A stretch of DNA of 64,000 bases from NCBI GenBank assembly GCA_000198515.1, contig FP929140.1:2702527-2766526 (forward strand), given 5' to 3'. Position 1 is the first letter of the stretch, and each line of letters opens with the position of its first letter. The translations under genes were made by a program, and so were the position numbers. Below, in pieces: positions 1-64,000 of this stretch. Under the pieces are notes generated by a model. It was given only the letters and a program-made list of their open reading frames with translations, was not told where the DNA came from and made no database searches. Source of the stretch: a gamma proteobacterium HdN1. GTDB taxonomy: Bacteria; Pseudomonadota; Gammaproteobacteria; Pseudomonadales; Ketobacteraceae.

Positions 1-2
1 AT

Positions 3-590
3 TTGTTAGGGTTTGTGCTGGAAACGGGGCGCTCTCTGTTAATCGCCTTGAACAAATGGGATGGCATGGACGATTATCAGAAATCCCGCGTGAAGGTCGA
101 GATTGATCGGCGCATGGAATTTGTCAGCTTTGCGAAAATCCACTTTATTTCCGCATTGCACGGCACGGGCGTTGGCGATTTGTACGGATCGGTAGAGCGT
201 GCCTATCAGTCGGCGTTTCGGCGCCTGTCTACTCCGGCACTCACTCGCATTTTAGAAGATGCAATTGCAGATTATCAGCCGCCGCTCGTGGGTGGCCGAC
301 GCATCAAGTTGCGCTATGCCCACATGGGCGGCGTGAATCCGCCTCGGATCGTTATCCACGGCAATCAGACGGATAGCGTGCCCGGTTCGTATCGGCGTTA
401 TCTGGAAAATACTTTTCATCGCCTGATGAAGCTGGAAGGTACGCCACTCCAAGTGGAATTTAAGACCAGTGAGAACCCTTTTGCGGGCCGCCCTCAAGAG
501 CTTTCCGCCCGCCAAACGGCGAAGAAAAAGCGTTTGATGACTCATGTGAAAAAAGCAGAGTACAAGCGCAAGCAAAAAACTCGCAAATAA
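3..590 (+). CDS. der: Ribosome-assembly GTPase Der (EngA), C-terminal part
   Basis: The reading frame is open from the window edge, so the N-terminal G1 domain and most of G2 lie outside. What remains is the end of the second GTPase domain: the NKWD motif (G4, base specificity) and SALHGTG (G5). The C-terminal KH-like domain follows, with the basic tail (repeated K/R) typical of Der. Der is a tandem-GTPase factor for 50S subunit maturation. The match to the family is close and the identity secure. The stop codon lies inside the first unit of a short repeat that continues downstream. Confidence 0.96.
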   Translation: MLGFVLETGRSLLIALNKWDGMDDYQKSRVKVEIDRRMEFVSFAKIHFISALHGTGVGDLYGSVERAYQSAFRRLSTPALTRILEDAIADYQPPLVGGRRIKLRYAHMGGVNPPRIVIHGNQTDSVPGSYRRYLENTFHRLMKLEGTPLQVEFKTSENPFAGRPQELSARQTAKKKRLMTHVKKAEYKRKQKTRK

Positions 591-648
591 CTCTCAAAAA
601 ATTGCAAATAATTCCCAAAAAAATCGCAAATAACTCGCAAATAACGAC
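582..648 (+). repeat. Short tandem repeat spanning the der stop codon
   Basis: The octamer GCAAATAA occurs at 583, 604, 626 and 637 (spacings 21, 22 and 11), separated by A-rich or CTC-containing spacers. The first copy carries the der TAA stop (588-590). The array looks like successive duplications of the gene's last codons into the downstream spacer. I see no hairpin in it. Confidence 0.75.
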
Positions 649-699
649 AGGCAGCAGTGCGAATCTGCTGCCCAATACATTCAGGTAAATTTTTCCCCC

Positions 700-1563
700 T
701 TAATCCATTCGTTTTGCATTGAAGGCGCTTGCTGCTAGCAATTTGCCTTGACGATCGACTACTTGCACCTGCCATGCGCCCGGTGCGAAATAGCTTACAA
801 ACTTGCTGGAAGTTGATTTTGCATCGTGATCGCTGCGTGTTGCAACGCTCGCCTTCAGCTTTCCGTCTAGATACCAGTGGTAGTTGACCTGCTCGTTTGG
901 CTTTCCTGTGTTTGCGCTGAAGACTACGCGCACAGCCTTTTTCTTGCCAACTGAAATACTGCCTCGCTCAAGTGCTAGCGGGTCATGATCAATGATTTGT
1001 TGGAGCGTTACATCTTTCAGGCGCTTGTCGGCGATATAGATTTGGCCGGGACGAATGCCTGCGGCGGGGGCGGGTGCTTCGTTGATGGCTTTCAGCGCTG
1101 CGCTGCGGTTGGCGTTCGCGGTTTCAGCGGGCTTAGGATTTGTTTGTGCTGTCGTTGTAGCGACTGCTGCTGCGCTTTCGGTAGTGGAGGGCGCTGCTTT
1201 GGCTGGGTTTTCGGTGGGTTTTTTCGCAGAGATTGTTGGTAAATTCACGACGATGTGTTTGTCTGCGGAGGCGCTTGTCGCGCTCTTGGTAGCGCTTGCC
1301 GTAGTGCTCGTGGTGAGGGCAGACTGCGCTGGATGTGCTGCAATTTTGTTTGCGGTTCCCGCGTTACTGGGAATGGAATCTTCTTGGGTACTGACCGCTG
1401 CGGTTGGGGTGGCTTGATCCGCAGTGGAGGAGGGCCATAGCCACGTGGCGGCTCCGGCAACGGCGACGATCACGCCAACGATGGGGACGATACGGTTCCA
1501 GTGGTAGACGTATTCATATTGCGGACGTGTTTCTTGGTTCGGATGAGCAGATTTTTTTTCCAT
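700..1563 (-). CDS. Single-pass membrane protein with C-terminal DUF2914-type domain
   Basis: 287 aa. A basic N-terminus is followed by one transmembrane helix (about residues 26-46). Next comes an Ala/Thr/Ser/Pro-rich linker of about 130 residues (40-170), then a compact C-terminal domain. That domain, with ARVVF-type strands, a YHWYLDGK segment and a closing GAWQVQVVDRQGKLLA, resembles DUF2914, a periplasmic domain of unknown function. The topology suggests an inner-membrane anchor, a flexible periplasmic linker and a periplasmic beta domain. No clear Shine-Dalgarno sequence precedes the ATG. It is divergent from the LuxR-type gene at 1678. Confidence 0.75.
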   Translation of the reverse strand: MEKKSAHPNQETRPQYEYVYHWNRIVPIVGVIVAVAGAATWLWPSSTADQATPTAAVSTQEDSIPSNAGTANKIAAHPAQSALTTSTTASATKSATSASADKHIVVNLPTISAKKPTENPAKAAPSTTESAAAVATTTAQTNPKPAETANANRSAALKAINEAPAPAAGIRPGQIYIADKRLKDVTLQQIIDHDPLALERGSISVGKKKAVRVVFSANTGKPNEQVNYHWYLDGKLKASVATRSDHDAKSTSSKFVSYFAPGAWQVQVVDRQGKLLAASAFNAKRMD

Positions 1564-1677
1564 GGGGTCACATTTTTATTGGAGGTTTTCGGATCAAGCA
1601 CCAAGCTTCCAGCAAGTGTAGCACCTATTTTTAGCATAAGTGGCTGATTTTCGACGTGGTATGGTGGGTGGGGTAAT

Positions 1678-3072
1678 ATGACTTCGGCTTTTTTCCAACT
1701 TCGAGTGCCTAGTGCATCGGCTTTCTGGTTTGCCGCGTATGTGCTTTGGTTGACAGCCTTTCCCATGTCGGGAGTACTGCTCGCACCGGGGGAACGCATG
1801 ATGTGGTTTACCTTGCCGCACGCCCTCACACTGATGGTTTTGGGGCATAGGCTATTGCTCTCCCAGTTGTATCAATGGTTGCCGTGGGCAGTGGCGGGGG
1901 CTGCTTTTTTGACCGTGGTTTATGGGTTTGTCGCCGGTCAGTTGAGCGGGCTGGGTTCTGGCTTGTTGCTGTTGCTGGGCGTGGTGACGGCTCCTCTTTC
2001 GATTGGGGTGGGGGTAGGTTTGGCGGCTGCGCCTCGGCCCGTTGTGGCGGCGGCGCTGGGTTTGTGTCTGGGAAATCTGAGCAGTTTTCTGCTGGCGCTG
2101 GCTCCTGGGTCGGCAACGTTTAAGCTGGCTTTGCTGGCTTGTCTGCTGCCGGGGATGCTCGTCTTGCGTGCGGGTTTTTTGTCCGTGGAAGACGCTGGGT
2201 CGGCACGAGCCAAGGTGACGGGGATGCCGAATTTATGGCGTTTGCTGCCTTTTATCGCCATTTTTCAGATCGTTAGCGGCTTGATGTATGGTTACCTTTG
2301 GCAGGCGGGTGAAGCGGCTGGAAGCTGGGCTGGGATTGAGCTATTGGCTTACGTTTTAGGCGTCTTGCTGGTGGCGCGCTATCTTGGCTCGCCTACCTTG
2401 CTCGGTGCGTTGGCAGCGGTTGTGCTGGCGATTGGGGCGTTTGCTGTTCACCATGCAGTTCCCAGCCTCTGGGGGCAGTTTCTGGCGTTGTGCTTGATGC
2501 TTTTGGCAGCGGGCATCGTCGATTTGTTGCTGCTTGTGGTGGTTTTGGCGCAAAAAAACCGGATTCGGGCCTATGGCTATGCGGTGGGTGTGATGGTGCT
2601 GGGCATTGTGCTGGGGGATGGGCTTGTCTCCAGCTTGAGTGGGTCGCAGCTGTCTGTCGCTTTGCTGGCGCTGGTGTTGTTGAATTTGGCCACGGTGGCC
2701 TTGTTTTTGCCGCGCCAGTCTGAGGTGGTGCGCTCTGGTGAGTCTGCTCCTGTGTCTGCACCAGTGGCTTTGGTTCCTGCAGAGGCGATGCCGATCGCCG
2801 TGGCGCAGCCTGTTTTAGCTCCGGCGCAGGCTTTGTCTGCGCATCCGCTATTCAGTCAACTTTCGGAGCAGGAGTTGCGGGTGTTGCAGGCTTTGAGGGG
2901 TAATTGCACGTATAAGGAAATTGCCCAGAATCTGGGCATTTCCGAGTCGTCTGTAAAAACTTATGTGCAACGTATCTATCGCAAGCTGGGCGTTTATCGG
3001 CGCAGTCAGTTGGCGGCACTGGTGGAGCAAGTGCCGCCAGTGCCGCCGGCAGGGGATGTGGGGCCGCCTTGA
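1678..3072 (+). CDS. Polytopic membrane protein with C-terminal LuxR-type HTH
   Basis: 464 aa. About the first 350 residues form a run of roughly ten or more hydrophobic helices rich in Leu, Ala, Val and Gly. A 40-residue Pro/Ala linker follows. Residues about 385-450 form a GerE/LuxR DNA-binding domain with LSEQELRVLQAL, YKEIAQNLGISESSVKTYV and IYRKLGVYRRSQL, the canonical tetrahelical arrangement. It is therefore probably a membrane-embedded one-component regulator that senses a membrane or extracellular signal; the signal and targets are not visible. It lies divergent from the DUF2914 gene and convergent with the lipoprotein gene, whose stop is only 14 bp away. Confidence 0.82.
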   Translation: MTSAFFQLRVPSASAFWFAAYVLWLTAFPMSGVLLAPGERMMWFTLPHALTLMVLGHRLLLSQLYQWLPWAVAGAAFLTVVYGFVAGQLSGLGSGLLLLLGVVTAPLSIGVGVGLAAAPRPVVAAALGLCLGNLSSFLLALAPGSATFKLALLACLLPGMLVLRAGFLSVEDAGSARAKVTGMPNLWRLLPFIAIFQIVSGLMYGYLWQAGEAAGSWAGIELLAYVLGVLLVARYLGSPTLLGALAAVVLAIGAFAVHHAVPSLWGQFLALCLMLLAAGIVDLLLLVVVLAQKNRIRAYGYAVGVMVLGIVLGDGLVSSLSGSQLSVALLALVLLNLATVALFLPRQSEVVRSGESAPVSAPVALVPAEAMPIAVAQPVLAPAQALSAHPLFSQLSEQELRVLQALRGNCTYKEIAQNLGISESSVKTYVQRIYRKLGVYRRSQLAALVEQVPPVPPAGDVGPP

Positions 3073-3086
3073 GTGGCCCGTGTGGG

Positions 3087-5105
3087 CTATCTTTTCTCCA
3101 GAGCAAAAGTGCCAGTACATCTTTTGTTTTCTGTTTCCCACGCGCCATTTCCGATAAAACGGGAGAGACTGGGTGGGTTGATGGTGCCGCTGATCAAGAG
3201 ACCGCTGCGGCTGACTTCACCCGTGAATGTATTGCCTGTGACCTGGCCATACAGCCTTCCGTTAGCTTCAAGATCGCCAGACATTTCTTCACCGCTTATT
3301 AAGATGGTTATTTTTTTGTCGAAATAGAAATGGCACTCGCTGATGAGGCCGCCGTCTACTAACAAATAGCCATTATATTCACCATCTAAATTGGTGGACG
3401 GTGGTGTTACCGGTGGCTCCTGCTCTTCAGGTGCAAGACTTGTGCTGATATATCCTTGTGCCCTTGCCCAATCATAAAAATCCGTCCGCTTCTTTTCCAC
3501 ACTGGTGCTCATCCAGAAACGGATGGCCAGTACCATGTCACGCGGTGTCATTTTGGCGGCATTGGAACCGTCGAAAAGCTTGCGTAGGGAATCCCGTATT
3601 TTGTAGATACGTTGCAGACGTTCTTCTAGGTTGAAGGTGTCGCTGTCATCCTTGAAGTAGTCCTTGTAAAAGCCTTCGACCAAGAGGAATTTGTCGTTTT
3701 CCAGCTCGGCCAAGAAGGCATTTTCTTGGTCTTCAAAGGTTTTGTAGATGGCTTCGTTGTTTTTGCGCTGCTCGAAATAGGCTTTGAGCGATGCGCGGCC
3801 TTTTTCCAGCGCGAGCTGGTGTTCTCGTTCGCTTAGGTCGCACGGGCGTATCATGCGTTTTTCGCAGTAGTTGGCAATGATGCGTACTTCCTGCTGGCGA
3901 CCGCCGCCGGCCATTTCTTCCAGCAAGGCGCCTACATTGCCGGAACCGGTTTCGTAATAGCCTTTACCGCTACTGGCGCCGATATAGATTTGGTAGGCTT
4001 TTTCCAGCTCGGAGGCGGTGAATGCGTCCACGGCATTTTGTGCGACACCGACTGCGGCTTCCACCACCATAAAGGGCAGGGCCGCGCCGGGTGCGCCCGT
4101 GGTCACCAGCCCCTTGAGTACGCTGTAGACGGCTGGGCCTGCGGCGGCGCTATCCCCCCCGGCCAGCGCTCCGGCCGCTTCACCGAGCGAGCCGAGGGAG
4201 GCGATGCCTGCGGCTTGCCATTTGTCTGGGCCGCCTCTGGCAAGTGCCCAATGCAAGGCTTTGGCCACCACTTCCAGACTCTTGGTGTTGCGCTGTTCTT
4301 CGTCACCGCTGGCGATGGTTGCAATGCTCTCGATCGGCGAGAGCGCGGCATTGGCGGTAAAGGCGTATTCGTCGCTGATGTGAGCGCTTTCAAGATAGCT
4401 GATGACGTTCATGGCCAGATCCTTGGCCACTGCGCGATCTGTGATGCCTAGGCTAGCCAGTGTTTTGTCGAGGTCAGGCCCGATTTTCTGTTGTAGCGCC
4501 TGACGTGCCAATTCCTGCTGGGTGTATTGAGCGGCCATGGTGCGGCCATAGACCTTCAGCCGTTCCTGTTTGGTGGGCTGGGCATTCCCCCAGAGCCAGC
4601 TGAAATGCTGGACTTCGATGACGGCCACGCTGTTTGTGAGGTCGACTTCCTTGAAGGGCCAGAATTCCCAGCCTTGGGTTGTGTGATAACCGTACATCAG
4701 AGCCCATGGCTGGACACCGGCGGGAATGGGTGTGGCGATTTCTACCGGCGCTTTCAAACGCAAGTTGTGTTGGCCGTTGGCGCTGAGGGAGAGTACTCGG
4801 GCACCTTCCGGGGCATTCAGTTGCCGAAGGTCCAACGCGGTTGCCGTATTCATTTCGACTGTAATCGGTTGGTCGCCAAAGGCACCTTCGGGGATGCGCA
4901 TTAACCAGCCTTTTTCGAGATCACCGATCTGGCTGGTTTCGTTTGGGGCCACAGTGGCGCTTATGGTTAACCCATTATCGTTGGGTTGCGGCGGATCGGT
5001 ATCGGTATTTTTGTCTCCGCCTCCACCGCCGCCTCCGCCTCCACAAGCGGTCAGAAGGACTGCGCATGCTGACCATGCGAGCTGACATTTTCTAAAATGA
5101 ACCAT
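3087..5105 (-). CDS. Large putative lipoprotein of unknown function
   Basis: 672 aa from the ATG at 5105, which has GAGGTG about 10 nt upstream; the in-frame start at 5135 has less support. The N-terminus is a lipoprotein signal ending in LLTACGGGG (lipobox LTAC), then a Gly run and an Asp/Thr/Pro linker typical of exported lipoproteins. An early beta-rich segment (about residues 45-170) resembles ZU5/GAIN-like folds (INVEMNTAT-type strands and VQHFSWLWG). The centre is helical, and the last 90 residues form another beta-rich domain. No enzymatic motif is recognised. Upstream lies a 20-bp-spaced repeat of CCGGAATAACG (5142-5172). Confidence 0.7.
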   Translation of the reverse strand: MVHFRKCQLAWSACAVLLTACGGGGGGGGGDKNTDTDPPQPNDNGLTISATVAPNETSQIGDLEKGWLMRIPEGAFGDQPITVEMNTATALDLRQLNAPEGARVLSLSANGQHNLRLKAPVEIATPIPAGVQPWALMYGYHTTQGWEFWPFKEVDLTNSVAVIEVQHFSWLWGNAQPTKQERLKVYGRTMAAQYTQQELARQALQQKIGPDLDKTLASLGITDRAVAKDLAMNVISYLESAHISDEYAFTANAALSPIESIATIASGDEEQRNTKSLEVVAKALHWALARGGPDKWQAAGIASLGSLGEAAGALAGGDSAAAGPAVYSVLKGLVTTGAPGAALPFMVVEAAVGVAQNAVDAFTASELEKAYQIYIGASSGKGYYETGSGNVGALLEEMAGGGRQQEVRIIANYCEKRMIRPCDLSEREHQLALEKGRASLKAYFEQRKNNEAIYKTFEDQENAFLAELENDKFLLVEGFYKDYFKDDSDTFNLEERLQRIYKIRDSLRKLFDGSNAAKMTPRDMVLAIRFWMSTSVEKKRTDFYDWARAQGYISTSLAPEEQEPPVTPPSTNLDGEYNGYLLVDGGLISECHFYFDKKITILISGEEMSGDLEANGRLYGQVTGNTFTGEVSRSGLLISGTINPPSLSRFIGNGAWETENKRCTGTFALEKR

Positions 5106-5141
5106 GAAGGATGCACCTCGGTAATGACTACACAAAACGCG

Positions 5142-5172
5142 CCGGAATAACGCAGAACGTACCGGAATAACG
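5142..5172. repeat. Two copies of CCGGAATAACG, 20 bp apart
   Basis: Identical 11-mers begin at 5142 and 5162 in the upstream region of the lipoprotein gene. They may be a binding site for a dimeric regulator or a simple short duplication; the sequence alone does not decide. Confidence 0.5.
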
Positions 5173-5299
5173 GCGGGGCATCGCCCAGTTTGTCGGTCTC
5201 GTATGCCCTGCGGTGAGTGTAGGTGTTGAGGATGCAGCTGTGCCTTTTACCGGTGTCGTCCGGCTGTCAACTTTTTAGAGGTGTTGTTGTCAACTCCCG

Positions 5300-6850
5300 C
5301 TACCCTACCTGCTCTTCAACCTCAAAGCCCACAATATTCCGCGTATCCTTACTAAACTCCACCCCAATCAAATGCACCGGCCCATCGTTACGATACTTGT
5401 CCGCATAGGCGCGATCTTTGATCTGCTGTAGCGCCCGTCCTTCAGGCGCAAGCTCCACCACTTTGAATTCAAATAAATAGACGTGCCCTGCAAAGCGCAC
5501 AGTCATATCAATACGGCCGTGGTTGGTAGCGCCCTCCGTGGTAATGTCCAGCCCAAGTGCCGCGAAATGGCTGTAGAAAATGCTGGCCCAGTAGCCTTCG
5601 TATTGTGCGATGGGGCTATTTCGGTACCAATCGTGCGGAATGGTGGCGAAAAAGGCGTGGAAAAGGTCGCGCATGGCGGGAATATTGTTGGACAGCAATA
5701 TCTCGTACAGCCGGCTGATTTGAGGTTGTATAATCGCCAGCCCACCACATAGCTCCCCCAGCAATTGGTCGTGCAGGGCTGATTTCACTTCCATGTTTGG
5801 GAACCGTAAGGTGATGATGATACGCCCAGGAATAAATCGAGCATGATCAATCGTCACATAACCCGCCTGAAACATCAGCGCTTCTACGGGAATATTATCT
5901 ACGTCAAAGGTAGAAAGCAGGGCGTCTGAGGTGATGGATTTGCCAAGTTCGGGGGTGAATTGATGGCGTTTCGCGAGTAGCTTAATTAAAAAACTAGGCG
6001 TGCCAGTTTCAAACCACCAAGGGCGGAAGCTGCGATTACGAAATAGCAGAAGCAAATCAAATGGGTTGTAAACCGAATCGCCCAACCAATTGTAGCCGTT
6101 ATACCAGCGCTTGATTTCTTCACGATCCAGCCCCTCAAGCTCGGGTGCAAAAACACTGTCCACATCCTGATCGGTATAACCGCAGATGGCGCTGTATTCT
6201 GCGCTTAGTGTGATGTCTTCGAGGTTGTTCAGCCCGGAAAACAAGCTCACTTTGCTGAATTTGGAAACCCCAGTTAAGAATGCAAAGCGAATGTACGCAT
6301 CGTTGTCTTTGATCACCGAATAAAGATCTTTGAGCGCCTCGCGCATGGCAAGGGCGATTTCGCGGTCTTCGATTCGGTCGAGAATCGGTTTGTCGTACTC
6401 ATCCACTAGGATCACAACGCGCTGACCTGTGCGTTCAGCAAGGCGTATGATCAGGCGCCTGAAGCGGCTGCGTGCGTCGGGATATTCGGCGGGTAATCCA
6501 AAACCTTCTTCGAGGGTGCCAAGTTGCTCATCTAGGCTTCGCCCCAAATCCTCCACCGAAGCGAGCGACGCCCCGCCAAAGCTGATCCGAATCACCGGAT
6601 ACTTTACCGACCAATCCCAGTGCTTTTCGGCGTACAAGCCTTTGAACAAGGCTTCATTGCCTTCAAACAGCTCTTTTAGCGTGTCCAGAAACAGGCTTTT
6701 GCCGAAGCGGCGCGGGCGGGAGAGAAAAAAGTGCGTGCCTTGAGCGATTAGCCGCAGCGCCAGCGGGGTTTTATCGACGTAGTAGCAGGCGTCGTTTTCG
6801 CGGATTTTAGCGAAGGTCTGGATGCCGATGGGCAGGCGTTTGCGTTGCAT
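5300..6850 (-). CDS. AAA-ATPase-like / PD-(D/E)XK nuclease-superfamily protein
   Basis: 516 aa. The N-terminus matches the AAA-ATPase_like family (PF09820): LPIGIQTFAKIRE, YYVDKTPL, and a Walker A-like FLSRPRRFGKSLF. A Walker B-like VVILVDEYDKPI lies near residue 145. The C-terminus has the PD-(D/E)XK-like DUF1703 region, including GRIDMTVRFAGHVYLFEFK near residue 455. Such proteins are common, often multicopy, in Bacteroidetes and some Proteobacteria. Their role is unproven, with nuclease or mobile-element links proposed. It stands alone here, tail-to-head with the RsmB-like gene. The family call is secure; the function is not. Confidence 0.88.
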   Translation of the reverse strand: MQRKRLPIGIQTFAKIRENDACYYVDKTPLALRLIAQGTHFFLSRPRRFGKSLFLDTLKELFEGNEALFKGLYAEKHWDWSVKYPVIRISFGGASLASVEDLGRSLDEQLGTLEEGFGLPAEYPDARSRFRRLIIRLAERTGQRVVILVDEYDKPILDRIEDREIALAMREALKDLYSVIKDNDAYIRFAFLTGVSKFSKVSLFSGLNNLEDITLSAEYSAICGYTDQDVDSVFAPELEGLDREEIKRWYNGYNWLGDSVYNPFDLLLLFRNRSFRPWWFETGTPSFLIKLLAKRHQFTPELGKSITSDALLSTFDVDNIPVEALMFQAGYVTIDHARFIPGRIIITLRFPNMEVKSALHDQLLGELCGGLAIIQPQISRLYEILLSNNIPAMRDLFHAFFATIPHDWYRNSPIAQYEGYWASIFYSHFAALGLDITTEGATNHGRIDMTVRFAGHVYLFEFKVVELAPEGRALQQIKDRAYADKYRNDGPVHLIGVEFSKDTRNIVGFEVEEQVG

Positions 6851-6998
6851 GGATAGGGTGGTCTCGTGGGGGATTTCGGCATGGTAGCATAGATGGGGTG
6901 TGTTTGAGGTTTGTGGGGCCCGCTACATGTGGATGGGCGCAGCCTTTGCGGGTGCGCCTTAGCGGTTGGGTTTCTGGGGGGGGCTGGGTTGCCGAATG

Positions 6999-8636
6999 CT
7001 AACTTGCGGCTCGCAGTAGCAGTGCGCTGAACATTGTGTCGGCGTTTTGTTTGGGGTTGCCGTGCAGGTGTTGGCTGGAGAGTGTAAATTCGGGGTGTTG
7101 TTCCAAAAAGGCGGCAACGATTTGTTCGTTTTCTTCTACAAAAAAACTGCAGGTGCTGTAAACCACGCGACCGCCGGGGCGCACGCTGAGCGCAGCTGAG
7201 GCAAGAAGTTTTGCCTGTAGTGCAGTGATTTCCGCCAGTTGGGATTCGTCGATGCGCCAGCGGGCGTCGGGGTTGCGGCGCCAGGTTCCGGAGGAACTAC
7301 AGGGAGCGTCTACCAATACCCAGTCAAAACCGCCGCGCTTGGCTACCGCGGTGGGGAGTCGATCCAAGGGCTCTCCTTGCCAGACAAAGGTGCGGATGTT
7401 GTGTAGCTGGGCGCGTTGAGCGCGTCGGCGGATTTCATCGAGTTTGTACTCGCGGATGTCGGATGCGTATACCGCACCTTTGCCCTGCATGGCGCTGGCA
7501 AGTTGCATGGATTTTCCGCCGCCGCCCGCGCAGGCATCCCAGCCGAGTTCGCCGGGTTTGGCGGCGACGTGTTCGCCGATGGCCTGGCTCGCCAAGTCCT
7601 GGATTTCGAACCAGCCTTGCTGGTAGCTTTCTAGCTCGTAAAGCCCTTTGCTGCCGGTTATGCAGAGGGCTTTTTCAAGTGGGGTTGCCGTGAGGCCGTT
7701 GTCGCGAAGGTCGGTGAATACTTCTTCGGTTTTGTCGGGCAGGGGCCGAATATAGAGTGGCGGTCTTGCGGTATGGGAGTCAATAAAGCGTTGCCGTGCG
7801 GCTGTATCCCACTGGCTTGCTTGGGCGCGTGCGTCGATTTGCGGCTGCCATTGCGGTGAAATGCCTGCCCAAAGCAGTTCTGCGCTTTTTTGCCCTTCGC
7901 GCGCCAGTTGGCGAAGAATTAGTAGACATGCGCGGGTGGCGATGTTGCGTGGGTCGGCTGAACGAGTCGTGGTTGCGCGAGGCTCGATCGCGTGCGGCTC
8001 GGTTGCGGTGGAATCGTCGGCGTTGGCGTCAACAAGGGCGAGGCGTTGTTGTGCGGTACGCCAGACTCCCGGTGCGCGAAGCTTTTGCAGTGCAGCACTT
8101 GCGGCTTCGACGGTTTCTGGCGGTTGCCAGTCGGCAAGACGTGTCTGGAAAAGGGATTGCTGGTCTTCGGTGACGCCTGCTGCGTGAAAATCGGAGGCTG
8201 CCTCGGAATCGCTCGAGCTGAATGCTTCGATCAGGCCGGAGTCGTGGAGAAAGAGTGCAATCCAAGCGTAGCGTGACATGGCAAACAGGTGGTCGCCATA
8301 CCAGAGCCGGTCGCGCTTGCCTGCGTTTTTGATCTTGCGAAGCGCCTGTGCCAGAAAACGATCGAGCTGGTGGAGTTGGCCGCTTTGCAGGTAGTCGTCC
8401 CATAAGCGCAGCAAGTAGAGCTCTTTTACGCCTAGGTGGGATGACTTTTCGGGGTGAGAGGATTGCGCGCGAGGTTCTGTTTGCCTCGGATGCCTGCCCT
8501 TTGCTGGTGCGCCGCTGTTTGATTGTGCCCGACTTTTGGGCCGTGCGCCGCTTTTGGCCTGCGGGCTGTTTTTGGCGTGCGGGCTGTTTTTGGAGAGGCG
8601 CTTACGGTTTGAGGGGCGGGGAGGAGTGGCGCGCAA
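6999..8636 (-). CDS. RsmB/NOP-type SAM-dependent RNA (cytosine-5) methyltransferase
   Basis: 545 aa from a TTG start, supported by AAAGGAAA 6-8 nt upstream. The first ~70 residues are low-complexity and basic (Lys, Ser, Arg, Pro). A helical RsmB-like region follows, then the Rossmann methyltransferase: WDACAGGGGKSMQLAS (SAM loop), YASDIREYKLDEI, VLVDAPCSSSGTWRRNPD (Cys of motif IV) and VVYSTCSFFVEENE (catalytic Cys of motif VI). Both cysteines of the RNA m5C mechanism are present. It is not obviously RsmB or RsmF, so the RNA target is unassigned. Two identical 15-mers 18 bp apart (8561-8596) encode part of the basic tail. Confidence 0.88.
   Translation of the reverse strand: MRATPPRPSNRKRLSKNSPHAKNSPQAKSGARPKSRAQSNSGAPAKGRHPRQTEPRAQSSHPEKSSHLGVKELYLLRLWDDYLQSGQLHQLDRFLAQALRKIKNAGKRDRLWYGDHLFAMSRYAWIALFLHDSGLIEAFSSSDSEAASDFHAAGVTEDQQSLFQTRLADWQPPETVEAASAALQKLRAPGVWRTAQQRLALVDANADDSTATEPHAIEPRATTTRSADPRNIATRACLLILRQLAREGQKSAELLWAGISPQWQPQIDARAQASQWDTAARQRFIDSHTARPPLYIRPLPDKTEEVFTDLRDNGLTATPLEKALCITGSKGLYELESYQQGWFEIQDLASQAIGEHVAAKPGELGWDACAGGGGKSMQLASAMQGKGAVYASDIREYKLDEIRRRAQRAQLHNIRTFVWQGEPLDRLPTAVAKRGGFDWVLVDAPCSSSGTWRRNPDARWRIDESQLAEITALQAKLLASAALSVRPGGRVVYSTCSFFVEENEQIVAAFLEQHPEFTLSSQHLHGNPKQNADTMFSALLLRAAS
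8561..8596. repeat. 18-bp tandem duplication in the RsmB-like N-terminal tail
   Basis: GCGGGCTGTTTTTGG is repeated at 8561 and 8579, with a weaker third copy just before. It encodes repeated Lys/Asn/Ser/Pro residues in the disordered N-terminal tail. The unit is a multiple of three, so copy number can change without a frameshift. Confidence 0.65.
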
Positions 8637-8773
8637 GAGATTTCCTTTGCTTGATTGGTGATTGCTGGGGTGATTGGCGGTGGGGGTGCAAGACGAACGC
8701 TAAGGGAGCCCGAATTGTGTGTGGGCCTATTATGCGCAATTGTCGGAGGCGATACATCCTTTTGTGGGAACGG

Positions 8774-8808
8774 CCTCGCCCTGACGCTATTAAAACGTGA
8801 GGGCGAGG
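8774..8808. terminator. Hairpin downstream of the ten-gene operon
   Basis: CCTCGCCCT (8774-8782) and AGGGCGAGG (8800-8808) form a perfect 9-bp stem; ACG/CGT can extend it. It sits 33 bp beyond the last stop codon of the operon. No long U-run follows on either strand, so it may stabilise the 3' end or be a weak terminator rather than a classical intrinsic one. Confidence 0.45.
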
Positions 8809-8840
8809 TAGGTTCATAAGATGCAGGAGAACCGCGCGTG

Positions 8841-10691
8841 TTAGCGGTTAGGTGGCATTCCCTCTACCCAAGTGCTCCATAGCTCCCACGTAACAGCAAA
8901 GGCGTCGCTTTCGCTGCGGATGTCGAAGCGCCAGCCCATTGGTTCGGTGCCAAAAATGCTGAATACGAATTCGACGCTGGATGCGGGCAGGATCACGGAC
9001 TGTTTGACTTGGCCGCTTTGGTCGCTGATACGGATGGTGGTGCCCAGTACGTTGGTGTTGCGGATCTTGAACCACATTGCCTGGCCGCCACGGACGTTGA
9101 GCGTTGCGTTGCCATTCCAGAGGCCGGAGGTGAGCAGCCGGAAGTTTTCCGGATTGCTGGGGGCTTCCATTGCCAGCGGTCGGCCGATGAAGTGCGAGAA
9201 GCTCTGCGCTGCAGGGGAGCTCATCCATGCGGGCAGGGCGGGGAGATGGGCGATGTAGATAGGCGCGCGCACGTTGCGTTCACGGGTTGCTAGGGTTGCC
9301 TGTTTTTCTTCGAACTGGCGGAAGGTTTCGGTGTATTGCGCGCCTCGGTTTGATGGCTGGAAGCTGGTCATGCCCTGTTCCCAAGGGTCATTGATGTAGA
9401 GGGTGGTGCCATCGGGTGTGCCATCGCCTCGGATGCCGGTGATCACGCGGATGTGTGGGCCGGGTTCGGCGCTGGCGACCCATAGCGGGCCGTAGCGTCG
9501 TAGGAGGTTGGCAAAGGCGCTGATCATGTAGCTTTGCGGCGGTTCGGGCACAAACCCCCAGACCTGCATGACCGATACGTCTTCGGGGTTCAGGCCGCTT
9601 TGGTACTGGGCCCAGTGGCCGCTGGCTCGGGCGATTTCTTCAGGGTTGATGCTGACTCGGTCGCGCCAGCCGACGATCATGGCAAAGCCTGCGGCCCAGC
9701 AGGACATGCCGGTTTGCTGCGGCACAAGTTCGACGTTATAACAGACGTCTAGCGTGTTGCTAAGTTGGCGGGCGCGCTGCTGTGCTGCAAGGGCGGCGGT
9801 GAAATCAGGGGGGTAGCTTCGTGAGAGTGCTGTGCTGGGAGTCGCCGCGTGGGATTGGCTACGCCCTAAGGAGCGGGCTCGCTGTTCGCTGCGGCCATCG
9901 GTTTGCCAATGCACGACTTGGATACGCATATAGCCGGTGCGGATGACTTCTTCCTCGTATTTGGGGATGAAAACGGCAATGGATTCTTCGTAGCGACGCC
10001 CGCCAGCGGGGTCGACAATTTTGAAGCAAGTGCCTTCGGGGGTGCCGTCACCGTAAATGCCGGTGATTATTCGGGCGTGGATGGCCCAGGCTTTGCCGGG
10101 CGCCTCGTCGGTGGTGACCCAGATCGGGCCGTAGTTGCGCAGCAGGGTTTCCCAGCCTTGGATGCTGTAGCTTTGTGGTGGCTCTGCGACTAATCCCGCA
10201 GTGGAGATGAAATTTACTTTGTCATCCCCTGAAAGCCCCGTATCGGCGCGGTAGAGGTCTAGCCAGCGCTGGCCGACGCTGGCAGTGGCCTGTTCAATCG
10301 TCATCCCGCGCTGGCTGCGCCAAGATTTTAGCATGGTGAATACGGTTGCCCAGCAGGCCATGCTGGAGGGTTGCGCGAGCACCTGAAACTCCCCGGGGAT
10401 ATCGTAGCGAATGCTGGTGAAGGCGCGGCTGTGCTTTGCGGTGCTGGAAAATCCTTGCGCTCTGGATTGCGGGCGCGTTGGCCAGCGTGAGACACGCGCG
10501 GAAAGCCCTTGTGCGGTGGCAGGGCGCGGGCCGGAGGCTGCGTTGCGCACCGGAGTAACAGTGGTAGTAGGCTGCGTAGAGGGTTGCATTTTTTGCAGGG
10601 AACTACGCATGCGGTTTTTATTGGCCGGTTTTTTGGCTCTCGCAGGGCGTTGGCCCACGGTTTGTTCAAGATCAGCCAGTCGGTTACTCAT
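8841..10691 (-). CDS. Protein with two tandem AvrRpt2/C70-type papain-like cysteine protease domains
   Basis: 616 aa from the ATG at 10691 (AGGTG 7 nt upstream; 8-bp overlap with the preceding stop). A ~100-residue Arg/Lys/Gln/Pro-rich leader precedes two homologous protease domains. Domain 1 has Cys113 in SSMACWATVF, His in WAIHARIITGIYGDGT and Asp in FKIVDPAGG. Domain 2 has Cys331 in GMSCWAAGFAMIVGW, His in PHIRVITGIRGDGT and Asp in LYINDPWEQG. Both keep a plausible Cys-His-Asp triad and the shared EPPQSY and YGP motifs of the papain-like family PF12385. A C-terminal ~130-residue domain looks like a beta-sandwich. There is no signal peptide. It is the last gene of the operon. Confidence 0.82.
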   Translation of the reverse strand: MSNRLADLEQTVGQRPARAKKPANKNRMRSSLQKMQPSTQPTTTVTPVRNAASGPRPATAQGLSARVSRWPTRPQSRAQGFSSTAKHSRAFTSIRYDIPGEFQVLAQPSSMACWATVFTMLKSWRSQRGMTIEQATASVGQRWLDLYRADTGLSGDDKVNFISTAGLVAEPPQSYSIQGWETLLRNYGPIWVTTDEAPGKAWAIHARIITGIYGDGTPEGTCFKIVDPAGGRRYEESIAVFIPKYEEEVIRTGYMRIQVVHWQTDGRSEQRARSLGRSQSHAATPSTALSRSYPPDFTAALAAQQRARQLSNTLDVCYNVELVPQQTGMSCWAAGFAMIVGWRDRVSINPEEIARASGHWAQYQSGLNPEDVSVMQVWGFVPEPPQSYMISAFANLLRRYGPLWVASAEPGPHIRVITGIRGDGTPDGTTLYINDPWEQGMTSFQPSNRGAQYTETFRQFEEKQATLATRERNVRAPIYIAHLPALPAWMSSPAAQSFSHFIGRPLAMEAPSNPENFRLLTSGLWNGNATLNVRGGQAMWFKIRNTNVLGTTIRISDQSGQVKQSVILPASSVEFVFSIFGTEPMGWRFDIRSESDAFAVTWELWSTWVEGMPPNR

Positions 10692-11901
10692 GGTGTTCAC
10701 CTGCGCTCGTGTCGGTGGAATCTGGGTGGATTGGGGCTGGGTGGATTGGATTGGGTTGGCTTGTGGGGGGCAAATTCGTGGGAGGCTGGGTCGCGCTGAT
10801 TTCTGCAAGTTCGGCAACCAGATCGAAATCATCCAGCTGCATAGGGGTGACGTAGGGATTGGCAAAGGGGCTTGCTTCCGCTGGCTGCGGCTGGATTGCA
10901 GGCGCAGCGCGCGTGGGTTCGAGGGCCTGTTCGAACTCGCGAAAACGCTCGTTCAGGTTCACCTTGCCAAGATCGAAGCTGTTGGCGTAGCGCATCGCGA
11001 GGCCCATCTGGTCAAAGATGTCGTGGCGCGATTGCAGCGGCGCGGTTTCTGGCGTGAGCGTGCCGGCTTGGGTTTGTGTGTCTGCTTGAGTTGGTGTAGT
11101 GGTCTGCGTGGGTGATTGTTGGGCGGGTGTGGGTTGGCCGAGGATGGCGGCAAGTTCGCGTTCGAACTCGTCTTTTGCAAGCGATAGCCCGGCATCCAGT
11201 TTGGCGGATGTGCCGCCGGTGCTTGGGGTGGATGCTTGGTTGAGCCATTGATTGCCGTCGTCGCTGATGGCGGGCACAGGCGGAGCGCTTGGCCATTGCG
11301 TCGCGTCGTTAGGGCGGGCTTCAGTGAGCTGCGGTGCAGGGATGAGCTTTGGTGCAGGGGCGAGCTGCGGTGCCAGAAACTCTGATTCGGTGAAGGCTTC
11401 TACTTGAAAACGCCCTGCATCAGGTGCGGAAAGCTCGGGTGTTAGTATGGCGGTTGCCGCAGATGGCAGGCGTTGTGCATATTGGTTTGCGCTGCCTGCT
11501 GGCCAGAGGCTGGCGGCGTAGGCTGTTTGTGCGGAAGGCCAGCCGGGAGCAGTAACAGAGGCTGTGGTTGGAGCCGTAGCGGGAGCGGGAGCGTTGATGG
11601 GGGCTGTTGGGGCGGCTGGCAATTGGTGATGATCGAGCCGCAGGGCTTGTCGGCGGGTGGTTTTGGCTTTTGGCGCGCTGCCTTGTAGTTGATTTTCTAG
11701 TGCGCGTAGGTTGCGGCCCAGCTGCGGGATCGTTCGGCCGCGAACGGCGTCGATCCAGCCTTGCAGCGTGTCTGGATCTGTGCCACTTGCAGCCGACGTT
11801 TTGGCTAAGGTTTGTGGGCGCTCTAGTGATCGCAGGCTTCTACCCATGGCGGATTCCTTTTTCTGGGCCGTATAACGGCGCGATTCGGTAACAAGGTTCA
11901 T
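10684..11901 (-). CDS. Uncharacterised Pro/Ala/Gln-rich operon protein
   Basis: 405 aa from 11901, where the ATG overlaps the previous stop by 4 bp. A second start at 11847 (MGRSLRSLE) has the better Shine-Dalgarno (AAGGA) and may be the true one. No family is recognised. Residues about 45-75 (LGRNLRALENQLQ, then Lys/Arg) resemble the leader of the next protein (NRLADLEQTVG, then Lys/Arg), so the two may share a short N-terminal coiled coil. The rest is largely disordered (Ala, Pro, Thr, Gln), with amphipathic patches such as ELAAILGQPT. It may be a scaffold or a substrate of the operon's proteases; that is inference. Confidence 0.6.
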   Translation of the reverse strand: MNLVTESRRYTAQKKESAMGRSLRSLERPQTLAKTSAASGTDPDTLQGWIDAVRGRTIPQLGRNLRALENQLQGSAPKAKTTRRQALRLDHHQLPAAPTAPINAPAPATAPTTASVTAPGWPSAQTAYAASLWPAGSANQYAQRLPSAATAILTPELSAPDAGRFQVEAFTESEFLAPQLAPAPKLIPAPQLTEARPNDATQWPSAPPVPAISDDGNQWLNQASTPSTGGTSAKLDAGLSLAKDEFERELAAILGQPTPAQQSPTQTTTPTQADTQTQAGTLTPETAPLQSRHDIFDQMGLAMRYANSFDLGKVNLNERFREFEQALEPTRAAPAIQPQPAEASPFANPYVTPMQLDDFDLVAELAEISATQPPTNLPPTSQPNPIHPAPIHPDSTDTSAGEHHE

Positions 11902-12659
11902 GATTGCAGGTTCAGTTGCATAACGGCGTAAGGGTCGAGCGCGATTGCGAGGGCGTTGTCTCCGGTTTTCAGAAATTCACGTGGTACGCGTAGCTGTAGT
12001 TTTTCTGCATCCGCATGGAGAATTTCCGCTTGGCGGTTGTTGACGATGGCAGCGGGGTAGTGGCTGCTTTTTTGGAGTACAAAATTTTCCCCGTGCAGCG
12101 TGAGTTCGACGGCTTCACCCTGTTCGTGAGCGCTGAGGGTGGATAGCTGAGGTGATAGTTTGCGGCGGCGTGCTTTGTTGATCAGGTTGGCGAGGTCGGA
12201 GTAATCCAGTGATTTTTCGCCGCCGGTTTTTTCTTGCACTACCTTTTTGAAATTTACGTTGCGGCTGTCGAGTTTTTCGAGGTCGCGTGCAGAGTTAACG
12301 CCTACTTTGCGGAGGCTGTCGCGAACTTCCTCGTCCATGTCGTCGATGGCGTCGAGGGATAAATCATTTCGGTCTGGAGGCTCATTGGCATTCTCGCGGA
12401 TTTGTCGGTCGGTGATAGAACCGAGCTGAAACGAGATTCGTGAGCCGCCTGATTCGCCAGGCTTGACCATCTGGAATTTTACTTTTCCATCCTCTAATAC
12501 GGGAAAGATATTCAAATCGAGGCCCACGTCTTTCACCGTGTAGGTGAGCCTACGTGTAAGGCCCTTTAATGAAAGGGTGTCCTGAGCTTTGTCGAGCTCC
12601 AGAATGAGCGAATCGAGGAATTGCTCAAGATTCCAAGCTTTGGTTTCGCGGCTGGTCAT
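11898..12659 (-). CDS. Operon protein with trypco2-like N-terminus, HhH-like segment and IPT-like C-terminus
   Basis: 253 aa; the ATG has GGAG 9 nt upstream and overlaps the preceding gene by 35 bp. Residues about 10-85 (LEQFLDSLILELDKA, strands, then VKFQMVKPG) have the pattern of the trypsin-co-occurring domain 2. That family was described from peptidase-centred conflict systems; the assignment is by eye only. Residues about 110-150 contain LRKVGVNSARDLEKL, a helix-hairpin-helix-like segment. The last 90 residues read as an IPT/TIG-like beta domain (LTLHGENFVL, QLRVPREFLKTGDNALAI). It is probably an adaptor linking the proteases to other components. Confidence 0.6.
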   Translation of the reverse strand: MTSRETKAWNLEQFLDSLILELDKAQDTLSLKGLTRRLTYTVKDVGLDLNIFPVLEDGKVKFQMVKPGESGGSRISFQLGSITDRQIRENANEPPDRNDLSLDAIDDMDEEVRDSLRKVGVNSARDLEKLDSRNVNFKKVVQEKTGGEKSLDYSDLANLINKARRRKLSPQLSTLSAHEQGEAVELTLHGENFVLQKSSHYPAAIVNNRQAEILHADAEKLQLRVPREFLKTGDNALAIALDPYAVMQLNLQS

Positions 12660-13071
12660 CGCCGGGCTCCGGAATAACGTCCACGTTTATGGGCGTGTCA
12701 GGTTTGGAGGAGGAAGTCCATTCGGCCTCTTCGTCCAGCGCAAGGTTTAGGCGAAGGCGGTGAAGTACGGGCTGCACCGAGGTTTCGATCCATTGCGTGG
12801 GCGGGGAGGTACCGAGAACAAGGTGTTGTTCGTGATCGCGCAGGGTTTGGATTTCCAACGGTAGTTCAAAATGGATGCTTTCTACGAATAGACCCATCTG
12901 GTGTTCTGGCGCGAGCGGATCTTCCGCGAGGATTAGTTGCGGGGTGAGCAGATCTTCCAGCAGTTCGGCCAACGCGGGAAATTGGTCTTCCGAGAGAACG
13001 GTCGCCACTGTAGATATGTCGTTATTGGCGCTGCTGCCGAGACTGTCGTATGAATCGAGGCTGGCATTCAT
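12625..13071 (-). CDS. Small acidic operon protein, unknown
   Basis: 148 aa with a strongly acidic composition. It contains a helical FPALAELLEDLLTPQL segment and a beta-rich centre (HFELPLEIQTL). No family is recognised. Its start overlaps the upstream stop by 4 bp and its 3' end overlaps the next gene by 35 bp, so it is translationally coupled. Unusual overlap and conserved-looking structure argue for a real gene. Confidence 0.6.
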   Translation of the reverse strand: MNASLDSYDSLGSSANNDISTVATVLSEDQFPALAELLEDLLTPQLILAEDPLAPEHQMGLFVESIHFELPLEIQTLRDHEQHLVLGTSPPTQWIETSVQPVLHRLRLNLALDEEAEWTSSSKPDTPINVDVIPEPGDDQPRNQSLES

Positions 13072-13322
13072 ATGGGCCGCCGAGAGCGTTGGAGTGAGGC
13101 GCTGGTTCGAAACTCCATTACGTTGTTGCGCGTGTCGTTGTGTGTGCTACTGCGTAAACGGTTGTGTGCGTTGCGGCGTGGCGTTTCGCTGGATTCGGTT
13201 TGTACCGGAAACAGTGTAGCCTTGTCGTTGAATTCAATCTCCATGCCTTCAAACTGGGCGCTGATATCGTCGCCAGAATCGCCGGAAAAGGGTCGTGACC
13301 ACGGGTGCAGGGGAGTGTTCAT
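13068..13322 (-). CDS. Small operon protein, unknown
   Basis: 84 aa, hydrophilic, with an acidic N-terminal half and an Arg/Asn-rich C-terminal half. No motif is recognised. It is tied to both neighbours by 4-bp ATGA-type overlaps, which is the main evidence that it is translated. Confidence 0.5.
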   Translation of the reverse strand: MNTPLHPWSRPFSGDSGDDISAQFEGMEIEFNDKATLFPVQTESSETPRRNAHNRLRSSTHNDTRNNVMEFRTSASLQRSRRPI

Positions 13323-15415
13323 GCTTGTATTACTCCTACAAAATGCAGCATGGCAGGCATCGGAAACTGCACGCGCTCTTCACCTAGCGAGCCAATATTG
13401 CCGTGTTCGTTGGCTTCATTGGCACGCACGAGGATTAAGGTTTGCAGCTTGAATTCGGGAAATACCCATAGCGATGCCGTTTGTCCAGGGCGGCCGCGAA
13501 TTTGGCCTTGGTGTCGCGCCGCTTGGTTGAAGCGTTCGACAAAACTGGGTGAAGCCAGTGCGGAGAGTAATTTGTCTTCCAGCACCGCTTGATCTGGCGC
13601 GAGGCGGGTAATGAGGTGGTTGAGAGAATATAGGCTGTATTGGTAGCCGCTCTTGATGCGCAGGGTTTCTCTGGGGCCTTCTTGTTCGCTGCGCACGTCG
13701 GTATCCATGCGGGCATTACGCGAGCGTTCGGGGTTCAGGGTAAGGTAGTAGCGCGTTTGCAGGTCTACGCGGCGAGTTTCACGATCGAAAGTAGTTTCCC
13801 AGATCTGGTGCCAGTAATCGCGCCACGTTTCTCGGTTGGAGAGGGCAATTAGATCGCTCGATTCTTCCACTCGGTCGAACTGGTATTCGCTCATTAAATG
13901 GATGCTGTGCTGGATGGAGGTTCCGCGCAGCTGACGTTTGGCGTTTTTCCAGAGTAGGGTGAGCACCACAATGTAGTCGCGGTGAGGGGCTAGTGATGCG
14001 CATATTTGTGCCTCAATACGAGGGATTATTTCGATCGGCCCGTTGCCAACTGTTCCCAGCGCTTCGCTAGCTTCGTGGACAATGCGCAGAGTATCTGCCT
14101 GTTTGACCTGAATCATCAGTTCGGCATCGTTGATCGTTTGTGGGGTAGCGACCGAGAGCGGAAATTGCAGTGCGACACCGTGTTGGTAGAGTGCGGTTTC
14201 GCGCCCGGCGATTACCTGCGTTCTCACATCCTCTACCTGTAACTGTACGCTGGAAACCCGCTTGTAGTTACGGTGCCGAGGCGTGGCCATGCCGAGGCTC
14301 ATTCCGGCGAGCAATTGGTGGAGCGCGGCATCGTCAACGCCTGGGTTGAGGGCCCTTAGGTGTTCGTTGAGCTGCTGGTCTGCTTGAAGTCCTAGGCGGG
14401 CAAAATCAGTAATGCCGTTGATGATCTGCCCCGTCATCCGCTGGGGCGCATCAATCACGCTCTGAATGGTCTGCGGTGAGAGCACCTGCTGGAGGAGTGG
14501 CATGAGCGCGGGCAGCGCGGCAAGTAGCGCAGGCGCCACTTGGGCTTGGCTGTACTGGACGTGCGTTCTTGACAGAGATTGTGCTCTGGTTTGAGAACCG
14601 GAAGGCGATGGCGGCTGCACGTTATTGCCTGCCTGAACCAACTGCATCACTTGCCGTATGTTTTCTGGGGTGAGAATTTGTTGGGCTGCGGGCCCAAGTG
14701 CGCGCAGTACCTGTTCGGCCAGCGCACCGAGAGAAGAGATCGCGGTTTGCGCGCTAGCATCGGGTGCAGGAAGGCTCCGTAGCAGGTTGCCTGCCGCCTG
14801 TCCGACGGCGGGCGCCGCGCCCGAAATCAGCGAGCCAATGGCCGGCGCAAGCATCGGTAGGAGGTTCGGCAATGCGCCAAGAATTGCCTGCAGGAACATC
14901 GGTTCGCTTAGGCGCCGCTCACGCAGCCGAAAGGGCACATTATCGACTTGCTGTGTGGCGGCTACCGGAATTGTGTTCATGCTCGTAGCGTTCATACGTG
15001 TAGCCCTTGTAATGTATTCGGGTGGCGGTAATTCCTGTGTGGGGGGAGTGGTTTGGTACATTTCTCGCTCTCCATCCCGCATTAAAAAATCCGCCGTTGC
15101 CGGCAGTTCGCTCACCGCAGAAATGGCAGGCCCGCTGCCATCAGGCTCGCGGTAACTGCTGATCTGCAGCCAGCGAGATTCCCGCGTAATTTCACTGGCG
15201 GGAATCCGGAACTCGCCTCTCCCCATCTTTTCTGGGCCCAGTGGCCCGATCATCTCTGAGCGTCGCTTTACGTCGGCCAGTGCAGGTAGGCCGTTACGGG
15301 TCAGCGTTTCTTCGCCGCCGAGCTGCCAGCGCAGATAGCGGTTTTTGCCAATATCAAACCGAACTTCGATACCCTCCGGCGTTGATTCCAGCGCCAGAAC
15401 CAACGCCAGCGCCAC
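13319..15415 (-). CDS. Large operon protein with hydrophobic central helices, unknown
   Basis: 698 aa from a GTG start with AGGA 9 nt upstream, directly after the previous stop. Three parts are visible. Residues 1-110 form a beta-rich domain (EVRFDIGKNRYLRW). The centre (about 165-360) has two similar amphipathic stretches, LGALPNLLPMLAPAIG and LLAALPALMPLLQQVL, each followed by a TPENIRQV or SPQTIQSV segment; this looks like an internal duplication that could insert in membranes or oligomerise. The C-terminal ~320 residues are mixed alpha/beta and end in FPEFKLQTLILVRANE. No enzyme motif or signal peptide is seen. It is the largest protein of the operon and a likely structural core. Confidence 0.65.
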   Translation of the reverse strand: MALALVLALESTPEGIEVRFDIGKNRYLRWQLGGEETLTRNGLPALADVKRRSEMIGPLGPEKMGRGEFRIPASEITRESRWLQISSYREPDGSGPAISAVSELPATADFLMRDGEREMYQTTPPTQELPPPEYITRATRMNATSMNTIPVAATQQVDNVPFRLRERRLSEPMFLQAILGALPNLLPMLAPAIGSLISGAAPAVGQAAGNLLRSLPAPDASAQTAISSLGALAEQVLRALGPAAQQILTPENIRQVMQLVQAGNNVQPPSPSGSQTRAQSLSRTHVQYSQAQVAPALLAALPALMPLLQQVLSPQTIQSVIDAPQRMTGQIINGITDFARLGLQADQQLNEHLRALNPGVDDAALHQLLAGMSLGMATPRHRNYKRVSSVQLQVEDVRTQVIAGRETALYQHGVALQFPLSVATPQTINDAELMIQVKQADTLRIVHEASEALGTVGNGPIEIIPRIEAQICASLAPHRDYIVVLTLLWKNAKRQLRGTSIQHSIHLMSEYQFDRVEESSDLIALSNRETWRDYWHQIWETTFDRETRRVDLQTRYYLTLNPERSRNARMDTDVRSEQEGPRETLRIKSGYQYSLYSLNHLITRLAPDQAVLEDKLLSALASPSFVERFNQAARHQGQIRGRPGQTASLWVFPEFKLQTLILVRANEANEHGNIGSLGEERVQFPMPAMLHFVGVIQA

Positions 15416-15418
15416 GGT

Positions 15419-16540
15419 TTATCTTCCTACGGCAGGCGCGGCGGGTGCAGCAATGGCCGGAGCCGGCACGCCCGCTCCTACCTGCTGGGAAGGCCCGAGC
15501 CGTGCACCACCATCGTTGCCGCCTTGATAGAGGGCTGCAAAATTGTCGAGTTTGAAATAATCGGATTTGAAGGTGATGTCTACGGAGCCGGTGACTTTTG
15601 CAGCCAGTTCCGTGTTCGCAACACTCTTTGCGCTGGACACGGAAATTTTCGACTTACGTGAACTGTTCGTCATGCCGCCTTTTGGCCCACCAAAAATAGC
15701 GCCGATCAAGCCGCCGCTCGCGCTTATGCTGTTGCTGGAGGATTTCAGCTCTTGCAGCGCGGCTTTGTCGGATTTTTGCACCTGCTCTGAAGCTTTAATA
15801 TCAAAAAGCACCGAAGCCTTGACGTTGCCTTTTTCGACCACGAGACGGGTAATTCCCATCAGGATGGTTTCACGCAGCATGGCACGTTGTTCTTTGGCCA
15901 TCTGGATTTTGGCATCCATGATGCGTGCCTTGATCTGGTTGTCCCCCAAATCTACAGGCGCGCCGCTACTATCAGTGAGCTGTAGTTTTTTGGAGCCATC
16001 GTCGTTTTCTTCGTCGCTGAAAGAAAGGCCAAACTCATCGCTATTATTTTCTGCCAGATAGCCAAATGACGCGGCATCGTCGATGGCGTTAATGAATTTG
16101 GATACCGATTGTGTGGCTGCCTTCAGTAGCTTTTGGTAGGACTCCATTTGCGCAAGGGTGACCTGTAAATTGGCGTCAAACACGCCTTTCAGCAAGTCTT
16201 TTACAAAGCCTGGAAAATCTACCTCGTCGATAAAGCCGCCGGCCAACTCGCCCGCCTGATCAATACGCTGGTTTTTGTGGCGGCTATTGTCAATCATGTC
16301 GCTGGCTTTTTTAGGGTCTGCAAATGCGTGGCTCTGTAACCCTTGTTGGTTGGATCGAGATACACCTTTCCCGTTACTAGAGGCATGGTTGTGCTGCGAG
16401 AGTTGTTGGTAATTCTGACGGTACACGTCAAGATATAATGCCTTTTGGTCGTCCATACCCAGTTGGTGAAAAGTCGAGGATTGCGCTAGAGTTCTGCGCG
16501 TATATTCCTTTGCTAAATCGCTGATGGCCGAATCGCTCAT
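15419..16540 (-). CDS. Uncharacterised operon protein, helical
   Basis: 373 aa from the ATG at 16540, which has GCGGAGAA about 9 nt upstream; the longer frame from 16645 overlaps the previous gene and lacks a comparable site. The N-terminal half is helical and charged, including GFIDEVDFPGFVKDLLKGV and a coiled-coil-like KARIMDAKIQMAKEQRAML. Then come VKASVLFDIKASEQV, a Gly/Ser stretch, VTGSVDITFKSDYFKL and an Ala/Pro/Gly-rich tail. The family is not recognised and there is no signal peptide. The 64-bp gap before it is the largest inside the operon. Confidence 0.62.
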   Translation of the reverse strand: MSDSAISDLAKEYTRRTLAQSSTFHQLGMDDQKALYLDVYRQNYQQLSQHNHASSNGKGVSRSNQQGLQSHAFADPKKASDMIDNSRHKNQRIDQAGELAGGFIDEVDFPGFVKDLLKGVFDANLQVTLAQMESYQKLLKAATQSVSKFINAIDDAASFGYLAENNSDEFGLSFSDEENDDGSKKLQLTDSSGAPVDLGDNQIKARIMDAKIQMAKEQRAMLRETILMGITRLVVEKGNVKASVLFDIKASEQVQKSDKAALQELKSSSNSISASGGLIGAIFGGPKGGMTNSSRKSKISVSSAKSVANTELAAKVTGSVDITFKSDYFKLDNFAALYQGGNDGGARLGPSQQVGAGVPAPAIAAPAAPAVGR

Positions 16541-16604
16541 GAATGGGTTCTCCGCAGTAAAAGGCGCAAATCGGGTAGGGACGCAATTGAATAGCCGTGA
16601 AATA

Positions 16605-17813
16605 TTAGAAGTCGTCGTTTTCAGAATCGGCGAATTCTTCCTCATCGGTCATCTCGTCCCTCATTTCCATTTCTTCGCCAGAGGCGTTGGTGAAATTCAG
16701 GATGTAAGATTCGGCGGCCTGCAAGAAATTAACGAAATCTTCCTGCCGGATTGAGGCTTCGTTAAAATTGGCAATCCAGACAAAGATGCGATTGCCGTCC
16801 ACTGCAAGCGAACGGTGCGCGCCGATATTGGGGGATGCGCCAAATTCCTCTTTGGACAGGCGTTCGATGACCGTCCACAAACTTTTGCGACGATTGCCGC
16901 CAAAGTAGGACATAATCTCGTCGTCTTTGAGAATTTCGAAGCACTCTTGCAGCTGGGCGTAGAATTCCCGCGCTTGGACATGCGCCATGCCGGTGCAGTA
17001 TTCCGTAAGGTTGTATTGCAACTCTCGGGTTGCCTGATAAATTCGGGAACGCGAAACTGGCGAAGACTCGCCCATGCCTTCTTCCACGCGCTCGGTCTTG
17101 TCGATGTACTCGGCAACTTCGGCCATCAGGTTGTGCCATAGTTGTGGGAATGGATCGTTGACGACCATGCGTGACAGTACTTCAGTTTCGCCCTTGCTCA
17201 ATACGCGACGGTATACCATGCCGCGTTCTTCAGCAGAGGCACGCTCCTCGCGTAACTTCCAATAACGGTACAGGCGAGCTGCGGCGGGCCCTTCCACTAC
17301 GTCGATGGAGCCAGAGGCCCAGTTCAGCACAAGCGCATCTACTAGATTGAACACTCCCAGACGTTCGCCAAATTCAAAGATATAATCCAGCGCGCCGGCA
17401 GCAAGAATATTGTCTTTGACGATGCCTTGTTCTTCGACTTCCGAGAAATCATCTACGCTAAAATCCCACTGCCCGAAGCCGCGGCCACCCCCTTTGCGCC
17501 GCGCGGCATCCAGTGGATCATCTTCCCCCGAAGCTGTACTGATCGCGTAGTCGTAGGCGAGCGCAAAATGTTCGTCGTAGCCACCGGCTCGGAGTTTGTC
17601 CACATCCTCAATCTGCACGCCGCGATCTAGCAGATAGTCAATCATCGCGGTCTTGACTTCTGGCGTGAAGCGGGTTTTGTCGATCTCGCTGTTTTCGATG
17701 TAGATTTCCAGCAGGGCAGGGAGCTGACCTTGTTCGTTAACCGATTTGATCAACTTGAGCACCGCAGCCTCAAGTGCCCCGTTAGAAAGCCCAATTTTGC
17801 TTGTGCCTGACAT
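16605..17813 (-). CDS. Uncharacterised operon protein, all-helical, acidic tail
   Basis: 402 aa, predominantly helical. It has a Gly-rich RRKGGGRGFGQWDFSVDDFSE region near residue 110. Towards the C-terminus it has a conserved-looking SLAVDGNRIFVWIANFNEASI segment and then a very acidic tail (Glu/Asp repeats). No known family. AGGAAA lies about 8 nt before the ATG. The helical body with an acidic tail is compatible with a protein-protein scaffold or chaperone-like partner of the co-encoded proteases. Confidence 0.62.
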   Translation of the reverse strand: MSGTSKIGLSNGALEAAVLKLIKSVNEQGQLPALLEIYIENSEIDKTRFTPEVKTAMIDYLLDRGVQIEDVDKLRAGGYDEHFALAYDYAISTASGEDDPLDAARRKGGGRGFGQWDFSVDDFSEVEEQGIVKDNILAAGALDYIFEFGERLGVFNLVDALVLNWASGSIDVVEGPAAARLYRYWKLREERASAEERGMVYRRVLSKGETEVLSRMVVNDPFPQLWHNLMAEVAEYIDKTERVEEGMGESSPVSRSRIYQATRELQYNLTEYCTGMAHVQAREFYAQLQECFEILKDDEIMSYFGGNRRKSLWTVIERLSKEEFGASPNIGAHRSLAVDGNRIFVWIANFNEASIRQEDFVNFLQAAESYILNFTNASGEEMEMRDEMTDEEEFADSENDDF

Positions 17814-17848
17814 GGTCTTAGTTTCCTATCTGATCAAAGAGCTCTGAA

Positions 17849-18451
17849 TCAAAGGGCTGCGCGTACTTGGTAAGCCACCAAGTCGCGTAGAACGTTGTCA
17901 GCGGCGAAGTCGATCCGGTGCTTGGCGCCCACCAATTTGACGACCTCTTTGGAGAACACGTCCAGCGGGCCGTTTTCGCGCTCCAATTCAAAGAGCACTG
18001 CTTCGGCAAATCCGGTTTCATCCTTTATTTCCTGATCGGCATCGTTGCAGGAAAGCAGGGTGTTTAGTAGGTAGGGATAGACAAGCGCCAAAACGACCCG
18101 CTTGTTTTCGCTAATTCGCTGGCGGTTCAGGCGTTTGGTCACGCGGTCGATTTCTGTGGCGTAGCCTTTGCTGGAAATCAGTTTTCGCAGCGCCGATTCA
18201 TTGGCAGAGAAGGTCTGTTTGACCTTGGCAAGCGCAAGCTCTGCAATTGGGTCTAGCTTTATGCTGCGCGTGGTAATGCGTAGTAGATTGCTTTCCGCGC
18301 CGGGGCGATTTTTGTCGATTAGCTTTCCCCAAACTGGTTTTAAGTCGCCGAAATCCAGCGCTTTTCCTGCGTTTGGGGAAGTCGTTGCCGCGGGTGTTGC
18401 CGGCTGATTGGTGGCAGGTTCGGCTTTTTTCTTATCATCAATAATGGCCAT
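17849..18451 (-). CDS. Uncharacterised operon protein
   Basis: 200 aa from the ATG at 18451, with GGGAG 7 nt upstream; it overlaps the end of the subtilase gene by 14 bp. A 35-residue Ala/Pro/Thr linker follows the N-terminus. The rest is helical and basic (VTKRLNRQRISENKR, then DVFSKEVVKLVGAKH). No family is recognised. Second gene of the operon. Confidence 0.62.
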   Translation of the reverse strand: MAIIDDKKKAEPATNQPATPAATTSPNAGKALDFGDLKPVWGKLIDKNRPGAESNLLRITTRSIKLDPIAELALAKVKQTFSANESALRKLISSKGYATEIDRVTKRLNRQRISENKRVVLALVYPYLLNTLLSCNDADQEIKDETGFAEAVLFELERENGPLDVFSKEVVKLVGAKHRIDFAADNVLRDLVAYQVRAAL

Positions 18452-19757
18452 GATCGGCTCCCGTTTGGCGGAGTTTGAAATCAAGGTAACGCATGGCATC
18501 GGCGAGGTTCAGTCGCCCATAGCCCGCTTTGCGGTGTTTAAAGTTGCGGTCGAGTTTGTCGCTGGTATGTTTGAGGACGTGTTTCGCTTGCGCATCGGAT
18601 AGCGAGCGGCCTTGCTCGCGGGCACGGGATTTCAGCAAGGCAATGCCGCCGCTGACAAATGGCGCGGCGTGAGAAGTTCCCGTAGAAAACGCGTAGTCAC
18701 CGTCAAGCCAAGTGCTGTAAACATCTACGCCAGGCGCGATAAACGACACTTGGTCGCCGTAGGTGGAAAATTCTGCGACTTCTCCCTTGTGATCCATTGC
18801 GCCTACCGCGATCACGCTTTCAAAAGCGCCGGGATAATACATTTCCTGTTGTCCATCATTTCCGGAGGCGGCGACAATCGTAACGCCCTTCCTGTGTGCG
18901 TAATCAATGACTTCCTGATGGGGGAGGCCGCCGCCCTCGTGGCGAACACCCAAGGACATGTTAATCACGTCGGCCCCCTGATCCACTGCATACTTAACGC
19001 CCGCGTTGATATTTTCGATTAAACCAGCACCCATGCGGCGGCCCTCCTTTTCCATTGCGGCGAGCACTCTCACAGGAATCAGCCTGCACTCTGGGGCGAC
19101 ACCGCGCGGCATGTTACGGCCTTTTCCGACCACGATGCCCGCTACATGGGTGCCGTGGCCTACTTCGTCTTCGGCGCTGCCGTCTGCGTCAATGAAATCT
19201 CCGATAAATTTCGCCGCATCATCCAGAATGTTCACAAAGTCGTAGCCGTCACGGAGGGCGTGCACAAGTTCTGGGTGTGCCAAGTCGATTCCTGTGTCCA
19301 GTACGGCAATCGTTATGCCTCTGTCTCCAGTAGTAAATGCTTGCGCTTCATTGAGATAGATTGCGTCTCTGGAATTTCTGTCGGTGCGAACGCTAAGGGG
19401 AAGGCTGCGTGGAGCAAGCTCTACTTGGCCGATTCTTCCGGGCGTTACCTGCTCAATTTCAGGTACAAGTTGAAGATCATCAATCAGTGCCTGAGGAACT
19501 TGCCCGTTGCGTGTCAGAACCAGCCGGTAGACACGATCCAAGCCACTTGCAATTTCCTCCGCAGACCATTGATGTGAGTTTGCAGGGTGGTATTCACGGG
19601 TCGCCAGCACAGGAACGTGGTGGCGCAGAAAAATTCGGTCAGTGGCCGGCGTAAAGTGCTCGCGTTCAAGGCTGCGATCCCGAAGCAGCGCCTGCCAATG
19701 CGGGAATTGCTCCAGCGGCAGTGCCTGATGCAGTTTTATGCGGATGAGGTTTTTCAT
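18438..19757 (-). CDS. S8 subtilisin-like serine protease without signal peptide
   Basis: 439 aa. All catalytic elements are present: Asp154 in AVLDTGIDLAHP, His201 in GHGTHVAGIV, oxyanion Asn300 in AASGND, and Ser362 in STGTSHAAPFVSGG. Residues 1-130 form an N-terminal extension, possibly an inhibitory prodomain, that lacks a hydrophobic signal sequence. The enzyme is therefore predicted to be cytoplasmic or to leave by another route, which is unusual for subtilases. It is the first gene of the ten-gene operon, so it is probably processed or activated together with its products. Confidence 0.9.
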   Translation of the reverse strand: MKNLIRIKLHQALPLEQFPHWQALLRDRSLEREHFTPATDRIFLRHHVPVLATREYHPANSHQWSAEEIASGLDRVYRLVLTRNGQVPQALIDDLQLVPEIEQVTPGRIGQVELAPRSLPLSVRTDRNSRDAIYLNEAQAFTTGDRGITIAVLDTGIDLAHPELVHALRDGYDFVNILDDAAKFIGDFIDADGSAEDEVGHGTHVAGIVVGKGRNMPRGVAPECRLIPVRVLAAMEKEGRRMGAGLIENINAGVKYAVDQGADVINMSLGVRHEGGGLPHQEVIDYAHRKGVTIVAASGNDGQQEMYYPGAFESVIAVGAMDHKGEVAEFSTYGDQVSFIAPGVDVYSTWLDGDYAFSTGTSHAAPFVSGGIALLKSRAREQGRSLSDAQAKHVLKHTSDKLDRNFKHRKAGYGRLNLADAMRYLDFKLRQTGADHGHY

Positions 19758-20083
19758 TCACGAGTCCGTTTCCGGTCCTTGAACAGGCGAGCGTGCGGTG
19801 AGGGAGGCAAATTGCATTCCACCTTCGCCTTATTTGGGAGTTGCTTTGTGTTTTTAAGAAGTTAGGAACGGTTCTAAGAGTGGGTGTGAACTATTGTGGG
19901 GTTGGAGTGGGGAAGAATTTACCCGCCAAAATAACGGCAAAAAACCGGGCTGCATTCGACTGAAAGCACTGTATACCGTGTCAGGCCGAGTGTTGCGCTC
20001 GGGGGCTGATAACGAAAGGTATGAGGGGTGTGGGTGGGTAATAGATAGCCCAGGTGGGTCTTTTGTTGGGGGAGTTACGAAAA
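19758..20083. other. Upstream region of the subtilase operon
   Basis: About 325 bp without a convincing gene. It should contain the promoter of the minus-strand operon, but no clear sigma-70 or sigma-54 hexamers stand out. It ends at the left copy of the activator-gene repeat (20084), which marks the edge of the decayed island. Confidence 0.5.
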
Positions 20084-20178
20084 AATCCAGAATCGTCTCC
20101 CCTGATCAAGCGCAACCGCACCCTAGGCCATGCTTTTTTACCAATCTTCCGAATGCGCGTCGCTTGAGTAATATTGCC
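20084..20178. repeat. Left direct-repeat copy: degenerate 3' end of the sigma-54 activator gene
   Basis: These 95 bp align to 25872-25989, the last codons and downstream spacer of the intact activator gene. There are about five mismatches and one 23-bp deletion here, which shifts the frame. Orientation is the same in both copies. In translation the NITQA helix of the Fis-type HTH is still readable before the frameshift. Confidence 0.88.
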
Positions 20179-20445
20179 AATCGAAGTATGGTTCGTCAGC
20201 GGGTGGGGCCGAATATCTATCGGAAAGCCATGCTGGAATACTGGGATGGCACATGTGCCGTTACTGGTATAGCCATACCGGAAATGCGTCGAGCATCCCA
20301 TGCGTTGCCTTGGGCAGAATGTAGTAGTGATGCGGAACGTTTGGATGTGTTTAATGGGTTCTTGCTGGCAGCTAACCTTGACGCTCTCTTTGATTAGCCA
20401 CGCTTCAAAAGAAAAAATCCATTTTTTGGGGATAGCTATTATGTC
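20179..20445 (+). pseudogene. HNH endonuclease (HNH_2 type) C-terminal fragment, frameshifted
   Basis: The plus frame reads YRKAMLEYWDGTCAVTG, RRASHALPWAE, ERLDVFNGFLLAANLDALFD and then TAG. This is the HNH_2 domain with its Cys, His, His and Asn signature, as found in restriction-type HNH nucleases. In the +1 frame the expected continuation appears as LISHASKEKIHF. The junction CTCTTTGATTAGC suggests a short deletion between two TTTGAT repeats. The N-terminal part is absent because the sequence abuts the left repeat at 20178. It is non-functional as it stands. Confidence 0.8.
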
Positions 20446-20477
20446 TAGCTTCCTCCTTTTGCACAAAGGTAGCAGAA

Positions 20478-20558
20478 ATGTCCAGCAACACCAAAGAAGC
20501 CGAACGCGCCAAGCTACACAGAGCTATCCGGCGCATCGCCAATTATCTGTGTGGGTAG
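20478..20558 (+). pseudogene. Type I restriction methylase hsdM 5' remnant
   Basis: Only 26 codons remain from the ATG at 20478 to TAG at 20558. The peptide (KLHRAIRRIANYL near its end) aligns with the very conserved HsdM N-terminus, which typically reads ELHKxIWxIANDLRG. The match ends exactly where GSVDGWDFK would follow. A weak purine-rich site precedes the ATG. It indicates that a type I restriction-modification locus once stood here. Confidence 0.68.
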
Positions 20559-20596
20559 TTGGGGCAGCGACATGGGGTGTTATTTGAGTTCTGCAC

Positions 20597-21905
20597 ATGT
20601 CACTACTTGATCAGCTTCCGCGACTGTCTGCATATGACCCCGGTGCTGCAGGAGAAGGCGGACTCGACCCGCTTGGCCTTAGCGCAGTAGCAGACCGCAT
20701 TGCCGACATATTAGTACCCGGTCTTCGTGCTCGAATGAGTCAGCCCCGTTTCGTTACGCTCTCCGCCGTAGGCGCGTTCGCTTGTCAGACGCTTCACGAC
20801 ATAACGGCTGATGAAGGCAAGACGACTGCCGACATTGCGTTCGAGTGGATCGTCGTTGAAGCCCTCATTCGAAACCCTCATTCGAAACCCTGGGGCTGGC
20901 CGCACTGATGGGGTTCCGGGCAATCAGAAGGCTCAACGTGCAAAAGCGGCTGGGAAAAGGTTGAGCCGCAGAACATACCTCAGTGGCCCGCGCGTATTCG
21001 GCTTCACTGGTGTTTATCGTCCATTTTCGCGGGATGTAAGTGTTCTTACGCTCGATGACCGACCGGGCCCCAATGCCGATCGGCTGGTCGAGGCTTGGGA
21101 GCGTGACTGGAATCTTCCCGGATATGCTGGGGGGATCACAGGAACCGTTGGCTGCAATCTTCGCACCGAAATCACGAAAGTCTGCAAGGAGACTTTGGTA
21201 AGAGGGGAATGCGCTGCGCCCCCGACGGGCTCGTTGCTCCGTAAGCTCTCCGATACCCTCGCGCCTCGCGAAGCCGGAAAGCACGAGCGCAGAGTTCTCC
21301 GTGACCTGATCACTACCGGAGAGCACGAGATCCGCAACGAACTCACCACCAAGCTAATCGCCGATCCGCCTCAGGCAGACATATCGCAACGAGAGTTGGC
21401 GTCTCGGCTCATGAACGGAGTCAGCCTGTCAACATACCGTGCATTACAGGCTGCATTTGCTTACGAAGAAGCGGCGACTGCGCTGGATAACTGTTTCCGC
21501 AGATTCCTTGCTCATGCCACCAACCAGCACGGTTCAGTCATCAGCCCCGTGGATGCGCTAAAGACCTCCGGACTGGAAGACCTTGCAGGCAAAATCGGTG
21601 TTCTCGCTCAACGTGCCATTGATTCAGTAGCAGAGTTGGGTGATGACAGTCTCAGTCTCGATACGGTAAATGTTCTTTCACCATTTGCACCCAAGTTCAC
21701 CGCCAAACAGTTCTTCGATTGCCTCACAGCGCGACATGATTCAGTGCAGTTGGCGAAGCAGAAGCTCTCCTGGCTTGATCAGATCGATGGCGATTGGACA
21801 GTGCGTACGCCGTACCGGAACCAGGACGGTCAACTCGACGACGCGACTTGGACACATCCCATGCGCCTTGTCACTCTCGCCAACTTTTTCCGGTGGACTA
21901 CATGA
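20597..21905 (+). pseudogene. First gene of the PLD/SNF2 operon, broken by a 13-bp tandem duplication
   Basis: The frame from 20597 (MSLLDQLPRLSAYDP) terminates at 20908. The second half is open in another frame to 21905. Removing one copy of CCCTCATTCGAAA (20862-20874 or 20875-20887) joins the halves as VVEALIRNPGAGRTDG and gives a single 431-aa protein. No family is recognised; the first half is Leu/Ala-rich and helical, the second has HNLRTEITKV-like and alpha-helical segments. It is followed by PLD with a 4-bp ATGA overlap, so the reconstructed gene belongs to the operon. The change could be a true null, a reversible slip, or a sequencing error. Confidence 0.75.
20862..20887 (+). repeat. 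13-bp tandem duplication causing a frameshift
   Basis: CCCTCATTCGAAA occurs twice in direct succession. One copy restores the frame of the surrounding 431-codon gene; two copies give a premature stop 7 codons later. Confidence 0.9.
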
Positions 21906-22666
21906 AGCCGTCACCACTGCTCGACTTCTGGCAGAAACCCGACGGAGCCGGGGAATCGGTGGCGATATTCGCGACGACCTTTGCCCTTGAGCCGGACTTC
22001 TTCGAGCAAAACTGCCTCGCCCGCTTCCTTGAAGTCTCTAGTGTCAATGAAGACACCGGTTCGGTTGATGACATTGTCGCCAGTGTTGAGCTGCATGAAC
22101 TACTCCAGAAAACCAATGTGACCGTGCTTGCCGATCGAAGTGCGCCGGTTCAACGCACATCGCTGCTCTGGGATTTGCTCAGCTGCAAGGTCGACGGTGC
22201 GCTGCTGCACGCAAAGGTCGCTGTACTGCTTTGGGAGAATGCGACGCGGGTGATCTTGGGCTCCATGAACCTCACCTCAGCCGGATACCGCAGACAGATC
22301 GAACTCGGGCTGGCAGCTGACCTGGGCCCAGATTGTCTTTTCTCGCAGGACGTTCTGCATGGAATCCAGCGCGAACTTGCCTCTTACTTGGAACTGATTC
22401 CGGGCTATAACGTAACTTCGCCGGTGTTCGCTCGTGCTAGAGAAACACTGGAGATTTTCGGCAGGCGAATCGACGATCAACGGGACGCAAAATCGACGGT
22501 GCGAGTTACCTTTGCGCCTGCTAATGCAGCAGAAAAGCCACTCGAGCGACTCAGTGAGGTATGGGTGGGCGGACAGCCGTCAATCGCCACTCACCTATCG
22601 CCGTTCTCGATCCACTCAAGCGTCTGGAAGTTCACGGCTCGCTACTACGCAGAGGACGTGAACTAG
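21902..22666 (+). CDS. Phospholipase D-like nuclease-family protein
   Basis: 254 aa from the ATG at 21902, which overlaps the preceding stop in ATGA; the ORF is open further upstream but in the previous gene. The core has one PLD motif: LLHAKVAVLLW, then ILGSMNLTSAGYRRQIELG, giving the H-x-K and GSxN-type signature. An upstream FATTFALEPDFFE segment resembles the N-terminal PLD fold. With one motif it would act as a homodimer, as in Nuc/BfiI-type enzymes. It is operon partner to the SNF2 helicase. Confidence 0.82.
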   Translation: MKPSPLLDFWQKPDGAGESVAIFATTFALEPDFFEQNCLARFLEVSSVNEDTGSVDDIVASVELHELLQKTNVTVLADRSAPVQRTSLLWDLLSCKVDGALLHAKVAVLLWENATRVILGSMNLTSAGYRRQIELGLAADLGPDCLFSQDVLHGIQRELASYLELIPGYNVTSPVFARARETLEIFGRRIDDQRDAKSTVRVTFAPANAAEKPLERLSEVWVGGQPSIATHLSPFSIHSSVWKFTARYYAEDVN

Positions 22667-23034
22667 CAGCATCTTTGAGTGCAATGCAGGGGCGTCTCGA
22701 GCGTCAAGTCATTACGCTTGAGGCACTCAATGCCCGGCTGACCGGCCCGCTTGGCCCTAAGTTCGTAGCCACCAAGGTTGCCGATGCATATGAAGCACAA
22801 GAACAGTCTCGACCAGAGGCACTGTTCACTGTCGCAGAAATTGCGCTAACTGTTGGCCGGGTCAATTGGCAGCATGTTGTTGAGCATATCGACAAAAATC
22901 GTGGCATTGCGCTCATCGCCAGAACCCTGGAGCAACTCGCAGGTGTTCGTAGCCGTATTGGCGATGAGCCTGCAGATATGGCTGCATATGCCGATCGTGC
23001 AATCAAGGAGGCTAGCCAGTGGCTAACGGCCTAA
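22561..23034 (+). CDS. Small helical protein between PLD and SNF2 genes
   Basis: 157 aa, overlapping the PLD gene by about 105 bp and the helicase by 16 bp. It is mostly helical with LKRLEVHGSLLRRGRELA and LEQLAGVRSRIGDEP segments and no recognised family. The ATG has GAGG directly before it, too close for an ideal site, so the true start could be downstream. The conserved-looking amphipathic pattern and the gap it fills argue that it is a real member of the operon. Confidence 0.6.
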   Translation: MGGRTAVNRHSPIAVLDPLKRLEVHGSLLRRGRELAASLSAMQGRLERQVITLEALNARLTGPLGPKFVATKVADAYEAQEQSRPEALFTVAEIALTVGRVNWQHVVEHIDKNRGIALIARTLEQLAGVRSRIGDEPADMAAYADRAIKEASQWLTA

Positions 23035-25757
23035 GTGACAAACTGCGCGCAACCACAGCCCCTCAGTTCGCTACCGACTGGGAACGGCAACGCCGAACAG
23101 CTGCGGATATCCTGAAGCGGCTGGAAACACAGGAAGGAGTCATCCTCGCCGACCAAGTCGGCATGGGCAAGACCTACGTCGCGCTCGCTGTGGCGGTGTG
23201 CGAAATCCTCTCTGCCCGTGAACTCGGTCAGGTCGTTGTATTCGTCCCGCCATCCGTCGCCGACAAATGGGTACGCGAGTGGAAGAAGTTCAGCGAGACG
23301 CTTGTAGAACACGGATCAGGTATTCGTTGTGTTGAGCACCCGATCCGAAGTGGTGAAGACTTTCTCAAGGCGCTTGATGACCCACCAGAACGACGAAACC
23401 ACCTTGTTATCGTCACCCACACGGCGCTCACTTCGTCGCTCAAGGATAACTTTATTCAGCTCGCCTTGCTTTACTACGCTATAAAAAGCGTGCATGGCGT
23501 TGCCGATCTGCGGCAACGTATTTCGAAGTGGTCAGATGGGCGTCGAGGAATTATTCCCAATACAAAATTCACCCCTGATACCGTCTCCAAACTGCTGGAG
23601 ACTCCGCCAACCAAGTGGCGGAACGCATGGCGCAAGCTAACCAGCGAAGAGCTACTCGACGATCCAGTGCCAATTGCGCTCGAAGAAGCAACTCGCAGCA
23701 TGGACTTCGGCGCTTTGCGAGGTATCATTGAGGAGCTACCGGTACGCTCGTCTGCAGACATCGAAAGTCGGTTAAAGCGCGCGCGTGAAGCTCTCGCCGA
23801 TGTAACGCAAACGGTTTGGAGGTCTCTTCTATCTTCCACCGACCTCAATTTGCCATTGCTAATCGTTGACGAAGCGCATCGTCTCAAGAATAGCGGTACG
23901 CAGATCAGCAAACTCTTCGCGCAGCGTTCCGATGACCCGAAAGCTGGCGCACTCCACGGTGTGTTCCGCCGCATGTTATTCCTCACCGCGACTCCGTTTG
24001 AGCTCGGGCACGCCGAGTTGATCAATGTTCTCTCTCGCATGGGAGCGGTAAGCCGTTCGGTGCACCCACCGCTCGGCGAGCGGCTGGATGAGTTGCATAA
24101 GATACTAACTACTGCCCAAGCAAGCGCACTGTCCTTCGATTCCGCATGGGGACGGATAGCGCCAAGCGATCTTGCAGTATTTGATTCTTGGAGCGCCGAT
24201 TCAGATATTCCGGACTCAATCAGTGCCGCCGCACGCGAAGCATGGAGACATGCGAGCCTCACCGCACGATCTCGCCACGAAATGCACAAGGCTTTACGCC
24301 CATGGATAATCCGCCATGAAAGAGCACATCGCCGAGACTACCTTTCGGGCGCAGCCATCACGGGGATCGAAGGCACCGGCGGACTCGTAATCTCCGACGA
24401 AGCTGCCTTACCGTTTCTCTTGGCCGCCCGGGCCCAATCGGTGGCACTTGATAGTAAAGGACCAGCTCGACCCTTGTTCGCCTATGGTATCGCCTCCTCG
24501 TATGATGCGTTCGGTCGGCTCGGCTTTCGTACGAATGAAGATGGGCGCGACAGCGACGTCGTAAAAGAAGACCGAGATTACAATGACCCGTCTTTGCTAG
24601 CTCATTCCGCTGATGGCGACGCAGTGCGTTGGTACCGGCGCGAAATCGACCGCGCACTGATGGACTCCAAGTTGCGTGAGGCACACCCGAAGATCAGCGC
24701 CACGGTGTGCAAAGCAGCGGATCTGTGGCTTCAAAGCGAGAAATGCCTGATTTTCAGTTGGTTCATCCGTAGTGGTAAAGCGATAGAAGATGCATTGATC
24801 AAACGGATTGACACGCTCATCTCCGAGGCGGCCAAGAATGCCTTGTGTAATGCGAACGCCGATGAGGCGCTCTACCACATATCTGATCGTCTCTTTCGTA
24901 GCGATTCATCTTCCTACGCGCGTACCCGTGAACGACTTGTCCACGCGCTTAAGGAAGCATCCGATGGACATGATGATGTTCTCAACCTCGTCGTAGATAC
25001 CAGCGTCAGGCATCTACGCACGCCTAGCTATCTCGTCCGTTACACGCCGCTGAATCCTGATATCAATGATGAACAGGTATGGGCAGGCGTTCAGGGTGAT
25101 AATCCCAGCTCCATTGTCCTGCTTGAACGATGGAAGCTTTTTGCTGAACGTCTTGCGAAGGCTCGCAAACAAATCGAGGCCATTGATCCTAACGACGAAC
25201 ACGATAGTGAATTTGCCCGCATCCGTGCCGCGTTACTTGGTGACCACACGGACGGCGGCCGCGGCGCGAGCCTGCACCCGGTGCGCCGAGCGTATGGCGG
25301 TACTGAACGGCATGTGCGCGAGCGCCTGATTGCGCTCTTTAACACACCGTTCGCTCCCGAACTCTTGGTTGCCAGTTCAGTCATGGGCGAGGGTATCGAT
25401 CTGCACCAGGAATGTCGGTTCGTCATTCACCATGATCTTGACTGGAACCCAAGCGTACTTGAGCAGCGTACCGGTCGCCTTGACCGCATCGGCGCGCTTG
25501 CTGATCGGCTAGGCAGGAACATTGAGGTCTACGAACCCTATCTTGCCGGTACTCACGACGAGAAGATGTACAAAGTCGTCAAAGATCGCGCTCAGTGGTT
25601 TGATATCGTCATGGGAAGACCGTCCAGTTCAGATGAGCATGCGACGGACGCCGAAGCAAACCGAGTGCCTTTGCATCAGAAGATCAAAGACGCCTTGACG
25701 ATGGATCTTCGCAGCTTGGAACCAGGACGGAACAACGTTACGCGTGCAGGGCGCTGA
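23019..25757 (+). CDS. SNF2-family (SF2) helicase/ATPase, putative defence component
   Basis: 912 aa from a GTG start with a near-perfect AAGGAGG 7 nt upstream. Motif I is LADQVGMGKTYVAL (Lys51), motif II is LLIVDEAHRLKN (about 284), motif III is LFLTATPFELG. The second RecA domain has SSVMGEGIDLHQ (motif V) and LEQRTGRLDRIG (motif VI, about 813). A long insertion separates the halves. Adjacent PLD and helical proteins resemble helicase/nuclease anti-phage operons. DISARM is unlikely because DrmA, DrmB (DUF1998) and a methylase are absent. No known named system is assigned. Confidence 0.86.
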   Translation: MANGLSDKLRATTAPQFATDWERQRRTAADILKRLETQEGVILADQVGMGKTYVALAVAVCEILSARELGQVVVFVPPSVADKWVREWKKFSETLVEHGSGIRCVEHPIRSGEDFLKALDDPPERRNHLVIVTHTALTSSLKDNFIQLALLYYAIKSVHGVADLRQRISKWSDGRRGIIPNTKFTPDTVSKLLETPPTKWRNAWRKLTSEELLDDPVPIALEEATRSMDFGALRGIIEELPVRSSADIESRLKRAREALADVTQTVWRSLLSSTDLNLPLLIVDEAHRLKNSGTQISKLFAQRSDDPKAGALHGVFRRMLFLTATPFELGHAELINVLSRMGAVSRSVHPPLGERLDELHKILTTAQASALSFDSAWGRIAPSDLAVFDSWSADSDIPDSISAAAREAWRHASLTARSRHEMHKALRPWIIRHERAHRRDYLSGAAITGIEGTGGLVISDEAALPFLLAARAQSVALDSKGPARPLFAYGIASSYDAFGRLGFRTNEDGRDSDVVKEDRDYNDPSLLAHSADGDAVRWYRREIDRALMDSKLREAHPKISATVCKAADLWLQSEKCLIFSWFIRSGKAIEDALIKRIDTLISEAAKNALCNANADEALYHISDRLFRSDSSSYARTRERLVHALKEASDGHDDVLNLVVDTSVRHLRTPSYLVRYTPLNPDINDEQVWAGVQGDNPSSIVLLERWKLFAERLAKARKQIEAIDPNDEHDSEFARIRAALLGDHTDGGRGASLHPVRRAYGGTERHVRERLIALFNTPFAPELLVASSVMGEGIDLHQECRFVIHHDLDWNPSVLEQRTGRLDRIGALADRLGRNIEVYEPYLAGTHDEKMYKVVKDRAQWFDIVMGRPSSSDEHATDAEANRVPLHQKIKDALTMDLRSLEPGRNNVTRAGR

Positions 25758-25871
25758 ACCTCATCTGGCCCTGCGATGTCTGACGCAGTTCCTGCGCGGG
25801 TAAGCCATGTTGCAGCTTACTCCGCAATCCAGCATCTTTCTGGCGGTGGAGTCCGCCGATTTTCGTGCCGG

Positions 25872-25989
25872 AATCCAGAATCCTCTCCCCTGATCAAGCA
25901 CAACCGTCCCCTAGGCCATGCTTTTTTACCAATCTTCCGAATGCGCGTCGCTCTTTTCCGGCGCGGCGGGCCGCTTGAGTAATGTTGCC
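25872..25989. repeat. Right direct-repeat copy: true 3' end of the sigma-54 activator gene
   Basis: 118 bp matching 20084-20178 in the same orientation. It comprises the final codons of the activator gene (stop at 25894) and 22 bp downstream. The copies enclose about 5.7 kb that holds the HNH, hsdM and PLD/SNF2 sequences. Confidence 0.88.
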
Positions 25990-26934
25990 GTGGGTGAGCT
26001 CAAGCAGGTGCGCAATATAATGGCGTTCAAACGAGTGTAAAATTGCCGTTTTTGCCTGTGTAAGTGGCATTTGCAGCGCATGCAGCCGAGCAATACGCTC
26101 CAGTCCATCTAGCGCATTTTCAAGGCTGGGCGTCGCGTGGGGTGAGTGTGTCATATTGTCGGGCGCCAGACCGTGCAGCCACCGCAATATCACGTTCTCC
26201 AGTTCACGAACGTTGCCGGGCCATGCGTGTGCAAGCATCCACGCCTGAAACGCGGGAGTAATTACGGGCGCCGATCGTTGACCGCTTTCGGCAAGACGCT
26301 GGAGAAAATGTGTGGCCAAACGCACGATGTCTTCACGCCGTTCACGCAGCGGCGGAAGCTCAATGCGCAGCACATCGAGCCGATAAAACAGGTCATCGCG
26401 GAAGCCACCTTTTTGAACATGCTCGACAAGATCGCAGTGCGCTGCAGCGATCAGACGGATATCTGCAGAAAATTCCTGACTCCCACCCAAGCGCCGATAA
26501 CGTCGATCCTGTAGGAAGCGCAATAGCACCACTTGCGCGTGCTGCGAAAGGCTGTCTACTTCATCCAAGAATAACGTGCCACCTTCAGCGCGTGCTGCCA
26601 GCCCTTCTTGGCGAGAAACAGCGCCCGTAAATGCACCACGTTCGTGGCCGAAAAATTCATTCAGAATCAAATCATTGGGATAGGCGCCGCAGTTGATGGC
26701 AACAAACGGCTTGTCGTGGCGAGCGCTGCCGGCGTGCAGCGCCTTGGCCACCAATTCCTTACCTGTACCAGTTTCACCAAGAATGAGAACTCCCGCGTCT
26801 AAGGCGGCAAACTGCTCCAGTTGATGGCGAACCCTGACAATTCCCGCTGAACTCCCCTTGATCACGTCTGCATGAGTCAGCGTGTGGGTGCTGCTGGCGG
26901 GACTTTTAGTTTTTGTTTCACCGAAGGTCGGCAT
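25894..26934 (-). CDS. Sigma-54-dependent transcriptional activator lacking a receiver domain
   Basis: 346 aa from the ATG at 26934 (AAGGA 9 nt upstream; the longer frame from 27015 is less likely). After ~30 residues comes the AAA+ domain: GETGTGKELVAKAL (Walker A), GAFTGA (sigma-54 contact loop), GGTLFLDEVDSLS (Walker B) and the RDDLFYRLDVLRI and AWPGNVRELENV segments. The C-terminus is a Fis-type HTH with ITQAARRAGKERRAFGRLV. No receiver or PAS domain exists, as in PspF-like activators, so regulation by a partner protein is likely. Its 3' end is the source of the direct repeat. Confidence 0.93.
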   Translation of the reverse strand: MPTFGETKTKSPASSTHTLTHADVIKGSSAGIVRVRHQLEQFAALDAGVLILGETGTGKELVAKALHAGSARHDKPFVAINCGAYPNDLILNEFFGHERGAFTGAVSRQEGLAARAEGGTLFLDEVDSLSQHAQVVLLRFLQDRRYRRLGGSQEFSADIRLIAAAHCDLVEHVQKGGFRDDLFYRLDVLRIELPPLRERREDIVRLATHFLQRLAESGQRSAPVITPAFQAWMLAHAWPGNVRELENVILRWLHGLAPDNMTHSPHATPSLENALDGLERIARLHALQMPLTQAKTAILHSFERHYIAHLLELTHGNITQAARRAGKERRAFGRLVKKHGLGDGCA

Positions 26935-27078
26935 GATGAAATCCTTGCGGCCGCGTGAGCGATCGTTCAGGGAAGGCAACATTAACGGTGAAACTGCAAG
27001 GCAGACTGCAATCACTTACTGTGCCAAACTATATCATGTCGGCTGTTATGGTGCGAAAAATAGTGCAACCAAACTGGG

Positions 27079-27888
27079 CTAAGCCGTCAAATAGCCCCCG
27101 TCCACCGCAAGCTCGGTGCCAGTCGTATAGCTAGAAGCGTCAGAAGCAAGATACAGCACCGCTCCAGCCATCTCCATCGGCACCGCCACGCGGTTCATGG
27201 GAACGTGTGCCAGCACACGCTTGAGCACGGTCTCGTTTTTAACCAGCGCGGAAGCAAATTTCGTATCGGTCGCGCCCGGCAGAAGGGCGTTCACGCGGAT
27301 GTTCAAACCCGCACATTCCTTGGCGAAGGATTTGGTCATCGAAATGACCGCTGCCTTGGTGATGGAATAAATGCCCTGCATTCCGCCAGGGATGATGCCA
27401 TTTACTGATGCCACATTAATGATGCTGCCGCCGCCGGATTCGCGCATCAGTTTTGCGCCTTCTACAGACATAAAAAAGTAGCCGCGAATGTTTACGTCTA
27501 CCGTTTTTTGGAAAGCGTTCAGATCGGTATCCAAAATATGGCCGAAATAAGGATTCGTGGCGGCGTTGTTTACAAGAATATGCAGCTTTCCGTGCCTTTC
27601 GCGGATGTGCTTAAACGTTGCAGCAATTTGCTCCATTTCGCCAATATGACAGGCAAAAGCCTCTGCGCTGCCACCTGCTTTGCAGATTTGATCTGCCACC
27701 GCCTGTGAGGCTTCTTGTTTGCGGCTGCTGACAATCACATGCGCTCCGTGGTGAGCGAGCAGGCGGGCGATTGCCTCGCCGATGCCACGACTTGCGCCCG
27801 TTACGAGCGCGATCTTCCCGGTAAGGTTAAAGCTGGGTAGCTGGTTGTGATCGGATGAAGTGCTGTTTGATGGGGTTGGGTCAGTCAT
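27079..27888 (-). CDS. Short-chain dehydrogenase/reductase (SDR)
   Basis: 269 aa from the ATG at 27888 (AGGA 6 nt upstream; the frame extends to 27936). It has TGASRGIG (NAD(P)-binding), NNAA, catalytic Ser in INVASVNG and YSITK (Tyr-x-x-x-Lys), with the closing SSYTTGTELAVDGGY of FabG-like classical SDRs. It probably oxidises or reduces a 3-hydroxy/3-oxo acyl thioester in the pathway of the adjacent acyl-CoA dehydrogenase. It is last in the four-gene set. Confidence 0.92.
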   Translation of the reverse strand: MTDPTPSNSTSSDHNQLPSFNLTGKIALVTGASRGIGEAIARLLAHHGAHVIVSSRKQEASQAVADQICKAGGSAEAFACHIGEMEQIAATFKHIRERHGKLHILVNNAATNPYFGHILDTDLNAFQKTVDVNIRGYFFMSVEGAKLMRESGGGSIINVASVNGIIPGGMQGIYSITKAAVISMTKSFAKECAGLNIRVNALLPGATDTKFASALVKNETVLKRVLAHVPMNRVAVPMEMAGAVLYLASDASSYTTGTELAVDGGYLTA

Positions 27889-27955
27889 TATTTTTCCTGC
27901 AATGCTTCTCAATGGGTGGGCGGAATCTAGCAACAAGGCATGAGGGTGCCATTTT

Positions 27956-28669
27956 TTAGCGATAGGTAATCAGCTTGTGGTTTCCGAAGGTTTCAAGGTG
28001 GGCATAGCTATTGAATGAACTTAGATTCGCGTGTTCCCGATTGTAAAAAACGCGCGTAATTGAAGCATTGATTAGCGCGTAGTTTAACTTGAGCACATGC
28101 TGGTCGGGGATTCCCAGTAGCTGTTGTGTAATTACGCTAATTGGGCCGCCAGACGTAAAAACAGCGATATGCTCACTCGCACCGCTTTGCTCGCGCAGCG
28201 CCTCAAATCCTGCCAGTGTGCGAGCGCGAAATGCGAGCCAGCTTTCGCTGTAATCATCATCGTGGTTTCCAGAGAGCCAGCGCTGCATGGCTTGATCAAA
28301 CAAGCTTTGAAACGCAGCAGCAGGGGAGGTTTGGCGGGCCAGCCAAGCGGCAAGCGCCGCTTTGTCTGCAAACTCCGGCTGATAGCGCGCAACAACCTGT
28401 TCGTGATCGAACTCATTGAATGCTTTGCTTAGGATCGGCGTTATTGCATTATTAGGATCGCGTACCTCCGCCATTCCTTGCAGACAATGCTCCATCGTTT
28501 CTTGGTGACGAAGCATTTCACCGCAGGCAATCTTCGAAAACTGGACGCCAGCTTGCGCGTAGTGCCTGCCAAGCTGCACGGATTGCTCAATACCGAGCTC
28601 AGAGAGCTTGTCGTAATTGGCTTTCCCAAAAGACGCCTGACCGTGTCGAATCAGGTGGATTGTTCCCAT
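27956..28669 (-). CDS. Histidine phosphatase (phosphoglycerate-mutase-like) family protein
   Basis: 237 aa. The N-terminal LIRHGQASFG is the RHG motif with the phospho-accepting His. Arg and Glu of the active site lie in the following segments, and a second His occurs in AVFTSGGPISV-type surroundings. This family includes small-molecule phosphatases. Here it sits between the SDR and the kinase genes in the same operon, so it may remove a phosphate from a pathway intermediate or act as housekeeping; that role is inferred. Confidence 0.88.
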   Translation of the reverse strand: MGTIHLIRHGQASFGKANYDKLSELGIEQSVQLGRHYAQAGVQFSKIACGEMLRHQETMEHCLQGMAEVRDPNNAITPILSKAFNEFDHEQVVARYQPEFADKAALAAWLARQTSPAAAFQSLFDQAMQRWLSGNHDDDYSESWLAFRARTLAGFEALREQSGASEHIAVFTSGGPISVITQQLLGIPDQHVLKLNYALINASITRVFYNREHANLSSFNSYAHLETFGNHKLITYR

Positions 28670-28702
28670 GAAGGCATCCTTCTTGTTTATCGAGGGGCTA
28701 CG

Positions 28703-29791
28703 TTAGCGGCTTTGTGAGCTTGAGTCTTTGAGTGATGATGTGTTGATTAAATCGCAGCAATAGCCATTCAGCGCATTTACGATCTTATAAAACGGTGCAA
28801 AGCGTGGATCTTGAGTTTGCTTGTGGTAGAAGCGGTAATAAATCTGCTGAAGAATTACTGCAATTCTGAACAGACCGTATAGGCGATAAAACAGGAAATC
28901 GAGGTTCTCAAAACCCATTTTTTCACAGTAATAAGCGACTACCTCATCGCGCGACATCATTCCCGGAAGATGTGTGGGTTGCTGCCGCATCATGTGTATC
29001 CACGCGGGGTCGTCCGCCTGTATCCAATAGCAAAGCGAATTGCCCAAGTCCATGAGTGGGTCGCCCAGTGTTGCCATTTCCCAATCGAGTACACCGATAA
29101 TTTGGGTAGGATTTTTCGGGTCGAAAACGAGGTTATCAAAACGGTAATCGTTGTGTACGACGACAGTAGCGGATTGTGCGGGCATATTTTTGTGCAGCCA
29201 ATCCATCACCCATTCAAAATCAGGTACGTTGTCGGTGCGAGCCGCGCGGTACCGCTCCGACCAGCCTTCAATTTGGCGCTGCACATACCCGTCAGGTTTT
29301 CCGAGATTCGCAAGTGGCGTGCCTTGCCACGGCGCTTTGTGGAGAGCGATCAGCGTGTCAATCGCTTGCGTGCACATCTCACGAATTTGTGCAGGGCTAA
29401 GGGTGAGCCCTTCAGGTAATTCTGCGCGCGGAATAATGCCCTGTATGCGCTCCATCAGGTAGAAATCGCACCCCATCACCGAGGCATCGTCGCAGAATGC
29501 GACCATTTCAGGCACCAGCGGAAAGATCGGCTTGAGCGCTTGCATCACCCGAAATTCACGCCCCATATCATGAGCCGATTTGGCTTTCGTGCCAAAGGGC
29601 GGCCGGCGTAAAATAAAATCTGCGTTGTCGTAGGCGGCATGATAAGTGAGATTCGATGCGCCGCCCGGAAATTGACGTAAACGCAGCGCGCCTTGCAAGT
29701 TGGGAACGTGGGTTTTGATCCACGCGTCTACTTTGTCAACGTCGAGTTGTTCACCTTTCCGAATTTCGCGGGCTTCATCAATCAGGGACAT
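28703..29791 (-). CDS. APH-like phosphotransferase (ACAD10/11 N-terminal kinase type)
   Basis: 362 aa. It shows the aminoglycoside-phosphotransferase/choline-kinase fold: Gly-rich FPGGASNLTY, catalytic VVHNDYRFDNLVFD (Brenner motif) and metal-binding VLDWEMATLGDPLMDL. In mammals this kinase is fused to an acyl-CoA dehydrogenase in ACAD10/11. In bacteria similar pairs (LvaA with LvaC) phosphorylate 4-hydroxyacyl-CoA so that the dehydrogenase-like partner eliminates phosphate. The neighbour at 29819 fits that pairing. The substrate is inferred, not shown. Confidence 0.9.
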   Translation of the reverse strand: MSLIDEAREIRKGEQLDVDKVDAWIKTHVPNLQGALRLRQFPGGASNLTYHAAYDNADFILRRPPFGTKAKSAHDMGREFRVMQALKPIFPLVPEMVAFCDDASVMGCDFYLMERIQGIIPRAELPEGLTLSPAQIREMCTQAIDTLIALHKAPWQGTPLANLGKPDGYVQRQIEGWSERYRAARTDNVPDFEWVMDWLHKNMPAQSATVVVHNDYRFDNLVFDPKNPTQIIGVLDWEMATLGDPLMDLGNSLCYWIQADDPAWIHMMRQQPTHLPGMMSRDEVVAYYCEKMGFENLDFLFYRLYGLFRIAVILQQIYYRFYHKQTQDPRFAPFYKIVNALNGYCCDLINTSSLKDSSSQSR

Positions 29792-29818
29792 GGGAATGCT
29801 CTCTTACGATAGATTGAC

Positions 29819-31039
29819 TTATTTTTTCAGATATTTTTTGAGTTCGATTTTGGCAATCTGACGGCGGTGTACCTCATCAGGGCCATCTGCCAGCCGCAGG
29901 GTGCGCTGTTGAGCATACATGCTAGCCAGAGGAAAATCATTGCTTACGCCAGCACCTCCGTGCATCTGGATTGCCTGATCTATAATGTCGAGCGAGAGCT
30001 GCGGAGCAACAACCTTGATTTGGGAGATTTCACTCATCGCGCCTTTTACGCCAACAGTGTCCATCAAATAGGCTGCCTTCATGGTGAGCAGGCGCGCCAT
30101 GTCGATATTGATACGCGCATTGGCAATAATGTCGCCATTGCCGCCCAGTAGCGCAAGTGGTTTTCCAAAGGCAACGCGCTGTGTGGAGCGTTCGCACATC
30201 AGGCGCAATGCGAGCTCTGCAGCGCCAATGCAGCGCATGCAGTGATGTATCCGGCCCGGCCCAAGGCGACCTTGTGCAATTTCAAAACCACGCCCAGGCC
30301 CTGCGATGATATTTTCACGCGGAAGGACAACGTTTTCAAACCAGACTTCCCCGTGCCCAGAAGGCTTATCATAGAGGTTAAACACGGGCAGCATACGTTT
30401 GATCGTAACGCCAGGCGTGTTCATTGGCACGATGACCATCGAATGCTGCGCGTGGCGTGGCGCATTTGGATCGGTCACGCCCATGAAAATCCCAAACTCG
30501 CAGTTAGGATGTCCCACACCTGTGCTCCACCATTTGCGACCATTTAGGATGATTTCATCGCCTTTTAGCGTAGCAGTCGCTTCCATATTGGTAGCGTCAG
30601 AAGAAGCAACACCGGGCTCCGTCATAAAAAATACCGAACGCGTGCGGCCATCGAGTAACGGCATCAGCCAGCGATCTTGCTGCGCCTGATTTCCGTACTT
30701 GACCAGCACTTCCATATTGCCGGTGTCGGGCGCACTACAGTTGAATACTTCCGATGCAATGAGTGTGGTGCCCATAATCTCAGCGAGCGGCGCATATTCA
30801 ACGTTGGAAAGGCCCGCGCCAAAATCTGATTCCGGCAAAAACAAATTCCAGAGCCCAGCGCTGCGCGCCTTTGCCTTGAGTGCTTCCATCGTGGCAGGGG
30901 CTTTCCATTCCTGCCAGTTTGGATCGTCGTTACCCACTTCTTCCAACCATGCGGGTTCGGCGGGCAAAATTTCATTTTCAAGAAAATCGCGCACCTGTTT
31001 CATCAGGCCCTGCGTTTTGGCGGAATGCGAGAAGTTCAT
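29819..31039 (-). CDS. Acyl-CoA dehydrogenase (ACAD11/LvaC-like)
   Basis: 406 aa from the ATG at 31039 (GGAG 9 nt upstream; an in-frame TTG at 31051 is less likely). It has the FAD/acyl-CoA architecture, with [36 protein letters not shown]-type regions, RVAFGKPLA and the C-terminal [16 protein letters not shown]. First gene of a minus-strand operon with the kinase, phosphatase and SDR. It probably acts on a medium or branched acyl-CoA in fatty-acid or hydroxyacid degradation. The divergent LysR gene at 31248 may control it. Confidence 0.94.
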
Positions 31040-31247
31040 GGGCGGCTCCAAATGTTATGGCAGAGGGTGGCAAGGCGTTTATCGGAGTATGGGAGATACG
31101 TAATAATGAATCCAGTGAATGTTATTGATATAAGGTAATGAATTAAAATAATAATAGAGTGGCCATGCGGAACCAACCGCCGCCTTTATCATGAAGCGTG
31201 CGCATGACCACGATCTTAGGTAATGTATCTGATTCAGTTATTCAGGC

Positions 31248-32183
31248 ATGCAACAGCGAGCATGCAACAAATCAAATAGGCAGGCCCCCTTGGATTTCAA
31301 CCTCTTTACCGTCCTAGACGCAATTTATGCCGAAGGCAGCATCACCCGCGCTGCGGAACGCTTGCACCTGTCCCAGTCTGCAGTCAGCCATGCACTTGCA
31401 CGATTGAGAGAAGTCTACGACGAGCCGCTCTTTGTGCGCTCCGGAAACGGCATGTTGCCCACTTCCCGCACCAAAGAAATCATTGGCCCCATTCGCCAAT
31501 CGCTGGCGAATCTCAAAGACACCCTTCAGCCCGTTACCCAGTTTGATGCCGGCTCGGCACGCAATCCGTTCGCGATTTCGCTTCCCGACGTTCTGGATGC
31601 GTGGGCCTTGCCGCCGCTAATGCAAACCTTGCAGCGTGAGGCGCCTAGTGTGCAGCTCACCTGTATGCGCGTGCGCCGCCGCGAGCTGGAGGTCGCGCTC
31701 ACCAGTGGGCGGCTGGATCTCGCCTTGGATGTGCTGCTGCCCGTTGCAGCGTCGATTCGCCATGCGCCAGTAATGGAGGAAGCGTTTGTCGTGGTGATGC
31801 GGCGCGGCCATCCCTTGGGACGAGCAAAGTGGGGAATGAAAGCCTACGAGCAGGCGCGCCATATTGTCGTTTCGGCACGTCGGGCGGGGCTATCGGCAGA
31901 AGATTTTGAACTTTCCCGCTTGGGTTATCGCCGCGAGATTGCCTTGCGTTGTGCCAACTACCACGTGGCATGGAGCACGATGTTATGCACCGACCTCTTG
32001 CTCACCGTGCCAGCGCGCTACGTTCAACTACATGCCGCCTCCAGCATTTTGCAAAGGCCGGTTCCTGCGTCCATTCGGGGCATGGCGATTCAGATGTATT
32101 GGCATGAAGCCGTCGAGCATGACCCTGCCAGTCTTTGGCTGCGTGAGATTTTGCGGGGAGTTTTGGCGCGAAACGTGTGTTAG
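31248..32183 (+). CDS. LysR-type transcriptional regulator
   Basis: 311 aa. The N-terminal winged HTH reads LFTVLDAIYAEGSITRAAERLHLSQ, with SAVSHALARLRE and LFVRSGNGMLPT. A substrate-binding effector domain follows. It is divergent from the acyl-CoA dehydrogenase operon with ~210 bp of AT-rich shared intergenic DNA, the standard arrangement for LysR control; the inducer is probably a pathway acid or thioester. A duplicated GCATGCAACA surrounds the start, and an internal TTG start near 31290 is possible. Confidence 0.94.
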   Translation: MQQRACNKSNRQAPLDFNLFTVLDAIYAEGSITRAAERLHLSQSAVSHALARLREVYDEPLFVRSGNGMLPTSRTKEIIGPIRQSLANLKDTLQPVTQFDAGSARNPFAISLPDVLDAWALPPLMQTLQREAPSVQLTCMRVRRRELEVALTSGRLDLALDVLLPVAASIRHAPVMEEAFVVVMRRGHPLGRAKWGMKAYEQARHIVVSARRAGLSAEDFELSRLGYRREIALRCANYHVAWSTMLCTDLLLTVPARYVQLHAASSILQRPVPASIRGMAIQMYWHEAVEHDPASLWLREILRGVLARNVC

Positions 32184-32283
32184 TTCAAAAAACGCTCAGT
32201 TTGTGGGCGACATTCCTACGGGCAAGCTAATCTGTAGGGAATGCGCCTACGCGTTGGTTGGCGCTTGAAGTGGGGTGTGCGCC

Positions 32284-34146
32284 ATGGCAAAGTTTCCTTT
32301 TTCCGGTAGCAGTTTTTCCGGCAGCAGTTTTTCTGGAAGTAGTTTTTCTGGAAGTAGTTTTTCCGGAAGTAGTAAGTCGAGTGCTGTGGTGCCAAGCGCA
32401 GAGCCCCTTACTGCAGGGGGCTCGCAAGCCTCGCCACAATGGGCAGATCGCTTGAATAGGCAATACGCCTTTTCCCCGCGCCCCTTGGGAGAGCTATTGG
32501 TTTCAGCAGAACTGATCAATCGCGATCAGCTTCTGATTGCGCTGTCCGAACAAAAAGAGCAAGTGGGCAAGCACCGGCGCTTGGGGGAAATTCTGCAACA
32601 ACACGGCTGGGTGAAAGAAGTGGATATCACCCGCACCTTGTGTGAGCACTTCGGCATCCTTTATGTCGACCTTCGCCACGTGGATATTGATCCCCGCACG
32701 ATTTCTTTGATCCCCGCGAATTTCGCGCGCAGCCATAATGTGATTCCATTGCGCCTTGAGGGGGATCGCCTACAAGTGGTTGTGCCGGATCCGACAGACT
32801 ACGAAACCTTCGAAATTTTGCGGTTTTTAGTGGGCTATGTGCTGGAAATTGCGGTTGCCCCTGCAGAGGAAATCGCGCGCGCCGTTGCCCATTATTATGG
32901 CAGCGAGGATGCAGCCAGCGCGTTAGCAGAACTCGAAATCAGTGGTGAGGCAAAAGACAACGTAGACGTCAAACAGGCAGAGAAATCGGCAAACGAAAAA
33001 CCCATCGTGCAGTTGGTGCATAACATAATGGTGGATGCCGTTGCGCGCCATGCTTCAGATATTCATATTCGCCCCTGCGAAAAAGAAGCCATCCTATTTT
33101 TTCGGGTAGACGGGGCGCTTCAGAAAATCAGAACCTTAGCAAAGGGGCTGCTCGCGCCAGTGGTTAGCCGAATCAAAATCTTGGGCGGGATGGATATTTC
33201 CGAACGGCGCTTGCCGCAGGACGGTCGCACGCAAGTATCTTTTTTGGGAAAAAAGGTAGACCTTCGCCTCTCCATTATTCCTGGAATTTACGGCGAGAGC
33301 GTAGTCATTCGCCTGCTGGACACCCAGTTTGCACTGGGACATCTGCAAGATTTGGGCTTTGTCGATGCGGATGCCGTTCGCATCAAACACATGCTCACCC
33401 AAAGCCACGGCCTATTTCTGGTCACCGGCCCCACTGGGTCCGGAAAATCCACGACACTTTATACCGCGCTTGAACAAATTCGCAGCCCGCAGGTAAATAT
33501 TGTTACCGTGGAAGATCCCGTGGAATACCACCTCGATGGCATCACCCAGATTCAAGTAAATTCCGCAACGGGCTATACCTTTTCACGTGCGCTCAGGCAT
33601 ATTTTACGTCACGATCCCGATGTAATCATGGTCGGTGAAATCCGCGACGAAGAAACCGCAAAAATGGCGGTCGAGAGTGCTCTAACTGGGCACTTGGTGC
33701 TGAGTACCCTACACACCAACAGCGCCGGTGCAACCATCGCACGATTGCTGGAAATTGGCGTCGCCCCCTATCTGGTCAGCAGTGTGTTGCTCGGCGTGTT
33801 GGCGCAGCGCCTCACCCGAAAAATCTGCAAACACTGCAAGACACCCCAAGACGTGGATGTAGAAGTTCGCGAGCTGATGGGTGTTGCGCCGGAAGAAGTA
33901 TTTTATGCAGGAAAAGGCTGCGACCAATGTTACGGAACTGGCGTAAAAGGTCGTATGGCAGTGTACGAACTGATGACGCTATCGCGTGGAATTCGTGATG
34001 CAATAAGTAAACATGCATCGGCAGATGAAGTGTATGAAGTGGCGGTTCGAGAAGGCATGACGCCACTCACCCAAAACGCGTTGCAAGCAGCACGCGCAGG
34101 GAAAATTTCCCTGATGGAAGCCTATCGGGTGCGTTTGCAGACGTGA
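32284..34146 (+). CDS. GspE/PilB-type secretion or pilus-assembly ATPase
   Basis: 620 aa from the ATG at 32284. A repetitive FSGSS tail precedes a T2SSE_N/MshEN domain (LGELLVSAELINRDQL) and the ATPase. The catalytic core has VTGPTGSGKSTTLYTAL (Walker A), Asp and His boxes (VEDPVEYHLDG), VIMVGEIRDEETA (Walker B) and GHLVLSTLHTN. A CxxC...CxxC zinc motif (CKHCK and CDQCY) is retained. Proteins of this group power type II secretion or type IV pilus assembly. No other gsp or pil gene lies nearby, so the partner apparatus must be elsewhere. Confidence 0.94.
   Translation: MAKFPFSGSSFSGSSFSGSSFSGSSFSGSSKSSAVVPSAEPLTAGGSQASPQWADRLNRQYAFSPRPLGELLVSAELINRDQLLIALSEQKEQVGKHRRLGEILQQHGWVKEVDITRTLCEHFGILYVDLRHVDIDPRTISLIPANFARSHNVIPLRLEGDRLQVVVPDPTDYETFEILRFLVGYVLEIAVAPAEEIARAVAHYYGSEDAASALAELEISGEAKDNVDVKQAEKSANEKPIVQLVHNIMVDAVARHASDIHIRPCEKEAILFFRVDGALQKIRTLAKGLLAPVVSRIKILGGMDISERRLPQDGRTQVSFLGKKVDLRLSIIPGIYGESVVIRLLDTQFALGHLQDLGFVDADAVRIKHMLTQSHGLFLVTGPTGSGKSTTLYTALEQIRSPQVNIVTVEDPVEYHLDGITQIQVNSATGYTFSRALRHILRHDPDVIMVGEIRDEETAKMAVESALTGHLVLSTLHTNSAGATIARLLEIGVAPYLVSSVLLGVLAQRLTRKICKHCKTPQDVDVEVRELMGVAPEEVFYAGKGCDQCYGTGVKGRMAVYELMTLSRGIRDAISKHASADEVYEVAVREGMTPLTQNALQAARAGKISLMEAYRVRLQT
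32299..32373 (+). repeat. Five 15-bp tandem repeats encoding FSGSS
   Basis: Five consecutive in-frame 15-bp units (TTTTCYGGNAGYAGT) encode (FSGSS)5 at residues 6-30 of the GspE-like ATPase. The units differ mainly at wobble positions. Copy-number change keeps the frame. Confidence 0.9.
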
Positions 34147-34233
34147 GGATTTTAAGCGCCAAGTGGGCACAAAATGGATCCGCATATTGCTTATCCAGAT
34201 TCACAAGCAATATGCGGTGCAAAACTTTCGGAA

Positions 34234-35910
34234 TTATCGTGCCGCCAAAGCCCGCTCAATAATCGAATCCACCTGAATGCCCTGCGGAATCGTTCCATAG
34301 ACCAAGCCGCGCTGCTGGCTGCCTAGGCGCGTCGCCAAAAACGCCTCTGCGGTGGCCGAATGGCCGTGCCGCACCAGCAGGCTGGCTTGCAGCGCAAGCG
34401 CCATATCCTCAACCGTTTGCCTTGCACGCCACTCAATCTCGTCTGTATTGCTTAGATGTCGTTTGATCGACAGAACGAGCGCGTCAAGCTGCGTGTCGTG
34501 GCCTTGGCTTTGCGCCAGTTCACTAAACAGCGCCTCCACGCATTCCGGCGATTTTTCCATGGCCCGCATTACGTCTAGGCATTGTACGTTGCCGCTGCCT
34601 TCCCAAATGGTATTGATGGGCGCTTCACGGTAAAGACGCGGCATGATGCAGCGCTCCATTACCCCCGATCCACCGATGCACTCCATTGCTTCATACGCAT
34701 GCCCAGGTGATCGTTTGCAAACCCAGTATTTTCCGATGGCAGTCGCAATTCGCAAAAAAGCCGCCTGTTGAGGGTTGGATTGCTCATCGAGCGCATTTGC
34801 AACGCGCAGCCATAGATGCAAAGCGGCATCACTTTCCACGGCCAGGTCTGCTAAAACGTTCCTCATAAGCGGCTGCTCAATCAGCAGCTTTCCAAATGCC
34901 GCGCGGTTGGCGCAGTGGAATACCGCTTGCGCCGTACATTGCCGCATCGAACTTGCCGAGCCTACCAAGCAGTCAAAGCGCGTAAGCGCCACCATTTCGA
35001 GAATATTTGCAACCCCGCGCCCCTCATCGCCAATCAACCACGCTTTTGCGCCGCGAAATTCCACCTCACTGGACGCGTTAGAGACGTTGCCCATCTTGTC
35101 TTTTAGTTGCTGGATATGTACATGATTTTTGCTGCCATCTTCATTCCAGCGCGGCATTAAAAAGCAGGAAAGGCCCTTGTCTGTATAGGCAAGCGCAAGA
35201 AAGGCATCGCACATTGGCGCCGACATAAAAAATTTATGGCCCACCAGCTGATAAAGCTTTCCAGGCCCGCCTTGGCCTACCGGAAATGCCCGCGTGGTAT
35301 TGCTGCGCACGTCGGAACCACCTTGTTTTTCCGTCATCGCCATGCCAATCGTAAGGCCCTGCTTGTGCTGGTAACCAATGTTGCGAGGATCGTAGTGGTG
35401 TGCAGTAATTTTGGGCAGCCATTGCGCAGCAATGTCCGGCTGCTTTTTTAGCGTTGGCGCGCAAGCAAACGTCATCGTGATCGGGCAGCCGTGGCCGGCT
35501 TCCATTTGCGCCATGAGATAGCTGTGCGCGGCGCGATAAACGTGCGCGTTATTACGCTGATCTGTCCACGGTAAGCTGTGTAAGCCATGGCGGATGGAAG
35601 TGTCCATCAGCACGTGATAAGAGGGATGATAATCGACCTGATCAATTCGGTGGCCGAAGCGATCATGCGTGTGGAATACAGGCTTGTTTTCGTTCGCGAG
35701 AAAGCCGTGGCGGATAAACTCGGATTCACCCACCAATTCACCAAAACGGGTCAGGCCATCGTCTGTTGGATCAACCCCATAAGCGCGGAGCGCCTCAACA
35801 AGGCTCGGGTCGCTTGTGTAGACGTTGTAATTTTCCAGCTCGCGGCTGGTGTTCAGGACTTCGTGCGTGGTGGCAAGCGAGGTGAGCGGGGCAGGGGATG
35901 GCAGGGTCAT
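34234..35910 (-). CDS. aidB: AidB-type acyl-CoA dehydrogenase family protein
   Basis: 558 aa, the length of AidB (541 in E. coli). It shares the early FGHRIDQVDYHPSYHVLM, GCPITMTFACAP, GMAMTEKQGGSDVRSNT and ECIGGSGVMERC blocks, and the helical C-terminal extension of the subfamily. E. coli AidB is an FAD protein of the adaptive response to alkylation that binds DNA; its true reaction is unknown. Here it stands alone and there is no ada or alkB nearby, so involvement in alkylation response is an inference from family. Confidence 0.88.
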   Translation of the reverse strand: MTLPSPAPLTSLATTHEVLNTSRELENYNVYTSDPSLVEALRAYGVDPTDDGLTRFGELVGESEFIRHGFLANENKPVFHTHDRFGHRIDQVDYHPSYHVLMDTSIRHGLHSLPWTDQRNNAHVYRAAHSYLMAQMEAGHGCPITMTFACAPTLKKQPDIAAQWLPKITAHHYDPRNIGYQHKQGLTIGMAMTEKQGGSDVRSNTTRAFPVGQGGPGKLYQLVGHKFFMSAPMCDAFLALAYTDKGLSCFLMPRWNEDGSKNHVHIQQLKDKMGNVSNASSEVEFRGAKAWLIGDEGRGVANILEMVALTRFDCLVGSASSMRQCTAQAVFHCANRAAFGKLLIEQPLMRNVLADLAVESDAALHLWLRVANALDEQSNPQQAAFLRIATAIGKYWVCKRSPGHAYEAMECIGGSGVMERCIMPRLYREAPINTIWEGSGNVQCLDVMRAMEKSPECVEALFSELAQSQGHDTQLDALVLSIKRHLSNTDEIEWRARQTVEDMALALQASLLVRHGHSATAEAFLATRLGSQQRGLVYGTIPQGIQVDSIIERALAAR

Positions 35911-36106
35911 GGCGCAAGCTCCAGCGGGAGATTGGGTGAAAACGCTCCGTGTTGCAAAGGTGCGGTGCTTTATCCAAAAGCAACCGATCCGAAAACGCTA
36001 AGCTCAAGATAGAGCTAGGTGCAGTTTGCGGCAAGTGCGATTTCTGGGTGCACGCACCTCTTGCTTGATTTGCGAATTACGCTACCGCGCCTTGCTCATC
36101 CTCTGG

Positions 36107-36112
36107 TATACT
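36107..36112 (+). promoter_or_regulatory. Extended -10 promoter element of guaBA
   Basis: TGGTATACT includes the extended TGn motif and the -10 hexamer TATACT at 36107-36112, about 67 bp before the guaB ATG. The -35 at 17 bp spacing (36084-36089) is poor, consistent with an extended -10 promoter. Confidence 0.45.
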
Positions 36113-36122
36113 TGCGCGCCTA

Positions 36123-36170
36123 TTTCTTCCAAAGACGGTTTTTCTAAAGCCGGCTTCTTCCAAAGAAAGG
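36123..36170 (+). repeat. Three imperfect 15-17 bp repeats in the guaB leader
   Basis: Units TTTCTTCCAAAGACGG (36123), TTTTTCTAAAGCCGG (36139) and CTTCTTCCAAAGAAAGG (36154) run tandemly up to the ribosome-binding site. The last unit supplies the Shine-Dalgarno AAAGG. They could alter mRNA leader folding and translation of guaB. Confidence 0.65.
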
Positions 36171-36178
36171 TAAGACAC

Positions 36179-37648
36179 ATGCTGCGAATCGTGCAGGAAG
36201 CCATCACCTTTGATGACGTATTGCTTGTACCCGCCTACTCCGATGTCCTCCCCCGCGACGTCAATCTCAAAACGCGCCTCACCAGAGAAATCACGCTGAA
36301 TATTCCGCTGGTTTCTGCCGCGATGGACACGGTAACGGAATCACGGTTGGCAATTGCGATGGCCCAAGAGGGCGGGATTGGCATCCTGCACAAGAACTTG
36401 ACGGTGGATGAGCAAGCGCGCCAAGTCCGACAAGTCAAAAAACACGAAAGTGGCGTAGTACGCGACCCCATCACCATCGGGCCGGATGCCAGCGTGCGGG
36501 AATTGGTGGAGCTGACCGCCACTCACCACATCTCCGGTGTGCCGGTGGTACAAGGTGATCAGCTGATCGGCATCGTCACGGCGCGTGATTTGCGCTTTGA
36601 AACCCGCTTTGATTCTCCGGTGTCCTCCATCATGACCCCGAAAGAGAAGTTGGTCACCGCCCGCGAAGGCGCGAAACCGAATGAAATCCGCCAGCTACTC
36701 CACAAACACCGTATCGAAAAAGTCCTGTTGGTGGATGACCAGTTTCGCCTGCGCGGCATGGTCACCAATACCGATATCCGCAAAGCCGAAGCCTATCCCA
36801 ACGCATGCAAAGATGCCCTCGGCAGGCTTCGCGTGGGCGCAGCGGTTGGCACAGGCGCAGGCAATGAAGATCGCGTAGACGCCTTGGTTGACGCCGGTGC
36901 CGACGTGTTGATCGTAGACACCGCGCATGGCCACAGTCGCGGCGTTATCGAACGGGTGGGCTGGATTAAAAAGAACTACCCGAACATCCAAGTCATCGGC
37001 GGCAATATCGCGACAGGCGATGCTGCACGCGCACTCGCTGATGTAGGCGCTGATGCGGTAAAAGTCGGTATTGGCCCCGGCTCCATCTGCACCACCCGTA
37101 TCGTGGCAGGGATCGGCGTCCCGCAAATCACCGCAGTTTCCGACGTTGCCGCCGCATTGGAAGGCACCGGCGTAGGCATCATTGCCGACGGCGGCATCCG
37201 TTTTAGCGGCGATATTGCTAAAGCGATTGCGGCAGGCGCCCACTGCGTCATGGTCGGCAGCATGCTGGCTGGAACGGAAGAAGCGCCGGGTGAGGTCGAG
37301 CTGTTTCAGGGGCGCTACTACAAAGCCTATCGCGGCATGGGCTCACTGGGCGCAATGGCGCAGGCGACGGGCTCTAGCGATCGTTATTTTCAGGATGCCT
37401 CGCAAGGCATTGAAAAGCTGGTGCCCGAAGGTATTGAAGGACGAGTCGCCTATAAAGGCCCGCTTGCGGCCATCGTGTTGCAGCTGATTGGTGGCGTTAG
37501 GGCGAGCATGGGCTATACCGGCTGCGCCGACATCGACACCATGCGCACCAAGCCCGTATTTATGAAAATTACCAGCGCTGGTATCAAAGAGAGCCACGTT
37601 CACGACGTGACCATCACCAAAGAAGCCCCCAATTACCGTATTAGTTGA
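36179..37648 (+). CDS. guaB: Inosine-5'-monophosphate dehydrogenase
   Basis: 489 aa from the ATG at 36179 (AAAGG upstream; the longer frame from 36026 is rejected because [16 protein letters not shown] is the usual N-terminus). It catalyses IMP to XMP with NAD+, the rate-limiting step of guanine synthesis. Features: [16 protein letters not shown], two CBS domains (about 95-205), [24 protein letters not shown] (catalytic Cys near 304), the [17 protein letters not shown] phosphate site and MGSLGAM flap region. It precedes guaA by 9 bp in one operon. Confidence 0.98.
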
Positions 37649-37657
37649 TCGCGTTTT

Positions 37658-39223
37658 ATGACAGATATCCACGCCAGTAAAATTCTGATCCTTGATTTTG
37701 GTTCGCAGTTTAGCCAATTGATTGCACGTCGTGTGCGCGAGATTGGCGTGTACAGTGAGCTGCATGCCCACGATATGACCGAGGCCGAAATCCATGCCTT
37801 TCAACCTGCTGGCATTATTCTTTCGGGCGGGCCAGAAACGGTCACCGTAGAGGGCACGCCAAGAGTCAGCCCGCTGGTGTTTGAACTCGGCGTTCCGGTA
37901 TTGGGAATCTGCTATGGCATGCAGGCCATGACCAGCCATTTCGGCGGCAAAGTGGAAGCTTCCGAACTGCGTGAGTTTGGTTATGCGGAGTTGCATCACT
38001 ATAACGACTGCCGTCTGTTTGAGGGGCTGGACGATCACGATGGCCGCCACCGGCTCGACGTGTGGATGAGTCATGGAGATAAAGTCACGGTCGCCGCTGA
38101 AGGTTTCCGTTGCGTCGCAGAGACTGAAACCTGCCCGATTGCCGCGATCGAACACCGCGAAAAGCCGTGGTACGGTGTCCAGTTTCACCCCGAAGTAACG
38201 CACACCAAGCAGGGCACAGAGCTGCTCAAGCGCTTTGTGCGCGAAATTTGCGGCTGCGAAGGTTTGTGGACCACCGGCAATATCGTTGAAGATATGGTGC
38301 GCAGAATCCGCGAACAGGTCGGCGAAGATGAAGTGTTGCTGGGCCTCTCGGGTGGCGTAGATTCCTCCGTAGTCGCCGCGTTATTAAATCGCGCCATCGG
38401 CGATAAACTCACCTGCGTATTTGTCGATCACGGTTTGCTGCGCAAAAATGAAGGCAATCAGGTCATGGCGACCTTCGCCCAGCACATGGGAATCCGCGTG
38501 ATTCGCGTAGATGCCGAAGACGTATTTCTCGGCAAGCTAAAAGGCGAAAGCGACCCCGAGCGCAAGCGTAAAATCATCGGCAATACCTTTATTGAAGTCT
38601 TCGACCAAGAAAGCGCGCGCCTGAACAACATCAAATGGCTTGCGCAAGGAACGATTTACCCCGACGTAATCGAAAGCGCCGGCACTAAAAACGGCAAGGC
38701 GCATTTGATTAAATCCCACCACAACGTCGGTGGCCTGCCAGAAGACATGAAAATGAAGCTGGTAGAACCGCTGCGCGAATTATTCAAAGACGAAGTGCGC
38801 CGCATTGGCGTAGAACTCGGCCTACCCCGCGAGATGGTCTACCGCCACCCCTTCCCCGGCCCCGGTTTAGGCGTGCGGATTTTGGGTGAAATCAAAAAAG
38901 AATACGCAGACATCCTCCGCGAAGCCGACCACATCTTTATCGAAGAATTGCACAAAGCCGATTGGTATCACAAAGTCAGTCAGGCATTTGTAGTGTTCTT
39001 GCCGGTCAAATCCGTAGGCGTAACCGGCGATGGCCGCCGCTATGAGTGGGTGGTATCCCTGCGCGCCGTCGAAACCATCGACTTTATGACCGCCCGCTGG
39101 GCGCATCTGCCTTATGAATTGCTGGAGCGGGTATCCAACCGGATTATCAACGAGATCTCGGGGATTTCCCGCGTGGCGTATGACGTGTCATCTAAGCCGC
39201 CGGCGACAATCGAGTGGGAGTGA
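37658..39223 (+). CDS. guaA: GMP synthase (glutamine-hydrolysing)
   Basis: 521 aa. It converts XMP to GMP. The N-terminal class I glutamine amidotransferase has GICYGMQAM (nucleophilic Cys near 84) and FHPEVTHT (His-Glu). The ATP-pyrophosphatase P-loop is [16 protein letters not shown] (about 230) and the C-terminal dimerisation domain ends in KPPATIEWE. It is translated 9 bp after guaB. The 3' end is a recognised integration hotspot for genomic islands, and an integrase fragment follows directly. Confidence 0.98.
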
Positions 39224-39261
39224 TTCGGCGTCTGGCACTGGCTGGCACTTGATAGCACAAG

Positions 39262-39300
39262 AAGCCGCTAAGCACGCGTAATTGCGGGCTTTTTGGTTTT
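39262..39300 (+). terminator. Terminator of the guaBA operon
   Basis: AAGCCGC (39262-39268) pairs with GCGGGCTT (39284-39291, one bulged G). The loop is 15 nt, and TTTTTGGTTTTT follows directly as a U-tract. It lies 39 bp beyond the guaA stop. Confidence 0.7.
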
Positions 39301-39474
39301 TACGTCTGGGCGGAGAAGTGGCTGCGCGGCTACCAGATGGCCGACGCCACACGCGATATGCGCCGTTCGGTCTATGAACGCGAGCTGAAGCCGAAATTCA
39401 GGAATCAGAAGCTGGTGGAGATCACCGCTCGACTGGTGGGCTACGAGCGAACTCACTATAAGGATGAACCATGA
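39301..39474 (+). pseudogene. Tyrosine integrase fragment behind guaA
   Basis: The frame reads YVWAEKWLRGYQMAD, then TRDMRRSVYERELKPKF and LVEIT. This matches the SAM-like core-binding domain of P4/DUF4102-type integrases, which commonly insert at 3' ends of genes such as guaA. The N-terminal domain and the entire catalytic domain are missing. After EIT the sequence (RLVGYERTHYKDEP, stop 39474) is foreign to integrases, so it is probably a deletion junction with the tail of another gene. Its TGA overlaps the next ATG (ATGA). Confidence 0.72.
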
Positions 39475-42140
39475 TGGAAAGTCTGCGACCGAAGCAGCCA
39501 GAGGCTCGATCCATGGTCTGTGCAGAAGGGGCGCAGTGGGTTCGCGCTGATTTTCATCTGCATACCCGAGCGGACCGCGAATTCAAGTACACGGATGATG
39601 ACAACTTCTACAACAGCAGCTATGTGGATGCGTTGGAGAAAGCAGACATCCGATTGGGTGTCATCACCAACCATAACAAGTTCGACTTCGAAGAATTTAA
39701 GGCGCTGCGAAAGACTGCCCAGAAGAAGGGTATTGCGCTGCTGCCAGGCGTTGAGTTGTCGGTCAATGACGGGGCTAATGGCATCCACACGCTTGTTGTG
39801 TTCTCCGGCGAATGGATCGATGAACACAATTACATCAACCCCTTCCTGACCAGCGCATTCGAAGGCAAAACGCCCGCGCAGTACGAGCAGGAGAACGGGC
39901 GCACTTCATGGTCGCTTCCGGAGACCATCAAGAAGCTGGAAGGTTATCATCGGGACTTCTTTCTTGTCTTCGCCCATGTCGAAGCCCCGAGTGGCCTGTG
40001 GGCGGAGCTGGATGGCGGCCGGCTGACTGCGTTGGGGCAAAACGAGTTCTTTCGACGCAGAACGCTGGCTTTTCAGAAGGTGCGCACGCACGACGGCGCA
40101 GGCAAAGACAAACCCTGCCGGACTAAGATTCAAAGCTGGCTGCAGAGCTGGTACCCCGCAGAACTGGAAGGCAGCGACCCCAAGAGTGTCGATGAAATCG
40201 GTCGAGGCAAAGCCAGCTACCTGAAGCTGGGCGAACTGTCCTTCGAGGCGGTCAAGTTTGCCTTGAGCGATCCGGCTGGGCGGGTAGCCATGGAGCCGCC
40301 CAAACATCAAGCGTCGCACATCCGCAGAATCCGCTTCGACGGCGGCATTCTCGACGGGCAGGTATTGCATTTCTCTTCCGAACTCAACACGTTGATTGGC
40401 ATCCGGGGCAGCGGCAAATCATCCATCCTAGAGGCAGTGCGCTATGCCCTCGACATTCCGCGCGGCGAGAAGGCGCAGGACACCAAGTACAAGGATGAGT
40501 TGATCCGTCATACCCTCGGCAGTGGTGGCAAGGTGACGTTGACGGCCCGCGACGTGTACGGACAGGAATTCACCATCTCGCGCATCTTCCGCGAAGCTCC
40601 AAATGTCTATTTAGGCGGCAAGTTGCAACCCGGCGTGTCGATCCGGGAGACCGTACTGTGCCGTCCGATTTACTTCGGCCAGAAGGATCTTTCTAGCACC
40701 GGCGAAGGCTTCGAGACCGATCTGGTAGAAAAGCTGGTTGGCGAGAAGCTGCGTGTGCTGCGTGACGAAATTGAGGTTCAACGCCAGCGCGTGCGCGACG
40801 CTGCTCAGCGCTGGCTCAAGCTCAGCAACACGGCCGAACTCAAGCGCGACTCCGAGATCCAGCTAAATGATGCCAACTTCCGTCTGACCAAATTCACGGA
40901 GTACGGCGTCGCCGACAAGCTCCAAAAGCGCCTCGGATTCCAGCAGGACGCTACTGCGCTAGCGCGCATGAAGGAGCGGGCAGGCAGCTTTCTCCTCGCC
41001 TTAGGGCAATTGATTGCCGAACATGAGGACGAGTTGCGCAACGCGACGAGTTACGTGTCCAAGCAGAATCCGGGTTTCTTCGCAGCCTACTACGTCGAGT
41101 TCTCCAACCTTGTGGCCAAGGTCGATCAGCTCAAGCAGATCGAGCAAGACGCGCGAGTCGTTGCGGGGCGCCTCAAGACTAAGCAGAGCGAGTTTGAAAC
41201 TGCAAGCAAGAGCCTTCAGGAGGAGTTCGCACAAGTCGAGCGTCAACTAGCTCAGGAACTCAAGCAAACCGGCATGACAGCCATTCAGCCGGACGACTTC
41301 CTAGCCCAGCAGCAGCGCAAAACCAAGGCGGAGCAAATGCTTCAGGCGCTGGCCAAGCAGGAATCACAGCAGACCAGCATCCGCGACGCGCTGTTTGCCG
41401 AGATCGACAAGCTTAATGAACTATGGCTGCGCGAATTCAACACCATCAAGGTAGAGCTGGATCGCGTGAACGCTGGCCATACTTCCCTGCAGATCGAAGC
41501 GGACTTCAAGGGTGACAAGGAAGCCGCCATCAGCTTCATGCAGCAACTCTTCAAGGGTAGCGGTATCCATGGGACAACACAGCGTATGGCCATGGAGGAT
41601 TTTGCGGATTTTGGAGGTTTACTACGTGCTTTGGTCGAAGGATGTGCCAAGTTAGGCAGCAATCCAGAGACCTTCGAAAAGACCTTTATGCAAAACCTGA
41701 CCGATTTCGTCACTTGGCAGGTGCCCAACCACTTCGTCATCCGCTATCGCGGCAAAGAGTTGAAGCACCACTCTCTCGGGCAGCGCGCTTCGGCCCTGCT
41801 GCTGTATGTGCTCAGTCAACGCCAGAACGACGTGATCATCATCGACCAGCCGGAAGACGATCTGGACAACCAGACCATCTACGACGATGTGATCAAGCTG
41901 CTGCGTGAGATGAAGCCTCACGCCCAATTCATCTTCGCCACCCACAACGCCAACTTCCCAGTGCTGGGTGATGCGGAGCAAGTGCACGCCTGCCGCTACC
42001 AAGACGAGAAAGTCGCCGTACAAAGCGGCAGCATCGACGCTCGTCCGGTGCAGGACGCCATCATCAACATCATGGAAGGGGGCCAGGAAGCCTTCAACCG
42101 ACGCAAAGAGGTTTACAACCTATGGAAACCACAGAACTGA
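39471..42140 (+). CDS. TrlF-type ATPase: PHP domain fused to SMC-like AAA ATPase
   Basis: 889 aa; AAGGA lies 8 nt before the ATG. The N-terminal PHP metallo-domain has DFHLHT (about 25-30), a TNHNKF segment, LPGVELSVND and VFAHVEAP. The ABC/SMC-type ATPase has GIRGSGKSSILEAV (Walker A, about 312), a central coiled coil (about 420-680), LGQRASALLLYVL (signature), DVIIIDQPEDDLDN (Walker B) and FATHNANF (His switch). PHP-SMC fusions of this kind often sit in type I restriction-modification and other defence loci. Probably a nucleic-acid-binding ATPase/phosphoesterase. Overlaps the next gene by 19 bp. Confidence 0.88.
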   Translation: MMESLRPKQPEARSMVCAEGAQWVRADFHLHTRADREFKYTDDDNFYNSSYVDALEKADIRLGVITNHNKFDFEEFKALRKTAQKKGIALLPGVELSVNDGANGIHTLVVFSGEWIDEHNYINPFLTSAFEGKTPAQYEQENGRTSWSLPETIKKLEGYHRDFFLVFAHVEAPSGLWAELDGGRLTALGQNEFFRRRTLAFQKVRTHDGAGKDKPCRTKIQSWLQSWYPAELEGSDPKSVDEIGRGKASYLKLGELSFEAVKFALSDPAGRVAMEPPKHQASHIRRIRFDGGILDGQVLHFSSELNTLIGIRGSGKSSILEAVRYALDIPRGEKAQDTKYKDELIRHTLGSGGKVTLTARDVYGQEFTISRIFREAPNVYLGGKLQPGVSIRETVLCRPIYFGQKDLSSTGEGFETDLVEKLVGEKLRVLRDEIEVQRQRVRDAAQRWLKLSNTAELKRDSEIQLNDANFRLTKFTEYGVADKLQKRLGFQQDATALARMKERAGSFLLALGQLIAEHEDELRNATSYVSKQNPGFFAAYYVEFSNLVAKVDQLKQIEQDARVVAGRLKTKQSEFETASKSLQEEFAQVERQLAQELKQTGMTAIQPDDFLAQQQRKTKAEQMLQALAKQESQQTSIRDALFAEIDKLNELWLREFNTIKVELDRVNAGHTSLQIEADFKGDKEAAISFMQQLFKGSGIHGTTQRMAMEDFADFGGLLRALVEGCAKLGSNPETFEKTFMQNLTDFVTWQVPNHFVIRYRGKELKHHSLGQRASALLLYVLSQRQNDVIIIDQPEDDLDNQTIYDDVIKLLREMKPHAQFIFATHNANFPVLGDAEQVHACRYQDEKVAVQSGSIDARPVQDAIINIMEGGQEAFNRRKEVYNLWKPQN

Positions 42141-43297
42141 TCGACTGCTTGAGCCGTGGCGAAGACAGTCGCCATCAGTTCAAAGAGAACTTCACCAATG
42201 CCGACGCGCTGGCGGCGGAGATCGTGGCCTTCGCCAACACCGCTGGCGGGCAGATTTTTATTGGCGTGCACAACGACGGCACGGTGCTGGGCTTGTCTCA
42301 CGCGGGCATCGACCGCCTGAACCAGCTTATCTCGAACAGTGCCTCGCAAAACGTGCGGCCTGCGGTTAACCCGATCACGGAAAACATACCCCACCCGGCA
42401 GGCACGGTGCTGGTGCTCTCCATCGCTGAAGGCGTCAACAAGCCCTACATGGACAAGAACGGCGCGATTTGGGTGAAGAACGGCTCGGACAAGCGCCGTG
42501 CCACCTCGCGCGAGGAATTGCAGCGCCTGTTCCAGCAGGCGGGTTTGGTGCACGCCGACGAAACGCCCGTAGCGGGCTTGAGCGCGGGCGATGTGGACAT
42601 GCCCTATTTCGAAACCTTCTTCGAGCAGCAATTCGGTGAACCGTTAGCCCAGCATAACCAGCCGCTGCCGCAGTTGCTGGCCAACATGAACCTGATGAAC
42701 CAAGGACAGCTCAACGTGGCGGGCGGTCTGCTATTTGCCAAATCACCGCACTACGCGCTACCCGCCTTCATCGTCAAGGCCGTCGCTTTTGTCGGCACCG
42801 AGATCGAGGACGAGTGCTACATCGACAGCCGCGATATCACCGGCAAGCTGGCTGATGTGTTCCAGCAGACGCTGGGCTTCATCGTTGCCAACACCCGAGC
42901 CGTGCAGGGCGAGCAGGGCTTCAACACCCAAGGTCAACCTGAAATTCCGCGCATCGTCTGGGAAGAGTTGGTCGCCAACGCCCTTATCCACCGCGACTAC
43001 TTCGTCAGCGCGCCGATTCGTGTACTGGTCTTCGCGGATCGTGTCGAGATCGTCAGCCCTGGCCACCTGCCCAACAACCTGACCATCGAGAACGTCAAGG
43101 CTGGCAACTCCAATATGCGCAACCCCATCCTAGCGTCCTTTGCTGCCAAGCTTCTGCCTTATCGCGGATTGGGTAGCGGCCTGCTGCGCTCACTGCGGGC
43201 ATGGCCGCAGATCGAACTCATCGATGATCGGGTCGGCAATCTATTCAAGGCTATCGTGGCGCGTCCGAGTGTGCTGGAGTCGGTCGGAAGTTCTTGA
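42122..43297 (+). CDS. AlbA_2 domain / HATPase_c_4 protein (Schlafen-AlbA type)
   Basis: 391 aa. The N-terminal AlbA_2 (Schlafen-like) domain reads DSRHQFKENF, EIVAFANTAGGQIFIGV, GLSHAGIDRLNQLI. The C-terminal half has the GHKL-type ATPase segment (VWEELVANALIHRDY, VEIVSPGHLPN). Such proteins were long annotated as putative transcriptional regulators or helicases, and are seen next to type I restriction genes and TrlF-like ATPases. It is translationally coupled to the TrlF-like gene, so both probably act together. Confidence 0.88.
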   Translation: METTELIDCLSRGEDSRHQFKENFTNADALAAEIVAFANTAGGQIFIGVHNDGTVLGLSHAGIDRLNQLISNSASQNVRPAVNPITENIPHPAGTVLVLSIAEGVNKPYMDKNGAIWVKNGSDKRRATSREELQRLFQQAGLVHADETPVAGLSAGDVDMPYFETFFEQQFGEPLAQHNQPLPQLLANMNLMNQGQLNVAGGLLFAKSPHYALPAFIVKAVAFVGTEIEDECYIDSRDITGKLADVFQQTLGFIVANTRAVQGEQGFNTQGQPEIPRIVWEELVANALIHRDYFVSAPIRVLVFADRVEIVSPGHLPNNLTIENVKAGNSNMRNPILASFAAKLLPYRGLGSGLLRSLRAWPQIELIDDRVGNLFKAIVARPSVLESVGSS

Positions 43298-43359
43298 CTG
43301 ATCGGCTGGGCGGGAGGTAGATAGTCTTCTGGTTTTTAGAACGTCGCTATGGTGTCAGC

Positions 43360-43557
43360 ATGAAACCGTATGAAGAAAACGAACCGTTTTTCATCATCGA
43401 GGAGGTCGCGGCTGAAATGATCGCCAGCGGCTATGAATTCGAACCGCCGCCCGTCATGACCGCAGTTCTGCAGCGAAAAGTTAGCCCCTGTATTACAACA
43501 GCTCGATGCCAAAGTGGCGAGCGAAGAGCGCAAAGAGCACGAAACACACAACCGTAA
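43360..43557 (+). pseudogene. Small ORF at the island edge, probably a truncated gene
   Basis: 65 codons. The first ~38 residues (MKPYEENEPFFIIEEVAAEM, then EFEPPPVMTAVLQRK) look like a genuine acidic N-terminus. The rest lies antisense to the DUF3147 gene and is Arg-rich shadow sequence. The breakpoint appears near 43475. No family recognised and no good ribosome site, so it may be a 5' fragment left by a deletion. Confidence 0.35.
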
Positions 43558-43843
43558 TAATGACGCAGGCCAATAGCGAAGGCCAAAAACCTAGGCGAGG
43601 CAATAGCACTGGGAAAGCTAGGAACATGGGTAGCGTTGGCACGACATACCAGAACGTATACCAAGCGTGGTTCGCAATCTTCTGTTCGGGTTGGTTCTCA
43701 ACATAGAGCCAGATGAGAGTCAGCACCGTGACCAGAGGCAACGCGGCAACAAGGCCGCCAAGTTTGTCACTTCGCTTCGCCATTTCTGAAACGAGAACGA
43801 CCACTGCGGCGGTCAGAAAATATTTGGTAATGAGCCACGCCAC
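43493..43843 (-). CDS. DUF3147 family inner-membrane protein
   Basis: 116 aa with four hydrophobic helices. The sequence has KRSDKLGGLVAALPLV, then VLPSLPMF-like YVVPTLPMFLAFPVLLPRLG and FWPSLLACV, the pattern of the DUF3147 family of small membrane proteins. Function is unknown. It is isolated between the guaA-linked island and the toxin-antitoxin module. Confidence 0.78.
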   Translation of the reverse strand: MAWLITKYFLTAAVVVLVSEMAKRSDKLGGLVAALPLVTVLTLIWLYVENQPEQKIANHAWYTFWYVVPTLPMFLAFPVLLPRLGFWPSLLACVIITVVCFVLFALFARHFGIELL

Positions 43844-43994
43844 AACTTTTCCTCAGGGGGGCGCCGTATAGCGGCGAGTTTAACGAGTAACGAGAGCGCC
43901 TTTGAACGACTTGCTAGTATACACGCTAAAAAACCATTGCATGATCACAAAGAAACCTGCCCGCCATTTTTAAGTTTCTTCTGCCCCACCCAGC

Positions 43995-44024
43995 TTGACG
44001 ATTTGGTATGACCATGGTTATACT
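43995..44024 (+). promoter_or_regulatory. Promoter of the toxin-antitoxin operon
   Basis: TTGACG (43995-44000) and TATACT (44019-44024) with an 18-bp spacer. The -10 ends only 6 bp before the antitoxin ATG, so transcription would start at or near the A of the start codon and the mRNA would be leaderless. Confidence 0.72.
44006..44023 (+). promoter_or_regulatory. Palindromic operator overlapping the -10 of the toxin-antitoxin promoter
   Basis: GTATGACCATGGTTATAC is an 18-bp near-perfect palindrome centred on CCATGG; only one symmetric pair mismatches. It overlaps the spacer and the -10 hexamer. This is where an autorepressing ribbon-helix-helix antitoxin would bind. Confidence 0.68.
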
Positions 44025-44030
44025 CTGTCT

Positions 44031-44267
44031 ATGAAAACTGCAATCTCCATCCCCGATCAAGTGTTTGAAGCCGCCGAGACCTTAGCTCATCGCCTGGGGG
44101 TGTCCCGTAGTGAGCTCTATGCCAAGGCCGTCGAGGCATTCATTAAACAGCATAGAAATCAAGGGGTTACAGCCCGTCTGAACGATGTTTATTCGTCTGA
44201 AAGCAACTCTCTTGACGATGAGTGCTATAAGCTCCAGCAGCGCTCTTTAGACAGAGAAGACTGGTAG
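44031..44267 (+). CDS. Ribbon-helix-helix antitoxin (MazE/PemI-type)
   Basis: 78 aa from the ATG at 44031. The N-terminus KTAISIPDQVFEAAETLAHR LGVSRSELY is an RHH DNA-binding motif, with a charged C-terminal tail that would neutralise the toxin. The stop overlaps the toxin start by 1 bp. A longer frame exists from a TTG at 43995, but that falls in the -35 box. It probably represses its own promoter through the palindrome at 44006. Confidence 0.85.
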   Translation: MKTAISIPDQVFEAAETLAHRLGVSRSELYAKAVEAFIKQHRNQGVTARLNDVYSSESNSLDDECYKLQQRSLDREDW

Positions 44268-44605
44268 TGAAGAAAGGTGAAATTTGGTGGGCATCATTGG
44301 GTGAACCAAGGGGTTCAGAACCGGGTTTTCGGCGACCAGTAGTTATTGTCTCCTCCAATGAATTCAACGAAAGTCGAATTAATACGGTTCTGGCTGTTGT
44401 GGTCACATCCAATTTGCGGCTTGCCGATGCGCCAGGTAATATCCTGCTTGAGAAAAAGCATTCTAAGCTTGCCAAAGACTCGGTGATCAATGTTAGTCAG
44501 TTGATCACTGTCGACAAAGAGCTCCTCACAGAAAAAATTTCCAAGCTCAATGCCCAGCATCTCAATGCTGTAAATGAGGGGCTCCGATTGGTGCTTGGTT
44601 TATAA
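44267..44605 (+). CDS. MazF/PemK-family endoribonuclease toxin
   Basis: 112 aa, GTG start in the antitoxin stop region. KKGEIWWASLGEPRGSEPGF RRPVVIVSSNEFN and INTVLAVVVTSNL are the PemK/MazF fold, including the conserved RRPVVIVS and T-S loop. Toxins of this family cleave mRNA at short sequence motifs. The complete module next to a genomic island fits an addiction or stabilisation role. Confidence 0.93.
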   Translation: MKKGEIWWASLGEPRGSEPGFRRPVVIVSSNEFNESRINTVLAVVVTSNLRLADAPGNILLEKKHSKLAKDSVINVSQLITVDKELLTEKISKLNAQHLNAVNEGLRLVLGL

Positions 44606-44617
44606 ATTTAACGACCC

Positions 44618-45574
44618 CTAAAATTCCCATACCAATCCCAAAGATGCGCGCCATTGCCGATAGTCTGCAACCGGTAGATTCGAGTCAAACCATTCTTGTT
44701 GAAGCTTTGCTTGCAATTGCCAATGTCGGTTGAATGCCAACTCGTTTTCAAAGGCCACTCGATAACGCAGGTCTTGACGTGCAGCGCGGATATCGCTGCG
44801 CCAGCCTTCATAATCTCGTGTTTCGATTCGCGCGTGTAGACGGCTGCTTAATTTTTTATCAAAGATCCTAAAATCTCGTTTTATTTGAATTTTTGCCAAT
44901 GCGCCTGAATAGCTGTAGATCTCATTGGCCGCACGTTCTGATTTTAGCTGCATCTGCCCACTTAAATAAAAACGGGTGCGGTCTAAAAAGCGGTAGAGAT
45001 AGAGATTTCCCGCAAAGCTGTCGCTGTTACGGCTATCGTATTGAGAAAAATCTTTTCTACTAAAATCCGCCTGCGTGCGGACATACCAGCGATTCCCGAT
45101 CAGCCTACTGTAGGCGGGGCTTGCGCGAGTCAGACGCAAAAAATCCTTTCCATCCACTTGGCCGTATGCCTGTGCGAGAGAAAAATCTACCCCTTGCACA
45201 CCCATTTGATAGCCCGCTCGAAGCACACCAATATGGAGCTGGCTATTAAATTCTGCATATTCCTGCCAGCGGGTGTCTTGCAGTTGGTAAGATGCGCTTA
45301 AATTCACATGATCTATCTTGTGATCATAGCTGATGCCGAGCGATAGATCGCTTGCACTATCCCCTACACCGGACGTTATATCGGCCTCTTCAATGCCGAC
45401 ATTGCTGTCGTATTCCATTCCCGCCTCTAGCTCAATCTTTGTACCTGCCCAAGTAAAAGAAGAAAAAAATGGCAGACACACCAAAGCCAAGCACGAAGGC
45501 TTGGCTTTGGGAAGCTTGAGGCTTAAGAAACGCTCGGCTTTGATTGTTGATCTAGTCTTGATCGTCAATTTCAA
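44618..45574 (-). CDS. Outer-membrane beta-barrel protein, unknown substrate
   Basis: 318 aa. Alternating amphipathic strands rich in Tyr/Trp/Asp (GMEYDSNVG, LSLGISYDHK, ASYQLQDTRWQ, LYLYRFLDRTRFYLSG, RASLGLVWEF) and the C-terminal Phe are typical of barrels of the SLAM/DUF560 or DUF2860 kind. A signal peptide (to about residue 43, TWA-G) precedes it. The start overlaps the DUF5666 stop by 23 bp, so the two are translated together. Confidence 0.75.
   Translation of the reverse strand: MKLTIKTRSTIKAERFLSLKLPKAKPSCLALVCLPFFSSFTWAGTKIELEAGMEYDSNVGIEEADITSGVGDSASDLSLGISYDHKIDHVNLSASYQLQDTRWQEYAEFNSQLHIGVLRAGYQMGVQGVDFSLAQAYGQVDGKDFLRLTRASPAYSRLIGNRWYVRTQADFSRKDFSQYDSRNSDSFAGNLYLYRFLDRTRFYLSGQMQLKSERAANEIYSYSGALAKIQIKRDFRIFDKKLSSRLHARIETRDYEGWRSDIRAARQDLRYRVAFENELAFNRHWQLQAKLQQEWFDSNLPVADYRQWRASLGLVWEF
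45481..45510 (-). other. Perfect 12-bp inverted repeat in the barrel signal-peptide region
   Basis: CCAAAGCCAAGC (45481-45492) and GCTTGGCTTTGG (45499-45510) surround a 6-nt loop, inside codons 22-31 of the barrel gene. It may form an mRNA hairpin that tunes translation between the two overlapping genes. No U-tract follows, so it is not a terminator. Confidence 0.55.
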
Positions 45575-46937
45575 TTTCTCTCACAATCAATACGCCGCCA
45601 TTGAAGTGACCTTTCATCTCCACTTGCACATCTGCGGGAATTACGGACGGAAAATGGACTCCTGCTGCCACGCTAAAACTCACGCCAAGAGCAGTGCCAT
45701 TTGCAAAGTTGATCAATGAAGCCGGAAGTTCGAGCTTTACTTCGGATGAGTCGTCATTGTCGCGTTCAAGTTTTAAGGCGCGATAATTTTGGCCTTCCTT
45801 GATCAGCGTTAGTTCGATTTTATCGCCAGTGCGAAGGCTGCCAAAATTAAACATGGTATTATGACGATTGCCGTCATCGCGCATACGGGTGCGCATATCT
45901 ACGCTAATTTCTAGCCCCAGTACGATAATTTTACCGCTAAATTCGTCGGTTTTTTCAATATTGCTGATGCTGGCTTCCACACTGATTTCGGAGGTATCAG
46001 CCAAATCCATTTCTTCCGCAATTAGCACGCCTTGCGCGTCCACTCGGCCTTCTACTTCAATGCTCAAACCATCCACCAGCGCGCTTAGATTGAAATCATC
46101 CAGCTTGGTGTTTGCTGAAAATTGCACCTTTACACCATTCACCAGCAAGGTTTTCGTATTAATATCCAAACCTGAAATGAGCCCGGAAATCGTAAGTTTG
46201 GTGCCTTCGTCAAAGTCTTCGTCTTCTGCTTCAATGCTGGTTGCGTTGAGTACCAAGCCAGATAAGCTGCCTTCAACTTCCACTCTCAAACCATCGCGTA
46301 AGGTTGCGCCTTCCAGATCCCACTCGGAAACATTGGAAAAATTGATTTTCTGGCCACGTAACTGGAAAGTCTTTGCGCTCTCGTCCAAGTGGCTGATGGT
46401 TCCACGAAGCTCAACTTCGTCGTTATCATCGCTATCCAGCCCCACAAAACTCGCCACGAGATTGCCGCTGGCATCCACATAGCCGCTGACTTCAACTTGG
46501 CTGCCTACGCCGAGCGCCGCCAACGCGGTGTCTTCAAAAATGGTAAGGCTATTGGTAATAACGTTTTGCCCGAGAACTTGAAACCCATTTTGACCATTGA
46601 AGGCGCTGATGGGGCCTTCCAAACTTAAATCGTAAATAACATGAGTGGCCGTTGTGCCGTCAGCGAGCAGGGTTACGACTTGGCCGACCCGCAAATCTGC
46701 TTGGGTGCCGGATTTTTCTTTCACCTTAAAATCTGCACCGTCAGTGTTGTAGCGCACGCCGTTAACGATCACGCTGCCAAAGCCGTCGATGGTACCGCGC
46801 ACCACTTTTTGCTGCTGTGCTGGCGGCGGCTGCTGCCCAGAATTGTCGCCCTTCGAAGAAGATCCGCCGCCACCACAAGCAGTAAGAGTGAGGGCGCTGG
46901 TGAGGCCGATGGCAAGGGCAAGGTGATGCTTTTTCAT
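45552..46937 (-). CDS. DUF5666-domain lipoprotein
   Basis: 461 aa. Signal peptide LALAIGLTSALTLTACGGGG (lipobox LTAC), then a Gln/Pro linker. Four or five beta-rich repeats follow, each with a G-T/L-I-x-G-(F/L) opening and a ...DGLRVEVEG.. closing (for example VRGTIDGFGSVIVNGVRY and KLTISGLISGLDINTKTLLVNG), the DUF5666 pattern. Function unknown; cell-envelope anchoring is likely. It is co-transcribed with the outer-membrane barrel and lies 125 bp after the subtilase. Confidence 0.85.
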   Translation of the reverse strand: MKKHHLALAIGLTSALTLTACGGGGSSSKGDNSGQQPPPAQQQKVVRGTIDGFGSVIVNGVRYNTDGADFKVKEKSGTQADLRVGQVVTLLADGTTATHVIYDLSLEGPISAFNGQNGFQVLGQNVITNSLTIFEDTALAALGVGSQVEVSGYVDASGNLVASFVGLDSDDNDEVELRGTISHLDESAKTFQLRGQKINFSNVSEWDLEGATLRDGLRVEVEGSLSGLVLNATSIEAEDEDFDEGTKLTISGLISGLDINTKTLLVNGVKVQFSANTKLDDFNLSALVDGLSIEVEGRVDAQGVLIAEEMDLADTSEISVEASISNIEKTDEFSGKIIVLGLEISVDMRTRMRDDGNRHNTMFNFGSLRTGDKIELTLIKEGQNYRALKLERDNDDSSEVKLELPASLINFANGTALGVSFSVAAGVHFPSVIPADVQVEMKGHFNGGVLIVREIEIDDQD

Positions 46938-47061
46938 GATGCTGTCCTATTTGGTTGCGAATGACATCTACTTAAACGTGAGAAAATCGTTTTTATTCCC
47001 TTAAAAATTTTTTCTTTGTGAAGAAGAGTCGCTCCCGTGTAGCGTGCCTCGCGAACCACAA

Positions 47062-48465
47062 TCAGCGTTTCTGTAGCAACCCAAAACCAAATACCTTATC
47101 TCGACCTTTTTCCCCAAGATCAAGTGCTCGCTGGCTTAGATCCGGCCGAGTACGAAAAGCCGGCTCGCTGGCAAGAATGGCCGTTGCCAAAGCCGATGCG
47201 AGCGAAGTGCCGGATAAGCTGCCTGTGCTGTTCTGGTTGGCGACCTGCATCGCTACGCCCGGCGCGGCGATTTCGATATGTGGGCCTTGCGCAGCCCGAG
47301 GATAGGCAGCAAGTTGTGAATCTACAGCGGTCACTGCGATCACCTCTGGATAGGCTGCCGGAAAGCGTGCGAAGGCTGCTGGCCCATCGTTCCCTGCAGA
47401 GGCTAATAAGGTTACGCCCCGCGCAGCCACTTGACGTAACGCCTTCTCTAAGGTGGCGTTGGCCGGGCCAGAAAGCGACATATTGATCAGGCCGACTCGT
47501 TGCGAAAGCAGCCAATTTAAGCCCTGCACCAACTGTGCTGCGCTGGCGACTACTAGGTTCTGCTCGTTTTGTGCAAAGACAACTGCGTTGTAGAGCTCCC
47601 CTTGGCTTAAAATGCCTGCAGCCCCGCATCCTGCTTTGCCTAGGATAATACTGGCCATTGCAGTACCGTGGGCAAAGTTAGGTTTGCCGTCGGGATGAAA
47701 CGCTTTTTGGTGAATGATGCTGTTTTCAAGGCAAGGATGTGTGCGATGAATGCTGGAATCCATCATACCGATGCGTTGCTTGGCGATCAGTTGTCCAGCG
47801 ACACCCATTTGCTGCGCTTGTGCAAGTGCATCTTGCGTGATCGACGTGGCTGCACTTTGGGTAGAATCTAACTGATAAAGGTGGTTGGGCGTGCTTTGTG
47901 GGGGTATCGGGGCGCGGTGATCAAAAGTCACCAATATCGCGCCGAGTTCGCCCAGCGGATTTTCGTCCAGTATCTTTGCGCCTTGTTGAATGGCCTCTTG
48001 TAGCTCTTGCTGGCTTAATAGGGCGATCGCCTGTTCGGGCAAGGCAGGTAAGAGCGCTTCATTCAGATCGTCTTCAAGCTGCCAAAGCTGCTGGAACTTG
48101 TCATCCAGAAGGTCGAGCTGCTGGTCGCTCATGTCGCTGCCGAGCGCTTCCAAACGTTTTTCCAGCTCTCGCTCAAGGCGTTCATCTAAGTCCTCGTCGC
48201 CTTCGTGATCTTCAAGCTGCTGCTCCAGCCAGCCTTCCAGCTCGTCTTCAATGTCGTCGAAGTCAACGCCTTTCCCAAAGCGTTGCTCTAAAAGCTGTTC
48301 CAGCTTCTTCTCCAGGCGCTCTTCAGCTTCTTCTTCGGCCTTTTCTTTTTCATCTTCAAGGATATCGCTAATATCGTCGTCGATATCGTCCTCCGCCCAA
48401 CTAGGCAGAGGGGCAAGAGGACTCAGGGCGGCAAGTAGCAACAAAAGGGCAAATAGAGGCTTCAC
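47062..48465 (-). CDS. Exported S8 subtilase with long acidic coiled-coil N-terminal region
   Basis: 467 aa. Signal peptide to about residue 24 (PSWA-E). Residues 25-170 are a Glu/Asp/Lys/Leu-rich coiled coil. The peptidase domain has Asp236 in GMMDSSIH, His266 in AHGTAMASII, Asn359 in ASAGND and Ser421 in LSGTSLASA. The catalytic Asp motif (DSS) departs from the usual D-T/S-G. It is divergent from an ECF sigma/anti-sigma pair, so it is a plausible target of that sigma factor. It may act in envelope stress or regulated proteolysis. Confidence 0.87.
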   Translation of the reverse strand: MKPLFALLLLLAALSPLAPLPSWAEDDIDDDISDILEDEKEKAEEEAEERLEKKLEQLLEQRFGKGVDFDDIEDELEGWLEQQLEDHEGDEDLDERLERELEKRLEALGSDMSDQQLDLLDDKFQQLWQLEDDLNEALLPALPEQAIALLSQQELQEAIQQGAKILDENPLGELGAILVTFDHRAPIPPQSTPNHLYQLDSTQSAATSITQDALAQAQQMGVAGQLIAKQRIGMMDSSIHRTHPCLENSIIHQKAFHPDGKPNFAHGTAMASIILGKAGCGAAGILSQGELYNAVVFAQNEQNLVVASAAQLVQGLNWLLSQRVGLINMSLSGPANATLEKALRQVAARGVTLLASAGNDGPAAFARFPAAYPEVIAVTAVDSQLAAYPRAAQGPHIEIAAPGVAMQVANQNSTGSLSGTSLASALATAILASEPAFRTRPDLSQRALDLGEKGRDKVFGFGLLQKR

Positions 48466-48566
48466 GCGGTTCTCTTAAAAAGATTGGGCTTTCCAGTATC
48501 AACGTAAGAAACTAAAAAATATTTCATTGGAGGGAATAAAAAAGCGCGCTGCGCGTTTATGACGAT

Positions 48567-49067
48567 ATGAACAGTGCCTACGATAGATTCACTCAAGACC
48601 TGCTGCAAGCATTGCCGGCCTTGCGCCGCTACTGCTATGCCCTTACCGGCAAAACTGCCGACGCCGACGATTTGCTGCAATCTGCGGCAGAAAAGGCGCT
48701 GAAAAACTGGCAGTTATACCAAGTAGGCACACATTTTGACCGCTGGCTGTATCGCTTGTGCCGCAATGATTGGATCGACAGTATGCGTAAGGATCAACCG
48801 ACCGAAGAATGGCTAGAAGACGTAGACCCGCAAAGCCCGCCTTTGGAGCAAGAAATTGGGCAAAAAATGGGGCTGGAGCTGGTACAGGCTGAGCTTGGCA
48901 AACTTTCTGATGCTTTGCGCACGGTGCTTTATCTGGTAGCGGTCGAAGGGCGTAGCTACAAAGAAACCGCCGAGCTATTGGAGATCCCACAAGGTACCGT
49001 GATGAGCCGCCTCGCCCGTGCGCGCGCCCAGCTTAGCCAAGCCCTAAACGCAGGAGACCTGCTGTGA
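48567..49067 (+). CDS. ECF-type RNA polymerase sigma factor
   Basis: 166 aa. Sigma2 features are YCYALTGKTADADDLLQS and FDRWLYRLCRNDWIDSMRK; sigma4 features are ALRTVLYLVAVEGRSYKETAELLEIPQGTVMSRLARARAQL. It overlaps its anti-sigma partner by 4 bp (GTGA). The divergent subtilase gene suggests a regulon in which an envelope signal releases the sigma factor. Confidence 0.94.
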   Translation: MNSAYDRFTQDLLQALPALRRYCYALTGKTADADDLLQSAAEKALKNWQLYQVGTHFDRWLYRLCRNDWIDSMRKDQPTEEWLEDVDPQSPPLEQEIGQKMGLELVQAELGKLSDALRTVLYLVAVEGRSYKETAELLEIPQGTVMSRLARARAQLSQALNAGDLL

Positions 49068-49771
49068 AAGACACTGAATTATTGAGCGCCTATTTAGACA
49101 ACGAGCTACTGCCCGTAGAGCGCGTGTCTCTAGAAACAAGGCTTGCTGAGGAACCTGCGCTACGCCAAGAATTGGCGCGCCTGCAGCAAGGCGACCACCT
49201 TGTGAAAGCGTACTTTGCCGAGCTGGATCAGCGCCCTTTGCCTGCCGACCTTGAAACAATGATTAAAAACAGTCAGCCTGCAGCTTCTCTCCAAGTGCAA
49301 ACGCAAGTGCTTCCGTTTCCCGCACGCAAGCCGCCTTATCTGATGCGCTTTGCGTGGGCCAGTGCTGCTTCGGTGCTCCTCGCTGTCGGCCTTCTCTGGT
49401 TTTTGCCCAAAGGGAGCGAGTTGAACCCTGCGCTGATCGCAGCCCTTGACACCCAGCCGTCAGGCAGCGTGGTGGAGCTAAGCGCCAGCGAGCGCGTTGA
49501 GATCCTAGCGAGCGTTCGCCGCGCCGATGGCACGGTATGCCGGCTGTATGTCGAACATCGTGTGGACGCTTCCAGCGAAAAAACCGCCTGCTTTGCGCAG
49601 CGCTGGAAGATTCAAACGGAGGGCAAAATACCAAGTGAGCAAGCTACGTCAGACGATCCATTCGCGTCTGGCTACTCATTCGCGCCTAGCTACCAACCCG
49701 CAGCGGGCCACGAACTGCCTCAAAATCGCATGATCGAAAGCGAAGAAAGAGCTTGGCTGTTGCGGCACTGA
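49064..49771 (+). CDS. Membrane-bound anti-sigma factor
   Basis: 235 aa from GTG. The N-terminal cytoplasmic zinc-less anti-sigma-like domain (ELLSAYLDNELLPVERVSLE, then a helical segment) precedes one transmembrane helix (about 92-110, LMRFAWASAASVLLAVGLLW). The periplasmic part contains a small beta domain and an Ala/Pro/Ser-rich tail with an 18-bp duplicated segment. It should hold the ECF factor at the membrane; how it is inactivated is unknown. Confidence 0.85.
   Translation: MKDTELLSAYLDNELLPVERVSLETRLAEEPALRQELARLQQGDHLVKAYFAELDQRPLPADLETMIKNSQPAASLQVQTQVLPFPARKPPYLMRFAWASAASVLLAVGLLWFLPKGSELNPALIAALDTQPSGSVVELSASERVEILASVRRADGTVCRLYVEHRVDASSEKTACFAQRWKIQTEGKIPSEQATSDDPFASGYSFAPSYQPAAGHELPQNRMIESEERAWLLRH
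49660..49695 (+). repeat. 18-bp tandem duplication in the anti-sigma gene 3' region
   Basis: ATTCGCGTCTGGCTACTC (49660-49677) is followed by ATTCGCGCCTAGCTACCA (49678-49695), encoding a repeated (F-A-S/P-x-Y-x) stretch. In-frame expansion is possible. Confidence 0.7.
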
Positions 49772-49801
49772 GCGTCGCTGGGCTAACGGTTTGCTGTTCG
49801 T

Positions 49802-51178
49802 TTAGACGATTCGCACCCGATAGCTGCGCCCTTTGATTTTGCCGCTTTGTAGGCGTTTGACGGCTTTCTGAGCAATCGCGCGTTCGACCGCGACATAGGT
49901 TTGTTGGTCACCGATATCAATTTTTCCGATACTGGCACCGGGTAGCCCAGCATCCCCTGTCAGTGCGCCAAGAATATCGCCGGGGCGCAGTTTGTCGCGC
50001 TTTCCGCCACCAATGTTGAGCGTTACCATGCGGGGTGGTTCGGGTGTTTCATTGTCATTACTTGGGGGGAGGTCCCGCCAGTGCAAGGGGCGGCCTAATA
50101 ACGTCTCAATTGCGTTGGCGCGCTGTACTTCGGCAGGCGAGCACAAGCTGAGGGCAAGCCCTTTTTGGCCAGCGCGCCCTGTGCGCCCGATGCGATGAAT
50201 ATGCACATCAGGGTCAAAGGCGACGTCGACATTCACAACAGCAGCAAGGTCCTTGATATCAAGCCCGCGCGCTGCAACGTCCGTGGCCACTAGATAAGGG
50301 CAGCTACGGTTTGAAAATTTCAGTAGCACCAAGTCTCGATCGCGTTGCTCCATGTCCCCGTGTAGGGTCTGTGCATAGAAACCCTGCGCATTGAGCGCAT
50401 CGGCAACCTCATCACAAAGTTGTTTGGTATTGCAGAACAGCACGGCTGATTCCGGCTTGAAATTTTTTAATAACGCGCTAAGTGCACGGCGGCGCTGCTT
50501 GTGATCAACCTCATAAAAGTACTGTTCAATTTCGCTATCCGCATGAACCGACTCCACCGTAATCTCGACAGGATTGCTCTGAAAATTACGGCTTAGCTCG
50601 CGGATCGCAGGCGTGTAGGTGGCGGAAAACAGTAAAGTCTGGCGCCGCTTTGGAATAAAGCGTGCAATCTCCGCAATCTGATCATAAAATCCCATATCCA
50701 GCATGCGATCTGCTTCATCCAGCACCAGCGTTTTTAAGCCCTGAAGATCAAGCGAGCCCTTGTCGAGGTGTTTGGTGACTCGGCCGGGGGTACCAACAAT
50801 GATATGTGCGCCATGCTCCAGCGAAGCAAACTGTGGCCCGATTGCAGTACCGCCGCAGAGGGTCAGGATCTTAATGTTCTGCAAACTGCGGGCGAGGCGG
50901 CGTAATTCTTTCGCCACCTGATCAGCAAGTTCACGAGTTGGGCAGAGCACTAAGGCTTGTGTGCCAAAAAAACGTGGATTCAGGCTCGTGAGTACGCCAA
51001 TGCCAAAGGCAGCGGTCTTGCCACTTCCTGTTTTCGACTGGGCGATAACGTCAGCGCCGTCCAAAATGGGCGGTAGAGCCTGCGCCTGAATGGGTGTCAT
51101 CTGGCTATACCCCAAGCCGCGCAGGTTTTCGACAAGATGAGGGGGGAGCAGGAGGCTGGCAAAATCGTTGGAAGGCAT
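49802..51178 (-). CDS. dbpA: ATP-dependent RNA helicase DbpA
   Basis: 458 aa. DEAD-box motifs: Q motif (YSQMTPIQAQALPPIL), AQSKTGSGKTAAF (I), PTRELA (Ia), VLDEADRMLDMGF (II), SATY (III), HRIGRTGRAGQ (VI). The C-terminal ~75-residue DbpA RNA-binding domain (KLRPGDILGALTGDAGL, DQQTYVAVER) is specific to this subfamily and binds hairpin 92 of 23S rRNA. DbpA remodels rRNA during 50S assembly, as does Der at the other end of the window. Confidence 0.95.
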   Translation of the reverse strand: MPSNDFASLLLPPHLVENLRGLGYSQMTPIQAQALPPILDGADVIAQSKTGSGKTAAFGIGVLTSLNPRFFGTQALVLCPTRELADQVAKELRRLARSLQNIKILTLCGGTAIGPQFASLEHGAHIIVGTPGRVTKHLDKGSLDLQGLKTLVLDEADRMLDMGFYDQIAEIARFIPKRRQTLLFSATYTPAIRELSRNFQSNPVEITVESVHADSEIEQYFYEVDHKQRRRALSALLKNFKPESAVLFCNTKQLCDEVADALNAQGFYAQTLHGDMEQRDRDLVLLKFSNRSCPYLVATDVAARGLDIKDLAAVVNVDVAFDPDVHIHRIGRTGRAGQKGLALSLCSPAEVQRANAIETLLGRPLHWRDLPPSNDNETPEPPRMVTLNIGGGKRDKLRPGDILGALTGDAGLPGASIGKIDIGDQQTYVAVERAIAQKAVKRLQSGKIKGRSYRVRIV

Positions 51179-51294
51179 GCGATATCCGAACTATCAATGG
51201 CTGGCGGCCATTGTATCGCTTTGAGTACCGAGGGGATAGCAAACTCCCAGCCTCGTGCGTACACGTAGGATTGGACGCCCCCAATAAGCCGTTC

Positions 51295-51370
51295 GCTAAG
51301 CGCGTCTCAAGGAGTCTCGCGCTTAGCCTCTCACGTCGTTAGCTTCTTACGTTGTTAGCCTCTCACGTTT
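51295..51370. repeat. 16-bp tandem repeats and a hairpin at the 3' end of the DUF4410-like gene
   Basis: Three 16-bp copies (51323-51338, 51339-51354, 51355-51370; consensus TTAGCCTCTCACGTCG) carry the stop region of the lipoprotein gene on the minus strand; the last holds its TAA. Just beyond, GCTAAGCGCG (51295-51304) and CGCGCTTAGC (51318-51327) form a perfect 10-bp inverted repeat. Confidence 0.75.
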
Positions 51371-51927
51371 GCGGTGTCTTGAATAATTTGCTTAGACACC
51401 GTTTGTATCTGCCTTGGAGTTACTGCCGACGCGATCCCTTCCCATGCGGAAGACGTGGTATTGATCCGCTTGGAGGCAAGTACACGCTTGGAAGGTAGCT
51501 GAATGTATTCCACCTCAAGGTCCATGTAGGCATTACCCGCCATTACGCCGAGCAAAATGCGCTTTGCCGTAGACGTATAGCGAAAATCATTGACCTTGAC
51601 TTTCACCAGCATCGTTTGGTTGCGAGTGAGTGCGCTTTCGTTGGAGATCATCGCGGCATTCGTTTTCTCCGCAGACGCGATCTTAGGCAGAATTTTTTCC
51701 CAATCGCTCTCAAGTTCGAGCCACCCAGACTTTTGCATGACTGAGCTGCTCGCCGTGAGTAGCACGGCTACATTTCCGTTGAGTTTGGCGTTGGAGGTTG
51801 GTGCAGAAGTGGAATATTTGTTTGCCGAGGCGGGTGCTGCAATCTGGTTGGACTGGGTGATGCGGGTAGCGCAGCCGGTAAGCGTCAGTGCAAGGATCAA
51901 AATAGAGGCGAGAGTAGATCGGTTCAT
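51355..51927 (-). CDS. DUF4410-type lipoprotein
   Basis: 190 aa. Signal peptide ILALTLTGCATR with lipobox LTGC. The mature part is beta-rich (VKVKVNDFRYTS, KRILLGVMAGNAYMDLEVEY) and ends in RKQIQTVSK-like helices, resembling the DUF4410 family of envelope lipoproteins. Function is not known. It stands alone between corA and dbpA. Confidence 0.75.
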   Translation of the reverse strand: MNRSTLASILILALTLTGCATRITQSNQIAAPASANKYSTSAPTSNAKLNGNVAVLLTASSSVMQKSGWLELESDWEKILPKIASAEKTNAAMISNESALTRNQTMLVKVKVNDFRYTSTAKRILLGVMAGNAYMDLEVEYIQLPSKRVLASKRINTTSSAWEGIASAVTPRQIQTVSKQIIQDTANVRG

Positions 51928-52066
51928 GAGATTTTGTGCTCGTACAGTCGGAGGGAGAACAGTTGTGCTTGGCAGGCCTGTTTTCCGACGGATCGGAGCG
52001 GAAGGTCATTGCCGGCGTAAAAAGACCGGCACGTTGTAAAAAAAAGAGGGATATTGGGGGTGATGG

Positions 52067-53038
52067 CTACAGCCACCCCGACCGTCGAAATTTGAAAAAT
52101 AACACGCTGCCTACAGCAAACGTGCAGCCCAGCACACCGAAATAGCCCCAGTGCCAATCCAGCTCGGGCATAAACTTGAAGTTCATTCCGTACATGCTGA
52201 ATACCACCGTGGGCAGCGCCAGAATTGCGCCCCATCCGGCGAGTTTTTTTACGATGTCGTTCTGCCCAATGGACACCAGCGCCAAGTTGATCTGCATGGC
52301 GGCAATCAGCATTTCGCGAATGTTGTCGCAAGCTTCGATTACGCGATGGCAGTGGTCCTGCACATCTCGAAGATATACGCGCATTGTCTTTGGAATGATG
52401 TCTTCATGAAAACGTCGCAGCTCGTTGCAGATGTCAATCAATGGCTGGGTGGCGTCGCGCAGTTGAATCAGTTCGCGCTTGAGCTGATAAATTCTTTGCA
52501 GCTTTTCGCGGGGCAGGGCGTTATCGAACATTTCTTCTTCAAGCTGCTGGAATTGATTGCGCAATTCGCCAAGCACCAGAAGGTAACTATCTGCGATGCT
52601 GTCGAGGATCGCGTATAACGCGTATCCTGAGCCGAGCGCGAGCCGTTGGGGATTTTTTTCGCAGCGTTGCCGGACTTCGCTATAGCCACGTGAGGTGCCG
52701 TGGCGGAGGGTAATCAAAAAGTTTTTACCCACAAATAAATGGGTCTCTCCAAAAATTACGCCGTCGTCAGTAATCGACGCAGTTTTGGCAACCAGAAACA
52801 GCGATTCTCCATAGGCTTCTAGCTTGGTGCGTTGCTGCGGGGAGCGCGCATCTTCCATCACCAACTCGTGCATCCCGAATTCTTCTTGAATTTTTAGCAA
52901 TAGCGTTTCATCCGGCTCTAGCAGGCCAACCCAAAGAAATACACCGGGCCGCGTGATGATCTCGCTGACATCATCCAAGGGAAATGGGGGGAGTGCGACG
53001 CCCTTTTCGTAGGCCACGCAGTTAATAATGCTCGACAT
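52067..53038 (-). CDS. corA: CorA-type magnesium/cobalt transporter
   Basis: 323 aa. The large cytoplasmic N-terminal domain (VGLLEPDETLLLKIQEEFGM, TKLEAYGESLFLVAKTA) precedes two C-terminal helices. The signature GMN occurs in SMYGMNFKFMPELDWHWGY between the helices. CorA forms a pentameric Mg2+ channel regulated by intracellular Mg2+. The tail ends in Arg/Lys-rich FFKFRRSGWL. It is divergent from tadA. Confidence 0.92.
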   Translation of the reverse strand: MSSIINCVAYEKGVALPPFPLDDVSEIITRPGVFLWVGLLEPDETLLLKIQEEFGMHELVMEDARSPQQRTKLEAYGESLFLVAKTASITDDGVIFGETHLFVGKNFLITLRHGTSRGYSEVRQRCEKNPQRLALGSGYALYAILDSIADSYLLVLGELRNQFQQLEEEMFDNALPREKLQRIYQLKRELIQLRDATQPLIDICNELRRFHEDIIPKTMRVYLRDVQDHCHRVIEACDNIREMLIAAMQINLALVSIGQNDIVKKLAGWGAILALPTVVFSMYGMNFKFMPELDWHWGYFGVLGCTFAVGSVLFFKFRRSGWL

Positions 53039-53113
53039 GATAGAATCCTAAGAGAAGTGCAGCGCCAACGTTAGTGTGGCCTGCTTGGTTTTTTTATTTG
53101 TAGCGATATCCCC

Positions 53114-53629
53114 ATGGCGAATCAAGAGCTCACCGAAGATTCCGTTGCAACGCAGTTCAGCGCAGAAGACCGCCGCTGGATGGAAAGAGCGCTTGCGCTT
53201 GCTCGCCAAGGCGCTGAAGCCGGTGAGGTGCCCGTGGGTGCCGTTGTAGTGCGCGATGGTGAAGCCATCGGGGAAGGGTTTAATTGTCCAATCGGCACCC
53301 ACGATCCAACGGCTCATGCAGAAATCTGTGCGCTACGGGCAGCGGGGCGTGCGATTGAAAACTATCGGCTTGCCGGCGCCACGCTTTATGTGAGCCTTGA
53401 GCCTTGTGCGATGTGTGCGGGCGCCATCGTTCATGCACGGATCGATCGCGTAGTCTACGCCGCAATGGAACCGAAAGCCGGCGCGGTGGCGAGTACGCAG
53501 AATTTTTTTGAGCAGCCGCAATTGAACTATCGAGTAAAAGCAGAGGGCGGCCTGTTAAATCAAGAGGCTGGCGAGCAGCTACGCACATTTTTCAAAGACC
53601 GCCGACGTACAAAAAAAGCACAAGTTTGA
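53114..53629 (+). CDS. tadA: tRNA-specific adenosine deaminase
   Basis: 171 aa. PTAHAEICAL (HAE zinc site with the catalytic Glu) and LEPCAMCAGAIVHARI (PCxxC) are the deaminase signatures; AMEPKAGAV is the usual RVV(Y/F)-A-x(D/E)PKAGA region. It converts A34 to inosine in tRNA-Arg(ACG). In pseudomonads it follows guaA; here an insertion of ~14 kb separates them. Confidence 0.96.
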   Translation: MANQELTEDSVATQFSAEDRRWMERALALARQGAEAGEVPVGAVVVRDGEAIGEGFNCPIGTHDPTAHAEICALRAAGRAIENYRLAGATLYVSLEPCAMCAGAIVHARIDRVVYAAMEPKAGAVASTQNFFEQPQLNYRVKAEGGLLNQEAGEQLRTFFKDRRRTKKAQV

Positions 53630-53753
53630 CGATGTAGCTGTGATAGGATAGGTTCATAATGTGCGCGCGTTAACAGTTTTGGCCTACCAAAAGCAAGGGC
53701 GGGCTGATAGAGTTGGTGCGTTAGTTCCAATTTGCTGGCAAGGACAGTTCGTA

Positions 53754-54584
53754 ATGAAAACGTGGACATTGAAGCGTAGTACGCTCTTGGTTGCGTCCGT
53801 CGCAATCGCAAGCTCTATAGGTATCATTTGGAGTGAGACAGAGCAAGCCTCAGCTCCAGCGACTTCTCAGCATGTGGATTCGCAAGATTCTCAAAGAAAA
53901 GCGGATCAGGTGGCAAGGCTCAACGTGGAGCGCCAGTTGAAGCAGCAAGTGGAAACCTTGCGCCGTGATTGGCGCGCTGCCGGCACCGATCGCGATGTGC
54001 TGCAGCCGGTTAGTGCTGCATCGTTTGAATCGGCCCCCTTTGATGGTGGCTTCAGCGCAGCAACCGATGAGCCGGTCGTCGCTCTTGCTTCTGTAAACGT
54101 AATGGATACCGTTGCACGGCCAGTAAATCCCGTTGCCATGGGCCAGATTTCATGGGGAGGTGCGGCACTCGCCCCAGTTGGGGGAGTTTTTCCAGTAGCG
54201 TTTGCACGTAGTGGTGGCGGCGGTGGTTTGGTGGCAGATCTGGGTGGGAATGGCGGCTCCGCAAGTGGCGGAACGTCTTCTGAGGGGGCGCAGCCCGGTG
54301 GCTCGTCTCAGGAACAAGCGGATAACGCTGGGAGCGGCGATCAAACCGGTGCTGGCTCTTCGCAAGGCGACTCTGTTGCGCAAGACCCCAATGCCGATAG
54401 CGGTGATGCTCAGGGAGGGGCGACCCTTGGCGAAAACAGGCCGCCTCTGGGTGAAAACGCTGAGACCGTAAAAGTTGATGCGCCTGGTAGCATGGCATTG
54501 TTCGGTCTTGGCATCTTCGCGTTAGCGATTATGCTGCGTCGGAGTCGCAGAAAAGGCAGTGCGAACGTGACATTCGCGAGCTAA
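53754..54584 (+). CDS. Secreted low-complexity protein with PEP-CTERM-like anchor
   Basis: 276 aa from the ATG at 53754 (AAGGA 10 nt upstream). N-terminal signal/transmembrane helix (TLLVASVAIASSIGIIW). The middle is a Gly/Ser/Gln/Asp-rich disordered region. The C-terminus, DAPGSMALFGLGIFALAIML followed by RRSRRKG, is a sorting-like tail of the PEP-CTERM type (P-G-S core, one helix, Arg-rich end). An exosortase is not in the window, so its processing is inferred. It ends just before a strong terminator. Confidence 0.65.
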   Translation: MKTWTLKRSTLLVASVAIASSIGIIWSETEQASAPATSQHVDSQDSQRKADQVARLNVERQLKQQVETLRRDWRAAGTDRDVLQPVSAASFESAPFDGGFSAATDEPVVALASVNVMDTVARPVNPVAMGQISWGGAALAPVGGVFPVAFARSGGGGGLVADLGGNGGSASGGTSSEGAQPGGSSQEQADNAGSGDQTGAGSSQGDSVAQDPNADSGDAQGGATLGENRPPLGENAETVKVDAPGSMALFGLGIFALAIMLRRSRRKGSANVTFAS

Positions 54585-54608
54585 TTGAATTGCACTGCAT
54601 GTAATCCC

Positions 54609-54645
54609 AAAAACGCCTCAATAGTGGCCCTATTGAGGCGTTTTT
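54609..54645. terminator. Strong bidirectional intrinsic terminator
   Basis: A perfect 16-bp stem, AAAAACGCCTCAATAG (54609-54624) and its complement (54630-54645), with a 5-nt loop, has A and U tracts at both ends. It separates the convergent PEP-CTERM-like gene and mltF. Confidence 0.92.
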
Positions 54646-54701
54646 GCGTGTGAAAGCTTTGCGTTCGAAAGCAATGGCGTTCGAACGCAATGTGCAGGAA
54701 T

Positions 54702-56147
54702 TTAGAGGATCAGGTCGTTAACGGAGAGCGAAGCAACGCTTTCCGAAAGGGGTTGATAAGATTTTACCGGCTGGGCGCTCAGCCAGACTAGTGCATCGTA
54801 GTAGTGGCGAATATTGCGAACGTATGCCAATGCTTGGCGAGCGTTAGTGTAGCGAGGGTTCGAGCGGCTTTGCGCTAACAAATGCTTTTTCACATCGAAC
54901 CAGTTGTCGGGGTCATCCCCTGTTGCTGCGGTCAGTTTGCGCGCATGTATCAGCGGCCCCATGCCCATGTTGTAGGCGGCGAGGCTAAACCAGATGCGGT
55001 GTGGCTCTGGAACATCGGGAAGTTTTTCGTAAATTTGCTTGAAGTAACGGGCGCCGCCTTCAATGCTCTGCGTCGGATCACGCCGATCTTTGACCCCAAC
55101 TTCGCGCGCAGTGCCCTTTGTGAGCATCATCAGCCCGGTTACACCGGTGGGTGAAATCGCGTTTGGGTTCCACAAAGACTCTTGGTAACCCATGGCCGCA
55201 AGCAGACGCCAATCCAGTTCGGTTTGCTGCCCCATGCGCTTAAAGTCACGCGAATAGCGGGGAAGGCGTGAATCAATGTGGTTCAAAAAGGTGCGTGAGC
55301 CCACATAATCAAAGCTGCGCTCGCTAAAATACTGCTCGCGCAATTGATCTAGGAAACCGCTGGCGTTGACCTGCGCAAAGTACTCCTGCAGTGATGCCAA
55401 AAAAGACGCGTCTTCGGAGCGATTCAAGGCCCACGCAATTGCGTGACGATCATCCATCTGCTCGCCTTTGCGAAGCGATGGGTAGAGCGCGTGTAGCTGG
55501 TTGAATACATTGTCGTTCAAGACGACGTAATCCACTTCACCCTCCGCTAAGAGCGACAGCAATACGGTAGGGGAAAGGTTGCGTCGTTCGTCTGTAAGCA
55601 GATCAGGATTGGATTTGCGTAGCGTTTCTAGCTTGGGTGCGCTGCCTGCTTGTGCGGAGATGACCAGCCGAGACTGGGCAATCGCGTCGGTGGAGCTGGG
55701 TGGTGCAAAATCGTTACGATAAACCAATACGGGTGCGGCTTCGTTGTAAGACGGCGCAAACAGCGCCCGCTTCTCGTTCTTGGGAGTGACGGGAAGCCCA
55801 GCCGCAACAAGGTCTACTTTGCCTTGGTCAAGGTCGTTGAGCATGCTGGCAATATCGCCGTAGACTTTCCATACGACGTCAAGCCCCATGGAATCGGCGT
55901 AGCGCGTTACAAGATCGTGTTCGAAGCCCGCATAGCTTGCGCTGCCGATCTTGAAGTAGGTGGACGGATCGTTGCGTGTGGCAACAACCAGTTGGCCGCT
56001 CTGCTGGATGCGATCCAGAACAGGGCCCTCAGGCTGTGGGTTGGGTGCAAGCAACAAAAATGCAGAGATTGCCGAAGCTGCGAGCGTCCTTGTCACTTTT
56101 TGTGCGAGTAGCTTCGGTGCGAGTGGCTTCTGTGTGAGTAACTTCAT
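54702..56147 (-). CDS. mltF: Membrane-bound lytic murein transglycosylase F
   Basis: 481 aa. After a signal peptide (AASAISAFLLLAPNPQPEG) comes an SBP_bac_3 domain (QQSGQLVVATRNDPSTYFK, YADSMGLDVVWKVYGD, DLVAAGLPVTPKNEKRA). The C-terminal SLT domain has YQESLWNPNAISPTGVTGL (catalytic Glu near 322), LMMLTKGTA and LAAYNMGMG. It cleaves the glycan of peptidoglycan, giving 1,6-anhydromuropeptides. Three 15-bp repeats encode the LLTQKPLAPKLLAQKV leader. Confidence 0.95.
   Translation of the reverse strand: MKLLTQKPLAPKLLAQKVTRTLAASAISAFLLLAPNPQPEGPVLDRIQQSGQLVVATRNDPSTYFKIGSASYAGFEHDLVTRYADSMGLDVVWKVYGDIASMLNDLDQGKVDLVAAGLPVTPKNEKRALFAPSYNEAAPVLVYRNDFAPPSSTDAIAQSRLVISAQAGSAPKLETLRKSNPDLLTDERRNLSPTVLLSLLAEGEVDYVVLNDNVFNQLHALYPSLRKGEQMDDRHAIAWALNRSEDASFLASLQEYFAQVNASGFLDQLREQYFSERSFDYVGSRTFLNHIDSRLPRYSRDFKRMGQQTELDWRLLAAMGYQESLWNPNAISPTGVTGLMMLTKGTAREVGVKDRRDPTQSIEGGARYFKQIYEKLPDVPEPHRIWFSLAAYNMGMGPLIHARKLTAATGDDPDNWFDVKKHLLAQSRSNPRYTNARQALAYVRNIRHYYDALVWLSAQPVKSYQPLSESVASLSVNDLIL
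56094..56138. repeat. Three 15-bp tandem repeats in the mltF signal-peptide region
   Basis: CACTTTTTGTGCGAG (56094), TAGCTTCGGTGCGAG (56109) and TGGCTTCTGTGTGAG (56124) follow each other and encode the (x)LAQK-like repeats of MltF residues 4-18. The frame is preserved by a unit of 15. Confidence 0.7.
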
Positions 56148-56254
56148 TCCAGGCTAACCTTTTTTTCGCGGGTTCCATCGGTCTTTGAACGGGACAATCC
56201 GTTGCAGCCAAGCCGCTGCAGCCCCCGTTCGCTCACAAATTCCCTGTGTTTTCC

Positions 56255-56285
56255 TTTTCAGCGAGACGCCGGATCTCGCTGAAAA
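56255..56285. terminator. Hairpin in the mltF-purL intergenic region
   Basis: TTTTCAGCGAGA (56255-56266) and TCTCGCTGAAAA (56274-56285) form a perfect 12-bp stem with a 7-nt loop. It lies in the leader of the minus-strand mltF gene or upstream of purL. It may be an attenuator or simply a structured leader. Confidence 0.5.
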
Positions 56286-56415
56286 TAAGCCCGATTGCTT
56301 AAAAATTAGGCTGGAGTATATCGACCACTATTTTTAGTGTCGACGGCAACTGTGTTACCGAGCCGTTACCAAGCTGTAAATTGCCACAGGGAGTTGTTAA
56401 TTTTTGAGCCTATTT

Positions 56416-56453
56416 CAGTTAGTCGCGCGGTAATGGTAACGCGCATCTAACTG
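56416..56453. promoter_or_regulatory. Extended dyad with GGTAAC boxes upstream of purL
   Basis: CAGTTAG (56416-56422) pairs with CTAACTG (56447-56453) and GCGC (56425) with GCGC (56441). GGTAAT and GGTAAC lie in the loop; further GTTACC/GGTAAC boxes occur at 56354, 56365 and 56471. It could be an operator array controlling purL, but it does not match the E. coli PurR box. Confidence 0.4.
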
Positions 56454-56602
56454 TTGTTATAGGGTATTTTGGTAACAGCGTATGTATCGTGGCTGAATCG
56501 CGTTTTTGACTCCTCGGTCGCAAATAGTTGGGCCGGTGGCTCAGCACGGTTGCGCGACTGACTGCCACTCGGTGTGGTGGGGTGCAGATTGTCAGCGAAT
56601 GG

Positions 56603-56631
56603 TTAAGGTTTGCGGCGGCTTCCTTTATAAT
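56603..56631 (+). promoter_or_regulatory. Sigma-70 promoter of purL
   Basis: A perfect -10 TATAAT (56626-56631) lies 41 bp before the purL ATG. A weak -35 (TTAAGG, 56603-56608) fits with 17-bp spacing. Confidence 0.6.
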
Positions 56632-56672
56632 GGCGGCCTTCTCACCTCGCCATAGGCCATTCGAGACCCATC

Positions 56673-59600
56673 ATGCTTCAATTGCGCGGCGCTCAAGCGT
56701 TATCCCCGTTTAAGTCCAAAAAACTACTCAACCAACTCCAGTCGGCAGCACCCAGCGTGGCCGCAGTGCATGCGGAGTTTGTGCACTTTATCGACGCAAA
56801 CGCTTCATTGAGTGACGAGCGCCAGCGTTTGTTGGCACAGTTGCTTGGCGACGGACTGCCAGCACATCAAAATGATACGCCGAGAGGGGAGATGTTTATC
56901 GTCATTCCTCGCTTTGGTACGATCTCCCCGTGGGCAAGCAAGGCGACGGATATTGCACACAATTGTGGGTTCAGCGAAGTCCTGCGGATTGAGCGTGGGC
57001 TGGTGTACTACGTTGAAGGCGTTTCCCAAAGCGCTCGTGCACTTTTGATACCGCTGTTGCATGATCGTATGACGCAAACCGTCGTTGCGTCGTTCAGTGA
57101 GGTGGCGCCGTTGTTCATGCGCCAGCCACCGCGCGCTATGGCGCAAGTGGACGTGCTCGGAGGTGGGCGTGATGCTTTGGTTCTGGCAAACCAGAATCTG
57201 GGGCTTGCGCTGGCGGCAGACGAAATTGACTATCTGACAACGAGTTTTTTGCAGCTGGGTCGCAACCCAACCGACGTTGAGCTGATGATGTTCGCGCAAG
57301 CCAACTCCGAACATTGCCGCCATAAAATTTTCAACGCGGATTGGAGTGTCAATGGCGAGCAGCAGCCGCGCTCCCTGTTTGCCATGATTCGCAATACCCA
57401 TGCGTGTAGCAGCGAAGGCGTGTTATCGGCTTATTCCGATAACGCAGCGGTGATCGAAGGCTTTAATGCTGGGCGGTTTTATCCGGATCCGCACACCCAA
57501 GCCTATGGATTTCATCAAGAACCTGTTCACATCTTGATGAAAGTCGAAACCCATAATCACCCTACGGCCATTGCACCATATCCTGGCGCATCCACCGGCG
57601 CAGGCGGTGAAATCCGCGACGAGGGTGCTACAGGGCGCGGCGCGAAACCCAAGGCAGGGTTGACAGGGTTTAGCGTTTCCAACTTGCGCATTCCTGGTTT
57701 TGAACAGCCTTGGGAGCAAGCCTACGGAAAACCTAACCGAATCGTTTCGGCACTCGACATCATGATCGAAGGGCCGCTCGGTGGGGCGGGCTTTAACAAC
57801 GAATTTGGGCGTCCAAACCTCAGCGGTTATTTTCGCACCTACGAACAGCGCGCGCCGTCTGTAAATGGTGAAGAAGTTCGTGGCTATCACAAACCCATTA
57901 TGATTGCTGGCGGCTACGGCAATATTCGCGCCGATCACGTTCAGAAAGGTACGATTCCTGTGGGTGCCAAACTGATTGTGCTGGGCGGGCCGGCGATGCT
58001 GATCGGCTTGGGCGGTGGCGCTGCATCTTCTATGGCCACGGGCGCAAGCGCAGAAGATCTGGATTTCGCTTCGGTACAGCGGGATAACCCCGAAATGGAA
58101 CGCCGTGCGCAGGAAGTGATCGACCGTTGCTGGCAGTTGGGTGCAGAAAATCCGATCAGCTTTATCCACGACGTCGGAGCAGGCGGCTTGAGCAATGCGA
58201 TGCCTGAACTCGTTAAGGATGGCGGCCGTGGTGGGCGCTTTTCGCTGCGCGAGATTCCCAACGATGAGCCGAGCATGTCGCCGCTGGAGATTTGGTGCAA
58301 TGAATCGCAAGAGCGCTATGTGCTGGCCGTCGCGCCCGAAAACTTGGCGAGATTTGAAGCGATCTGCGCCCGTGAGCGTTGCCCCTATGCGGTGATTGGT
58401 GAGGCGACCAGCGAGCAGCATCTTTCCTTAAAAGATACCCACTTCGACAACACCCCTGTGGATTTGCCGATGTCGGTGCTGTTTGGCAAGCCGCCGAAAA
58501 TGCACCGCAAGTACGAGCGCGCGATCGTTACGCACCAAGCTTTTACGGGGGCGGGCATTGACATTACCGAGGCCGCTTACCGTGTTTTACGTTTGCCTGC
58601 GGTTGCCAGTAAGAGTTTTTTGATCACGATCGGTGATCGTTCCATTACCGGCATGGTCACGCGCGATCAGATGGTAGGGCCTTGGCAGGTGCCGGTCGCT
58701 GACGTTGCAGTTACCAGCAGTACCTTAGACAGCTACACCGGCGAAGCCATGAGCATGGGGGAGCGCACACCTGCCGCCTTGATTGACGCGCCTGCGTCGG
58801 GCCGGATGGCGGTAGGAGAGGCGATCACCAATATTGCAGCCGCTCGCATCCGGCACCTATCGGATGTGCGCCTATCGGCAAACTGGATGGCGGCTGCAGG
58901 CTATGCAAGCGAAGACCAAGCGCTGTTTGAAACCGTGCAAGCCATCGGCATGGAGCTTTGCCCTGCGCTGGGCATTGCGATTCCGGTGGGTAAGGATTCC
59001 ATGTCGATGCGTACTGTCTGGGACGATAACGGCGAGCAAAAATCCGTAACCGCGCCGCTCTCGCTCATTATTTCGGCATTTGCGCCCGTTCAAGATGTGC
59101 GTCAGACCCTGACGCCGATGCTGCAGCGAGACACGGATAGCCGCCTATTGTTGATTGACTTGAGCAATGGCCACCACCGCCTTGGCGCAACCGCACTTGC
59201 GCAAGTATACAACCAGCTCGGGGATTCTTGTGCCGACCTTGAGAGCGCTGAACAGCTAAAAGTCTTTTTTGAGACCATACAGGCCCTAAACCATGATCAG
59301 CTGCTGCTCGCTTATCACGATCGCAGCGACGGGGGCCTGTTTGCAAGCGTTGCGGAAATGATGTTTGCTGGCCGCTCAGGTCTTGACCTAGAGCTAGGCG
59401 CGTTGCCCGGAACTGCGCTTGCCGCGCTGTTCAACGAGGAATTGGGGGCCGTAATTCAAGTAAGCAATGCGGTGTTGGATGTGGTGCTTGCCAAGCTGAA
59501 AGCGGCAAAACTGGATACACACGTGATTGGCACGCTGAATAACGCGCAGCGACTGCGGATTTTCCATCAAGGCGACCGTATTTTTGACCAAACGCGCGCC

Positions 59601-60551
59601 GATTTGCAAAGTGCGTGGGCTGAAACCAGCTATCGAATCCAAGCGATGCGTGATAACAGCGAATGTGCGAAACAGGAGTTTGAGCAAATTCGTGTGGATC
59701 AAGATCCTGGCCTCTCGCCGCACTTGCAGTTCGATGCACAAGAGAATGTTGCGGCTCCCTACATTGCGAGTGGGGTTCGCCCACGCGTGGCGATTTTGCG
59801 GGAGCAGGGCGTGAACGGTCAGGTGGAAATGGGGGCGGCCTTTCACGCGGCTGGCTTTGAGGCCGTGGATGTTCACATGAGCGATTTGCTTTCTGGGCGA
59901 ATTTCGCTGGCGGATTTCAAAGGCTTGGCAACCTGCGGCGGATTTTCCTACGGCGATGTGCTCGGCGCGGGCGGCGGTTGGGCGAAATCTATCCTCTTCA
60001 ACAACCGCGTGCGTGATACCTTTCAGACATTTTTTGAGCGCGAAGATAGCTTCACGCTGGGGGTTTGCAACGGCTGCCAGATGCTCTCGACCTTGGCCGA
60101 ACTGATTCCAGGCACTGATTACTGGCCGCGTTTTGTACGCAACACCTCGGAGCAGTTCGAAGCACGTTTTTGTACCGTTGAGGTTCAGCCGTCTGCTTCC
60201 GTCTTGTTGCGTGGAATGGAAGGCTCACGCATTACGGTTGCACTCGCACACGGCGAAGGTCGAGCTTTGTTTGGTGCCACGGCAACGCCGGATCAAGCCC
60301 TTGCCGCAAACGGAATTTCCCTGCGCTTTGTGGACAACTTTGGTCGCCCAACCGAAAGCTATCCTGCCAACCCGAACAGTTCCCCAGAAGGAATTACCGG
60401 TCTTTGCAACCGCGATGGGCGCGTCACCATCATGATGCCGCATCCGGAGCGGGTGTATCGAACCGTGCAGAATTCGTGGCACCCCAAAGGCTGGGGTGAA
60501 GATGGCCCATGGCTGCGCATGTTCCGTAATGCACGCGTGTGGGTAGGCTGA
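56673..60551 (+). CDS. purL: Phosphoribosylformylglycinamidine synthase
   Basis: 1292 aa, the size of the large single-chain gammaproteobacterial enzyme. It forms FGAM from FGAR, glutamine and ATP, the fourth step of purine synthesis. The N-terminal FGAR-AT domain has [20 protein letters not shown] and the AIRS-like halves include [20 protein letters not shown]. The C-terminal glutaminase has [10 protein letters not shown] (catalytic Cys) and [10 protein letters not shown] (His-Glu). Its stop overlaps the thioesterase start by 1 bp. Confidence 0.98.
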
Positions 60552-61246
60552 TGGCCGCTTCCGATCGGGAAGATGCCGAGGCCAAGCGTTTTGGCATCAA
60601 TAATTGGGTAGAGGCCTATCGCGAACCCTTGCCGCAAACCTTTCGGCATCGCCAGCGCGTAGCAGAGCGACTCGCAAGCATTGGCCGGCGCATCATTCGT
60701 GCCGATGTGAGCGACGCCACCCTGATTGCGCTGGAGGCAAGGCTCGCGGAAGTCGATGAGATGCTTGGTGAGCTGAACTATCACCCGCACGCCGGCCAAT
60801 ATGCCGAAATGATGGCCAACCAAGCCGACCAAACCAGCGTACTCATGGCCTTCGATTATGATGCCGTGACCGGAGCAAGCAACCCGGCCGCGTCACGTCT
60901 GAGCTTCGATCTGGATGCCGAAGAAGTTCTCGCTCGCGTAACGCTGGATGAATTGCAAGAAGGCGGCCCCGGAAATGCCCACGGTGGAATCCTCTCTGCG
61001 CTATTGGATGTCGTATTAGCGCGAGTGCAGCATCGAGAAGGCTGGATCGGTGTCACCGGCTACCTGAACACCCGTTATTTGCACCCAACCCCGCTCCATC
61101 AACCCTTGGTGCTCAAAGCATGGCCCGCATCGCGAGTGGGCCGCGTCGCCAAAGTAGAAGGTGGAATCTGGTGTGGTGATCGGCAAACCGTCGCGGCCGA
61201 GGCACTTTATATTGCGCCGCGAGGATTGCAAAAACCGATTGGGTAA
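60551..61246 (+). CDS. Hotdog-fold thioesterase (PaaI family)
   Basis: 231 aa. The first ~130 residues are helical and not diagnostic. The second half has GGPGNAHGGILSALLDVVLA, VTGYLNTRYLHPTPLHQPLV and RVAKVEGGIW, the HGG and surrounding hotdog motif of PaaI/4HBT thioesterases, which hydrolyse acyl-CoA. It begins at the purL stop, so translation is coupled, though a metabolic link is not evident. Confidence 0.82.
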   Translation: MAASDREDAEAKRFGINNWVEAYREPLPQTFRHRQRVAERLASIGRRIIRADVSDATLIALEARLAEVDEMLGELNYHPHAGQYAEMMANQADQTSVLMAFDYDAVTGASNPAASRLSFDLDAEEVLARVTLDELQEGGPGNAHGGILSALLDVVLARVQHREGWIGVTGYLNTRYLHPTPLHQPLVLKAWPASRVGRVAKVEGGIWCGDRQTVAAEALYIAPRGLQKPIG

Positions 61247-61270
61247 CCACCTGAGTGAGAGCCTAAGGCC

Positions 61271-61615
61271 ATGTATAAACTTGTTTTTTTCGTTCCTGCT
61301 GCGCACAAGGAACAGGTGAAAAATGCGGTATTTGCGACGGGTGCAGGCCGTATCGGCAACTACGATTGCTGCAGTTGGGAAGTGCTTGGGCAAGGCCAGT
61401 TTCGCGCCTTGGACGGTGCAAATCCCTTCATCGGGCAAGTAGGCGAAGTGGAGCAGGTGGCCGAATACCGAGTCGAACTGGTCTGCGCTGATGGCGTAGT
61501 AGGGGCTGCGATCGCGGCGCTAAAATCAGCGCATCCTTACGAGGAGCCGGCCTACGATCTTTGGCGGTTGGCGGAAGATCCGGAAAATGAGATCCCAAAG
61601 GTTTTGAGCAAGTAG
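61271..61615 (+). CDS. NIF3-like/YqfO small protein
   Basis: 114 aa. MYKLVFFVPAAHKEQVKNAV followed by GRIGNYDCCSWE, GQFRALDGANPF and AHPYEEPAYDL is the CutA/PII-like fold of the YqfO/NIF3 C-terminal domain. Standalone copies are common in gammaproteobacteria; a cellular role is not established. It follows the thioesterase by 24 bp. Confidence 0.85.
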   Translation: MYKLVFFVPAAHKEQVKNAVFATGAGRIGNYDCCSWEVLGQGQFRALDGANPFIGQVGEVEQVAEYRVELVCADGVVGAAIAALKSAHPYEEPAYDLWRLAEDPENEIPKVLSK

Positions 61616-61645
61616 CTTGTAGACGGCACAACCTTGATGCTCGCA

Positions 61646-64000
61646 TCAGTTGGCCAGCGGGCTATGTTCAATTACGCCGTCGTTCGCAGGAGCGGGCAAC
61701 CACTTTAATAGCAGCTCTTCTAACAGTTTGATGTTGACTGGTTTGCTCATATAGTCATTCATGCCGGCCTCGATGCAAAGGTCGCGATCTCGGCTCATCG
61801 CATTGGCGGTAATCGCGATAATCGGAATCCCCGCTTTGTCTGTGTTGAGGGCGCGGATTCTGCGCGTGGCCTCAAAGCCGTCCATGATGGGCATCTGGCA
61901 GTCCATCAAGATCACATCCAGCGAGTTTTCGATGACGGCGACAATGCCTTCCTCGCCGTTATTTGCTGTGATGGTTTCTAGGCCGAGCTTGCTCAGTGCG
62001 GCTTTGAGCACAAGCTGGTTGACAGGGTTGTCTTCTACGACCAAGGCGCGTCGGCCAGCCGTAGTGGTGTGAATATCGGGTGCCGCTTGTGCGCTGACCT
62101 CAGGTTTGTCGGTGTATTCTAGGTTCATGGAAAGCAAAAAGTCTGTGCCTTCCCCCACGGTGGAGCGATAGCGCAGATCGGCGCCCATGAGCCCAGCAAT
62201 TTGCTTACAGACCGCCAAGCCGATGCCTAAACCACCTTGCCGCGTGTTGGTCGCGGTGAACTTTCGGAAACGATCGAATACGACGGTTTCCATTCCGTGC
62301 GGGATTCCGATGCCGGTGTCGCGTACCGCAAATGCAAGCTGCACACGTCGGTTGGCAGTGTCGATAGAGTCTGCTGCAATGGTCAATTCAACCTTGCCAG
62401 CTTGCGTGTACTTTACGGCATTGTCGACAAGGTTGGTTAAAATTTGCTGCAATCTGCGCCGATCTCCGAGTAAGTACGTGGGGATATCTGGATTGGTTTT
62501 GATGCAGAAGCGGATTCCTTTCTGCCGCGCTAGCCGTTGATAGGTTTCCTGAATCGGTGCGAGAAGCGTTGGCAAATAAAACTGCTCGCGGTTGATTCTG
62601 AACTCGTGCGAGCTTAGTTCTGTATAGCTAAGCACGCTCTCAATCAAATTCATGAGGTGGTGGGCCGCATCGCCTGCATTGGCCAAAAAGTCATTGCGCC
62701 GCGAACCGTTGGTGGCCGTGGCGGCTTCCAGCAGACAGTTGATTACGCCATTCATGGGGGTGCGCATTTCATGGCTCACCGTTGCCAAGAACTCGTCTTT
62801 GATACGGTTGCTATCCATGAGAGCACGATTGACTGCTTGCAGGGCAATTTTGTAATTGTGTTCGCTGCGCGTTCGAGCTTTTTCGGCGGTATAAACACGA
62901 TCTGCCAGAAGAATTGATAATAGCGCGATTTCAAGTGCAGAACCGATCAATAATGCGTTGCTTGTCAATAGGTTGACAGGGATAACCCCAACGGTCACAC
63001 CGGCCAATACGAGTGTGCTTGCGAGGAAGGCAGTCCAAGCCGCGAGAAAAAGCTGCGAGGATCGGTGGCCGCGATACGCATTCACACCACTGACCGCCAC
63101 TAGCGCAATCGCCTCAAAGGCCGACGCGAGAGTAGCTAGGAGCAAGGTCGGTGTATATGGCAGGATAAAACATGCGATTGCGCCAAGGACAAAAAAGGCA
63201 ATTACGGGTTTCGAAAACCGATCCACCGTAGGCAAGGTTTTCTTCAGATCCAGAACGTCACGAGCAAAAAGAGCCGCAAATAGCCCAATAAAAAATACCA
63301 TCAGGACAATCGCATATTGGTTAAACCACGGAAATGGCCTCCAAATGTACTGAAACCCAATGCCAAAATAAGCCGCCTGAAACACTGCCATCGAACCGAT
63401 GTAGCAAAGGTAGGCAAGGAAGGCCCGATTGCGCAGCCAGACGAAAAACAGCAGGTTGAACAGAAAAATTAGCAGCACCATACCGAAGTACGCGCCGAGT
63501 ACGCCTAACTGAACGCGGGTGTGTTCTGAAAATACTTCGTGCTCCCACACGACCAACGGTATTCGCATGGAGCCTGTGGAGCTTACGCGAAGGTAGAGGG
63601 TGATCGGCGGGCCTGTCGCCATTTGCCGATCAGCCACCGTGTGTTCATCGCCCACAACTTGATCTTCGGGAAGTTGGATGGGAAATACTGGAGCGTAGTG
63701 TTGTATAGGGCGAGAGTCAAAAGGAAGGGCATCCCCAGCTTGGTAGTGTAGGGTGCGGCCATCGGGTAGGGGTTGGTAAAACTGAAGATTGTCTAAGGGC
63801 GGGTAGGGAACTTCCAGCAGGTATTGGCGGCGTTCGGCGCTGTACGTTGTTTGTGGCGGAAAGCGAAGGGCCAACTTTACCCAAAAAGTGCTGCGCTGAA
63901 TCCCGTGGCTGGCATTCTGCCCAAGCCCGAGGCGAAAACGTGCTTGGGTTTCTGGTTGAAGGACATCACTGAGCGTGAGCTTCCCCGTTGCGTCTTCGAG
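61646..64000 (-). CDS. Hybrid 7TMR-DISM histidine kinase with receiver domain (5' end outside window)
   Basis: At least 785 residues are encoded; the frame is open to the window end, so the start is missing (a TTG at 63872-63874 is internal, not a start). Order: 7TMR-DISMED2 sensor domain, seven membrane helices (about residues 160-360), HisKA (FLATVSHEMRTPMNGVIN), HATPase (VDNAVKYTQAG, GTGIGIPHG-like DTGIGIP, GGLGIGLAVC) and receiver (VVEDNPVNQ, ILMDCQMPIMDGFEATRRI, phospho-Asp in LMDCQ; AITANAM; KPV). Output is through protein-protein contacts as there is no DNA-binding domain. Confidence 0.93.
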   Translation of the reverse strand, partial: LEDATGKLTLSDVLQPETQARFRLGLGQNASHGIQRSTFWVKLALRFPPQTTYSAERRQYLLEVPYPPLDNLQFYQPLPDGRTLHYQAGDALPFDSRPIQHYAPVFPIQLPEDQVVGDEHTVADRQMATGPPITLYLRVSSTGSMRIPLVVWEHEVFSEHTRVQLGVLGAYFGMVLLIFLFNLLFFVWLRNRAFLAYLCYIGSMAVFQAAYFGIGFQYIWRPFPWFNQYAIVLMVFFIGLFAALFARDVLDLKKTLPTVDRFSKPVIAFFVLGAIACFILPYTPTLLLATLASAFEAIALVAVSGVNAYRGHRSSQLFLAAWTAFLASTLVLAGVTVGVIPVNLLTSNALLIGSALEIALLSILLADRVYTAEKARTRSEHNYKIALQAVNRALMDSNRIKDEFLATVSHEMRTPMNGVINCLLEAATATNGSRRNDFLANAGDAAHHLMNLIESVLSYTELSSHEFRINREQFYLPTLLAPIQETYQRLARQKGIRFCIKTNPDIPTYLLGDRRRLQQILTNLVDNAVKYTQAGKVELTIAADSIDTANRRVQLAFAVRDTGIGIPHGMETVVFDRFRKFTATNTRQGGLGIGLAVCKQIAGLMGADLRYRSTVGEGTDFLLSMNLEYTDKPEVSAQAAPDIHTTTAGRRALVVEDNPVNQLVLKAALSKLGLETITANNGEEGIVAVIENSLDVILMDCQMPIMDGFEATRRIRALNTDKAGIPIIAITANAMSRDRDLCIEAGMNDYMSKPVNIKLLEELLLKWLPAPANDGVIEHSPLAN

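What the first reader, a model, noticed from the sequence alone, without database searches (positions are those of the whole stretch)
8841..19757. Ten-gene operon with two protease types and eight unassigned proteins: candidate new system
A subtilase without a signal peptide opens the operon and a double papain-like (C70/AvrRpt2-type) protease closes it. Eight unassigned proteins sit between, all on one strand. Adjacent genes overlap or are within 64 bp, with several 4-bp ATGA overlaps, which implies coupled translation and a shared function. No phage-tail, sheath, spike or secretion genes accompany it, so it is not a contractile injection system. Hydrophobic/oligomerising (13319-15415), adaptor-like (11898-12659) and acidic-tailed helical (16605-17813) partners suggest a protease-gated complex, perhaps a conflict or programmed-proteolysis device; that role is inference.
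Basis: partly seen in the sequence, partly recalled or inferred. Interest (0 to 1): 0.78.

Follow-up and report, generated by a model that had tools for sequence, protein, structure and literature searches.

The report
Protease operon with tagged, swappable effectors
This is an undescribed gene set, kept in the same order in bacteria of six phyla, in which a fixed core of a protease and structural-looking proteins is followed by interchangeable enzymes (many of them cell-wall-cutting) that share a short N-terminal tag, so it looks like a new machine for holding and deploying effector proteins.

Summary
Ten tightly packed minus-strand genes run from a subtilase (A) to a double C70 papain-like protease (J). 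B-I match no Pfam, NCBIfam or PADLOC family over its cut-off. A diverged sister operon occurs in Xanthomonas, Ramlibacter and Burkholderia.

The C70 gene is not core. It fills an interchangeable slot after H that elsewhere holds C92, GH24 lysozyme plus glucosaminidase, amidase, M15-type, Ntox11 or arginine-deiminase domains. Slot proteins share a short N-terminal tag, about NRLxxLExxL: 20 of 43 genes after H against 3 of 285 other ORFs (p=3e-17), still significant with one locus per lineage. In this window both I and J carry it.

Best reading: a protease-associated platform that docks tagged effectors and deploys them. D has a conserved amphipathic beta-hairpin and E a hydrophobic middle, suggesting a membrane-breaching step. 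Docking, gating by A, breaching and the target (other cells, or the producer in programmed lysis) are inferred. It is not a contractile injection system by any test run here, and no published description was found.

The parts
18438..19757 (-). A: subtilase (S8) without signal peptide; first core gene
   Evidence: Pfam Peptidase_S8 1.2e-52; best NCBIfam profile is T7SS mycosin but below its cut-off (202.5 vs 278.75 bits); triad motifs present in most homologues
17849..18451 (-). B: core protein; homologous to the N-terminal part of fused B-C proteins elsewhere
   Evidence: B profile hits residues ~10-280 of 567-679 aa C proteins in 16 loci, E 1e-28 to 1e-46
16605..17813 (-). C: most conserved core protein, acidic C-terminus
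   Evidence: 90% / 49% identity to Ch67 and Tolypothrix homologues; profile hits in 38 loci
15419..16540 (-). D: core protein, N-terminal helices plus long amphipathic beta-hairpin with Gly-rich loop
   Evidence: AF2 pLDDT 67.7, pTM 0.38; strand alternation median 4.0-4.1 vs control median 1.04; four copies per locus in the sister system
15779..15832 (-). D hairpin strand 1 (aa 237-254)
15563..15622 (-). D hairpin strand 2 (aa 307-326)
13319..15415 (-). E: large core protein: N-terminal beta-sandwich, hydrophobic low-confidence middle, C-terminal beta-sandwich region with long strands
   Evidence: AF2 pLDDT 71.1; only generic Ig/arrestin-like matches; 28 loci
13068..13322 (-). F: small protein, only in closest relatives; in many cyanobacteria a larger variable gene sits here
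12625..13071 (-). G: small acidic core protein
   Evidence: 24 loci; weak homologue in sister system (best E 2.5e-6)
11898..12659 (-). H: core protein with N-terminal conserved domain, HhH/RNAP-alphaCTD-like middle, TIG-like C-terminus
   Evidence: 37 loci; TIG in 6 of 34 members, best 9.3e-5; weak alpha-CTD matches
10684..11847 (-). I: Pro-rich, disorder-prone adaptor-like protein with tag and C-terminal 'HxxFDxxG...ANSFDLG...RFxEFD' block; in other loci fused to enzymes
   Evidence: alignment A12; start ATG with AAAAGGA upstream
11809..11844 (-). Tag in I (GRSLRSLERPQT)
11686..11715 (-). Second tag-like copy in I (RNLRALENQL)
8841..10691 (-). J: effector-slot protein: tag, two C70 papain-like domains, further C-terminal region of about 120 aa
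10653..10688 (-). Tag in J (SNRLADLEQTVG)
9954..10415 (-). C70 domain 1
   Evidence: E 1.3e-49 (genome coordinates converted)
9348..9761 (-). C70 domain 2
   Evidence: E 5.1e-53 (genome coordinates converted)

Best explanation
A horizontally spread effector-deployment platform. Core proteins A-E, G and H form the apparatus. I and J, and their counterparts elsewhere, are cargo that docks by a short N-terminal tag (about NRLxxLExxL), with I probably also acting as adaptor. The constant subtilase A processes or releases cargo (inferred). D (amphipathic hairpin) and E (hydrophobic middle) let cargo cross or breach a membrane (inferred). The cargo, here a double C70 papain-like enzyme and elsewhere peptidoglycan hydrolases, Ntox11 or an arginine deiminase, then acts on its target. 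I favour action on another organism (about 55:45) over programmed lysis of the producer. Shown: conserved order, tag, swappable cargo, B-C fusion. Inferred: docking, gating, membrane step, target.
For: Same order and strand in 28/28 loci from six phyla. Tag enriched in genes after H: 20/43 vs 3/285, p=2.9e-17, with a matrix seeded on five loci including the window and those loci left out of the test; one locus per lineage 7/21 vs 2/143, p=6e-6; tags sit at RBS-supported starts. Slot domains: C70, C92, GH24 plus glucosaminidase, Extensin-like/M15, Amidase_2, M15_4, PG_binding, Ntox11, PAD. B-C gene fusions in 16 loci suggest that the two products act together. D hairpin amphipathicity is conserved. 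No core protein has a signal-peptide-like N-terminus or a strong TM segment.
Against: No ATPase, export channel or recognised structural fold was found, and the D model is low-confidence. The tag scores weakly or not at all with the matrix in several lineages (L014, L015, L018, L023, L036), though related N-termini are visible in some of them. No immunity gene is recognisable beside the effectors. C70 may act on proteins rather than peptidoglycan. Nothing here tests docking, secretion or cleavage.
Confidence: 0.5

Rival explanations
1. Abortive or programmed-lysis device: on infection or stress subtilase A is activated, frees tagged enzymes from an inactive complex, D/E open the producer's own inner membrane and the enzymes degrade its wall or proteins.
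For: No recognisable immunity genes; no secretion signals; regulators of BTAD/LuxR type upstream in some loci; HNH and SNF2-helicase genes next to the window operon; published conflict systems couple proteases to lysozyme and papain-like peptidoglycan effectors (PMC7159879).
Against: PADLOC finds no system; no recognisable sensor, NTPase or nucleotide-signalling domain in the core; several different wall enzymes in some loci (L016, L017, L023) exceed what self-lysis seems to need.
Confidence: 0.35
2. Cargo of a secretion system encoded elsewhere (T6SS): A-H are accessory chaperones for T6SS effectors.
For: The genome has a T6SS-type VipB pair; a C70 protein, EvpQ, is a T6SS effector (PMC7991086); T6SS effectors are often peptidoglycan hydrolases (general knowledge).
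Against: The VipB genes lie 1.2 Mb away; the multi-gene core is far larger than known effector-chaperone sets; the system also occurs in many cyanobacteria and on a mobilizable cyanobacterial plasmid. T6SS presence was not tested outside G000.
Confidence: 0.08
3. Metabolic or peptide-maturation operon (RiPP-like) with proteases as processing enzymes.
For: A resembles PatA/PatG cyanobactin proteases by profile; the sister system has a protein with a weak Trp_DMAT hit.
Against: No precursor peptide or tailoring enzyme recognised in the operon; tagged proteins are large enzymes with toxin or hydrolase domains.
Confidence: 0.04

Closest known systems
System 3 conflict operons of Kaur et al. 2020 (trypsin/S8 proteases + NucA, effectors recruited by EAD1; PMC7159879)
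   Same: Proteases plus variable effectors, including lysozyme and papain-like peptidoglycan enzymes, joined by a shared adaptor
   Different: No NucA or EAD1 recognised in the ten window proteins; core families unassigned; tag is a short motif, not a domain
Extracellular contractile injection systems (Afp/PVC) and their N-terminally signalled effectors (PMC11297309, PMC11495950)
   Same: Diverse toxins carry an N-terminal loading signal and serve a conserved multi-gene core
   Different: No Phage_sheath_1 in the genome, no tube, spike or AAA ATPase in the operon; for eCIS a specific conserved signal sequence was not detected, whereas this tag has one
Polymorphic toxin systems (Zhang et al. 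2012, PMC3482391)
   Same: Interchangeable enzymes incl. Ntox11, papain-like and peptidoglycan-cleaving domains
   Different: No known trafficking domain and no recognised immunity gene; no subtilase is mentioned in that survey
T7SS mycosins / cyanobactin PatA-PatG
   Same: Subtilase profile similarity of A
   Different: Below curated cut-offs; no TM or signal peptide; no ESX or cyanobactin partners in the operon

Membership tests
Contractile injection system (eCIS/T6SS) | Sheath/tube/spike genes in the locus | tested here: not met
   Window proteins A-J hit none in Pfam or PHROGs apart from a low-complexity tape-measure match of E; no PF04984 in genome; VipB only at 1.50 Mb
Kaur System 3 (EAD1-coupled conflict system) | NucA endonuclease and trypsin core with EAD1 adaptors | tested here: not met
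   None of these in the ten window proteins; definition
Polymorphic toxin system | Constant N-terminal region with variable C-terminal toxins | tested here: met
   Shared tag, variable domains
Polymorphic toxin system | Adjacent immunity gene | tested here: inconclusive
   None recognisable in the loci read, but unassigned genes abound
Polymorphic toxin system | Effectors secreted by a known route | not testable with these tools
   No known secretion signal; experiment needed
T7SS mycosin | NCBIfam TIGR03921 equivalog cut-off | tested here: not met
   202.5 bits vs cut-off 278.75
Peptidase C70 (J) | Pfam PF12385 over cut-off, Cys/His/Asp present | tested here: met
   342 bits vs 19; catalytic Cys, His and Asp visible in both domains
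Known anti-phage defence system | PADLOC system genes beyond a generic protease | tested here: not met
   Only A hits generic subtilase/IetS models; no IetA-like partner among A-J
Trypco2 (H) | PF19631 over cut-off | tested here: not met
   1 of 34 H members, E 0.069

The most novel reading that the evidence does not exclude
A previously unrecognised class of non-contractile, ATPase-free protein delivery particle: C-D-E-G-H self-assemble with D as an oligomeric beta-barrel pore, load tagged effectors, are matured by subtilase A, and deliver wall- or protein-attacking enzymes into other cells.
Probability: 0.25. Interest if true: 0.93.

Novelty: categorically new. Interest (0 to 1): 0.76.

Why it matters
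It adds a conserved multi-gene system found in six phyla, with a defined tag that makes its effector repertoire searchable. If it delivers proteins it would be a new delivery mechanism unrelated to phage tails; if it lyses the producer it would be a new protease-triggered death programme. It would also give a context to arginine deiminase (PAD) genes in the two cyanobacterial loci where they are tagged effectors.

Tried and rejected
Viral origin: no D homologue in phage records or viral contigs, no J homologue in phage records; E only matches generic Ig/Fn3 folds in viral models. The PHROG tape-measure hit of E (8e-5) covers its Ala/Leu/Pro-rich middle and is taken as compositional. The G078 hit of E (L005/L007) was spurious: no neighbours. 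Trypco2 membership of H: weak. Solved-structure profile searches with D, E and H gave nothing significant; Foldseek and VIA on D and E gave no family that stands out, which does not exclude a known fold. Prevalence in cyanobacteria could not be sampled. A first strict regex for the tag missed the window and was replaced by a scored matrix. DNA repeats in the operon: none meaningful. Literature searches found no description of this operon, within one open-access library only.

Full report
Observation. The window lies in a 4.59-Mb single-contig genome. Ten minus-strand ORFs occupy 8841-19757. Only the first (A, subtilase) and last (J, double C70) match Pfam over a cut-off; NCBIfam and PADLOC add only generic subtilase matches. 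Starts were corrected from Shine-Dalgarno sites and homologues. Neither A nor any other product has a convincing signal peptide or TM helix.

Conservation. The gammaproteobacterial relative G007/Ch67 has all ten genes. A Tolypothrix plasmid has A, C, D, E, G and H in the same order. A scan of GTDB genomes with the D profile gave 40 loci. Among the 28 loci of the main type (Pseudomonadota, Thermodesulfobacteriota, Acidobacteriota, Cyanobacteriota, Bacteroidota, Planctomycetota) gene order and strand are the same in every one, as far as each contig reaches. The system is rare and patchy: 1 of 398 genomes sampled in the phylum, namely the own genome, and 3 of 97 in the relatives sample, counting the own genome and one spurious hit. 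A maximum-likelihood tree of D places Acidobacteriota and Thermodesulfobacteriota members beside proteobacterial ones with strong support, consistent with horizontal spread, though MAG contamination cannot be excluded for some.

Core. B is homologous to the N-terminal part of fused B-C proteins in 16 loci, which suggests that B and C work together. In several cyanobacteria a peptidoglycan-binding-domain protein sits between A and C. H has a TIG-like C-terminus and an alpha-CTD-like middle, both weak matches. AlphaFold2 gives E an N-terminal beta-sandwich, a low-confidence hydrophobic middle and a well-predicted C-terminal beta region, with only generic Ig-like or arrestin-like matches. D is modelled with modest confidence as helices plus a long hairpin. 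Its two strands alternate polar and apolar residues across the family (median contrast 4.0-4.1 against a control median of 1.0 and 99th percentile of 4.4) and flank a loop that is Gly-rich in most members. That pattern suits a membrane-inserting hairpin, but also a one-sided buried sheet.

Effector slot and tag. Genes after H vary. Domains found are C70 (L012, L015, L016, L017, L023, L035, and the full-length J homologues of L010, L013 and L021), C92 (L012, L018), GH24 plus glucosaminidase (L023), Extensin-like (L017), Amidase_2 (L016, L017), M15_4 (L023), PG_binding (L016, L036), Ntox11 (L032, L034) and arginine deiminase (L027, L028). C70 is listed among lytic domains of phage enzymes (PMC8310338) and also occurs in a T6SS effector (PMC7991086), so its substrate here is open. 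These proteins share an N-terminal tag, about NRLxxLExxL, often followed by basic residues. A matrix built from eight tags in five loci (the window, L013, L016, L017, L035) and tested on the remaining loci finds it in 20 of 43 genes after H and 3 of 285 others (p=2.9e-17). With one locus per lineage the result is 7 of 21 against 2 of 143 (p=6e-6). Many tags fall directly at ribosome-binding-site-supported starts. In the window, I has MGRSLRSLERPQ and a second copy, and J has MSNRLADLEQ. In cyanobacteria the enzymes are fused behind an I-like tagged, acidic region.

Sister system. L037-L049 and a Burkholderia plasmid (L050) carry J-D-G-H-A-C-x-D-D-C-D, with four D copies. J there combines C92 and C70, in some cases with trypsin or amidase. 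Its N-terminus is a longer shared region instead of the short tag. E was not detected there.

Mechanism. Taken together, the anatomy is a fixed apparatus, a constant protease and exchangeable enzymes joined by a common N-terminal tag. The logic matches effector-coupling systems such as EAD-coupled conflict systems or eCIS loading signals, but the parts are not theirs. That cargo docks through the tag, that A gates release, that D/E breach a membrane, and where the cargo acts, are inferences. Delivery to other cells is slightly preferred because wall enzymes of several specificities and generic toxins are combined. Self-lysis remains a serious rival because no immunity genes are recognisable and no export route is visible.

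Noticed in passing
L037-L049; L050:10796-26536: Sister operon in Xanthomonas, Ramlibacter, Roseateles, Nevskia, Thiodictyon and Burkholderia pyrrocinia pBPJTT with four D paralogues, two C paralogues, a protein with weak prenyltransferase (Trp_DMAT) similarity, and C92/C70/trypsin/amidase effectors sharing an unassigned N-terminal region (DRFxxLGFTVR...RGEAVFLVPPxVL).
   Followed up: partly
L050:5967-10564: Patatin phospholipase and an adenylate cyclase-AAA-TPR protein lie next to the Burkholderia sister operon.
   Followed up: no
window 19894-25757: Divergent plus-strand genes beside the operon: HNH_2 endonuclease, three unassigned ORFs and an SNF2/DEAD helicase; looks like a small restriction or defence cluster.
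   Followed up: partly
L027:18509-21010; L028:17521-20655: Cyanobacterial protein-arginine deiminases occur as tagged effectors in this system, a context not mentioned in the PAD origin paper (PMC8826395; terms operon, neighbour and toxin not found).
   Followed up: partly
L008:18692-20002; L027:15392-16648: IS701 transposase directly after H in a Tolypothrix plasmid, and an IS605 TnpB between H and I in Symploca.
   Followed up: no
L014:4934-5851; L018:4892-5890; L016:5572-6222: Genes just upstream of A encode BTAD or LuxR-type regulators in some loci.
   Followed up: no
window 5300-6850: AAA-ATPase_like plus PD-(D/E)XK nuclease protein downstream of the operon.
   Followed up: no
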